Positions 1 to 47,496 of a DNA stretch of 47,496 bases are shown piece by piece. Every line of letters starts with the position of its first letter. Positions within the stretch are counted from its first letter, which is position 1. The stretch comes from Candidatus Desulfovibrio gallistercoris (GTDB lineage Bacteria; Desulfobacterota; Desulfovibrionia; Desulfovibrionales; Desulfovibrionaceae). Under the pieces are notes generated by a model. It did not search any database. It was not told where the DNA came from and saw only the letters and a list, made by a program, of their open reading frames with translations. The translations under genes were made by a program, and so were the position numbers. The stretch is taken from the NCBI GenBank assembly GCA_019118745.1, contig DWYJ01000051.1, forward strand, positions 1-47,496. Direction: 5' to 3'.

Positions 1-155
1 TCCCTTCCCCCCAAGCCCCCCATCCCTTCCCCAGCGCGCGTTTACCGGGGAAGAGGCAGAGACACGAGGCGACCCCGCCCCCAAAGGCAAGCGGAGCGTG
101 TCGAGATTATTTGTTTTATCCACATTATTTGTAAAATTTGTGTTGATACGCCCTG
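1..155 (+). mobile_element. Family B MITE-like element, right part (copy B1, cut by window edge)
   Basis: The segment opens with C-rich sequence (CCCTTCCCCCCAAGCCCCC, then CATCCCTTCCCCAGCGCGC) that recurs almost unchanged at 27508-27545 and 30306-30342. Its right end, GTGTTGATACGCCCTG at 140-155, matches 13 of 16 positions of the inverted left end of another copy at 47476. A perfect DnaA-box sequence, TTATCCACA, lies at 116-124 and is probably fortuitous. The left half of the element lies outside the window. No coding sequence is seen in it. Confidence 0.6.
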
Positions 156-219
156 GCGCGTTCGAGGCTGGACGCGCTGCCCGCACCGCCGTTCACCGTA
201 ACACCGCAAGGAGACCCGC

Positions 220-813
220 ATGGATTTCAAGGCCCTGGTCACCGCGGCACGGACCTGCCGCCGCTTTGTGGAAGACAGCCCCCTGCATATGAGCGATCTG
301 GAATGGCTGGCGGACTGCGCCCGTCTCACGCCGTCCGCACGCAACGCACAGGTCCTGCGTTATGTGCTGATCACCGGGCGCATGGTCGCCGATATCCTGC
401 CGCTGACCGTCTGGGCGGGCGCGCTCAAGGACTGGGGCGGTCCCCATCCCGGCGAACGCCCCACCGGATTCCTGACCCTGCTGGTCCCTGACGAGGCGCG
501 TGAGCTCACCTTCATAGACGCGGGCATCGCCGCACAGACCGTGCAGCTGGCCGCCACCTCGCGCGGCTGGGGCTGCTGCATCATCGCCAGCTTCCAGAAA
601 AACCGGCTGGAGGAACTGCTCCGCATCCCCGCGGGCTACAAGATCGAGCTCATGCTCGGACTGGGCGTGGCAAAGGAAGAACGGCGCATCGTCCCCCTGC
701 CGGAGGACGGCTCCGTCAGCTACTGGCGGGATGCGGAAGGCATCCACTATGTGCCCAAGCGGGATCTGGACGACTGCATCGTCGGACGCTACCGGGACGA
801 AGAGGGCGCTTAG
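220..813 (+). CDS. Nitroreductase-family flavoprotein
   Basis: A 197-residue protein that looks like a compact FMN-dependent nitroreductase. Such enzymes use NAD(P)H to reduce nitro compounds, quinones or other flavin-accessible substrates in the cytoplasm. The N-terminal ARTCRRF segment followed by LTPSARNAQVLRYVLI matches the family FMN-phosphate-binding start (R-S-x-R-x-F then P-S-x-x-N-x-Q). The C-terminal half has GIAAQTVQLAATSRGWGCCIIASF, the usual glycine-rich core helix, shown here only to locate it. The ATG at 220 has a strong ribosome site, AAGGAG, 6 to 7 bases upstream. It is a single-gene unit convergent with the flippase operon and separated from it by a shared terminator. The substrate cannot be told from sequence. 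Confidence 0.85.
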   Translation: MDFKALVTAARTCRRFVEDSPLHMSDLEWLADCARLTPSARNAQVLRYVLITGRMVADILPLTVWAGALKDWGGPHPGERPTGFLTLLVPDEARELTFIDAGIAAQTVQLAATSRGWGCCIIASFQKNRLEELLRIPAGYKIELMLGLGVAKEERRIVPLPEDGSVSYWRDAEGIHYVPKRDLDDCIVGRYRDEEGA

Positions 814-899
814 ACCCTTTTGACCTACTCGCTACTTGTTTTTGGGAAAAAGTCGAGGAACGAAGACGCCCTTTACTCCAAAGCAAGGCCCAGGGACAA

Positions 900-957
900 A
901 AAGGCTGCCGGGAAAGGCTTCGCATCTGATGCGCCTTTCCCGGCAGTTCATTTTTTA
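900..957. terminator. Bidirectional rho-independent terminator
   Basis: Perfect 14-bp arms, CTGCCGGGAAAGGC at 905-918 and GCCTTTCCCGGCAG at 933-946, are followed by TTCATTTTTT on the right. They are preceded by AAAAAGG on the left, which gives a T-run on the minus strand. It sits between two convergent genes, the nitroreductase and the flippase, and can serve both. Confidence 0.85.
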
Positions 958-960
958 CGG

Positions 961-2373
961 CTACGCTTCCGCCGTTTGCTTCCGGTCCCGCTCAAAGGGA
1001 GGCGGCGGACGCCAGCGCCAGAACAGTAGGAGCAGGGGGACCAGACCGGCGAGTTCGGCCACTTCACGCCAGGTCACGAGAGAAAGTCCGTACCAGAGGA
1101 CAAGGCAAATTCCGATGGCCAGGAGCATGAGCGCCCACTGCCGCAAGCGCATGGGCCGGGCCACCCATTGAAAATACCCAACCGTCAGGATGGCCACCCA
1201 GACCTTGGTGATGGTGAGCGTGAGGGCCGCACCTTCCAGCGGCTGCCACGGGATGAGCGTCAGGCAGCAGATGTTGTTGACCACAAGCCCGCTCACGTAG
1301 AAGCCCAGCAGCAGGTTGTGCTTGCGCATGCCGATCATGGCATAGGCGGCCAGATTATGCAGGAAGGCCGTGGCCAGACAGGGCGTGAGCAGACGCTGCG
1401 CGGTGGAGGCATCCGCGTATTCCGGCCCGTAGATGAAGGGCAGGAAGCGGTCGCTTTCCACACAGATGAGAAAGATCACCGGCAGGGCGGCCGCCCAGAG
1501 CGAACGGGCCGTCTGACCGGCAAGTTGTCGGAAGGCTTCGCGGTTCTCCCGCCAGTAGCGGGCCAGCAGAGGGAAAATGACCTTGCCCAGCAGGGCGCTG
1601 GACACCAGGACGGAAAGCCCCTCCACCGTTTCCCAGGCCACGCTGTAGGCCCCTACCGCCTCAGGGGAACTGTTCCTGAGAAAGAAGACGTTGATCTTGT
1701 TATAGCACATGGTGCAGGCGGCCATGAGCGTGAAGACGACGCCGCTGCGCATCTTGACGGCCAGGTTCCTGACGGCGGCCCAATTCAGGCGCACCAGCGG
1801 ATTGCGTCCCAATGCGCAGACGGCGAGGACGGCGCAGCAGCCGGATTCCAGCGGCTTGTACAGTGCGATGGCCAGCATGGGGAACTGGAAGACCACGCAC
1901 ACGATCCCGTAGCCGATGCCGATGAGAGCCGAAGGGATGCGGATGCGCATCTCCACATCCTGTCGTCCGCGTGCCTGACACAGCGCGAAAAAGGAATCCG
2001 TCACGCCATCCAGGCCAAAGCCCGCGGCGATCAGCAGGACGACGAGGCGCTCCTCCAGCGGGTAGGGCAGGACAAGCGCCCAGGTGACCGCAAGCGCGAT
2101 GAACAGGAAACAGCACTTGAGCCATGTGACCTGCCCCAGCAATACGCGAGGCCGTCCGTCCCGGCGGGCAAAGGAGGAGAGCAGGAAGTCATTGAGCCCC
2201 ACGTCCGCGGCGGTCTTGACCAGATAGCCCGCCGCCAGCGCCGTGGCCAGCTGACCCATCATGTCCTTGCTGTAGCGGGCCAGCAAGATGGTGAAGATGG
2301 TCCACGAGAGATCCCGCGTCCACTGTGCGCCGAGGATGCAGCCCAGCTGCCGGGTAAGTCGGGTAAGCTTCAT
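961..2373 (-). CDS. MOP-superfamily lipid/oligosaccharide flippase (Wzx-like)
   Basis: A 470-residue polytopic membrane protein with about twelve to fourteen hydrophobic segments and a charged C-terminal tail (RWRPPPPFERDRKQ). The fold pattern is that of Wzx/RfbX polysaccharide flippases, which move lipid-linked glycans across the inner membrane; the N-terminal stretch with LARYSKDMMGQLATALA resembles their first two helices. It is the last gene of a leftward operon after a PKS-like protein, a TolC-like lipoprotein and an HlyD-like adaptor, only 5 bp beyond the adaptor. That position argues that it exports the product of the locus. There is no ABC or RND pump in the operon, so it is the only inner-membrane transporter candidate. 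Family assignment is firm; the substrate is inferred. Confidence 0.8.
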   Translation of the reverse strand: MKLTRLTRQLGCILGAQWTRDLSWTIFTILLARYSKDMMGQLATALAAGYLVKTAADVGLNDFLLSSFARRDGRPRVLLGQVTWLKCCFLFIALAVTWALVLPYPLEERLVVLLIAAGFGLDGVTDSFFALCQARGRQDVEMRIRIPSALIGIGYGIVCVVFQFPMLAIALYKPLESGCCAVLAVCALGRNPLVRLNWAAVRNLAVKMRSGVVFTLMAACTMCYNKINVFFLRNSSPEAVGAYSVAWETVEGLSVLVSSALLGKVIFPLLARYWRENREAFRQLAGQTARSLWAAALPVIFLICVESDRFLPFIYGPEYADASTAQRLLTPCLATAFLHNLAAYAMIGMRKHNLLLGFYVSGLVVNNICCLTLIPWQPLEGAALTLTITKVWVAILTVGYFQWVARPMRLRQWALMLLAIGICLVLWYGLSLVTWREVAELAGLVPLLLLFWRWRPPPPFERDRKQTAEA

Positions 2374-2378
2374 GCCCT

Positions 2379-3275
2379 CTACTTTTTGAAGAGAACGATG
2401 GCCTTGAAGCCGGGCTTCAGTTCAAGTGTCGGATTGGGCACCGTGAGCTCCACCGTGTAATAGGAGGGATTGCCGACGTTCATGTCCGTGGAAGCCCAGG
2501 AGATCTCGCTCACCGTGGCCGCAAATTCCTTATCCTGCAGAGAGGGGATCTGCACGGTGGCCACGTCGTCCACAGAGATGCTGTTGACGTCCGCCTCGTA
2601 CACGGGCACCCGGATGATCACCGGATTGAGCTGCCCCACGCTGACAGGCGGGAAGCCCGCCCCGAGCAGGGAACCGGGGCTCGCCTCCGCGGCCACGGAA
2701 AGGACGTAGCCGCTGATGGGCGAGGTGAGCGTCAGCGACTCGGGCAGCTCGCCGCGGGGATCGAGCTTTTGGCCAAAGTAGCCTTCGAGCTCCTTGAGCC
2801 GGGCGGCAAAGGTCTTTTCCCGCTTGTCGATGGCGAGCTTGAGCAGGTCGATGCGGCGCTGGATGCTTTCATAATTGGCTTCGATACGCGCGGAGGCCTG
2901 CCGCGACCCCAGACCGGACGCCGCCAGCTGCCGCGCCTTGTTGCGCTGCGCCTCGATCTCGCTCAGCTGCTGGCGCAGGGTCAGGATCTGGCTGCGTTCA
3001 CCTTCGGAGCCCGCGCCGTTGATCAGTTCGTGCCGCAGCACCCGGGCCGCCTCATCCTGGAGATGATAGCGCACCAGGGGCGCTCCCTGCTCCACGGCAT
3101 CGCCGGGCCGCACGAGCACTTCGTCCACGATGCCGTTGAAGGGCATGGGCGCGGCACGGGTCACCGTCGTGACCACCTTGCCGGTCAGACGGATCTCCGC
3201 CGCGGGAACGGCATGGACGGCACCCAGGACTACAAGAAGGGCCAGCAGGCCGGAACATAGTGTACGACGCATCAT
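2379..3275 (-). CDS. HlyD-like periplasmic adaptor (membrane fusion protein)
   Basis: A 298-residue secreted protein with a cleavable-looking signal (LLALLVVLGAVHAVPAAE). It then shows a first half-lipoyl motif (FNGIVDEVLVRPGDAVEQGAPL), given here as a locator, and a coiled-coil hairpin from about 85 to 165 rich in Q, E, R and L. The second half-lipoyl (LTSPISGYVLSVAAEASPGS) and a beta-barrel follow. These are the parts of adaptors that join an inner-membrane pump to a TolC channel. It is unusually short and lacks a C-terminal membrane-proximal domain of RND adaptors. The gene starts directly after the TAA of the TolC-like gene (zero spacing), with GGAG upstream, so the two are translationally coupled. 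Its pump partner is not an ABC or RND protein encoded here. Confidence 0.85.
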   Translation of the reverse strand: MMRRTLCSGLLALLVVLGAVHAVPAAEIRLTGKVVTTVTRAAPMPFNGIVDEVLVRPGDAVEQGAPLVRYHLQDEAARVLRHELINGAGSEGERSQILTLRQQLSEIEAQRNKARQLAASGLGSRQASARIEANYESIQRRIDLLKLAIDKREKTFAARLKELEGYFGQKLDPRGELPESLTLTSPISGYVLSVAAEASPGSLLGAGFPPVSVGQLNPVIIRVPVYEADVNSISVDDVATVQIPSLQDKEFAATVSEISWASTDMNVGNPSYYTVELTVPNPTLELKPGFKAIVLFKK

Positions 3276-4727
3276 TTATTCTCCACCGGGCAGCCCCAGG
3301 AAACTTTCCTGCAGCAGGCTGGCCACGTACATCCATTCGAGGTTGGCAAGGCGGTATTCCAGTTCCGCCTCGATAAGTTTGATCTGCGACTGGATCAACT
3401 TCTCCTGCTGCTTCGACACTACCGGCAGCTCGGCAAGGCCCTGATCGAAGGAGACCTTAGCCTCCGTATACTGCATCTTGGCGGTCTCTTCATTGAGCCT
3501 GGCCAGACGCAGATTGGTCTCGGCCAGGGACACGCGCTGCTCTGCCCGCAACCAGGTATTGGAGTAGTCCGTCCGCTGGCGGGCCTGCTGGTTGAAGGCC
3601 TGGGCCTTCTGCATGCGGGCCGTCTGCACGCCGCGGTAGCGCCGTCCCCAGTCGATGAGCGGGAAGTCAAAGGTCAGATGCAGGAAGGTGTCGTCCGTGC
3701 CGCCGACGGGCTGGGCCTGACCGGCCGGCGGATAGTTGTTGATGTCGATGCGCATGTCCGGCACATAAGCGGCCCAGGAGATCATGATGTTGTAGTCCGC
3801 CAGTTTGATCTGGCTGCGCAGCAGCAGATCGTCCTCGCTTTTGTCCCAGCGTTCTTCCCACTTGAGCTTGCGCCCGTCAAAGCCCTTGAGGATGGACTCG
3901 GCGGACTTGGTGTCCACGTTCAGCTTCTGCTGCGGATCCACGCCGGCCAGGATCTTCAATTCCGTCAACTGGATGACTTCCTGCATCTTGGCTTTTTCCA
4001 GGCGGATCTCCTGCTCCCGCTCATGCTGGGTGGCCAGATTGAGGGAAACCCCCTGACGGCCGTCCACGCTCTCGAGCTGCTTCCAGTAAGTGGTCATCTC
4101 CTTGGCCACGGGCAGGAGCTTTTCCTGCTCGGCAAGGATGAGACGCTGGGCGTGCAGGCGCATGTAGGCGCTGGCGATTTTGTAGATGGCCTCGCCCACG
4201 GCCTTGCGGTGCGTGGAGATGGCCAGATTGACCATGAGCCGCTGCACCTGATGCTCGAAATAGGTGGCGATGGGATTGGGGAAGGCCGCGTAAAAGCCCA
4301 CGCGCATCTTGGTGCGCCCGTAGTCGCCGGGTATGTCGGGCTCGTTCTTGTTGTAGGAAGTGAGGTTGTTGCTTACCGTCATGGTCATGCGCGGCTCAGG
4401 CAGATATTTCCAGATGGCATTGGTGAGCGCCAGCCGCTTGATCTCCAGATTCACCGCGCTGTTCACCAGAAGGGGAGACTGCTGGATGGTCAGATAAACG
4501 CAGTCCTCAAACGTGAACTTCTTGGCCGGGTCATACAGATTGGCCACCACGGCATCGAGCTTGCCCTTTTTTTCCACCGGGACGCCGGGCGTTTCTTCCA
4601 GCCAGTGCCGCGCCGGCAACTCCGGCGCATCCATGCCGGCCTTGCTGGACGCGCAGGCCGTCAACCCGGCTCCCAGGCACAGCAGGGCAACAGCCAACAG
4701 GCGACGAGTTCTTTTCATCTTCCCCAT
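3276..4727 (-). CDS. TolC-family outer-membrane efflux lipoprotein
   Basis: A 483-residue protein with an N-terminal lipoprotein signal (LLCLGAGLTAC, acylated Cys near residue 25). Two related long helical repeats are interrupted by short strands, as in TolC/CusC outer-membrane channels. The second repeat is clear: the FDFPLIDWGRRYRGVQTARM segment and following helix match the typical FDFPLFDWGR..I..A motif, and a long coiled helix rich in A, E, Q and R follows. It would form the outer-membrane and periplasmic tunnel for the HlyD-like adaptor encoded immediately downstream. It lies 29 bp after the PKS-like gene and is probably co-transcribed with it, which ties export to synthesis. Confidence 0.85.
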   Translation of the reverse strand: MGKMKRTRRLLAVALLCLGAGLTACASSKAGMDAPELPARHWLEETPGVPVEKKGKLDAVVANLYDPAKKFTFEDCVYLTIQQSPLLVNSAVNLEIKRLALTNAIWKYLPEPRMTMTVSNNLTSYNKNEPDIPGDYGRTKMRVGFYAAFPNPIATYFEHQVQRLMVNLAISTHRKAVGEAIYKIASAYMRLHAQRLILAEQEKLLPVAKEMTTYWKQLESVDGRQGVSLNLATQHEREQEIRLEKAKMQEVIQLTELKILAGVDPQQKLNVDTKSAESILKGFDGRKLKWEERWDKSEDDLLLRSQIKLADYNIMISWAAYVPDMRIDINNYPPAGQAQPVGGTDDTFLHLTFDFPLIDWGRRYRGVQTARMQKAQAFNQQARQRTDYSNTWLRAEQRVSLAETNLRLARLNEETAKMQYTEAKVSFDQGLAELPVVSKQQEKLIQSQIKLIEAELEYRLANLEWMYVASLLQESFLGLPGGE

Positions 4728-4756
4728 TCTCCTTGCACCCCAAAAACATCCGCCGC

Positions 4757-7700
4757 CTATTCCGGCAGATTTGGTTCGAATTCCATCTGATTGAGCGTCA
4801 ACAGCGGCTTTCCGCCGGCATCGCAGATCTGCGCATCGAAACGGCGGAGCTGTCCGGTCTGCCAGCCGCAGCGCAATTCCAGCACTGCCGCCTGACTATC
4901 GCCGGGCTCCGCAAAACGGATGAAGCCGATCCCCGTCATATGCCAGGTTGGGGCCCCGGCGCTGAAGAGCATCTCCTGCGCCAGCCACGCTCCCTGTTCC
5001 ACGGCATCGATCAACCGCAGGAGGCTTGTATATCCAGAAACGTCTTCCGGGGCAACGGCATCCTTGTCAAGGGCAAGCCGCAGCGTCGGCTGCGCTTCTT
5101 CACTGTCCCCGCCTGCCTTGAAAGACGGCCCGTCGGGCAGGACCTGCGCAAGCAAACGGGAGGGAGCACCGATCCTGCGGCGTTCATAAAATGCGGCAAG
5201 GCCGCCGTCCCGTTCGGCCCATATCCCTTCCGCAGCTCCGGCGGCAGGGCCGCTCCCCCAGAGGGCAGGCAGACCGGCGGCCGTACGCCCCAGCAGGGCC
5301 ATGCCTTCCATGACGGGCAGCCAGCGATCCGTGTGGCGGCCGTTGGCGGTCAGGCCGCGGGCTTCCAGACGGCAGTGGCACATGCGCGTCATGACGCTAT
5401 CCTGCTGCAACCAGCTCCGGGCGCGGACATCCAGACGCGTCTCCCGCGTGATCCCCGGCGGCAGGGGCAATGGCCCGCCCAGGCGAACGTCGCACAGGCC
5501 GTTGGGACACAGCCACGGGAAGGCGATGCGTGCGCCGTCGAGCAGGGCGCGCAGCGCCTGGCTCACCGGCAGACAGGGCAGCTCCTCCTCCGGCGTGCCG
5601 CCGCAACTGGACAGCCACGGCCGCGCGTAGCGCGAAAATTCTCCGCTCAGCAAAAAATCTCGTCCGGATGCCGTAAGGGGTGGCTGCTGCCGGGCGAACA
5701 GCCCCGGAAAGACGTCCGGACGCTCACGCCAGGGCTGCACACGCAGTCCGGCTTCCTGCGCGGCCTGCGGCAGAAGATCGCCGAGACATTCCGCCCGCGC
5801 CCACAGGACAGGCGTCTCGCAGGCAAGGAGGACCTCCCGTGCGAACATGTCCCCCCACTCCCCGGCAAGCGGCGGCAGACCGTCCTCCAGGATGCCCAGC
5901 ACGGCGGGACCGCCCTGCCCGCCGCAGGCGGCCGTGAAGGGCTCCAGTTCCTCCGGCTGGAACACACGGATGTGCCGCAGCCAGAGCGCCTCGTCCCCTC
6001 CCTGTTCACGCAACGCGCACAGGGCCTCAGCCTCGGCGTCCGTGCCGTGCAGACCGTCCAGCAAACAGCCGGAAAGCGGCGTGCCAGCTTCACGCAGGAG
6101 GGCCAGCCCGGCCCGCAAAAATCCCGCCGCGCCGCCTGCTGCCGCATCTTCTCCCGCTTCCGCCGGCGCTCCCGGACAGAGCACGGCGCAACCCAGCCGT
6201 TCCAGACGGCGGCAGGCCGCCTCGCAGACTGCTGGGACGACCAGGGTCTGCCCCAGCGCGGCCAGTCCTGCCAGCAGAGCGGCCGCACGCTGCCCGTCCT
6301 CGCTCCAGACCAGCACCGCGCCGCCGGGCCGAACGCCCGGACCGTGCGAGACGGGATCCCAGGCTGCCGGACGCCAATGCCCGTCAGCCGCGGGGGCGTA
6401 GCGCAGGAAGGGACGCCGGTCGAGCGCATCCGCCGGGCCCGTACGCGTGGCGGACGCGGTGTCCGGCGCGGAGGTTGCCGTGCCGGTAGCGGGGGCAAGC
6501 CCCACCGCAGCCAGCAGATCGCCCACCGTCAGCACCCCCATGAGCGCCTCGAAGGAGACGCTGCGGCCCAGCACCGCCTCCAGCTGCTGCACCAGCAGGG
6601 GGAAACGGCTGGAACGCAGGGAAAGATCATACCGCAAGTCCCATTGCGGCGTTACGCTTCCGGACGGCAGCCCCGCCGTTTCTTCGAGCAGGGCCACGAT
6701 CCGACGGGCCAGCGGCCCCAACGGCGGCATGGCGGCCGCCGCTTGCGGAGCGGGAGAGGCCTGCCCGGCAGCCGGGAGGACTGCGCCTTCCCAGCGGGCC
6801 GCGTGCGCTTTCAGGCCGGCGGCGGGGAGATGGCCCAGCGCATGGAGCTGCGCGCACGTCCGACGCAGGCCCTCGGCCTCATGCCCCTTGCGGGAAGCCG
6901 AGAGGCAGAGACTGCGCGGCTCGATGTCCGCCACCAGACCGCACAGGGTATCCTGCGGCCCCAGCTCCACGAAATGCCGTATGCCGTCCCGCGTCCACAT
7001 CTGCTGGACGCATTCCACCCAGCGCACGGCGTTCTCGTCGAGGTCGGCGATGTATTCACAGATGTCCCGCTGCGCGTGCGGATAAAAACCCGTGGTGACG
7101 CAGCTCAGCATGGGGAGCTGCGGTGGCTGCATGGCCAGTGCGTTGAGCCGGCGCAGGGACATGTCCCTGAGGACGCGCATGCCCGGATGATGGAAAGCCA
7201 GACTGACATTGAGCATGATGGCCGGCAGGCGCTGCTTGCGGAAATGCTTGCGGGCCTCCATGAGCATGTCGCGCGGGCCGCTGACGATATATTGCTTGGT
7301 CGTATTGTAATTGGAAACGTAGAGGGCCGGCCAGAGACGGCGCGCCTCCTCGATGAGCGGCGCTTCCGCGTGCACGGCCATCATGCCGGTCTCCCGCGTG
7401 GCGCGGGCTTCCAGCTCCGACATGTGTTGCGCGCGGGTATCGAGGATGTACCAGGCCGTTTCCGGCGCATAGACCCCCGCAAGGCAGAGGGCGATGAGCT
7501 CGCCCAGGCTGTGCCCGCACATCAGGGACGGTCTGAGCCCCAGCGAGGCCAGGTGGCTCCACTGCGCGTATTCCAGCAGGAAAAGATAGGGCTGCTGCCA
7601 GCGGGTGAGGCCGATCTTCTCCTCGTCGCGTTCGTCGAGCAGGGAGAGCACGTCCCAGTCGGCCACGGCGGCCAGACGGTCCATAGCCGCGCGGGCCGCC

Positions 7701-8455
7701 GGGAACTGATCGTAAAGTTCGCGGCCCATGCCCGGCCAGACGCTGCCCTGGCCGCAGCACATGACCGCCAGCGGTTCCGCCTGTCCGGCCCCCAGCCAGA
7801 CGCCTCGCTGCGCGAGATCTCGCAGCGCCGTCTCCCGCACGTCCGCCCCGGCGGCGAAGGGCGCGCGCCCGGCGGCAAGGAGCGATTCCCGCCAGTCGGG
7901 GCGGCAGGCCCCCATGCGCCAGGCCTGACCGGTCTCCGTGAGCTCCGTGCAAAAAAGGCCATCGACGGTGAACGGCGTCAGGGCGGCCAGCGCACGAGCC
8001 CGGCGGGCGTCCGTTCCTCTGCCCAGCAGCCAGAGGGCCCTCTGCCCGTCTTCCTCGTGATAGAAAAAGACGCACCCGGCCAGACTTTCGGAAAGCGCTT
8101 CGGACAGTTCACGCAAAAGCGCCGCGCTGTCGCGGCTGCCGGAGGCGAAGGCGCGCGCGTGCGGCTGCGGCAGCCCGGCGGCCTCGCAGGCGTCCGTCAG
8201 CGCGGCCAGGAGCTGCGCGGCTGATCCGTCCTGGACCGTGGCGCACCACCAGATATCCCGGTGTGCGAGGCCTTCGCGGAAGGTGCGGGCCTCATCGAGC
8301 AGGGCGGAGAGACAGGCCGGCAGCTCCCCCTCCGCAAGCGGCAGGGAACGAACTGCCACCAGAACAAGTGACACGGGCAGGGGGGCGATCTCATTCATGC
8401 TGATTTGCTGGGGAAAAGAGGGTTCTTCCTCAAGTATGCCAAGAACAGGTCCCAT
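4757..8455 (-). CDS. Ketosynthase-less PKS-like protein: acyltransferase, carrier, KR-like and DH-like regions
   Basis: A 1232-residue multidomain protein. After a poorly conserved N-terminal region, an acyltransferase runs from about 230 to 520. It has GQGSVWPGMGREL, the nucleophile motif GHSLGE near 313, NYNTTKQYIVSG and LAFHHPGM with the catalytic His; the xAFH form is usual for malonyl-type ATs. A carrier-protein region follows near 585-650: DLSLRSSRFP aligns with the DLGxDSxxxV phosphopantetheine site, keeping the Ser but replacing Asp by Arg. Next is a Rossmann-like stretch without a clear nucleotide-binding glycine motif (degenerate KR), then a C-terminal double-hotdog DH-like region from about 935. 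No ketosynthase is present. It heads the leftward export operon and diverges from the alpha-oxoamine synthase. The start is uncertain: ATG at 8398 (MNEIAPLP) is the alternative. Neither start has a good ribosome site. Confidence 0.75.
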   Translation of the reverse strand: MGPVLGILEEEPSFPQQISMNEIAPLPVSLVLVAVRSLPLAEGELPACLSALLDEARTFREGLAHRDIWWCATVQDGSAAQLLAALTDACEAAGLPQPHARAFASGSRDSAALLRELSEALSESLAGCVFFYHEEDGQRALWLLGRGTDARRARALAALTPFTVDGLFCTELTETGQAWRMGACRPDWRESLLAAGRAPFAAGADVRETALRDLAQRGVWLGAGQAEPLAVMCCGQGSVWPGMGRELYDQFPAARAAMDRLAAVADWDVLSLLDERDEEKIGLTRWQQPYLFLLEYAQWSHLASLGLRPSLMCGHSLGELIALCLAGVYAPETAWYILDTRAQHMSELEARATRETGMMAVHAEAPLIEEARRLWPALYVSNYNTTKQYIVSGPRDMLMEARKHFRKQRLPAIMLNVSLAFHHPGMRVLRDMSLRRLNALAMQPPQLPMLSCVTTGFYPHAQRDICEYIADLDENAVRWVECVQQMWTRDGIRHFVELGPQDTLCGLVADIEPRSLCLSASRKGHEAEGLRRTCAQLHALGHLPAAGLKAHAARWEGAVLPAAGQASPAPQAAAAMPPLGPLARRIVALLEETAGLPSGSVTPQWDLRYDLSLRSSRFPLLVQQLEAVLGRSVSFEALMGVLTVGDLLAAVGLAPATGTATSAPDTASATRTGPADALDRRPFLRYAPAADGHWRPAAWDPVSHGPGVRPGGAVLVWSEDGQRAAALLAGLAALGQTLVVPAVCEAACRRLERLGCAVLCPGAPAEAGEDAAAGGAAGFLRAGLALLREAGTPLSGCLLDGLHGTDAEAEALCALREQGGDEALWLRHIRVFQPEELEPFTAACGGQGGPAVLGILEDGLPPLAGEWGDMFAREVLLACETPVLWARAECLGDLLPQAAQEAGLRVQPWRERPDVFPGLFARQQPPLTASGRDFLLSGEFSRYARPWLSSCGGTPEEELPCLPVSQALRALLDGARIAFPWLCPNGLCDVRLGGPLPLPPGITRETRLDVRARSWLQQDSVMTRMCHCRLEARGLTANGRHTDRWLPVMEGMALLGRTAAGLPALWGSGPAAGAAEGIWAERDGGLAAFYERRRIGAPSRLLAQVLPDGPSFKAGGDSEEAQPTLRLALDKDAVAPEDVSGYTSLLRLIDAVEQGAWLAQEMLFSAGAPTWHMTGIGFIRFAEPGDSQAAVLELRCGWQTGQLRRFDAQICDAGGKPLLTLNQMEFEPNLPE

Positions 8456-8516
8456 AGTCCAGAGAGGCGGCGGCGGCGGGAAATTTTCCGGCCAGATGCG
8501 CGTCCCGGCAATTCAC

Positions 8517-8545
8517 TTGCCATATGCCGCCACATAAGTTACGCT
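8517..8545 (+). promoter_or_regulatory. Possible sigma-70 promoter of the rightward unit
   Basis: TTGCCA at 8517-8522 and TACGCT at 8540-8545 are separated by 17 bp, in the divergent intergenic region upstream of the oxoamine synthase. The -10 match is modest. The same 170-bp interval must also hold the leftward promoter. Confidence 0.3.
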
Positions 8546-8628
8546 GAATTGATACAAATTTGCAGCAAGGGGCGGAAGAGCCGCTCTCACCGAACCGTCC
8601 CCATACCTATTTTTAAGGATATGACAGC

Positions 8629-9924
8629 ATGAAAGACCCGCAAACCTCCCAGGCCGCCGCATCTGAAAGCGCCGCATCCGGCTTCAACCGCATGCGCTCC
8701 AAACTTTCATTTGCCCGTCTTGTGGAAATGGGCGCCAAGATGGGCCTGGACAACCCCCTCTTTCTCTGCCATGACCGCGCCGCCAAGGCGACGGCCCAGA
8801 TAGACGGCAAGGAATATCTCAACTTCTCCACCTACGACTATCTGGATCTCAACACGCATCCGGAGATCACCGAAGCCGTCACCGAGGCCGCGCGCCTCTT
8901 CGGCTCCTCCGCCGGGGCCAGCCGCCTTGTGGGTGGGGAGCGTCCGCCGCACCGCCAGCTGGAGCAGGCCGTCGCCCGCCTCTATGGCGTGGAGGACTGC
9001 ATCGCCTATGTGAGCGGCCATGCCACCAACGTCTCGACCCTTGGCTTCATGTTCGGCCCGCGCGACGCCATCTTCTACGACGGCCTGGCCCACAATTCGC
9101 TCATGCAGGGGGCGCGTCTTTCCGGGGCGGAGCGCTATTCCTATACCCACAATGACTGCGACGCGCTGGAAAGCCTGCTCAAGGCCCATCGCGAGAAGCA
9201 CAAGCGCGCCGTCATCGTGACCGAAGGGCTGTTCAGCATGGACGGGAACATCCCGGACCTGCCCCGCCTCATCCGCCTCAAGAAGCAATACGACTGCATG
9301 CTGCTCGTCGACGAGGCGCACTCTTTCGGCGTGCTTGGCGCGACGGGCCGCGGCGCGCACGAGTATTTCGGCATCGATGCGCACGAAGTCGACATGTGGA
9401 TGAGCACCCTCAGCAAGAGCATGTGCGGCTGCGGCGGCTTCATCGCGGGCAGCAGCGAGCTCGTTGAGTTCCTGCGCTACGGCTCGCCGGGCTTCGTGTT
9501 CAGCGTCGGCATGCCGCCCATCGTTGCCGCTGCCTGCAACAAGGCCCTCGAACTCATGCTGCGCGAGCCCGAACGCGTCCACAAGTTGCAGCGCATCAGC
9601 CAGTATTTCCTAGAATATGCCCAGAGCAAGGGGCTGGATACCGGCGCGGCCCAGGGCTACGCCATCGTGCCCGTCATGGTGGGAGACTCCATGGCCGCGG
9701 GCTTCCTGGCCAATCTCCTGTTCAAGCGCGGGCTCTACGTCATGCCCATCACCTTCCCGGCCGTCAAGGAAGGGGAGGCGCGCCTGCGCTTCTTCCTTTC
9801 CGCCGCCCATTCCGAAGAGCAGATCCGGCAGGCGCTGGACGCCGTGGCGGAAGAGCTGCCAAGGGCACGGGAGATCGTCGCCAACTACAAGCGGGAACAT
9901 ATCGAGGATCCCGCGGACGACTAA
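8629..9924 (+). CDS. PLP-dependent alpha-oxoamine synthase (AONS/SPT/CqsA-like)
   Basis: A 431-residue fold-type I PLP enzyme of the alpha-oxoamine synthase family (KBL, BioF, serine palmitoyltransferase, CqsA). Members condense an amino acid with an acyl thioester and lose CO2. Seen in the sequence: NFSTYDYLDL at the start of the catalytic domain, GSSAGASRLVGG, the cofactor Asp and ring-stacking pair in DEAHSFGVLG (D228, H231), and the Schiff-base lysine K263 in STLSKSMCGCGG. A 70-residue N-terminal extension precedes the core. AAGGAT lies upstream of ATG 8629. No biotin or threonine-catabolism genes are nearby. Instead it diverges from a PKS-like protein with its own carrier domain and precedes glycosyltransferases. 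An acyl-ACP substrate and a sphingoid-like or amino-ketone product are therefore likely, though inferred. Confidence 0.85.
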   Translation: MKDPQTSQAAASESAASGFNRMRSKLSFARLVEMGAKMGLDNPLFLCHDRAAKATAQIDGKEYLNFSTYDYLDLNTHPEITEAVTEAARLFGSSAGASRLVGGERPPHRQLEQAVARLYGVEDCIAYVSGHATNVSTLGFMFGPRDAIFYDGLAHNSLMQGARLSGAERYSYTHNDCDALESLLKAHREKHKRAVIVTEGLFSMDGNIPDLPRLIRLKKQYDCMLLVDEAHSFGVLGATGRGAHEYFGIDAHEVDMWMSTLSKSMCGCGGFIAGSSELVEFLRYGSPGFVFSVGMPPIVAAACNKALELMLREPERVHKLQRISQYFLEYAQSKGLDTGAAQGYAIVPVMVGDSMAAGFLANLLFKRGLYVMPITFPAVKEGEARLRFFLSAAHSEEQIRQALDAVAEELPRAREIVANYKREHIEDPADD

Positions 9925-10066
9925 AGCGTTTTGCCGTTGAAAAGGCAAAACGCGAGGCGGCGGCACAACGCCGCCCGGCCTGACGTGGATGGAAAAACCG
10001 CATTTTTCCGCACAACGTCAGGCCGCAGGGTTTGAAACGCCTTGCGCTTCAAACCGAACATGCTCT
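9925..10066 (+). repeat. Family A stacked-hairpin repeat, copy A1
   Basis: A 142-bp intergenic repeat that starts directly after the oxoamine synthase stop codon. It folds as successive hairpins: GCGTTTTGCC/GGCAAAACGC, then GGCGGCG..CGCCGCC, GGAAAAACCGC/TTTTTCC and TTTGAAACGC/GCTTCAAA. It is closely similar to copy A2 at 12521-12663 and, inverted, to A3 at 22721-22861. It contains no gene. It could be a transcript-stability or attenuation element inside the operon. Confidence 0.75.
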
Positions 10067-10139
10067 AGCTGCCGGGGCCAGGGCGGCGACGCCCCGGCCC
10101 TTCCTCTTTTTCCGGCCGTTGAGCCGCTCAGGAGTCGCC

Positions 10140-11480
10140 ATGTCCACGGATCCCGTCACGCCTTCCTCTGCCTCACCGGACTGCGGCCTGTCGAGACGGT
10201 TGCCTCGGACGGCCTACGTGCTGCTCTGGTTCCCGCTTTCTTCCGAGACCTTCATCTTCCGGGAAGTGCAGCGCCTCGCCGCGCTGGGCATGCCCCTGCG
10301 CGTCTATACCATGTACGGCAAGCAGCTCAGGGGCAGCAGCGAGGAGATGCGCCGGTGCCCGCTGCCGGTCATGCGGCTGGGCACACGGGCCACCTTCCGC
10401 ATCCTCGGCGCCTTCTTCCGCGCGCTGCGCCGCGACCCCGGAGCAGTCTGGAAGCTCATGCGCGAAGGCCTCTTCCGGCGCATGCGCAATCTGGAAGCGC
10501 TGGGGGAAAACGTCTGGTGCTTCCTGGCCGGTTTCCTGCTGGCCGAGCAGGCGCGGCGCGATCAGGTGGAGCTGCTGCATTCGGCCTGGGGCAACGGCTG
10601 CGCCACGGCCGTATGGGTGGCCTCGCGGGCATCGGGCATCCCCTTTGCCTTCACCGGCCGGGCGGGCGACATCTATCCCCAGGACGGCATCCTGCGCGAA
10701 AAATGCCGTGATGCCCTGTTCATCCGCACCAACAACATGGCCAATGTGCCGTGGCTGCAAAGCTTCTGCCCGGACGACGAGCAGGACAAGGTGCATGCCG
10801 TCTACAATGGCCTGACCCTTGCCCAGCGCACGGAATGCGAGATGCCCTTCACGCCCCCCTATCGCCTGCTGGCGGTGGGGCGCTTTTGCCGCACCAAGGG
10901 CTTTCCCGAACTGCTGACCATGATGGCCCGCCTGCGCCGGGAAGGGCTCCCCGTCCAGCTCACTCTGGTCGGCGACGGCGGCTGGCGGCGCAAGCTGCAC
11001 GCCATGCGCCGCCGCCTGGGTCTCGAAGGCGTGGTGGACATGCCGGGTTTCGTGCCCAATGACCGCATACGAGAGTACATGCGCAGCCACGACATGCTGG
11101 TGGTGCCCAGCGTGGTGCATACCAACGGCGACCGGGACGGCATCCCCAACGTCATCATGGAAGCGCTTTCCTGTCGCATGCCGGTGGTGGCCACCGACGT
11201 TTGCGGCATTCGGGAAGTGGTGGAAGACGGCGTGACCGGCCTGCTGGTCCCCCAGCGCGATCCCGCCGCTCTGGCCGATGCCGTCCGCCGCATGCTTTCC
11301 GACAGGGAGGCCGCGCAGCGCATGGCCGAGGCCGGGCGTGAGCGGGTGCTGCGCATGTTCGACAGCGAGACCACCATCCGGCAGCTGGCGGAGCTCTATG
11401 CCGACCAGTATGACGACTGGAAGGCCTCCCGCCCCGATGTCTGGCTTTTTACCCGCGGCCTGCCGCCGCAGGACGACTAG
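10140..11480 (+). CDS. GT4-family glycosyltransferase
   Basis: A 446-residue retaining glycosyltransferase with two Rossmann-like halves. The N-terminal acceptor half begins LLWFPLSSETFIFREVQRL. The C-terminal donor half has LLAVGRFCRTKGFPELL, LVGDGGWRRKL, and VHTNGDRDGIPNVIMEAL followed by CRMPVVATDV, the GT4 nucleotide-sugar region with the final Glu of the EX7E motif (the first Glu is Asp). I chose ATG 10140 because CAGGAG precedes it; an in-frame ATG at 10032 lies within repeat A1 and would add 36 unlikely residues. A paralogue is encoded at 12681. It sits in the rightward unit and probably adds a sugar to the lipid or oligosaccharide made here. Donor and acceptor are unknown. Confidence 0.85.
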   Translation: MSTDPVTPSSASPDCGLSRRLPRTAYVLLWFPLSSETFIFREVQRLAALGMPLRVYTMYGKQLRGSSEEMRRCPLPVMRLGTRATFRILGAFFRALRRDPGAVWKLMREGLFRRMRNLEALGENVWCFLAGFLLAEQARRDQVELLHSAWGNGCATAVWVASRASGIPFAFTGRAGDIYPQDGILREKCRDALFIRTNNMANVPWLQSFCPDDEQDKVHAVYNGLTLAQRTECEMPFTPPYRLLAVGRFCRTKGFPELLTMMARLRREGLPVQLTLVGDGGWRRKLHAMRRRLGLEGVVDMPGFVPNDRIREYMRSHDMLVVPSVVHTNGDRDGIPNVIMEALSCRMPVVATDVCGIREVVEDGVTGLLVPQRDPAALADAVRRMLSDREAAQRMAEAGRERVLRMFDSETTIRQLAELYADQYDDWKASRPDVWLFTRGLPPQDD

Positions 11481-11486
11481 GACGAC

Positions 11487-12521
11487 ATGGGCCGACCGCT
11501 GTTGTGGCTGGCTGCCAGCCTTGATGTGGAAGAAGAGGGCCTCTTCGGTGGGAAGTACGTCTGCCGCGCCCCTTCGCTGCGCAATACGGCCTTCCTGAGC
11601 CGTCTGGCCCCTCTGCTGGAGCGCGGCCTGCGGCCCACGCTTTTCTGTACGCACTGCGCGCTGACGGACGCGCCCACCCAGGCCATGCTCGCCCGCCTGC
11701 GGGACAGGCACGGCGCGGAGATCGCGGCCCATCTGCACTTCTGGAACACGCCCCCGCTGGCGGACGACGGGCCGGACGTCCTGTCCCGCGTGCCGGCCGC
11801 GGCGCTGGGGCAGGGAGCCTTCCGGGCCAAGCTCCGGCAGCTGCTGGCCGCCGGGGAGGCCTTCCAGGGCGAGGCCCTGCGCTCTTTCCGCATGGGCCGC
11901 TGGGATCTGCACCGCCATCATTGGCCGGTGCTCGCGGAACAGGGCATCACCTGCGACGCCTCAATACGGCCGCTGCACGGCCCTGCCGCCGATGCCCACG
12001 GGCTGCGCCTTCGCCCGGATCATTTTTCCGCGCCGCGCACGCCCTATCTCGTCCGCACCGCCTGCGGCGACATCCTGGAAGTCCCGCTCTCCGTGACGCC
12101 TCTGCTCAAGACGCTGCCGGCCCTGCTTGACCGGCTGCCCGCCGCGCTTCGGCAGCCGGCCGTGAGCAGCTATTTCCGCTGGGGAGCGCTGACCCTGCTG
12201 CCCGTAGAGCATCCGCTCCGGGTCATGCAGTGCATGACGCGGCGTTTCGTGGCCGCCGGAGGTCGCATCCTCAGCCTGACCTGGCATTCGTCGGAAATGA
12301 TGCCCGGCGGCGCGCCCCACATGCCCGACGAGGGGCACGTCACACGCTTTCTTGAAAAAATAAAAAAATATATCGAATGGTTACCGACGATAGGCGACCT
12401 GCGCTCCGTCACCATGCAGGAGATCCGGCGTGAACTGCCGACCTGCCCCGCACCCCTGCCCCCGGCCACGGCGGACTGGAGCGTTCTTCCCACGGAATCA
12501 TTCTCCGATTCTCCCCCTTGA
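11487..12521 (+). CDS. NodB-like polysaccharide deacetylase-family protein
   Basis: A 344-residue protein related to the carbohydrate esterase 4/NodB fold. SLDVEEEG near residue 10 corresponds to the metal- and acid-bearing DxE motif. EIAAHLHFWNTP matches the EIxxHxxxH motif in a modified form, and SFRMGRWDLHRHHWPVLAEQ resembles the R-x-G-R-W segment of glycan-cluster members. Near the C-terminus, LTWHSSEM supplies the late His. The gene starts 7 bp after the first glycosyltransferase and ends at 12521, where repeat A2 begins. Likely role: removal of N- or O-acetyl groups from a glycan intermediate in the same pathway. Cytoplasmic placement is suggested by the lack of a signal peptide. Confidence 0.7.
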   Translation: MGRPLLWLAASLDVEEEGLFGGKYVCRAPSLRNTAFLSRLAPLLERGLRPTLFCTHCALTDAPTQAMLARLRDRHGAEIAAHLHFWNTPPLADDGPDVLSRVPAAALGQGAFRAKLRQLLAAGEAFQGEALRSFRMGRWDLHRHHWPVLAEQGITCDASIRPLHGPAADAHGLRLRPDHFSAPRTPYLVRTACGDILEVPLSVTPLLKTLPALLDRLPAALRQPAVSSYFRWGALTLLPVEHPLRVMQCMTRRFVAAGGRILSLTWHSSEMMPGGAPHMPDEGHVTRFLEKIKKYIEWLPTIGDLRSVTMQEIRRELPTCPAPLPPATADWSVLPTESFSDSPP

Positions 12522-12663
12522 GCGTTTTGCCATTGAAAAAGGCAAAACGCGAGGCGGCAGCACAGCGCCGCCCGGCCCAAAGTGAGCGGAAAAACCGCGT
12601 TTTTCCGCGAAACGACAGGCCGTATGGTTTGGAACGCGAAGCGTTTCAAGCTAAAAATGCTCT
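12521..12663 (+). repeat. Family A stacked-hairpin repeat, copy A2
   Basis: A 143-bp copy in the same orientation as A1, starting at the last base of the deacetylase stop codon and ending 17 bp before the next gene. It keeps GCGTTTTGCC..GGCAAAACGC, GGCGGCAGCACAGCGCCGCC, AAAAACCGCGTTTTTCC and GAACGCGAAGCGTTTC. Both A1 and A2 fill gaps between genes that are otherwise closely packed in one unit. Confidence 0.75.
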
Positions 12664-12680
12664 TGTGTCCAGGAGGTTGC

Positions 12681-13976
12681 ATGTACACGACTCTCCCCGC
12701 CGATGAAAAGGCGCCTCTGCCTGCGGGCCTGCCGCATGTGGCGGTCATCCTTCTCTGGTACCCGCTGTTTACCCAGCCCTTCATTTTTCGGGAGGTGGAG
12801 CAATTACGCCGCCACCTGCCGCTGACGGTCTACAGCCTGTACGACCATAACCAGCGCTGCTGCTCCAGCGAGATGCGCGCCGCCGCCTCCGGCACCCGGA
12901 CGCTGGGCATGCGCGCCCTGCCGCAGATCCTCCGCGAGCTGGCCGTCCAGCTCTGCACGCACCCGCTCCGTCTCGGCCGCCTGTTCCGGCAGGCGCTCTT
13001 CCATCGCTGGCCGTCCTGGGAAGCGCTGGGCGAAAACTGCTGGGCCTTCTTTGCCGGGCTCTATCTGGCACGGCGTTTCCGGGAAGACGGCATGGACATG
13101 ATCTATGCGCCGTGGCCGCGCGGCACCGCCACAGCCGCCCGTGTGGCCTCGCAACTGGCCGGCATCCCCTACGCCGTCGCCGTGCGCGGCGACAATCTGG
13201 CCCCGGCCGATCCCGATCTGGCCGACAAGCTGCGGGAGGCCCTGTTCGTGCGCGTCAACAACGCCGCGGATCAGGAACGCACGGAGGCTTTCGGCAACGG
13301 AGAAGCGCGGGGCAAGACGCACCTCGTCTACAACTGCCTGACGTTGTCCGGCGGGTCCACCTGCCCGGCCCGCCTGCAGATGCCCGTACGCCTGCTGGCG
13401 CTGGGCCGCTTTGACGTGACCAAGGGCTTCGACGTGCTGCTGCGGGCCTGCGACATCCTGGCCCAGCGGCAGCAGCAGTTCACGCTGACCCTGGCGGGCG
13501 GGGGCGGTCATCTTTTCGGCCTCGGTAAGGAAGAGAAGCGCCTCCAGACCCTGCGCTCGCAGCTGGGGCTGGAGAACCGCGTCCAGTTCCCCGGTCTCGT
13601 CAGCCACAACGAGCTGCCCCGTCTGCTCATGGCGCACGACATCTTCGTGGCTCCCTGCGTCATCCACGCCTCCGGCCGGCGGGACGGCATCCCCAATACG
13701 GTCATCGAGGCTCTTTCCTGCGGCATGCCGGTGGTCAGCAGCAACATCCATGCCCTGCCCGAAGTGGTCCGCAACGGCGAGACCGGCCTGACGGTCCCGC
13801 CCAATGACCCGGATGCCCTTGCCGACGCCATACAGTGGTGCATGGAGCACCCGGAGGAAGCCCGGCAGATGGGCAGGCAGGGGCAGGAGCTCGTCAGGAA
13901 GATGTTCGATCCCGAGACCAACTGCCGCGCGCTGGCGGAACTCTTTTCCGCGCACCATGCCCGGAGGAAGGCCTGA
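12681..13976 (+). CDS. GT4-family glycosyltransferase, paralogue of the 10140 gene
   Basis: A 431-residue glycosyltransferase of the GT4 fold. The opening LLWYPLFTQPFIFREVEQL is clearly homologous to the first glycosyltransferase of this unit. Donor-half motifs are LLALGRFDVTKGFDVLLRA, LAGGGGHLFG and RRDGIPNTVIEALSCGMPVV. ATG 12681 has a strong AGGAGG four bases upstream; an upstream in-frame ATG at 12582 lies inside repeat A2 and is rejected. Its stop codon overlaps the amidotransferase start by one base (TGATG), so the two are translationally coupled. It probably adds the second sugar of the product. The two paralogues look like an old duplication with diverged acceptor halves. Confidence 0.85.
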   Translation: MYTTLPADEKAPLPAGLPHVAVILLWYPLFTQPFIFREVEQLRRHLPLTVYSLYDHNQRCCSSEMRAAASGTRTLGMRALPQILRELAVQLCTHPLRLGRLFRQALFHRWPSWEALGENCWAFFAGLYLARRFREDGMDMIYAPWPRGTATAARVASQLAGIPYAVAVRGDNLAPADPDLADKLREALFVRVNNAADQERTEAFGNGEARGKTHLVYNCLTLSGGSTCPARLQMPVRLLALGRFDVTKGFDVLLRACDILAQRQQQFTLTLAGGGGHLFGLGKEEKRLQTLRSQLGLENRVQFPGLVSHNELPRLLMAHDIFVAPCVIHASGRRDGIPNTVIEALSCGMPVVSSNIHALPEVVRNGETGLTVPPNDPDALADAIQWCMEHPEEARQMGRQGQELVRKMFDPETNCRALAELFSAHHARRKA

Positions 13977-15874
13977 TGTGCGGCATAGCGGGCATTTGCC
14001 TCTGTGACGGCGCAGGACTGCCGGAAAACACGGCGCAGAGCGTGGACGCCATGTGCCGCGCCATGCGGCATCGCGGGCCGGACGGACAGGGCGTCTGGAG
14101 CGGGAACGGCGTCTGCCTGGGGCACCGCCGCCTGTCCATCATCGACCTTGCCGGCGGCGCACAGCCCATGCACAGCCCCGATGGCCGCTATCATGTGACC
14201 TTCAACGGCGAGATCTACAATTTCCCTGAGCTGCGCAAGGAGCTGGAAGCGCAGGGCCTGTCCTTCCGCACCACCTCGGACACGGAGATCATCCTTGCGG
14301 GCTGGCAGGTCTGGGGCCGGGACTGCCTGGAACATTTTGACGGCATGTTCGCCTTTGCGCTCTGGGATGCGCAGGAAAAGCGCCTCTTCTGCGCGAGAGA
14401 CCGTTTCGGCAAGAAGCCCTTCTTCTATACGCTCCAGCAGGGCCGCTTTTTCTTCGCCTCCGAACTGACCGCGCTCACCGCCCTGCCGGAACTGACCTTC
14501 ACGCTCTCGCCCGAAGCCCTCATGCGCTATCTGGCCTATGAATACGTGCCAACGCCGCAGACCATGTACGCCGAAGCAGCTTCGCTGCCGCCTTCGCACT
14601 GGCTGGAACTGCACGAAGGCCGGTTGCGGGTGGAGCGCTACTGGGATCTGCCCTTTCCCGACGAGCGGGACGCCCGCAGCGAGGAGGAGATCTGCGCCGC
14701 CTACCATGAGCTGCTGGCCCGCGCCGTCCGCCGCCGCATGATCAGCGACGTGCCGCTGGGGGTCTTCCTTTCCGGCGGCATAGATTCCTCCATCGTGGCC
14801 GGTCTCATGGCCAGCCAGTCCGCCACGCCCATCAAGACCTTCTCCATCGGCTTCCAGGAAGCCAGCTACGACGAGAGCCACTATGCCCGCATCGTGGCCC
14901 GGCGCTGGGGCACCGATCACCACGAACGCATCCTTTCCGCCGAAGAATGCGCCGAACACCTGCCGCAGATCATCAGCCGCATGGACGTGCCGATGGCGGA
15001 TGCCTCGGTGGCCCCCACCTGGCTGCTTTCCGGCGTCACCCGCGAAAAGGTCACTGTGGCCCTGGGCGGCGACGGCGCGGACGAACTGTGGGCAGGCTAC
15101 GAACACTACATCGGCTATAAGGTCGCCACCTGGTACAACGCCCTTCCGTCCGTTCTGCGGCGCGGGCTCATCGAACCGCTTTGCCGCCTGCTGCCGTCCT
15201 CGTCCGGCTACATCAATCCGCGCCTTGCCGTGGAGACCTTCCTGCGCGGCGCGCATGCACCGGACTGGCTCCGCGTGCAGACGCTGCTGACGGCCCTTGA
15301 GCCGGCGGCCCAGCGCGAACTGCTGGCCCAGCCCGACGATGCCTTCCTGACGGATGCGCGGCTCTTCGCGCCCACCCGTGAACATTTCGAGCACTGGCCC
15401 GCCGGGCCCGGCCCCCTGGCCCGCGCCTTCCACGTCTATGCCCGTCAGTATCTGCTGGACGACATCCTGGTCAAGGTGGACCGCTGTTCCATGCTGCACT
15501 CTCTGGAAGTGCGGGCCCCCTTCCTGGACAGAGACGCCGCGGAATTCACGGCGCGCCTGCCCATCCGCCACAAGCTGCACGGCTTCAAGCGGAAATACCT
15601 GCTCAAGCGGGCTTTTGCCGATGTCCTCCCTCCGGAGATCCTGCACCGCAACAAGCGGGGTTTCCAGATCCCCGTGGCCGCCTGGCTGCGCGGACGCATG
15701 CGGCCGTTGCTGGAGGAGATGCTCGGCGAATCCCGGCTGCGGCAGCAGGGCATCTTTGCCCCGCAGGCGGTACGTGCGCTCATGGAGGCCCATTTCAGCG
15801 GCCGGGCCGACATGCGCAAGCAGCTCTGGACCCTGCTCGTGCTGCAACTCTGGCTGGAAGCCCAGCGGCGCTAG
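13976..15874 (+). CDS. asnB: Glutamine-hydrolysing asparagine synthase-family amidotransferase
   Basis: A 632-residue class II glutamine amidotransferase with the catalytic Cys directly after Met (MCGIAGIC), TFNGEIYNFPEL, and RFGKKPFFY at the end of the glutaminase half. The synthase half has the ATP PP-loop SGGIDSS near residue 266 and LGGDGADELWAGY. Members of this family in glycan clusters amidate uronic acids or other carboxylates rather than aspartate, and this copy ends a glycan-type unit. That suggests such a role, but true asparagine synthesis cannot be excluded. The start is fixed by the catalytic Cys; an upstream in-frame GTG-type extension would bury it. Confidence 0.85.
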   Translation: MCGIAGICLCDGAGLPENTAQSVDAMCRAMRHRGPDGQGVWSGNGVCLGHRRLSIIDLAGGAQPMHSPDGRYHVTFNGEIYNFPELRKELEAQGLSFRTTSDTEIILAGWQVWGRDCLEHFDGMFAFALWDAQEKRLFCARDRFGKKPFFYTLQQGRFFFASELTALTALPELTFTLSPEALMRYLAYEYVPTPQTMYAEAASLPPSHWLELHEGRLRVERYWDLPFPDERDARSEEEICAAYHELLARAVRRRMISDVPLGVFLSGGIDSSIVAGLMASQSATPIKTFSIGFQEASYDESHYARIVARRWGTDHHERILSAEECAEHLPQIISRMDVPMADASVAPTWLLSGVTREKVTVALGGDGADELWAGYEHYIGYKVATWYNALPSVLRRGLIEPLCRLLPSSSGYINPRLAVETFLRGAHAPDWLRVQTLLTALEPAAQRELLAQPDDAFLTDARLFAPTREHFEHWPAGPGPLARAFHVYARQYLLDDILVKVDRCSMLHSLEVRAPFLDRDAAEFTARLPIRHKLHGFKRKYLLKRAFADVLPPEILHRNKRGFQIPVAAWLRGRMRPLLEEMLGESRLRQQGIFAPQAVRALMEAHFSGRADMRKQLWTLLVLQLWLEAQRR

Positions 15875-15915
15875 AGGTTGTTGCGAGCCGTAACAAAATG
15901 GGGCGCAAGCGGGAC

Positions 15916-15944
15916 TTGCGGGCCTTACCGGCAGTGCTTATACT
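15916..15944 (+). promoter_or_regulatory. Sigma-70-type promoter for htpX
   Basis: TTGCGG at 15916-15921 and TATACT at 15939-15944 are separated by 17 bp and lie 45 bp before the HtpX start. This is a good match in an otherwise GC-rich gap, and it shows htpX has its own promoter after the biosynthetic locus. Confidence 0.5.
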
Positions 15945-15988
15945 GGAAAGGAAACGCTCTCGCGGCGTAACCATTGCAAGGAGCCTGC

Positions 15989-16864
15989 ATGACCAGTCAA
16001 ATAAAAACATTCCTGCTGCTCGGCCTGCTTTCCGCCGTCATCATCGGCTTGGGCGGTCTTGTCGGCGGACGTACCGGCCTTGTCGTCGCCTGCGGCCTGG
16101 CCCTCGTCATGAATATCGGCAGTTACTGGTTCTCCGACTCCATCGTCCTGCGCATGTACGGCGCACGGGAACTGAGCCCGTCGGAAGCCCCCTGGCTGCA
16201 TCAGATCGTGGAAGACCTCGCCCGCCGGGCCGGGGTCCCCAAACCGCGCATCTGCAGCATCCCTGAAGAAGCCCCCAACGCCTTCGCCACCGGGCGCGAC
16301 CCGGAACACGGCGTCGTCGCCGTGACCGACGGCATCCTGCGCATCCTCTCGCCGGAAGAACTGCGGGGCGTCCTCGCGCATGAGATGGCCCACATCGCCA
16401 ACCGGGATATCCTCATCCAGACCATCGCCGGCGTCATGGGGTCGGTGATCGTCATGCTGGCCAACATGCTGCAATTCACCGCCTTCTTCGGCGGCAACCG
16501 CAGCAATGACGAGGAAGGAGGCGGCACCAGCCCGCTGGCGGCCATCGTGCTGGCCATCCTCGCCCCCATCGCCGCCAGCCTGATCCAGATGGCCATCTCC
16601 CGCTCGCGGGAATACCTTGCCGACGAGACCGGCGCCCAGCTCTGCGGTCAGCCGCTGGCGCTGGCGGGGGCCCTGCACAAGCTCAGCGGCGCGGCCGGCG
16701 CCCTGCCGCTGCACAGCGGTAATGCCTGCACCGAGCAGATGTTCATCGTCAAGCCGGTCTTCGGCTTCGGCGGCAGCATGAACAACCTGTTCAGCACGCA
16801 TCCGCCCATCGAGGAACGCATCCAGCGTCTTGTCGACATGAACCGTACGGGCCAGTACCGCTAG
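15989..16864 (+). CDS. htpX: Membrane M48 zinc metalloprotease HtpX
   Basis: A 291-residue inner-membrane protease that degrades damaged membrane proteins together with FtsH. Two N-terminal transmembrane segments (FLLLGLLSAVIIGLGGLVGG and the next) precede the catalytic domain. HEMAH at 131-135 gives two zinc ligands and the catalytic Glu; E208 in SREYLADETGA is the third ligand. NAFATGR matches the family motif before the active site, and STHPPIEERIQRL is the usual C-terminal motif. ATG 15989 follows AAGGAG at a proper distance, so an in-frame ATG five codons earlier is less likely. A sigma-70-like promoter lies just upstream. Confidence 0.95.
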   Translation: MTSQIKTFLLLGLLSAVIIGLGGLVGGRTGLVVACGLALVMNIGSYWFSDSIVLRMYGARELSPSEAPWLHQIVEDLARRAGVPKPRICSIPEEAPNAFATGRDPEHGVVAVTDGILRILSPEELRGVLAHEMAHIANRDILIQTIAGVMGSVIVMLANMLQFTAFFGGNRSNDEEGGGTSPLAAIVLAILAPIAASLIQMAISRSREYLADETGAQLCGQPLALAGALHKLSGAAGALPLHSGNACTEQMFIVKPVFGFGGSMNNLFSTHPPIEERIQRLVDMNRTGQYR

Positions 16865-16891
16865 CGGCACGTGCGCCGCAAAGGAGACCCC

Positions 16892-17311
16892 ATGATCCGT
16901 CAGAGCCGCCTTTTTGTCCTTCTTTGTCTCTGCTGCCTTGTCCTCTCGGCCTGTACCGCACGGCAGAAGCAGACGGACACGCTCTTTCCTGAAGATTGCG
17001 AAAAGACCTATACCTTCGCGCCGGGCAATTACATCATAGAGATCGCCGGCGGTTCGGAAGTGGTGCTTGATCCGCTTGTCCATGACTTCCATCTGTTCTG
17101 CACGGCCGATCAGGCCAGGGACTATGTGCTGGAAGAGATCAGCAGCCACCGTCTGCCGCGCGGCGACTGGCGGGTGTACGTGGTGGGCGGCAACTTCCAG
17201 GAGCTGGCCCAGCCCGCGGGCAACGGCACCTTCGTGCTCAAGCGCATGGCCCCGCTGGTGGACTGGGTGTCGGAGATGCCGGTGGGCAACCTGCGCTACG
17301 TGGAACCGTAA
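16892..17311 (+). CDS. Small lipoprotein of unknown function
   Basis: A 139-residue protein with a lipoprotein signal, LFVLLCLCCLVLSAC, and an acyl-accepting Cys at residue 21. I do not recognise the mature domain, which is rich in beta strands and ends VGNLRYVEP. ATG 16892 has AAGGAG upstream. It follows htpX by 27 bp and could be read from the same promoter, making an envelope-quality connection possible. A strong terminator at 17380 closes the pair. Confidence 0.75.
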   Translation: MIRQSRLFVLLCLCCLVLSACTARQKQTDTLFPEDCEKTYTFAPGNYIIEIAGGSEVVLDPLVHDFHLFCTADQARDYVLEEISSHRLPRGDWRVYVVGGNFQELAQPAGNGTFVLKRMAPLVDWVSEMPVGNLRYVEP

Positions 17312-17379
17312 GCGCCGTCCGCTCCGGCCCATGCGGTGCAGGCCTACCCGCAGCCCGGACGGCAAAAAAACGAAACAGG

Positions 17380-17419
17380 ACGGCGGAGAGGGATATCCCC
17401 CTCCGCCGTTTTTCTTTTT
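17380..17419 (+). terminator. Rho-independent terminator after htpX-lipoprotein
   Basis: ACGGCGGAG at 17380-17388 pairs with CTCCGCCGT at 17401-17409, with GGG/CCC extending the stem inside, followed by TTTTCTTTTT. Confidence 0.85.
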
Positions 17420-17430
17420 GGCGGCCTTGG

Positions 17431-17488
17431 AGTGTTTTGCCGTTGAAAAGGGTAAAATGCGAAGCGGCATTGCCCCGCCCGGCCCCAA
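17431..17488 (+). repeat. Family A repeat fragment, copy A5
   Basis: The left part of the family A repeat in the same orientation as A1 and A2: GTTTTGCCGTTGAAAAGG, then TAAAATGCGAAGCGGC and GCCCCGCCCGGCC. The first stem is weakened by changes, the second is shortened, and the right half is missing. It looks like a decayed copy. The 324-bp gap 17312-17635 holds this, the terminator and the EndoQ-UvrD ribosome site; I see no gene in it. Confidence 0.55.
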
Positions 17489-17635
17489 CCAAACAGGCGA
17501 CGACGCATAGTGTTGGCCGGCCCTAAGCGGCCCTCAGCGAAAACAGATGACAGACGGCGCGTATCCGTGCACAGTGAGCGGAGCTTGCCCGCCGTCCCGG
17601 CGGCTCGGCCATTCCCTGTCTTCAGGAGCATGAAC

Positions 17636-20600
17636 ATGTCCTTCATTGCCGATCTGCATATCCATTCGCGCTTCTCACGCGCCACCAGCAAACAGCTCAC
17701 GCCCGCCCATCTGGCGGCCTGGGCCCGCTGCAAGGGCATCGATGTGCTGGGCACGGGGGATTTCACGCATCCCCAGTGGCGGCAGGAGCTGCGTGAACAG
17801 CTCGTGGAGGATGCGGACAGCGGGCTATACCGCCTGCGGCAGGGACAGGCTCAGGCCCCCGACTTTCTGGAAGGGGAGGGCGGCCTGCTGCACGATGCCG
17901 AACCGCGCTTCATCCCCCAGACGGAGATCAGTTCCATCTACAAGCGGCACGGCAAGGTGCGCAAGGTGCATAACCTCGTCTTCGTGCCCACGCTGGAAGA
18001 TGCGGACAGGCTTTCCCGCCGTCTGGAAAGCATCGGCAATCTCGCCTCGGACGGACGGCCCATCCTGGGGCTGGATTCCCGCGACCTGCTGGAGATCTGC
18101 CTGGAGGTCTGCCCGGCGTCCGTTCTTGTGCCTGCCCATGTCTGGACGCCGTGGTTTGCCCTCTTTGGTTCCAAGTCGGGTTTTGACCGGCTGGAAGACT
18201 GCTTCGGGGATCTTTCCTCCCATATTTTTGCGCTGGAGACCGGCCTCTCCTCCGATCCGGCCATGAACCGCCTCGTCAGCTCGCTGGACGGCTACGCGCT
18301 CATCTCCAATTCCGACGCTCATTCCGGGGCCAACCTCGGCCGGGAAGCCAACCTCTTTACGGGCGCTCCCAGCTATGACGGGCTGTTTGCGGCCTTGCGC
18401 CGCGCGGCCCGGCGCGAAGCGCAGGACGGGCAGGATTGCCGCTTTCTCGGCACGCTGGAGTTCTATCCTGAAGAGGGCAAGTACCATCTGGACGGGCACC
18501 GTGCCTGTCAGGTGGTCATGACCCCGCGCGAGGCCCTGGCCTGCGGCAACATCTGCCCGGTCTGCGGCAAGCCGCTCACCATCGGCGTGCTGCACCGCGT
18601 CTGGGAACTGGCGGACAGGGAGGAGCCCGCCCACCTTGCCCATGAACCGGCCGTACATCCGCTGATCCCGCTGCCGGAGCTGGTCGGGGAAGTGCTGGGC
18701 GCGGGCGCGGGTTCCCGCAAGGTGCAGCAGCAGTATGCCCGGCTCCTGCGCACGCTGGGCTCGGATATGGACATCCTCTGCCATCTGCCGTTGTCGGACA
18801 TCGCCGTCTGCTGGGAACCGCTGGCCGAGGCCGTGGGACGCATGCGGCGCGGCGAAGTGCACAGGGAGGGCGGCTATGACGGCGAGTACGGCGTGGTCCG
18901 CGTCTTTTCGCCTGAAGAAGCCGCGGAACTGCACGGACGGCGTGCCCGCCGCGCACCGGCGGGGCGCAAGACCGCAATCGCAACAGCGCCCGTACTGCCG
19001 CTGCTGGAAAACACCCCGGACGCCATGCAGCAGCTCCGAACGGCCGGAGCCGAAGATATCCGCCATTTCCGGCAGGATCTGGGCGCGCAGACAAAGCCGC
19101 AAGCCGCGGCGGAACAGGCTCCGGCTTTTTCCGACGAACAGCTGACCGCCCTCACGGCCGGGCCGGATCCCGTGCTGGTGCTTGCCGGGCCGGGGGCGGG
19201 CAAGACGCGCGTCCTGGTGGGCCGCCTGCGGCATCTGCTGGGCCAGGGCCTCGCGCCGCAGGACCTGCTGGCCATCACCTTCACCCGGCGCGCCGCGGCG
19301 GAGATGCGGGAACGGCTGGCCGCGGACAGCGACGTGTCGCAGTCCGCGCTGCCTGCCTGCGACACGCTGCACGCGCTGGCCTGGGCTTATCTCCAGCAGC
19401 ATGATCCGCACGCCATCCTGCTGTCGGACGAAGCGGCGCGCGATCTTTTCCGTCTGGCCAGTCCGGCGCTGGACAGCGCCACGGCCCGCTGCCATTTCGA
19501 GGCCTACGCGCTCTGGCGCGAGCAGGAGCAGCATGGCCGCCGCCTGCCCCCCGATGCCGGGGAACTGCCGCTGCTGGGCGCGCCGTCCCAGCCCTGGCAT
19601 GCGGCGGCCTGCGCCTATGCCGCCGCCAAACAGGAGCATACGCCGCGGCTCTATGATTATGCCGATCTGCTGGACGACTTCCTGCTGGCCGTCAAACGCG
19701 GCGACGTGCCGCCCCGGCGGCAGGTGCTGGTGGACGAGCTCCAGGACCTTTCCCCCAAGCAGCTCGCCATCGTGCGCGCCCTCCTGCCGGAGGACGGCTG
19801 CGGTTTCTTCGGCATCGGCGATCCGGACCAGGCCATCTACGGTTTTCGCGGCGCGCACGGGCAGGATGAGGAAAGCATCCGCGCCGTCTGGCCCGCTTTG
19901 CGCGTCTTCCACCTCGCCCGCAGCTACCGGGCGGGGCAGGGCGTTCTGGACGCCGCCCGCCGTATTCTGCGCGAGCGCGGCCAGTGCGGCGCCCTGCATG
20001 CCGTGCGCCCGCTGGCCAGCAGCCTGCACCTCTTCGCCGCGCCCACGCCGCAGGCGGAAGCCCGCTGGATCGCCGGGCATGCGGCACGCCTGCTCGGCGG
20101 ATCATCCCTTACGCTGCACAAGGAAGGTGAAGCCACAGGAGATGTGCTGGACGGCAGCCTTTCCCCTGGGGACATTGCGGTGCTCGTGCGCATCAGGGCG
20201 CAGATACCGCCCATTCGGGAGGCCCTCGAGGCCGCGGGCATCCCCTGCCGTGCCCCTGTCGAGGAGAGTTGCACCCAGGACGATTTTTGCCGTACCGTCC
20301 TCCTTGCCGCCGCGCAGGCCGAAGGGGCGGCGGACAGTGTGCCGTCTTCCTGGGGAGAGGCCGCGCAACGGCTGGCCGGACAGGGAAGCCACCTGCCGCA
20401 AGAAGACATCGTGCGGGCCGTGTCCGCCGCCGACGGTGGGGCTCTGCCGCCTGAAGAGGCGGGCAGGGAGCTTTGCCGCCTTCTGGAACAGGGCAGCAGC
20501 GAGACCGGCCTTTATCTGCGGCATCCGGCCTGGCAACAGCTTTGCCGGCAATGGCGGCAGGCCGGGGACTGGACCGAGCTGCTGCGCCGTCTGGTCTGGG

Positions 20601-20986
20601 AAGAGGAGGCCGAAGCCCTGCGCGCCCGCACGGAACAAGTGCAGATCATGACCATGCATGCCTCCAAGGGGCTGGAATTCCGCGCGGTCTTCCTGCCCGG
20701 TCTGGAAGACGGCCTGCTGCCCCTGCGCCGGGAGATCCTCACGGGACAGGCTGCGGAAAACGCAAGCCCGCAAGATCTTCTGGAAGAGGAACGCCGCCTG
20801 CTCTACGTGGCGCTCACCCGCGCCGCCCAGGGGGTCTACGCCAGCCGCTGCGCACAGCGCAAACTGTACGGGCGCACGCTGCATCTGCCGCCGTCGCCCT
20901 TCCTCGCGCTGGTGGAGGATGCCTTCCATCAGTCCACCCTCAGGGCGCGTACCCGTCAGACGCAGGAACATCTCTCCCTGTTCTGA
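17636..20986 (+). CDS. EndoQ-like PHP endonuclease fused to a UvrD/Rep helicase
   Basis: A 1116-residue fusion. Residues 1-395 resemble endonuclease Q. There is a PHP metal site (DLHIHSRFSRATSK, GTGDFTHP, VPAHVWTPWF, SNSDAHSG) and a zinc finger, CGNICPVCGKPLTIGVLHR, near 303-320. EndoQ nicks DNA 5' of deaminated bases or abasic sites. After a linker, a superfamily 1A helicase follows: Q-motif, Walker A LAGPGAGKTR near 515-525, TFTRRAAAEMRERL, Walker B VLVDELQDLS, GDPDQAIYGFRGA, TMHASKGLEF and YVALTRAAQG. Start ATG 17636 lies 7 bases after AGGAG; the ATG two codons earlier is too close. The layout suggests damage incision followed by unwinding or strand removal. It stands alone, after a terminator and a repeat fragment. 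Confidence 0.9.
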   Translation: MSFIADLHIHSRFSRATSKQLTPAHLAAWARCKGIDVLGTGDFTHPQWRQELREQLVEDADSGLYRLRQGQAQAPDFLEGEGGLLHDAEPRFIPQTEISSIYKRHGKVRKVHNLVFVPTLEDADRLSRRLESIGNLASDGRPILGLDSRDLLEICLEVCPASVLVPAHVWTPWFALFGSKSGFDRLEDCFGDLSSHIFALETGLSSDPAMNRLVSSLDGYALISNSDAHSGANLGREANLFTGAPSYDGLFAALRRAARREAQDGQDCRFLGTLEFYPEEGKYHLDGHRACQVVMTPREALACGNICPVCGKPLTIGVLHRVWELADREEPAHLAHEPAVHPLIPLPELVGEVLGAGAGSRKVQQQYARLLRTLGSDMDILCHLPLSDIAVCWEPLAEAVGRMRRGEVHREGGYDGEYGVVRVFSPEEAAELHGRRARRAPAGRKTAIATAPVLPLLENTPDAMQQLRTAGAEDIRHFRQDLGAQTKPQAAAEQAPAFSDEQLTALTAGPDPVLVLAGPGAGKTRVLVGRLRHLLGQGLAPQDLLAITFTRRAAAEMRERLAADSDVSQSALPACDTLHALAWAYLQQHDPHAILLSDEAARDLFRLASPALDSATARCHFEAYALWREQEQHGRRLPPDAGELPLLGAPSQPWHAAACAYAAAKQEHTPRLYDYADLLDDFLLAVKRGDVPPRRQVLVDELQDLSPKQLAIVRALLPEDGCGFFGIGDPDQAIYGFRGAHGQDEESIRAVWPALRVFHLARSYRAGQGVLDAARRILRERGQCGALHAVRPLASSLHLFAAPTPQAEARWIAGHAARLLGGSSLTLHKEGEATGDVLDGSLSPGDIAVLVRIRAQIPPIREALEAAGIPCRAPVEESCTQDDFCRTVLLAAAQAEGAADSVPSSWGEAAQRLAGQGSHLPQEDIVRAVSAADGGALPPEEAGRELCRLLEQGSSETGLYLRHPAWQQLCRQWRQAGDWTELLRRLVWEEEAEALRARTEQVQIMTMHASKGLEFRAVFLPGLEDGLLPLRREILTGQAAENASPQDLLEEERRLLYVALTRAAQGVYASRCAQRKLYGRTLHLPPSPFLALVEDAFHQSTLRARTRQTQEHLSLF

Positions 20987-21036
20987 GGAGGGCAGCGAAG
21001 AGGCCCGGCTCTCTGAGCAGCGGAGCCGCTCACAAA

Positions 21037-21086
21037 GGAAAACTGCCCCTGACGAATGTCGGATGACATTCGCCGGAGCAGTTTCC
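21037..21086. terminator. Hairpin between convergent genes, probable terminator
   Basis: GGAAAACTGC at 21037-21046 pairs with GCAGTTTCC near 21078-21086, and CGAATGTC pairs with GACATTCG inside, making a long interrupted stem. T-runs are weak on both sides (TTTTCC on the minus strand), so efficiency is doubtful. Confidence 0.5.
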
Positions 21087-21142
21087 CCAAAGAGGGCGAT
21101 CCCTCTCAGCAAAAATACGACAGCGCTACGCCGCCGGACGCA

Positions 21143-21406
21143 TCATTCCTGTTCTTCAAGCCATGAATCGTCTTCCAGCACGGTATAGCCGCGGACCATC
21201 AGATACGAGACCTCATCCGCCGTTTCCAGCAGGCCCGTGACTTCCACCGGCACGCTCACCTCATCATCCAGATCCACACCGGCTCCGCGCGGGATGATAC
21301 GGTATTCCACATCATCCTGTACGATGGCCACACGTGCCTGGCGTGCATCCGTACCGCGCGGCACGGCGGTCACATAGCCCCTGACCGTGATCTGTTCCTT
21401 GCTCAT
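21143..21406 (-). CDS. Small conserved-looking hypothetical protein
   Basis: An 87-residue protein, start chosen at MSKEQITVRGYV (ATG 21406) with AGAAAG upstream; a longer reading to 21472 has no support. The alternating hydrophobic pattern (ITVRGYVTAV, RVAIVQDDVEYRI, VSVPVEVTGLL, YLMVRGYTVLE) suggests a small all-beta, OB-like fold. The C-terminus is acidic. I recognise no family. It is convergent with the EndoQ-UvrD gene and divergent from a secreted-protein pair. Confidence 0.65.
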   Translation of the reverse strand: MSKEQITVRGYVTAVPRGTDARQARVAIVQDDVEYRIIPRGAGVDLDDEVSVPVEVTGLLETADEVSYLMVRGYTVLEDDSWLEEQE

Positions 21407-21714
21407 CTGCTTTCTGAAACCTTGCTTGCAAATATCCCGGCCCGGCCGGAGAGGGCAGGCCCTCACAGACACGCCGCTCCCGCAGGCCGCAGGCTGTCAT
21501 GCCGTGCAGACCATATGCCGGGGGGGCAGCGATCCCAATGACGATTCCGGCGTATGATACGCGGGCCGCCCGCGCCACGCAAGGAAAAATGCGTCCTGAC
21601 CAGTCAGGCGCGGGGGGCTGTTCCGCGGCGTGCGGAGCGGGGGATTGCCAAGCGGCTTTTTGTTCATGTAGGTAAGGGGAAGCTTTTTCCACTCCCCTGA
21701 CACTGGAGGATCCC
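21407..21714. other. Gene-free divergent intergenic region
   Basis: 308 bp between the small beta protein and the secreted-protein gene. It should hold both promoters, but I find no convincing sigma-70 pair (TTGCCA at about 21646 has no good -10 box). It contains short GC-rich inverted segments only. Confidence 0.5.
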
Positions 21715-22140
21715 GTGAAGATGCGTCTCTCTTCCCTTGCCCTGGTTCTGTTCCTTGCTCTGCATGGCTCGGCCGCCGCGCAGGATTTCGGCACGTTCAG
21801 CATGGATGTGCCCGAGGACTGGACAGCCTCTGCCGGGGAAGGCGGCGCCGTAGCCGCCATAGCGCCGAAGAACGAGGCCGCCGTCACCATCTCCGCCCAA
21901 AAGCTGGAAGGCGTCAGCCCCGAAGAAGGGGTGCGTATCCTGGCGCGGGAGCTTAACGGCAGCGAACCGCAGGAAACGGCCAACGAAGAATATACCTTTG
22001 AATTCGTCCGCAATGGCGTCACCAACCGCGCCATCTTCCGTGTCCGCAAGGAACGCTTCATCCTGATCACCATCAGCGATGAAACGGGCAAGCATCAGCA
22101 GACCATCGAGGCCATGCTGAAAAGCCTCGCGGAAAAATAG
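21715..22140 (+). CDS. Secreted small protein, first of a tandem pair
   Basis: A 141-residue protein with a signal peptide (LALVLFLALHGSAAAQ) and a mature domain of about 115 residues: FSMDVPEDWTA, AAVTISAQKL, NGSEPQETANEEYTFEF, a FRVRKERFILITIS strand pair and a final helix. The domain resembles PsbP/Mog1-like folds, in which an N-terminal strand with VPxxW is typical, but I name no function. GTG 21715 follows GGAGGA by four bases; ATG 21721 two codons later is a possible alternative. The next gene encodes a paralogue, and the pair is probably co-transcribed. Confidence 0.75.
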   Translation: MKMRLSSLALVLFLALHGSAAAQDFGTFSMDVPEDWTASAGEGGAVAAIAPKNEAAVTISAQKLEGVSPEEGVRILARELNGSEPQETANEEYTFEFVRNGVTNRAIFRVRKERFILITISDETGKHQQTIEAMLKSLAEK

Positions 22141-22211
22141 CCTTGAGCCCTGCCCGCCCAATGCCGCTTGCGGGAAGCAGGCGGACAGGCGGCAAGATGC
22201 CGGAGCGACGC

Positions 22212-22712
22212 ATGAGCAGATGCCGGAGCACAGCCCTGTCAGAAAAAGCCGTAAGACCGGCGTCCCGCCGGACGTACGTCTTTGTCTGGGTGGGGCTGCT
22301 CGTCCTGCTGCTCCTGCTGCCGGCCGCGCCGCTCCAGGCGGAGGACTTCCGCCGCTTCAGCGTCCTTGTCCCTGACGGCTGGGAAGTGACAGAGCGCCCG
22401 GAAGAGATGTTCATCTTCCGTCCTCCCGCCGGGGACGCCGCGGCCGTCATCATCTGCGCCCCCCTGCCGGACAGGCGTCCGGCCGCCGACGTGCTTGAGG
22501 CATTCGTCCGCTATTTTTCGGGCAGTGAACCGCAACAGCGTGAACGTGGAGGGCAGACGTTCGACTTTGTCCGCAATGGGCAGAAGAACAGCGCCTTTTT
22601 CCTTCATGATGCCCGCTCCTACCTGCTGCTGACCGTCAGCGATCCCCATGAGCGGTATCCAGAATGCCTGACCATGCTCATGGATTCCCTCGCCCTGCGC
22701 AAGGACGACTGA
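22212..22712 (+). CDS. Secreted or membrane-anchored paralogue of the preceding protein
   Basis: 166 residues. After an unusually long basic N-region, the hydrophobic segment VFVWVGLLVLLLLLPAAPLQA could be a signal peptide or an anchor. The mature domain aligns with the preceding protein: FSVLVPDGWEV against FSMDVPEDWTA, GSEPQ in both, TFDFVRNGQKN against TFEFVRNGVTN, and a terminal MDSL/LKSL helix. ATG 22212 is preceded by GGAG with six-base spacing; ATG 22197 is possible. The gene lies 71 bp after its paralogue. Function unknown; tandem duplication with divergence is clear. Confidence 0.7.
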   Translation: MSRCRSTALSEKAVRPASRRTYVFVWVGLLVLLLLLPAAPLQAEDFRRFSVLVPDGWEVTERPEEMFIFRPPAGDAAAVIICAPLPDRRPAADVLEAFVRYFSGSEPQQRERGGQTFDFVRNGQKNSAFFLHDARSYLLLTVSDPHERYPECLTMLMDSLALRKDD

Positions 22713-22720
22713 TCCGCTGG

Positions 22721-22861
22721 AGCATTTTCCGTTTGAAACACTTTGCGTCGCAAATACTACGGTCTGGCGTTTCGTGGCAAAAAACGCGGTTTTCCGCTCA
22801 GTTCGGGCCGGATGACGCTGTCCCGTCGCCTCGCATGTTATCTTTTCAAAGATAAAACGCT
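22721..22861 (-). repeat. Family A stacked-hairpin repeat, copy A3 (inverted)
   Basis: 141 bp matching A1 and A2 in reverse complement: AGCATTTTCCGTTTGAAAC at one end, GTTTCGTGGCAAAAAACGCG in the middle and GATAAAACGCT at the other. The end hairpin has compensating-looking changes (TATCTTTTcaAAGATA), so pairing rather than sequence seems kept there. Confidence 0.65.
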
Positions 22862-22864
22862 CCC

Positions 22865-22898
22865 AAAAAACGAAGGCCGCCCCTTGCGGGACGGCCTT
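22865..22898 (-). terminator. Rho-independent terminator of glmS
   Basis: On the minus strand AAGGCCG pairs with CGGCCTT around an apical CCC/GGG stem, followed by CGTTTTTT. It starts about 25 bp after the glmS stop. Confidence 0.9.
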
Positions 22899-22922
22899 GC
22901 ACATCTGCGGACAGACGGTGGA

Positions 22923-24740
<1,818 letters not shown>

Positions 24741-24753
24741 GCTTTGCTCCTGT

Positions 24754-24789
24754 AAAAAACCCTGTCCCCATCCGAAGATGAGGGCAGGG
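24754..24789 (-). terminator. Rho-independent terminator of ppiD
   Basis: On the minus strand CCCTGCCCTCATC and GATGGGGACAGGG pair around a TTCG tetraloop, followed by TTTTTT. The T-run ends just ahead of the glmS ribosome site, so it could also act as a partial read-through point into glmS. Confidence 0.85.
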
Positions 24790-24815
24790 GGATAGGTTAT
24801 GGATGTTGCGGAAGG

Positions 24816-26711
24816 TTAATTGAGGATCTGCCTGAGCAGTTCAGGATTCTGCCTGATCTCCGCCTTGCGCTCCAATTCGCCCAGGAAGAGCTGGTAAAGC
24901 TCGTTGCCGCGGCGATCGCGCATCAGGCCGTCATAGGCTTCCTTCATGGCCTCCCATTCGGCGGGGTTGGCCTCCTCCACGGCGTCCACCCGGCAGATGA
25001 GCGCACCGGGGCCTTCCTTCTCGCTTTCAAGGCGGAAAGCCTGCGGCAGCCACTTTTGCAGGGGCGCGGCAAACACGGCCTGCGCAAGTTCGCTGCTCGC
25101 CGCAAAGCCGGTCAGCACCCCGCTCCGCTCCACGGAAGCCGTGCCGAGCTTGGGTCCCTTGCCGTCCTGCGCCTGCTTCAGCTCTTCCGCCGCAGCCGAC
25201 AGCGCGGCCGTGAGCGCCTTCTCCGCCGTGAGCCGCTTTTCGATCTCGCCCCGCACCGCTTCCAGCGCAGGCGTGTGCGCAGCTTCGGCCTTGTCCACGC
25301 GCAGCACCAGATAGCCGTCACCGGCTTCAAGCGCCGTATCCACAGGATTGCCGCTGCCCGTGCCCATGACGAGGGCCGCATTCTCGGCGGAGAGCCCGAG
25401 GGTCTTTTCCAGTTCGGCGACGGCGAGCAGCTCCGTCTTTTCCGCACGCAGGCCGAAACGAGCCGCGCTCTCGGCCAGGGGCTTCTTGAGAATATTGTCC
25501 TCCACCAGCCCGTCCAGCGCGTCATTGAGCTTTTCCACACCGCTCTGGCGGGCCAGTTCGGCCCGGATCTCGCCTTCCACTTCACTGAGCGGCTTCTTGC
25601 CGGCGGCCTTCTTTTCGCTGACGAGGATCACATGCAGACCAAAGGGCGTACGGACCGTTTCCGAAAGCTTGCCGGGTTCCAGCGCAAAGACCGCCTTTTC
25701 AAACGGCTCCACCGTCTGCCCCTGCTGGATCCAGCCCAGTTCCCCGCCCGGCCCGGCGGCATTGGGCCCGTTGTGCGCATCCGCCACCTGAGCAAAGGGC
25801 TTACCGTCCGCAAGTTCCTTGCGGATGGCGGCCACCTTGGCCTCGGCCTCCTTCACTTCCTCGGGCGTGGCCTTTTCCGCCAGCGGCACGAGGATATGGG
25901 AAGCCTTGACCATTTCCGGCGACATGTAGCGGGAAGCGTTTTTCGTGTATTCCGCCTCGACGTCCGCCGCGCTGACGCTCTCCGGCTTCACCAGCAGCAG
26001 AGGAGACACCCGGACGTATTCCGCCACCACCTTGGCCGGCACGGCAAAATCATTCTTGTGCGCCGTATAGTAGTCCTCGATATCCTTGTCCGTGAGCTTC
26101 ACTTCAGACACATAGCGCGAAGCCGGGACGAAGGCGTAGGAGACGCTGCGCTTCTGACGCAAATATTCGAAGTTCGCGCGGGATTCCTCGCTATTGCTCC
26201 AGATGCCCGCCCGGACGAGATTCTCCAGCTTGCCCACCAGCATATCATCCCGCAACTGCTGTTCAAAGGCAGCCACGCTGCCGTAGCTGTTTTCGGCCAT
26301 GCGGCGGAAGAGCTCGGGATCGAAGACCCCGTCCTTGTTCTTGAACGCATCCACCGTCTCCACGGCCTGGCGCATCTCCAGCGCGGACACGCTGATGCCC
26401 AGACGCTCGGCTTCCTGTTCCAGCAGCTTCTGCAGGATCAGGACGTTGAGCACACGCCCGCCGATATTCTGCTTGGCGAGTTCCTCGCGCGTGATGCCGG
26501 GATTGCTGCGCTGGATGGCCTCCACTTGCTGCTGGTATGCCCGCTGGAAGGCCCCCGCGGAAATGCCGTCGCCATTGACCACAGCCACCACACTGCCGCC
26601 GCTCGTGTCGGTGATGCTGCCCACGCCCCAGAAGATGAAGACAAGGATGATCAGGCCAAAAATCAGTTTGACGCCCATGGATTGGGCATTGGAACGAATA
26701 AAGTCCAGCAT
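24816..26711 (-). CDS. ppiD: Membrane-anchored periplasmic chaperone/PPIase PpiD
   Basis: A 631-residue SurA/PpiD-type folding factor for newly exported proteins. The start MLDFIRSNAQSMGVKLIFG (ATG 26711, GGAG upstream) is the classic PpiD N-terminus; the anchor helix is LIFGLIILVFIFWGVGSI. A SurA-N-like domain follows (VVNGDGISAGAFQRAYQQQV, VLNVLILQKLLEQEAERLG), then one parvulin domain at about 265-365 (ASHILVPL, GGELGWIQQGQTV, TPFGLHVILV). The C-terminal chaperone domain is helix-rich. A longer reading to 26789 lacks the conserved start. It is a single-gene unit with its own terminator. Confidence 0.93.
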   Translation of the reverse strand: MLDFIRSNAQSMGVKLIFGLIILVFIFWGVGSITDTSGGSVVAVVNGDGISAGAFQRAYQQQVEAIQRSNPGITREELAKQNIGGRVLNVLILQKLLEQEAERLGISVSALEMRQAVETVDAFKNKDGVFDPELFRRMAENSYGSVAAFEQQLRDDMLVGKLENLVRAGIWSNSEESRANFEYLRQKRSVSYAFVPASRYVSEVKLTDKDIEDYYTAHKNDFAVPAKVVAEYVRVSPLLLVKPESVSAADVEAEYTKNASRYMSPEMVKASHILVPLAEKATPEEVKEAEAKVAAIRKELADGKPFAQVADAHNGPNAAGPGGELGWIQQGQTVEPFEKAVFALEPGKLSETVRTPFGLHVILVSEKKAAGKKPLSEVEGEIRAELARQSGVEKLNDALDGLVEDNILKKPLAESAARFGLRAEKTELLAVAELEKTLGLSAENAALVMGTGSGNPVDTALEAGDGYLVLRVDKAEAAHTPALEAVRGEIEKRLTAEKALTAALSAAAEELKQAQDGKGPKLGTASVERSGVLTGFAASSELAQAVFAAPLQKWLPQAFRLESEKEGPGALICRVDAVEEANPAEWEAMKEAYDGLMRDRRGNELYQLFLGELERKAEIRQNPELLRQILN

Positions 26712-26889
26712 GGTTACTCCGAAATGACGTCCTGACGCCAATAGCGCGCCGTAAAATTGCAGCTTAGCCGCATCGGCCCGGAAACTCAAGCGCGGCGGGC
26801 CGCAGAGGGGCGGGGGAGAAGGCTCGGAGCCAGCTGCCTGAATGACTGATCCAGGGCTTTCTATGGTGTCTGCGAAAGAAAATCATAAC

Positions 26890-27362
26890 CTATTGATTTT
26901 CAGGCAGCTGCCGTGCGATATCTGCCAAGTCATCTCGTGTAAGTTCATTTGATTTTATTATTTCCAGCACATCGCTTTTTGATAAGGGAAAGTGTTGCAT
27001 CATCTCCTTGAGTTCGTCTTTGGTGATTTTATCCAGCCAGACTGGGCTATATAATTCCCACCCCACTCCAGCTTCATGGGAATTTCTTCTGAATTAGGTA
27101 TTCCTTTAAAATTGGCATAAATCATAAATCTACAAAAACCTTCCGGCATAACTTCATCAAGATACAGCACTGTACCAGGCGGTAATACATAAAAAGGGTT
27201 TCCCTCAATTTCTCTATATGAAATGAGCAAAGGTTCTTTTGTTCTATACATTTTCGTCTGATATCCGTGGTAGATATCCTGTATAAGAACTGTTACTACC
27301 AATAATAGGATTATAAATAATACGCTATTTATTTTTATGTGCATTTTTATCACCATATTCAA
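26890..27362 (-). pseudogene. Frameshifted orphan gene with one membrane segment
   Basis: The first frame, from 27362 (TTG) or more likely ATG 27344, has a hydrophobic N-terminal helix (INSVLFIILLLVVTVLIQDI) and runs through GNPFYVLPPGTVLYLDEV to a premature end near 27000. At a G-run (27062-27069 on the minus strand) adding one base continues in the next frame: WELYSPVWLDKITKDELKEM, then MQHFPLSKSDVLEIIKSNEL, ending IARQLPENQ at 26890. The two parts make one plausible protein of about 155 residues. The region is much more AT-rich than its neighbours, suggesting recent transfer. It is either a decayed gene or a one-base sequencing error. No family recognised. Confidence 0.6.
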
Positions 27363-27363
27363 C

Positions 27364-27667
27364 TAGGGTCTGTCAACACTATTCGCTGTTTGTTTGGGGG
27401 AAGGGAACCCCCTCGCTCTGCTGTCGATGCCCGTAAGGCTCCTTCGTCTCCTAACGGGCACGGCCCTGCGGGCCGCCTTTCGGTCGCCGCCAGCGCGAGA
27501 GGGGTTTCCCTTCCCCCCAAGCCCCTCATCCCTTCCCCAGCGCGCTTTTGCGGAGGAAGAGTCCGAGACGCGAGGCGAGGCGACCCCGCCCCAAAGACAA
27601 GTAAAGTGTGGGAAGTTTTTCCTTATCAAGTTGAAAATACTTGAAAAATCTGTGTTAACAGACTTTG
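27364..27667. mobile_element. Family B MITE-like element, complete copy B2
   Basis: About 300 bp bounded by inverted ends: GTCTGTCAACAC at 27368-27379 and GTGTTAACAGAC at 27652-27663 (11 of 12 pair). Subterminal GGGGGAAGGGA near 27397 and TCCCTTCCCCCC near 27507 are also inverted, so the element can form a long cruciform. Between them sits family C sequence (27416-27490). No transposase is encoded; spread would need an enzyme in trans. No clear target duplication is seen. The 27363-27708 gap holds nothing else. Confidence 0.6.
27416..27490 (-). repeat. Family C repeat segment inside B2
   Basis: Contains GATGCCCGTAAGGCTCCTTC and ACGGGCACGGCCCTGCGGGC, the reverse complement of the unit at 31073-31170. 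It forms part of the interior of element B2. Confidence 0.6.
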
Positions 27668-27708
27668 AGAGAACGTATCCGGAACGCGCAAATGATGCGC
27701 CGGACTCG

Positions 27709-29217
27709 TTAGTCGATGGGATGACCGGCGGCCCGGTATTCGTTAAGCTTGTTGCGCAGGGTGCGGACGGATATGCCCAGCAGTTCGGCAGCCTGGGTGC
27801 GGTTGCCTGCCGTGGCTTCCAGGCCCTTGATGATCATGAGGCGCTCCATCTCGTGGAGCGGGATGACGGAGCCGGCAAAAGCGCCGGCCGCCGGAGCCTG
27901 TCCACCCGCGGTGGACGGGGCGGCCGCGGCGGGAAGCGTGGCGGGCTCCGCCGCCTCGGGCGAGGCTTCGCCGCCGGTCGGCGCAAGAGCCGGTCTTTCC
28001 GGCTGTACGCCGTCTTCCCCGGTCTCTTCGAAGATCGGCCAGCTGTCCTCTTCCAGCAGGAAGTGGCAGGGCTCTATGGGACGGCCGTTGGCCAGCAGCA
28101 CGGCGCGTTCCATGAGGTTCTGCAATTCGCGCACATTGCCGGGGAAGTCATAGGTGGACAGCCAGTCTATGGCCGCCTCGGAAAGGGAGGTGGGCGGCAG
28201 CTGGTATTCCCGCACGTACATGTCCATGAAGAAGCGGGCCAGCTCCAGCACGTCGTCGCCGCGTTCCCGCAGCGAAGGCAGACGCAGGGGGATGACGTTC
28301 AGGCGGAAATAGAGGTCCTGGCGGAATTTCCCCTGCTTGACCCAGTCCTCAAGATTTCGGTTGGTGGTTGCGAGGACGCGCACATCCACATGGACGGTCT
28401 CCGTGCCGCCCACGCGGTCGACTTCGTTCTCCTGCAGCACGCGCAGGAGCTTGGCCTGAAGGGCCAGATCCATCTCGGAGATTTCGTCCAGCAGGATGGT
28501 CCCGCCGTCCGCCAGTTCGAACTTGCCCAGCTTGCGGGAAATGGCTCCGGTAAAGGCTCCCTTTTCATGGCCGAAAAGTTCGCTCTCCAGCAGATGTTCC
28601 GGCAGGGCCGCGCAGTTGACCGCCACGAAGGGCCCGCGGGCGCGCTTGCTCATGGCGTGCAGATAGCGGGCGAACATTTCCTTACCGGTGCCGGATTCGC
28701 CGGAAATGAGCACCGTGGCCCGCGAGCCGGCGACCTGACGCGCCAGCTTGAGGACGCGCGCGATGGCCGGATTATGTCCCACGATGCGCGGGCCGCTCCC
28801 CTGTTCGGCATATTGCGGCTTGTGGCCGCCCAGCGTGCTGCTGGCCGGTACGGGCGCGGAGCGCTGCGGCGCACGGGCCACCGCCTGGATGCGCTCCACA
28901 TCGAGCGGCTCCAGCCAGTAATCCTTGGCCCCGAGGTGCATGAGGCGTTCAGCTTCCTGAGGGCTGCCCTTGTCGGTGATGACGATGACCGGCGGGAACT
29001 GCGGATCGTCCGCACCCACGGCCAGCAGATCCTCGACCTTGAAGCCCGGCAGGCTCGGGCGGGCAAAAATGATGTCCGGCCCCGACTTGCGGATAAAAAC
29101 CGAGGCGCCCTTGAGATTTTCCGCAATGCCCAGCTCAAAGCCGGCATCGCGCAAGGGTGGAAAAATGGCCGTGATGGCCTGCGCCGGAGCAAGGAACAGC
29201 AAACGCCGCGTCGACAT
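27709..29217 (-). CDS. Sigma-54-dependent activator with degenerate receiver domain
   Basis: A 502-residue NtrC-family regulator. Residues 1-120 look like a receiver, but the phospho-Asp position reads PDIIFARPSLPG (usual LxDxxMPG) and the late KP reads EP, so ordinary phosphorylation is unlikely. The AAA+ domain is intact: GESGTGKEMFAR (Walker A), ELFGHEKGAFTGA with the sigma-54-contacting GAFTGA, GGTILLDEISEMDL (Walker B), and R-fingers near YFRLNVIPLRLPSLRER. After an Ala/Pro/Glu-rich linker, a Fis-type HTH (GNRTQAAELLGISVRTLRNKL) ends the protein. ATG 29217 gives MSTRRLLFLAP; upstream residues lie in the divergent gene region. It diverges from larB by 94 bp. Its target is unknown. Confidence 0.88.
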   Translation of the reverse strand: MSTRRLLFLAPAQAITAIFPPLRDAGFELGIAENLKGASVFIRKSGPDIIFARPSLPGFKVEDLLAVGADDPQFPPVIVITDKGSPQEAERLMHLGAKDYWLEPLDVERIQAVARAPQRSAPVPASSTLGGHKPQYAEQGSGPRIVGHNPAIARVLKLARQVAGSRATVLISGESGTGKEMFARYLHAMSKRARGPFVAVNCAALPEHLLESELFGHEKGAFTGAISRKLGKFELADGGTILLDEISEMDLALQAKLLRVLQENEVDRVGGTETVHVDVRVLATTNRNLEDWVKQGKFRQDLYFRLNVIPLRLPSLRERGDDVLELARFFMDMYVREYQLPPTSLSEAAIDWLSTYDFPGNVRELQNLMERAVLLANGRPIEPCHFLLEEDSWPIFEETGEDGVQPERPALAPTGGEASPEAAEPATLPAAAAPSTAGGQAPAAGAFAGSVIPLHEMERLMIIKGLEATAGNRTQAAELLGISVRTLRNKLNEYRAAGHPID

Positions 29218-29311
29218 AACCAAGGGTATGTAACCCGTTGCGTCATACTTTGCAACACGGCAAACCTGTCCGGGGGTGACATTGGAGGCGTATTTCCGTA
29301 CAAAAAAGCGC

Positions 29312-30127
29312 ATGGAACAGCAGCATCTCGAACAGCTTCTCTCTGCCGTGGCCGCGGGGGACCTCAGTCCGTCCCTGGCCGCCCGGCAGCTTGCCCAGTC
29401 CACTCTTGAAGACAGTCTGAGCGGCCTCACCCTCGACACGCAGCGGGCCATGCGTACCGGCCTTGGCGAAGTGGTCTTCGCCCAGAACAAAAGCCATGAG
29501 GCCCTGCTCGGCGCGGTGTCCGGCCTGCATCAGGACGGCAGCCCCGTCCTCGCCACCCGCGTCAGCGCGGAGCAGGGAGAACTGCTGACCGGCGCGTTCC
29601 CGCAGGGCCGCTACTGGCCCATGACCCGCCTTTTCCTCCTGCCGCAGCGTCTGCCGGATGGAAGCAGCGCCGCCCCGCTGGAACTTGGCCCCCCCTGGCC
29701 GCAACAAGGGGACATCCTGGTCGTCACGGCCGGGGCCGCCGACATCCCCGTAGCCGCCGAAGCCTACGGCGCACTGCGTTTCTGGGGGCGGAACTGCGGC
29801 CTGATCTCGGATGTGGGCGTGGCCGGTCTGCACCGCCTCGCTCCCCATCTCCCCGCGCTGCGGGCCGCCCGCTGCGTCATCGCCGTTGCAGGCATGGAGG
29901 GGGCCCTGCCCTCTGTGCTGGCCGGCCTGCTCAGCTGCCCGCTGCTGGCCGTCCCCACCTCGGTGGGTTACGGCGTCGGGGCCGGCGGCAGAGCGGCGCT
30001 CTCCACCATGTTGTGTTCCTGCGTGCCCGGCGTGGCCGTGGTGAACATCGACAATGGTTTCGGCGCGGCCGCCTTTGCCGCCAAGATGGTGCCGCCCGCC
30101 GCCAATGACGGAACGTCCGCCGGATAA
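29312..30127 (+). CDS. larB: Nickel-pincer cofactor biosynthesis protein LarB
   Basis: A 271-residue protein of the LarB family, which carboxylates and hydrolyses nicotinic acid adenine dinucleotide in making the nickel-pincer cofactor of lactate racemase-type enzymes. The C-terminal half is AIR-carboxylase-like: VTAGAADIPVAAEA, ISDVGVAGLHRL, IAVAGMEGALPSVLAG, VPTSVGYGVGAGG and NIDNGFGAAAFAA. The N-terminal helix has LLSAVAAGDLSPSLAARQL. Start ATG 29312 is a choice: GTG 29276 is in frame, and neither has a clear ribosome site. No larC, larE or larA is in the window. A terminator follows. Confidence 0.88.
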   Translation: MEQQHLEQLLSAVAAGDLSPSLAARQLAQSTLEDSLSGLTLDTQRAMRTGLGEVVFAQNKSHEALLGAVSGLHQDGSPVLATRVSAEQGELLTGAFPQGRYWPMTRLFLLPQRLPDGSSAAPLELGPPWPQQGDILVVTAGAADIPVAAEAYGALRFWGRNCGLISDVGVAGLHRLAPHLPALRAARCVIAVAGMEGALPSVLAGLLSCPLLAVPTSVGYGVGAGGRAALSTMLCSCVPGVAVVNIDNGFGAAAFAAKMVPPAANDGTSAG

Positions 30128-30149
30128 GCAGCCATCTCCGCATCTTCCC

Positions 30150-30187
30150 GCCCCGTCAGCCAACAGGCTGCCGGGGCTTTCTTTTTG
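30150..30187 (+). terminator. Rho-independent terminator of larB
   Basis: GCCCCG..AGCC pairs with GGCT..CGGGGC around a short loop (30150-30177), followed by TTTCTTTTT. Confidence 0.85.
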
Positions 30188-30197
30188 TCCCGCCGCC

Positions 30198-30345
30198 TGG
30201 GCCTGTTCACATATTCGCTGTGTGTTTGTGGGGGAAGGGAGCCCCTCGCCTCACGGGGGAGGGCCCAGCCTTTTCACAACGGAACGAGAAAAAGCGTTCT
30301 CGTCATCCTTCCCCCAAGCCCCCCATCCCTTCCTCAGCGCGCTTT
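30198..30345 (+). mobile_element. Family B MITE-like element, left part (copy B3)
   Basis: GGGCCTGTTCACA then TATTCGCTG and TGTTTGTGGGGGAAGGGA align with the left end of B2 (27366 onward). CTTCCCCCAAGCCCCCC at 30308, with CATCCCTTCCTCAGCGCGC following, matches its right half. The interior differs, lacking family C, and I cannot place the right terminus. Confidence 0.6.
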
Positions 30346-30436
30346 TAGGGCGTTCCGTCTCCAGCAGCCGCGTTTTCCCGTTATCCCGTTCCCGCACGGC
30401 CCGTCCCCAAGCAAAAAGCAACAGCTTACGCACGGG

Positions 30437-30915
30437 ATGATGTTAAAAAAAAAATTATTATTTCATCATATTATATAAATTACGAACATAGATTCTCCCC
30501 GGATGTCCGCCCTGCGGCTCCGTCTGCTCCGTCATCTTATGGGCGCTCCGCCTTCCAAACCACTGCCGGCCGCTACACGAACGCGGACACTTCCCTTTCC
30601 CGGCCGCCCCGACACGCCGCGCAACGCCCTGGTTATTTCCATTATTTTTCTCATGATTTCCCTATGTTCCATGTGTTATACACAAAAGTTCATCACACGT
30701 TGCGCACATCCTGAAAGGGTCTCTTTCTGGACGATTTTCCGTTGCGGGGATGCCGCAAAGCAGTGGGCAACTCTTCTGCGCACATTTTTTGAACATCCAC
30801 AAAAAATTATGAAAATCCATAAGGATAGATATTTTTTCATCAAAGATGACATGCTGTTTTCCACAAAAAGAACAAAATCGATCCTCTCTTTACGCACACA
30901 TTACGCACATAAAAA
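30437..30915 (+). other. Candidate chromosomal replication origin (oriC)
   Basis: An AT-rich gene-free stretch 3.1 kb from dnaA. At 30440-30485 a run of A and T (poly-A, TTATTATTTCATCATATTAT) resembles an unwinding element. Downstream, same-strand DnaA-box-like 9-mers cluster: TTATACACA 30676 (exact consensus, identical to the E. coli R2 box), TTGCGCACA 30700, CTGCGCACA 30776, ACATCCACA 30793, TTTTCCACA 30857, TTACGCACA 30890 and TTACGCACA 30901. The last two are 11 bp apart, one helical turn. Common orientation and nearness to dnaA-dnaN-gyrB support an origin. An open frame at 30503-30925 through it is not credible as a gene. Confidence 0.65.
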
Positions 30916-31066
30916 AATAATATAAAAACAAATGATTAGATTATTCTTCACAAAAGTGTCCCATTACTCGCGCTCCATTGAAGAGCAAAGAGAACAGAAA
31001 GCCATTCTAAAAAAACAAAAACGTTGCCAAAGCGCACTGGGGAAAGGTGGCAGACTTGAAGGGAAC

Positions 31067-31196
31067 CTCACGGGCATCGACAGCAGAGCGCGACCAAAAG
31101 GCGGCCCAAAGGGCCGTGCCCGTTAGGCGACGCAGGAGCCTTACGGGCATCGACAGCAGAGCGCGACCGAAAGGAGGCCGCAGAGCGGCGGCAGAG
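31067..31196 (+). repeat. Family C repeat, partially duplicated
   Basis: CGGGCATCGACAGCAGAGCG followed by CGACC occurs twice, at 31073 and 31146. The interval (GGCGGCCCAAAGGGCCGTGC, CCGTTAGGCGACGCAGGAGC) matches the inverted copy inside element B2 at 27416-27490. It sits just right of the oriC candidate. No gene is seen. Confidence 0.65.
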
Positions 31197-31231
31197 AAAA
31201 GAAAAAGGAAGAGAGGTGTTCCTCTCTTCCT
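31190..31231 (-). terminator. Rho-independent terminator of the M23-kinase unit
   Basis: AGGAAGAGAGG at 31206-31216 and CCTCTCTTCCT at 31221-31231 form a perfect 11-bp stem with a 4-base loop. On the minus strand it is followed by a T-rich tail, TTTTTCTTTTCTC. It lies 220 bp after the kinase stop, with repeat A4 between. Confidence 0.6.
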
Positions 31232-31307
31232 CACGGATGATCAGGCGGATGGTCGAGCACGGCGTGGGGGATGCACAGGCTTGGGCAAGAAAGGCTGTTC
31301 CTTTTAG

Positions 31308-31385
31308 AGCATTTTTTGTTTGAAACGCATTACATCCCAAACCATGCGGCTTGTCGTTTCGTGAAAAAAACGCAACTTTTCCCCC
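31308..31385 (-). repeat. Family A repeat fragment, copy A4 (inverted)
   Basis: AGCATTTTTTGTTTGAAACG, AACCATGCGGCTTGTCGTTT and GAAAAAAACGCAAC match the inverted family A sequence. The far half is lost or diverged after about 31385. With the oriC candidate and family C it fills the 30128-31451 gap; I see no gene there. Confidence 0.55.
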
Positions 31386-31451
31386 GGATTGGGGAGGCGG
31401 CAGGAGTCCCCTTTACACACTGCGGAGAGCATCTACAGGGTACTGTCAGGA

Positions 31452-31964
31452 CTAAAGATCTCTTTCAGGATGGTAGTCGGAATCTATGAGGATGGCACAA
31501 TACCCGCGGGTCTCGCACATGTGCTGATAGCGCGCATTCTCCTGGATCAGATAGGGCAGAGTGCACCCATCGTCCGAAAGCCGCTTTTCAACGGCATCAG
31601 CATATTTTTTTATGTCGGAAAAATGGTTCAGCAGATAGTTTTTGCTCATCACAAGGCAGTAATAACGGATATCCCTGCGATACCGTTCTTCGAGATCATC
31701 CTGCCAGTCAGCGGGGATGTAGCCGCCCTCCACAATGAGATGCTGCCGGTTTTCCACCGCGGTCTTTATCATCTCGCGAACGATGGGCCACAGATATGCC
31801 TCAAGTTCCGCATCATCCAGGGGCGTCAGGGCGGTATTGCCGCTGCGTATGAGTCCCATTTTCAGGAGGTCGATGGACAGGCGGGGATAGTGGTGGCGCT
31901 CAACGAGCTTTTGCGCCAGCCGGCTCTTGCCCGTATGGGTCGCGCCTGTAATGATGATCACCAT
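31452..31964 (-). CDS. P-loop kinase/ATPase of unknown substrate
   Basis: A 170-residue protein with an N-terminal Walker A, ITGATHTGKSRLAQKL, right after the first strand. LSIDLLKMGLIR follows in the substrate-binding region, and LIVEGGYIPADW is a Walker B-like strand. The size and order resemble small-molecule kinases such as 2-phosphoglycerate or chloramphenicol-phosphotransferase-like enzymes, but no specific family is recognised. ATG 31964 follows GGAGGA with seven bases of spacing; the reading to 32009 is less likely. It is the last gene of a leftward group with an M23 peptidase and a 74-residue protein. Confidence 0.75.
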   Translation of the reverse strand: MVIIITGATHTGKSRLAQKLVERHHYPRLSIDLLKMGLIRSGNTALTPLDDAELEAYLWPIVREMIKTAVENRQHLIVEGGYIPADWQDDLEERYRRDIRYYCLVMSKNYLLNHFSDIKKYADAVEKRLSDDGCTLPYLIQENARYQHMCETRGYCAILIDSDYHPERDL

Positions 31965-32058
31965 CGCGCGTCCTCCCGAGCGCACGATCAGCAGGTGGAA
32001 ACGCTCCACGCCACGGCTGACGCTCAGCCTTTTTCAGGAAGTGCGTCCCCGTGCCGGG

Positions 32059-32283
32059 TCAGAGCACCACATTGATGACCGAGCCCGAACCTTCCATGCT
32101 GGCCGCTATGGCCAGCCAGTCAGGGCCCAGAAAGAAGGAACTGGAAGAGCGTACGGCCAGCGGGGAACTTGTGGTCACGGGGTCGGTTTCCCGTTCAGGC
32201 TCGCCGCTGACCACCAGGATCTGCCCCCCGACCACGCGCTGCCAAACGCCGCTCAACTGCTTGACTGGATCTACGAGCAACAT
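32059..32283 (-). CDS. Small hypothetical protein
   Basis: 74 residues. The ATG at 32283 follows GAGGGAGGGG, one of the strongest ribosome sites in the window. The sequence alternates strands (ILVVSGEPE, SGSVINVVL) with a Ser-rich middle, and has no signal or membrane segment. No family recognised. It sits 50 bp after the M23 peptidase and 94 bp before the kinase, same strand, so co-transcription is likely. Confidence 0.6.
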   Translation of the reverse strand: MLLVDPVKQLSGVWQRVVGGQILVVSGEPERETDPVTTSSPLAVRSSSSFFLGPDWLAIAASMEGSGSVINVVL

Positions 32284-32333
32284 GATTCCCCTCCCTCAAC
32301 TGCGGGGACGGACAGCCTGCGGACCGGCGGTCG

Positions 32334-33830
32334 TCAGCGCTGACGGCGGCGCTTGCTCTTGCCGTCGTCCTCCGCCTTGTCCTCTCCGCTTTCTTCCCGG
32401 ACGCCGGGAGAGGAAGCGGGAGCGACACTGACGATGCTGTCCACCGTATAGTCGGACAGGCTCTTTTCCCCGTTCAGATAGGCGCTCTCCAGCTTCATGA
32501 TCTCATTGAAGCGGGCCATGCCTGCCTTGGACACCGGCTTGCCGCGGGGGTTGATGGCCTTCACCGGATTGATGAACTTGCCGTTCTGCTTGAGACGGAA
32601 ATCCAGGTGCGGTCCGGTGGACAGCCCCGTGCTGCCCACAAAGCCGATGACCTGCCCCTGCCGGACGCGCTGACCCTTCTTGAGGCCGCGCGCATAGCCG
32701 GAAAGGTGGGCGTACCACGATTCAAGCCCGGCCTCGTGCTTGACGATGATCTGATTGCCGTAGCCGCCGGCCCAGCCGCGTTTGATGACCACGCCGTCCC
32801 CCACGGCCTTGACGGGCGTCCCCGTGGGCGCGCCGTAGTCCACGCCAAGGTGCGGACGGCTGTAGCCAAGCACCGGATGCTTGCGGTTGTGGCTGAAGCG
32901 CGAGGTTATGCGCGTGAAGGAAAGGGGCGCCTGCAACAGGGTCTTGCGCAGGTTCTCGCCCTTGCGATTGTAATACTGCGGGCGTTCCTTGCCGTCCTTG
33001 AAGTAGAAGGCTTCAAAGGTCTTGCCCTGATTGGTGAAGGTCGCGGCGAGGATGCGGCCATAGCCCTTGTACTCGCCGTCCCGGTAGCGCTTCTCCACCA
33101 GGACGCTGAAGCTGTCGCCGGGCTGGAGGTCGCGGATGAAGTTGATCTCCGAACCAAAGAGCTCGGCAAGGAGGATGGCGATCTGCGGGCCTTCGCCCAT
33201 ATCGGCCACGGCCTGGAAGAGGTTGTCCTCGATCTCGGCCTTGATGGTCTCCAGCAGGACCACATATTCGATGCGTTCCACCCGGGCGACGGGCTCTTCC
33301 ATGCCCTCCACCACCAGGCGGCTGTTCCCGTCGATCTCGTATTCAAAGCGCTTGACGCGGCCGGTGGCGTTGTCCGTCACCACCACGTAGGGCTGTCCGG
33401 CGCGAAAGGCCCGCAGGGAAAAGACCTGCTTGACGGCATTGGCGTACTCAAAGGAGCCTTCCGTGCTGACGCTCTCAAGCACCGTGCTGAGGGTATCCCC
33501 CTTTTCCACGGTGCCGTGCTTCACGGCTTCCCCGGTCGGGGGCGCGGCGTCCGCGAGCGCGTCGGGGGCCTGCAGGGGGGGCTTCGCTTCACCGCCCGCC
33601 GCATTTTCGGGCTCGGGCAGATGTTCTCCCCCGGCAGGGGAGGTCCCTTCCTGTTCCGCCTCCGGCACGGCAGGCGTTTTTGAAGAGGCCGTCCCCGCTT
33701 CCTGCCGGATCGGTTCAGGCGCCTGTGCGGGCGGGCGCTGCGCCTGCCCGCCGGAAATACCGAGCTGTACCGCGCTGACGATGCCGATGAAGACCAGCAG
33801 GACGATCAGGATGAACCAGATACGTTTCAT
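32334..33830 (-). CDS. M23-family peptidoglycan endopeptidase with LysM-like domain
   Basis: A 498-residue envelope protein with one N-terminal transmembrane or signal segment (IWFILIVLLVFIGIVSAV) and a Pro/Glu-rich linker to about 110. An OapA/LysM-like domain follows (VEKGDTLSTVLESVS), then the second domain of MepM/YebA-type proteins (VEKRYRDGEYKGYGRILAAT). The C-terminal lysostaphin-type domain is at about 320-430. Metal-site motifs are HLGVDYGAPTGT, WYAHLSGYA and GPHLDFR; the last has Asp where HxH is usual. The C-terminus is basic (KSKRRRQR). It cuts peptide cross-links or activates other hydrolases in the periplasm. It diverges from dnaA. Confidence 0.9.
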   Translation of the reverse strand: MKRIWFILIVLLVFIGIVSAVQLGISGGQAQRPPAQAPEPIRQEAGTASSKTPAVPEAEQEGTSPAGGEHLPEPENAAGGEAKPPLQAPDALADAAPPTGEAVKHGTVEKGDTLSTVLESVSTEGSFEYANAVKQVFSLRAFRAGQPYVVVTDNATGRVKRFEYEIDGNSRLVVEGMEEPVARVERIEYVVLLETIKAEIEDNLFQAVADMGEGPQIAILLAELFGSEINFIRDLQPGDSFSVLVEKRYRDGEYKGYGRILAATFTNQGKTFEAFYFKDGKERPQYYNRKGENLRKTLLQAPLSFTRITSRFSHNRKHPVLGYSRPHLGVDYGAPTGTPVKAVGDGVVIKRGWAGGYGNQIIVKHEAGLESWYAHLSGYARGLKKGQRVRQGQVIGFVGSTGLSTGPHLDFRLKQNGKFINPVKAINPRGKPVSKAGMARFNEIMKLESAYLNGEKSLSDYTVDSIVSVAPASSPGVREESGEDKAEDDGKSKRRRQR

Positions 33831-33973
33831 ATATTTTTTCCGTTAGCTCTCCGGCTGCAATATATACCCCGCCGCCATATTTCTGTCCAGCATTCCCCGG
33901 CCCGTCCGTTTTCGCCGTCCGGGGGCCGCTGTTTCGCCGTCCGGTAAGCCGCATCCCGACCGTGGGAGGGGGC

Positions 33974-34012
33974 TTTTCCACACTTGTTTCAGCGGGAAAA
34001 ATCGCGTATGTT
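33974..34012 (+). promoter_or_regulatory. dnaA promoter with DnaA-box-like operator
   Basis: TTGTTT at 33984-33989 and TATGTT at 34007-34012 are 17 bp apart, 43 bp before the dnaA start. TTTTCCACA at 33974-33982, one mismatch from the DnaA-box consensus, abuts the -35 box. This suggests autoregulation by DnaA. Confidence 0.5.
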
Positions 34013-34054
34013 CCTCCTTTGCTTCGAGTGGAATCGAGCGGTCGGGAAAGCACC

Positions 34055-35431
34055 TTGAGCAACAGGCATACACCATCTTCTCCCCCGGACCTGCTGCGCC
34101 GCACGGACGAGGCGCTGGAGCGCAGCCTCCCGCATGAACCTCGCCCCTGGCTGCACGGTCTTGGCGTGCTGGAAGCGGACGGAATGGTGGAGATCACGTT
34201 CCCCCATGCCCTGTACGAGCGTTTTTTCTCCCCGTACCGGCAGATGTTCGAAACGGCGCTGCGCCAGTGCCTTCCGCCGAGAACGCAGATCCGCTACCGT
34301 ACGGCCGTCATTCCCCGCCCTCAGGGGAAGCCCGGCGGAAACTCCCCCACAGGTGCGCTCGAAGGCGCGGGGGACAGGCCGGCCCCGCCCGTCCCGCTGC
34401 CGGAGCCGGCGGACGGCACGGCGCAGGCTGCCGATGAAGAAGCCCCCCCGCCGCCCGGTCCGCACAAGACGCTGGACGATTTTCTCTGCAACGCCAAGAA
34501 TGCCTTTCCCCTGGAAGTCATGCGGCGCATTGCCCGCCACGCCCCCGGAGCCGTTTTTCAGCCACTGCTGCTGTATGGCGGGAGCGGTACGGGCAAAAGC
34601 CATCTCCTGTCGGCCGTGGGCGCCGCCTACGCCCGGCAGGGCCTGCGGGTCCTGTCGCTGCCGGCGGCGCGCTTCTGCCGTCAGGCGGACGGCTGGGCAC
34701 GCCTGCCGGAACGCTTCTGGCAGACGGTCGATGTGCTCATGCTGGACGACCTCCAGGAGATCATCGGGCAGGAAGAATGGCAGGGCCACCTCGTTTCCCT
34801 GCTGGATCACTGCCCGCCGCGGCGGCAGGCCATCTTTGCCCTGACGGGCACGGCGCAGACGTTCAAGCGCCTGCAGAGCCGCCTGGCCGGAAGGCTGGAA
34901 AGCGGGCTGGTGACGGAGCTGCTGGAACCGGATCTGGAGATCCGCCTCCGCTACCTGCAGGAGATCTGCCGCCTGCGCAAGCTGCCCCTCTCCGCCGAGG
35001 AGCAGCTTTTTCTGGCCCGGCGCTGCCGGCAGTTCCGGCTGTTGCAGGGCATGCTGCTCAAGGCCGCGGCCTTCGCCGAGATGCGACAGGGCAGCCTGAG
35101 CAGGGAAGATATCGAGAACATCGCCCGTACCGGCGGCACGGAACCGGCCATCGGCCACCGGGAGATCGTGGAAGAGATATGCCGCCTCTATGCCCTGCGC
35201 CCCGAAGAAGTGCTGGGCAACGGCAGACGGCCGCAGCTCGTGCTGGCCCGGCAGATCGCCATGTACGTCTGTCGCCGCCGTCTGGGCCTCTCCTATCCCG
35301 AACTGGGGCGCATGTTCGGAGGACGTGACCATAGTACGGTCGTCCATGCGGTGAAAAAGATTAAACAAATGCTGGAAAGTAACAAAGATGTGCAGAACGT
35401 GGTTGCCGCCCTGGAAAAAAGCGCACCATGA
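34055..35431 (+). CDS. dnaA: Chromosomal replication initiator DnaA
   Basis: 458 residues from TTG 34055 (GGGAAAG four bases upstream); GTG starts at 34028 and 33962 are less likely because they crowd or precede the predicted promoter. Domain I is short; a Pro-rich linker spans about 85-145. The AAA+ domain begins KTLDDFLCNAKNAFPLEVMR, with Walker A GGSGTGKSHL (the usual DnaA form is GGVGLGKTHL) and Walker B VDVLMLDDLQ. Domain IV has the DnaA-box-reading GGRDHSTVVHAVKKI. Divergent initiators like this are usual in Desulfovibrio-type genomes, by my recollection. It leads the replication gene block. Confidence 0.93.
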   Translation: MSNRHTPSSPPDLLRRTDEALERSLPHEPRPWLHGLGVLEADGMVEITFPHALYERFFSPYRQMFETALRQCLPPRTQIRYRTAVIPRPQGKPGGNSPTGALEGAGDRPAPPVPLPEPADGTAQAADEEAPPPPGPHKTLDDFLCNAKNAFPLEVMRRIARHAPGAVFQPLLLYGGSGTGKSHLLSAVGAAYARQGLRVLSLPAARFCRQADGWARLPERFWQTVDVLMLDDLQEIIGQEEWQGHLVSLLDHCPPRRQAIFALTGTAQTFKRLQSRLAGRLESGLVTELLEPDLEIRLRYLQEICRLRKLPLSAEEQLFLARRCRQFRLLQGMLLKAAAFAEMRQGSLSREDIENIARTGGTEPAIGHREIVEEICRLYALRPEEVLGNGRRPQLVLARQIAMYVCRRRLGLSYPELGRMFGGRDHSTVVHAVKKIKQMLESNKDVQNVVAALEKSAP

Positions 35432-35578
35432 GGAACATGCTCCCCGTACCGGGGCCGGGAAACGTGCCTGACGTTCCCGGGAAGAGCCTGCTGGTGTCTG
35501 TAAAAAATCAAGGCATACAAGCAGGTTAGATGAGTTGGTAACAAAAAGTGACTGCCTATTATCACGAGGATTTCTTGT

Positions 35579-39132
<3,554 letters not shown>

Positions 39133-39172
39133 CTGGCGGGGATCCCCCTGCTATCCAAGCAACGAGGCAAAC

Positions 39173-41742
<2,570 letters not shown>

Positions 41743-41743
<1 letters not shown>

Positions 41744-42624
41744 TGCGCTGGGCTCTCGGCCTGGGACGGACGTTCGGCCGTGGATCGGGACGGCGGGGCG
41801 GCAGGCGCGCAGGCGGCCTGCTGCTCTGCTGTCTGCTGCTGTTCAGCCTGCCGGGCTGCGAACGTTCGCCGCTGGGCGACGACCTCAGCGAGGCCAGGAG
41901 CGCCGTGGCGGCCCATGAATGGACGCGGGCCGAACGCCTGCTGGAGCGTTTCCTGCGGGAATCCGGGGATGCCGACAAACGCTGGGAGGCCTGGCAGCTC
42001 CTGCTGACCGTGGCCAACGCCACCGGCGTCACCACGCGGGTACGGCTGGACTATCTGGACACCATGCTGGAAGAATTCGCGGACAGCGACGCCCGTTGCA
42101 AGGACATCCTGTGGCGCATGGGGCAGCTCATGGAGCGCCAGCGCCGCCATGAGCGCGCGGTGGACATCTGGAGCGCCTACCTGGATCTGGAAGGGCTCAG
42201 CCCGCAGGACAGCGTGGAGGGCTACCGCCATCTGGCGGCCATGAATTTCCGTCTGCATCGCTATGAAGCGGCGGAAGATGCCCTGCAGCAATGCCTGGCC
42301 CTGCCGGTCAACGAGAAGGCCAAGCTGGACTGCATGTACGATCTGGCGGATCAGAGCGCGGCCCGGGAGCGCTGGCAGGAGGCGGCCGACCTGTCCCAGC
42401 AGATCCTGGACAGCGAACCCGGCGAACGCCTGCGCGCCCTGACGCTTTTCCTGCTGGGAGATGCGCTTGAACAGCTCGACAAGCCGGACGAGGCGCTGGC
42501 GCAGTTCGAGCTCTGCCGGGAGAGTTATCCCAACACCGATGTGGTCGAGAATCGCATTGCGTATTTGAAAAAAAAGATGAAAAATCCCTCCCGCCGTCAG
42601 ACGAAGGCGGCGGAAAAGAAGTAG
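41743..42624 (+). CDS. TPR-repeat lipoprotein
   Basis: 293 residues with a long basic N-region, hydrophobic LLLCCLLLFSLPGC and a lipobox Cys near residue 39. The mature part is all-helical tetratricopeptide-like: alternating WxxLL, A-x-x-A-L and DKPDEALAQFELCRESYP. It resembles BamD/YfgM-like scaffolds but is not a clear BamD. Its start overlaps the gyrA stop (TAATG), so translation is coupled. The C-terminus is Lys-rich (KKKMKNPSRRQTKAAEKK). Likely role: envelope protein-protein scaffold; partner unknown. Confidence 0.8.
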
Positions 42625-42696
42625 GCGCGCCCGGCCGTCCCCGGCCTGCACGGTCCGGCGCGCAAGAGGAAGGGCGGACAGCATGAGGAGTTTGGC

Positions 42697-44103
42697 ATGA
42701 TTCGTCACGAGTGTGGACTTTTCGGCATCTACGGCCATGAAGACGCGGCACGGCTGACGTATTTCGGCCTGTATGCCCAGCAGCACCGCGGTCAGGAAAG
42801 CGCGGGCATTGTGACCTGGGACGGCAGCGCCATGTACGAATACAAGGGGATGGGGCTCGTTCCCGACGTTTTTTCGGAAAGTGCGCTGGGCACGCTGGTG
42901 GGGGATACGGCCATAGGGCATGTGCGCTATTCCACCACCGGACGTTCCCACATGCGCAACGCCCAGCCCTTCGTGGCCCATTTCCGCGGGAAGGACATCG
43001 CCGTGGCCCACAACGGCAATCTCGTCAATACGGCAGAACTGCGCGAGGAGCTGGAGAGCGACGGCTCCATCTTCAGCACGACCAACGATACGGAAGTGTT
43101 CATGCATCTGCTGGCGCGGGCCCTGCGCACCAAGACGCTGGTGGAAGCCGTGCGCGACACCTGTTCGCGCGTGCGCGGCGCGTACTGCCTGCTGGTCATG
43201 AGCGGCAATACCCTTGTGGCCGTGCGCGATCCGCACGGTTTCCATCCGCTGGCGCTGGGCCGGCTGGACGGCAGCCCTGTCTTCGCCTCCGAGACCTGCG
43301 CCTTCGACCTTATGGAAGCCGACTACGAGCGCAGCATCGCCCCCGGTGAGATGTACATCGTGGACGAGCAGGGCGAACGCAGCGAACAGCTCCACGGCCC
43401 GCTGCCGGACAAGCCGCGGCAGTGCATCTTCGAGCTCGTGTACTTCGCCCGGCCGGACTCCTTCGTCTTCGGCGAGCAGGTCTACCAGTGCCGCAAGCAG
43501 ATGGGCTGGCAGCTGGCCCACGAATCCACGCCGGATGTGGACTTCATCATGCCGTTCCCCGATTCCGGGGTCTATTCGGCCGTGGGCTTCGCCCAGTGCG
43601 CCGAGCTCCCCTACGAACATGCCATGATCCGCAACCATTACGTGGGCCGCACCTTCATCCAGCCTACCCAGAGCATGCGCAACTTCGGCGTGCGGGTGAA
43701 GATCAATCCCGTGCGTTCCATGATCGAAGGCAAGAAGATCTGCATCGTGGACGACTCCATCGTGCGCGGCACGACCATGCGCACCCGCGTGAAAAAACTG
43801 CGCGAACTGGGGGCGAAGGAGGTGCATATCCGCATCAGCTGCCCGCCGGTGAAATTCCCCTGCTATTACGGCATCGACTTTGCCTCGCGCGGCGAGCTCA
43901 TCGCGGCGTCTCTCGACCTGCCGGAGATCGTGCGCGAGCTGGATGTGGATTCCCTGCACTATCTTTCCATAGACGGGCTGTTGCGTTCGGTCATGCATTC
44001 CGACAGCTACTGCCTCGCCTGCTTCAATGGCGACTATCCCGTCCCCTGCCGGGAGGCGGGCAAGCACAGACTCGAACAGCCCTGCGCGGCGGTCAACTCC
44101 TGA
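42697..44103 (+). CDS. purF: Amidophosphoribosyltransferase
   Basis: 468 residues. It makes 5-phosphoribosylamine from PRPP and glutamine, the first step of purine synthesis. A five-residue propeptide (MIRHE) precedes the catalytic Cys6 (CGLFGIYG), as in the Bacillus-type enzyme. QQHRGQESAG is glutaminase sequence, and IVDDSIVRGTTMR is the PRPP loop. Cysteines at KPRQC, SCPPVKFPC and SYCLAC fit the [4Fe-4S]-bearing type. GAGGAG lies upstream of ATG 42697. It is 72 bp after the TPR gene and 7 bp before hisS. Confidence 0.97.
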   Translation: MIRHECGLFGIYGHEDAARLTYFGLYAQQHRGQESAGIVTWDGSAMYEYKGMGLVPDVFSESALGTLVGDTAIGHVRYSTTGRSHMRNAQPFVAHFRGKDIAVAHNGNLVNTAELREELESDGSIFSTTNDTEVFMHLLARALRTKTLVEAVRDTCSRVRGAYCLLVMSGNTLVAVRDPHGFHPLALGRLDGSPVFASETCAFDLMEADYERSIAPGEMYIVDEQGERSEQLHGPLPDKPRQCIFELVYFARPDSFVFGEQVYQCRKQMGWQLAHESTPDVDFIMPFPDSGVYSAVGFAQCAELPYEHAMIRNHYVGRTFIQPTQSMRNFGVRVKINPVRSMIEGKKICIVDDSIVRGTTMRTRVKKLRELGAKEVHIRISCPPVKFPCYYGIDFASRGELIAASLDLPEIVRELDVDSLHYLSIDGLLRSVMHSDSYCLACFNGDYPVPCREAGKHRLEQPCAAVNS

Positions 44104-44110
44104 GGTCATC

Positions 44111-45385
44111 ATGGCAGCTCACGTTACACGCATCAAAGGCTTTGCGGACATGTTTCCGCCGGATTCCGACGCCTTCCTCTTTCTGGAAGAAACGGCGCGG
44201 CGCATCTTTTCGCGTTGCGGCTTTGTGGAATTGCGGACGCCTGTCCTGGAATATACCGACCTCTTCCGGCGCTCCATCGGTGAGGAGACCGATGTGGTGC
44301 AGAAAGAGATGTTCACCTTCCCGGACAGGAACGACCGCCTCATGACCATGCGGCCCGAAGCGACGGCCGGCGTCATGCGCGCCTATATCGAAGACGCCCG
44401 GTATACCCGCGAAAGCGTGAGCCGGCTCTTCACCACCGGCCCCATGTTCCGCTACGAGCGGCCCCAGAAGGGGCGCATGCGGCAGTTCCATCAGCTCAAT
44501 TGCGAATGTCTCGGCTCGCACAGCCCCTATGCCGACGCGGACATGATCATCATGCTCATGCGCTTTTTGCGTGAGGCCGGGCTCACGGAACTGAGCCTCA
44601 AGCTCAATTCCCTGGGCTGCGCCACCTGCCGCCCGCGTTTCAAGGAAGCGCTGGTGGACTACCTGAAGGGCCTTGCCGGAGAGGGCGGCCTGTGCGAAGA
44701 CTGCACGCGCCGCATGCAGACCAATCCCCTGCGCGTGCTGGACTGCAAACAGGAGGGTTGCCGCCGTCTGACGGACGCCGCGCCGCGTCTGCTGGATTAT
44801 AACTGCCCGGACTGCCGCGCCCACTTCGACACCGTGGTGCGCCTGCTGGAAGCGGAGCGCATCCCCTATGAGCTGGATCACCGGCTGGTGCGCGGTCTTG
44901 ATTACTATTGCCGTACGACCTTCGAGGTGGTAAGCGGAAACATCGGTTCGCAGTCCGCCGTGGCGGGCGGCGGCCGCTATGACGGTCTCGTGAAGAGTCT
45001 TGGCGGGCCGGACGTGCCGGGCGTGGGCTTTGCCTGCGGCATGGAACGGCTGGCGCTGCTCCTGCCGGAACGTCCCGCGCCGCGTCTGGATTTTTATGCC
45101 GTGGGCATGAACGAGGCCGGGCGCGACGTCTGCTTTTCCCTGGCTCAGCGGCTGCGCGAGGCCGGCCTTGCGGGCGAAGTGCACACCGGCGACGGCGGCT
45201 TCAAGAGCAGCATGCGTCAGGCCGGCAAATCCGGGGCCCGCTACTGCCTCATCGTGGGTGAGGACGAAGCGGCTTCCGGCACGGTTATGGTGAAAAACAT
45301 GGACAGCGGCGAACAGCAGGCCGTGCCGCAGTCCGCAGTGGTGGAACATCTGGCCTCGACCCCCGGCGGTATTGAGCATGAGTGA
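44111..45385 (+). CDS. hisS: Histidyl-tRNA synthetase
   Basis: 424 residues, class II synthetase. Motif 2 is [20 protein letters not shown], the histidine-binding [15 protein letters not shown] follows, and motif 3 is GFACGMERL. The C-terminal anticodon domain has [20 protein letters not shown] and [15 protein letters not shown] 44111 ([11 protein letters not shown]) follows GAGGT; a longer in-frame start at 44027 lies within purF and is rejected. The stop overlaps aspS by eight bases. Confidence 0.97.
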
Positions 45386-47225
45386 GCAGACCCAATCCCA
45401 GGATCTCCAGCAGGAGCACCAGAAATATATCGAGGAAGTGGGCGACTGGACCCGTACGCATTCCTGCGGTCAGCTGACCGAAGCCGACGACGGCGCTGAG
45501 GTCTGCCTCATGGGCTGGGCGCAGTACCGCCGCGACCACGGCGGTCTCATCTTCGTGGACCTGCGCGACCGCGAAGGCCTGACCCAGGTGGTGTTCAGCC
45601 CCGAGATCGCCCCCAAGGCCCATGAGGATGCCCATATCCTGCGCGCGGAATACGTGCTCGCCATCAAGGGCCGCGTGCGTCCCCGCCCCGAAGGCATGAC
45701 CAATCCCAATCTGGTCACCGGCGGTATCGAAGTGGTGGTGAAGGAGTGGAAGCTGCTCAATACCTCCAAAACGCCGCCCTTCCCCATCGAAGACCGTACC
45801 GACGCCGGCGAGAACCTGCGTCTCACCTGGCGCTATCTGGATCTGCGCCGTCCGCGCATGCAGGCCAATCTGCGCCTGCGGCACCGCGTGGCCCAGGCCA
45901 TCCGCCGCTATCTGGACGAGGGCGGCTTCATCGAGGTGGAAACCCCCATCCTCACCAAGTCCACTCCCGAAGGCGCGCGGGACTTCCTGGTGCCCAGCCG
46001 CCTGAACAACGGCCAGTTCTATGCCCTGCCGCAGTCGCCGCAGCTTTTCAAGCAGCTGCTCATGGTGGGCGGCCTTGACCGCTATTTCCAGATCGTCCGC
46101 TGCTTCCGCGACGAAGACCTGCGCGCCGACCGTCAGCCGGAATTCACGCAGGTGGACATCGAAATGAGCTTCGTGGACGAGGAAAAGGTCATGAACATGG
46201 CCGAAGGCCTCATGGCCCGCGTCTTCAAGGACGTCATGGGGCAGGATATCCCCCGTCCCTTCCCGCGCATGCCCTATGCCGAGGCCATGAGCCGCTACGG
46301 CGTGGACAAGCCGGATACCCGCTTCGGTCTCGAACTGCACGACATCACCGATATCGTGCGCGGCTCCGGCTTCAAGCTCTTTGCCGCGGCCACGCTGGTC
46401 AAGGCCATGAAGGTGCCGGGCGGCGAATCCATGACCCGCAAGGAGATCGACGCCTACACCGATTTCGTGAAGATCTACGGCGCGCAGGGCCTGGCCTGGA
46501 TCAAGATCAAGGCCGACGAATGGCAGTCCCCCATCGCCAAGTTCCTTTCCGAGGAAGAGCGCAAGGGTATTGCGGAAGCCCTCGACCTGAAGGTCGGCGA
46601 CATCGTCTTCTTCCAGGCCGGGGAACCCAGCATGGTCAACGCCGCTCTCGGGAATCTGCGCGTGCATCTGGGTAACCAGCTCGGTCTGATCCCGGAAAAC
46701 ACCTTCAATTTCCTCTGGGTGACGGACTTCCCCCTCTTCGAATACGACGAAGAGGAAAAGCGCTACGTGGCCTGCCATCACCCCTTCACCTCCCCGGCTC
46801 CCGGCCACTTGGAACTCATGGCCACCGATCCGGCCCATACCCGGGCTCGCGCTTATGACATGGTGCTCAACGGCAACGAGGTGGGCGGCGGCTCCATCCG
46901 CATCCATTCCGCTGAAGTGCAGCGCCGCATGTTCGCCGCGCTGAGCTTTACGCCGGAACAGGCCGAAGAACAATTCGGCTTCCTCATCAGCGCGCTGGAG
47001 CAGGGCGCTCCGCCGCACGGCGGCCTTGCCTTCGGCCTCGACCGTCTGGTCATGCTGCTCGCCGGCGCCCAGAGCATCCGCGACGTCATCGCCTTCCCCA
47101 AGACCCAGAAGGCTACCTGCCTCATGACCCAGGCCCCCTCCGAAGTCTCGGCCAAGCAGCTGCGTGAACTCGGCCTCCGCCTGCGCGAAAAGAGCGGCGA
47201 GACCGCCCCTGCCGCCGGAAACTAA
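45378..47225 (+). CDS. aspS: Aspartyl-tRNA synthetase (bacterial type)
   Basis: 615 residues. An N-terminal OB anticodon domain ([20 protein letters not shown]), motif 2 ([19 protein letters not shown] then [12 protein letters not shown]), the bacterial GAD insert, and motif 3 ([14 protein letters not shown]) are present. ATG 45378 is chosen inside the hisS end (overlap 8 bp); its ribosome site is weak, so coupling is likely. Whether it is Asp-specific or also charges tRNA-Asn cannot be told. A strong terminator ends the block. Confidence 0.97.
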
Positions 47226-47246
47226 GTTTATTGAAAATTGGATGAG

Positions 47247-47290
47247 AGCGGAACGCCCTTCGCTAGCGAAGGGCGTTCCGCTGTTTTTGG
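47247..47290 (+). terminator. Rho-independent terminator after aspS
   Basis: AGCGGAACGCCCTTCGCT at 47247-47264 pairs perfectly with AGCGAAGGGCGTTCCGCT at 47265-47282 (palindrome, small effective loop), followed by GTTTTTGG. A second T-run occurs at 47294. Confidence 0.9.
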
Positions 47291-47301
47291 AAGTTTTTTT
47301 G

Positions 47302-47356
47302 TGGGGGGAAGGGACCCTTTGTGAACAAAGGGTCCCTTCCCCCCACACCCCCCATC
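47302..47356. repeat. Compact family B-like palindrome (copy B4)
   Basis: Perfect 21-bp arms at 47302-47322 and 47325-47345, centred on GA, contain GGGGGGAAGGGACCC and its complement. ACACCCCCCATCCTCC follows. The arms match the subterminal inverted parts of elements B2 and B3, with the cargo lost. Confidence 0.6.
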
Positions 47357-47475
47357 CTCCTAAAAACTTTGCTTGTTCAGGTGCCAGCCGTCGCGGCATG
47401 CAACGCGCCGCCAGACTGCCAGCCAGCCAGAATCTGAACAGAAAGGCAAATGAGAATGTTTTTTCTTCACCGGGG

Positions 47476-47496
47476 TAGGGCCTATTAACACAAACT
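47476..47496 (+). mobile_element. Family B left end, cut by window edge (copy B5)
   Basis: TAGGGCCTATTAACACA matches the left ends of B2 (TAGGGTCTGTCAACAC) and, inverted, the right end of B1. The rest is outside the window. Confidence 0.45.

Follow-up and report, generated by a model that had tools for sequence, protein, structure and literature searches.

Two gene sets of gut Desulfovibrio bacteria that probably build an amino-lipid, often sugar-bearing, for export to the cell surface

What might a bacterium make with a polyketide synthase (PKS)-type protein that has no KS domain, when this protein is encoded back to back with an oxoamine synthase (AOS), sugar genes and envelope export genes? 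Such a set lies in a 47,496-nucleotide stretch of Candidatus Desulfovibrio gallistercoris DNA (here "the window", meaning that whole stretch). Desulfovibrio species are sulfidogenic bacteria that commonly live in the gut, and to our knowledge their surface lipids are poorly described. In these bacteria the two gene sets probably build an amino-lipid, often bearing sugar, that is exported to the cell surface. In a more specific form of this reading, about as likely as not, the product would be an alpha-amino-ketone (sphingoid-like) lipid that in most species is amidated and carries one or two sugars. The features are as follows.

961..2373, minus strand: Wzx-like flippase (Polysacc_synt_3, Pfam PF13440, E 9e-14)
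2379..3275, minus strand: short HlyD/RND-type periplasmic adaptor (PF16576/PF13437, HlyD_D23/HlyD_3; signal peptide by eye)
3276..4727, minus strand: TolC-type outer-membrane lipoprotein (OEP, PF02321, E 3e-21; lipobox LTAC by eye in the translation)
4757..8455, minus strand: KS-less AT-ACP-(dead KR-like)-DH-like protein, 1232 aa (PF00698, E 2.6e-34, its sole Pfam match)
7775..7966, minus strand: remnant of the KS-to-AT linker, residues about 164-227
6920..7774, minus strand: acyltransferase (AT) domain, residues 228-512, with Ser316, Arg341 and His422 (residue conservation)
6491..6703, minus strand: carrier domain, residues about 585-655, motif DLRYDLSLRSSRFP, Ser615 (motif conservation)
5711..6388, minus strand: KR-like region lacking the glycine motif, dispensable (motif loss and near absence in some homologs)
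4760..5698, minus strand: DH-like double hotdog, active-site column Cys951 in the window (alignment, hhalign)
8456..8628, no strand: divergent intergenic region, 173 bp
8629..9924, plus strand: alpha-oxoamine synthase (BioF/Kbl-type) with PLP Lys263 in STLSK, and VDEAHS and LRFF (TIGR00858, 352.7 bits, cut-off 426.45)
10140..11480, plus strand: GT4 glycosyltransferase 1, EpsE-like, start inferred (PF00534, E 1e-38)
11487..12521, plus strand: NodB-like putative deacetylase (sub-threshold matches only)
12681..13976, plus strand: GT4 glycosyltransferase 2, start inferred (PF00534, E 2e-36)
13976..15874, plus strand: AsnB-type glutamine amidotransferase, N-terminal MCGIAG, start inferred (PF00733, PF13537, TIGR01536)

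The ORFs named in the initial annotation are present at 961-15874, and Pfam and NCBIfam back most of its names. The left operon runs from the AT-ACP-(dead KR-like)-DH-like protein through the TolC-type lipoprotein and the HlyD-type adaptor to Wzx, and the right operon from the AOS through GT4, the NodB-like protein and a second GT4 to the AsnB-type amidotransferase. Both are tightly packed, with 5 bp between the Wzx and HlyD genes, 0 between HlyD and TolC and 29 between TolC and the PKS-type gene on the left, and an overlap of the second GT4 and amidotransferase genes on the right. The true starts of both GT4 genes and of the amidotransferase gene are likely downstream of the longest-ORF starts; relatives of the amidotransferase show stops upstream of ORF residue 48. 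A promoter scan found no sigma-70-like site in the 173-bp divergent intergenic region, and promoter and terminator counts are near chance.

The initial annotation had proposed looking for both halves in other genomes, and they do recur together: 61 of 62 same-genus genomes have both, as do the two genomes sampled from genus g33, and elsewhere the pair is rare (297 genomes of the order). The recurrence of one set across the genus excludes a chance assembly of genes; the locus is typical of the whole genus Desulfovibrio and of close relatives. The halves co-occur even when they lie apart, for example in G015 and G005 (L021/L086 and L048/L087). In an unselected set the AOS adjoins the KS-less gene in 21 of 35 regions; the other 14, some of them contig ends, have no adjacent AOS and count against the main reading. 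(The 27 of 36 AOS loci with adjacency are no fair share, since nine of the 36 were chosen because the AOS lay apart.) Two ectosymbionts whose genomes are reduced to 1.4 and 1.6 Mb (PMC7608387) have both operons free of internal stops and retain the AT and carrier.

The PKS-type protein of the window has no KS match in Pfam, and its conserved part begins at the KS-AT linker. A KS domain is absent from all 120 homologs listed (the best 120 of 377 matches, which form the alignment; P0010, a near copy of the window protein, is excluded). Because this search was limited to proteins between 0.55 and 1.75 times as long as the query, it could not reach the KS-bearing relatives, which other searches found. 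Of the hallmarks of a type I PKS, the window protein has the AT catalytic Ser-His and the carrier serine, and it has neither a KS domain nor a working KR. Among the best 120 of 377 matches AT Ser316 and Arg341 and carrier Ser615 are invariant (120/120) and AT His422 is conserved in 119; the glutamine of the AT GQG motif is replaced by Leu in 81 of the 120, so AT activity may be altered, which counts against the main reading. The carrier domain has no Pfam match in the window protein itself and was assigned from its conserved motif and from PP-binding domains listed for many homologs.

The description of the protein as AT-carrier-KR/DH-like holds for the AT, the ACP and the DH-like double hotdog; the KR-like part, by alignment and hhalign, has no nucleotide-binding glycine motif, and this motif is lost in the window protein and in all homologs whose sequences were inspected. 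Eight of the best 120 of 377 homologs nearly lack the KR-like region and keep the AT, ACP and DH-like parts. The DH-like active-site column is His in 98 of the best 120 of 377, which rules out a DH that is dead in the whole family, the first reading of the window sequence; it is Cys in 15, including the window protein, whose Cys951 at a position that is His in most homologs is counted against the main reading. The Glu/Asp and Gln of this site occur in 102 and 103 of the same best 120 of 377. In hhalign the domain matches the DH of a full PKS with probability 98.8 (pairwise E 5.5e-17). An AF2 model of residues 151-1232 has a pLDDT of 84.4 (a single-sequence AlphaFold model, pLDDT 36.7, was discarded); the AT domain fills the Foldseek/VIA match lists, and the KR-like and DH-like folds therefore rest on alignment, hhalign and model secondary structure. 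Large stretches of the C-terminal half are poorly conserved.

The KS-bearing relatives are ER-KS-AT-ACP-KR-DH synthases of same-family genera (L074-L078), with further clusters in Thermodesulfovibrio, Desulfuromonadales and Geobacter (L115-L117); the KS is kept in all seven checked. In an AT tree the KS-less ATs form one clade (100/100) inside a clade (100/100) shared with KS-bearing PKSs, under a long-branch warning and with support of only 79/40 for the KS-bearing group. The carrier motif RSSR(L/F)P is common to the KS-less protein and these relatives (7/7 full-length relatives, 0/3 hrPKS checked). Judged by its sequence, the 1232-aa protein is a PKS remnant that has lost its KS and is kin to KS-bearing PKSs. 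The KS-bearing loci have GNAT (8/8), PPTase (7/8), epimerase-type reductase (5/8) and SPT (3/8) genes, and in G211 also homologs of the window's amidotransferase, GT4, Wzx, NodB-like protein, TolC and HlyD. They differ from the window in keeping the KS and in the presence of PPTase and GNAT; none of GNAT, PPTase and a KDS-reductase-type SDR was found among the window ORFs scanned with Pfam, and this counts against the main reading. Where an SPT is present, it belongs to another AOS group than the window's. The label "sphingoid-like" given to the product at the outset thus draws indirect support, from GNAT, epimerase and SPT genes near kin of the PKS-type protein and from the closeness of the window AOS to AOSs of reducing PKSs (below).

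The amidotransferase gene lies downstream of the AOS in all 34 AOS loci counted (of 36; L040 and L055, at contig ends, are omitted), GT4 1 in 24, the NodB-like gene in 30 and GT4 2 in 32. At the G010 AOS locus it directly follows the AOS with neither a GT nor a NodB-like gene, which counts against the main reading, and the D. piger AOS locus keeps one GT and has no NodB-like gene; the proposal of a glycosylated product therefore fits most AOS loci and is not universal. The amidotransferase scores 516.7 bits with TIGR01536 (cut-off 267.1), and its nearest special model, TIGR03108, gives 610.9 bits, below the cut-off of 816.9. The protein at 11487-12521, first called a deacetylase, has the conserved D/H residues of NodB-like proteins, while its family matches all stay below threshold (the best are to DUF3473, E 0.0033, and to a PDB polysaccharide deacetylase, E 0.1).

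These genes might instead belong to a polysaccharide or O-antigen-type locus, in which an amidated surface glycan is the joint product of the GT4s, the NodB-like protein, the amidotransferase and Wzx, to which the AT-ACP protein and AOS contribute only a small acyl or amino-ketone substituent. The closest GT and amidotransferase models are indeed those of EPS/XrtA systems (EpsE, TIGR03108), all below cut-offs, and amidotransferase, GT4 1 and Wzx homologs lie near KS-bearing PKSs in L076, L077 and G211. Against this, the scanned ORFs include no polymerase, no initiating GT and no Wza/Wzc, and the sugar genes vary whereas the amidotransferase is constant and, in 34 of 35 same-genus regions, HlyD, TolC and Wzx accompany the KS-less gene (the exception, L035, is a contig end). 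A surface glycan as the main product is unlikely.

For an exported amino-lipid, Wzx, HlyD and TolC would, judging from their families, act together. An adaptor match (E <= 1e-15) is found in 37 of 37 same-genus genomes, its own included, and in none of 24 same-order genomes. Of a tripartite HlyD-TolC exporter, adaptor and channel are present and no ABC gene was found among the window ORFs scanned, Wzx standing in its place; ABC genes do occur in KS-bearing L115, L116 and G211, the last with ABC (MacB)-TolC-HlyD alongside the synthase. The G211 TolC and HlyD are only 23 and 28% identical to those of the window, so a shared origin of the export genes is unsupported, which again counts against the main reading.

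The window AOS falls under the cut-offs of all AOS NCBIfam models, including TIGR00858, and of the curated SPT models (290.8/640, 256.1/500 and 190.2/670 bits, score/cut-off). It has the alpha-oxoamine synthase active site: STLSK, VDEAHS and LRFF occur in 14 of 14 aligned rows of its clade and presumably supply the PLP lysine, the Asp/His pair and the carboxylate-binding Arg. It is 49-63% identical to AOSs beside reducing PKSs, which share these motifs, as against 32-33% to the SPTs of KS-bearing clusters. There are 36 matches at 49-63%, and all 13 whose loci were examined (L071-L073, L079, L180-L188) adjoin a reducing PKS, which rules them out as members of a window-type system. A tree (L181, with a stop in frame, is omitted) does not resolve the sister group of the window AOS, another point against the main reading. 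A KpsC/S-type gene is also near the AOS and reducing PKS in five of these 13 loci.

Pairing of a PKS with an AOS is known from SgaAB of the Pseudomonas fluorescens MYb115 sphingolipid cluster, where SgaB has SPT activity and SgaA is an iterative chain-building PKS (PMC12134224). The window likewise pairs a PKS-type protein with an AOS closest in identity to those of reducing PKSs. Unlike SgaA, its PKS-type protein has no KS or working KR, and so there is no chain-building iterative PKS next to the AOS; compared with SgaAB(C), moreover, no KDS-reductase-type gene was seen, and there are additional genes for glycosylation and envelope export (the comparison with SgaA and SgaB is by description). 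Rhodobacteria have an SPT with a dedicated ACP (PMC9386255); there too a specialised carrier serves the AOS, with separate ACP and acyl-CoA synthetase genes in place of the window's AT-ACP-DH-like protein. Of the bacterial sphingolipid pathway (Spt, CerR, bCerS), no CerR or bCerS was found among the window ORFs, to which that scan was confined. Literature searches for Desulfovibrio with oxoamine synthase, or oxoamine synthase with capsule and polyketide synthase, gave no match, and by titles and abstract openings among the matches listed the locus is not described.

In the PigH/PigJ step of prodigiosin biosynthesis (PMC6667630), PigH carries malonyl on its ACPs, the KS is supplied in trans by PigJ, and PigH forms HBM with serine. 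This resembles the window in joining a malonyl-loaded carrier to an AOS with the KS on another protein; in PigH the ACPs and the AOS form a single protein served by a dedicated KS, whereas in the window the AT is built in, the AOS is separate, and 7 of 31 genomes have only a single FabF-sized KS (FabH-type KS III outside the count). A dedicated KS elsewhere in the genome is ruled out by these seven. G000 has a second KS, which adjoins a BioF-like gene (L189), and record P0157 names one homolog PigH, an automatic name only (PigH was likened by description, not sequence). With this precedent, the loss of the KR motif in all homologs inspected and the lack of an own KS, FabF might join an acyl chain to the carrier malonyl, the beta-keto group being kept, and the AOS with serine give a lipid head of the 3-hydroxypyrrole type in place of a sphingoid base; that would leave the DH-like site (His 98, Glu/Asp 102, Gln 103 in the best 120 of 377) idle in most species, and it is very unlikely. 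Just as improbable is a KS-less protein that is a non-catalytic scaffold or decaying relic beside an AOS using ordinary acyl-CoA or acyl-ACP, which would suit the dead KR, lost KS, altered GQG glutamine and poorly conserved C-terminal half, but not the AT Ser/Arg and carrier Ser of all the best 120 of 377 homologs, nor an AT and carrier kept in 1.4-1.6 Mb genomes.

For the alpha-amino-ketone lipid, the following route may be envisaged. The AT, with its invariant Ser and Arg, would load malonyl onto its own carrier; because the protein has no KS or working KR, housekeeping FabF and FabG would supply the chain or extend it once, and in most species the DH-like domain would act on the last unit. 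Release of the chain would fall to the AOS, which would condense it with an amino acid in a decarboxylative reaction. As their families suggest, the GT4s and NodB-like protein may add and trim sugar, the AsnB-type enzyme may amidate a carboxylate, Wzx may flip the product, and HlyD-TolC may take it through the periplasm. In its fullest and quite unlikely form, a Desulfovibrio PKS became a KS-less AT-carrier-DH module that borrows FabF/FabG for a single extension and passes the chain to its partner AOS. The resulting surface aminolipid would be specific to the genus and have an unusual head (a Delta-4-unsaturated amino-ketone or, with a dead DH as in the window, a hydroxypyrrole); it would be AsnB-amidated, leave by Wzx-HlyD-TolC without an ABC pump, and be important enough to persist in protist ectosymbionts that have lost LPS genes. 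If an exported amino-lipid is indeed made by a core locus specific to the genus, this lipid would be a novel surface molecule, and the locus an example of how a megasynthase can shed its chain-building domain and live off fatty-acid synthesis. D. piger ATCC 29098 has a compact seven-gene version of the locus (L095), so that direct testing is possible.

The nine open reading frames between positions 961 and 15874 match the gene list of the initial annotation; they lie on a single contig (G000:C42) of a 3.15 Mb genome and form two divergent operons. The nearly gapless leftward operon (spacers of 29, 0 and 5 bp) encodes, in order, a 1232 aa PKS-type protein without a ketosynthase (KS), a TolC-type lipoprotein, a short HlyD-type adaptor and a Wzx-like flippase. 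Beyond a 173 bp gap, the rightward operon encodes an alpha-oxoamine synthase (AOS), a GT4 protein, a NodB-like protein, a second GT4 protein (the two GT4 genes are called GT1 and GT2) and an AsnB-type amidotransferase. The genes flanking the gap, and the pair 3′ of the amidotransferase, are:

4757–8455, minus strand, KS-less protein (AT-ACP-dead KR-like-DH-like)
8629–9924, plus strand, AOS
15974–17311, M48 metallopeptidase and 146 aa protein

The M48 gene follows the amidotransferase in 21 of 34 related loci, and the 146 aa protein does likewise in many. The GC content of the window dips to 0.55 at 26001–28000 and 0.53 at 30001–32000 (0.63–0.70 in other 2 kb blocks).

Both halves are nearly universal in Desulfovibrio, as the genus is named here after close homologs of the window's proteins. 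Among 297 genomes of the order, the KS-less family is found in 61 of 62 genomes of the genus (its own counted) and in three that belong to two further genera within the family (G168 and G234 of g33, and G283 of g50, whose contig, L080, stops too early for a KS to be excluded). In G298, the sole miss in the genus, the gene adjoins the AOS at the edge of a contig (L190). AOS matches of 66–100% identity occur in 61 of the 62, the one without being the 80% complete G027, and in G168 and G234; HlyD matches at E ≤ 1e-15 occur in 37/37 Desulfovibrio genomes versus 0/24 others of the order. The TolC, HlyD and Wzx genes adjoin the KS-less gene in 34 of 35 excised regions (the exception, L035, is a contig end), and its divergent neighbor is the AOS in 21 of 35, some of the other 14 being contig ends. 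Desulfovibrio piger (ATCC 29098 and PG-251) and Desulfovibrio sp. (ZJ369 and OH1186_COT-070) are among those carrying both halves. Genome G007 has two AOS operons (L035 and L044), each with a KS-less gene and with AOSs that share 71 and 76% identity with the window AOS; these are either paralogs or the product of a mixed bin.

The rightward operon was compared in 36 AOS loci (34 from Desulfovibrio, with G007 counted twice, and two from g33), nine of them included since the AOS sat apart from the KS-less gene. Downstream of the AOS, the amidotransferase is present in 34/34 assessable loci, GT2 in 32, the NodB-like gene in 30 and GT1 in 24; D. piger has only AOS-GT1-amidotransferase. The amidotransferase is constant whereas the sugar genes vary, a pattern that makes the AOS product, and not a sugar, its more likely substrate.

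Comparisons of the KS-less protein family used the best 120 of 377 protein matches. Its AT has relatives in PKSs of about 2430–2660 aa, both in other genera of the family (L074–L078) and in Thermodesulfovibrio, Desulfuromonadales and Geobacter records (L115–L117, the last of them truncated where its contig stops). Two of these contain Pfam NMO (ER-type), KS, AT, ACP, KR and DH domains, and the KS active-site motifs are intact in 7/7 KS-bearing PKSs checked. In the AT tree, which carries a long-branch warning, the KS-less proteins group as a single clade (100/100) nested in a larger one with the KS-bearing PKSs (100/100). This nesting, a carrier motif common to both forms, (D/N)(L/I)RxDLx(I/L)RSSR(L/F)P, and a KS-AT linker remnant suggest that the KS-less form arose by loss of the KS. 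The eight KS-bearing loci contain GNAT (8/8), PPTase (7/8), epimerase-type reductase (5/8) and serine palmitoyltransferase (SPT; 3/8, in L074, L116 and L117) genes; the L116 SPT scores 552.6 of 640 bits against NF047600. L115–L117, each with a PfaA-like PKS and GNAT, the latter two also with SPT, and L115 and L116 also with a PPTase, an ABC exporter and a phosphoethanolamine-transferase-like gene, are candidate PKS-fed sphingolipid loci. In G211 (L074 1–19901, continued in L198 1–16287), homologs of the window's TolC (23% identical), HlyD (28%), NodB-like (34%), GT4 (33 and 45%) and Wzx (39%) proteins share a stretch with a MacB/FtsX permease and an ABC ATPase; this stretch resembles a more complete form of the window's locus that includes a MacB/FtsX-ABC-TolC-HlyD exporter. 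In the window, Wzx standing where an ABC pump would, next to HlyD and TolC, is unusual, and their joint action is putative.

The closest AOS group (49–63% identity) lies beside reducing PKSs in 13/13 loci examined, of 36 such matches (L071, L072, L073, L079 and L180–L188; KS-AT-DH-MT-ER-KR-ACP by Pfam in L071, the same order in L072). The window AOS is 32–33% identical to the L116/L117 SPTs; its own clade is supported at 97/99, in a tree that leaves its position among AOS groups open. This PKS-AOS pairing resembles SgaAB, whose AOS, according to the available part of PMC12134224, has SPT activity with serine in a cluster that makes sphinganines; its main text contains no word beginning "Desulf". 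The 13 SgaAB-like loci, from genomes of the order, also carry GNAT (8), SDR (7), sulfatase-fold (6) and KpsC/S-type capsule (5) genes, and possibly make PKS-derived sphingolipids, some capsule-linked.

We favor a reading in which the KS-less protein would be a dedicated malonyl carrier on which a fatty-acid chain is received or extended with FabF/FabG; the AOS would free the chain as an alpha-amino-ketone, and optional sugars, amidation and export would follow. Alternatively, the keto group might be retained on the chain, as in PigH, the prodigiosin AOS, for which the accessible portion of PMC6667630 gives precedent. KS content was counted as PF00109 (FabH-type KS III falls outside this count) in 31 Desulfovibrio genomes at least 95% complete. 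Only G009, G010, G025, G026, G036, G220 and G224 have one KS, of FabF size (418–496 aa); any extension of the carrier's chain must there use this FabF-like enzyme, and otherwise the AOS would be the system's only C-C-forming enzyme. The window's genome has two; the second (422 aa open frame; L189 7111–9628, G000:C33) lies beside a BioF-like gene, perhaps in a biotin or fatty-acid operon.

Two reduced genomes, G154 (a 1,410,056 bp contig) and G036, keep both halves without internal stops, the stops in one amidotransferase alignment lying upstream of the inferred start. These appear to be "Ca. Desulfovibrio trichonymphae" and ZnDsv-02, "Ca. D. kirbyi", respectively, both of which have lost several LPS genes according to the part of PMC7608387 available.
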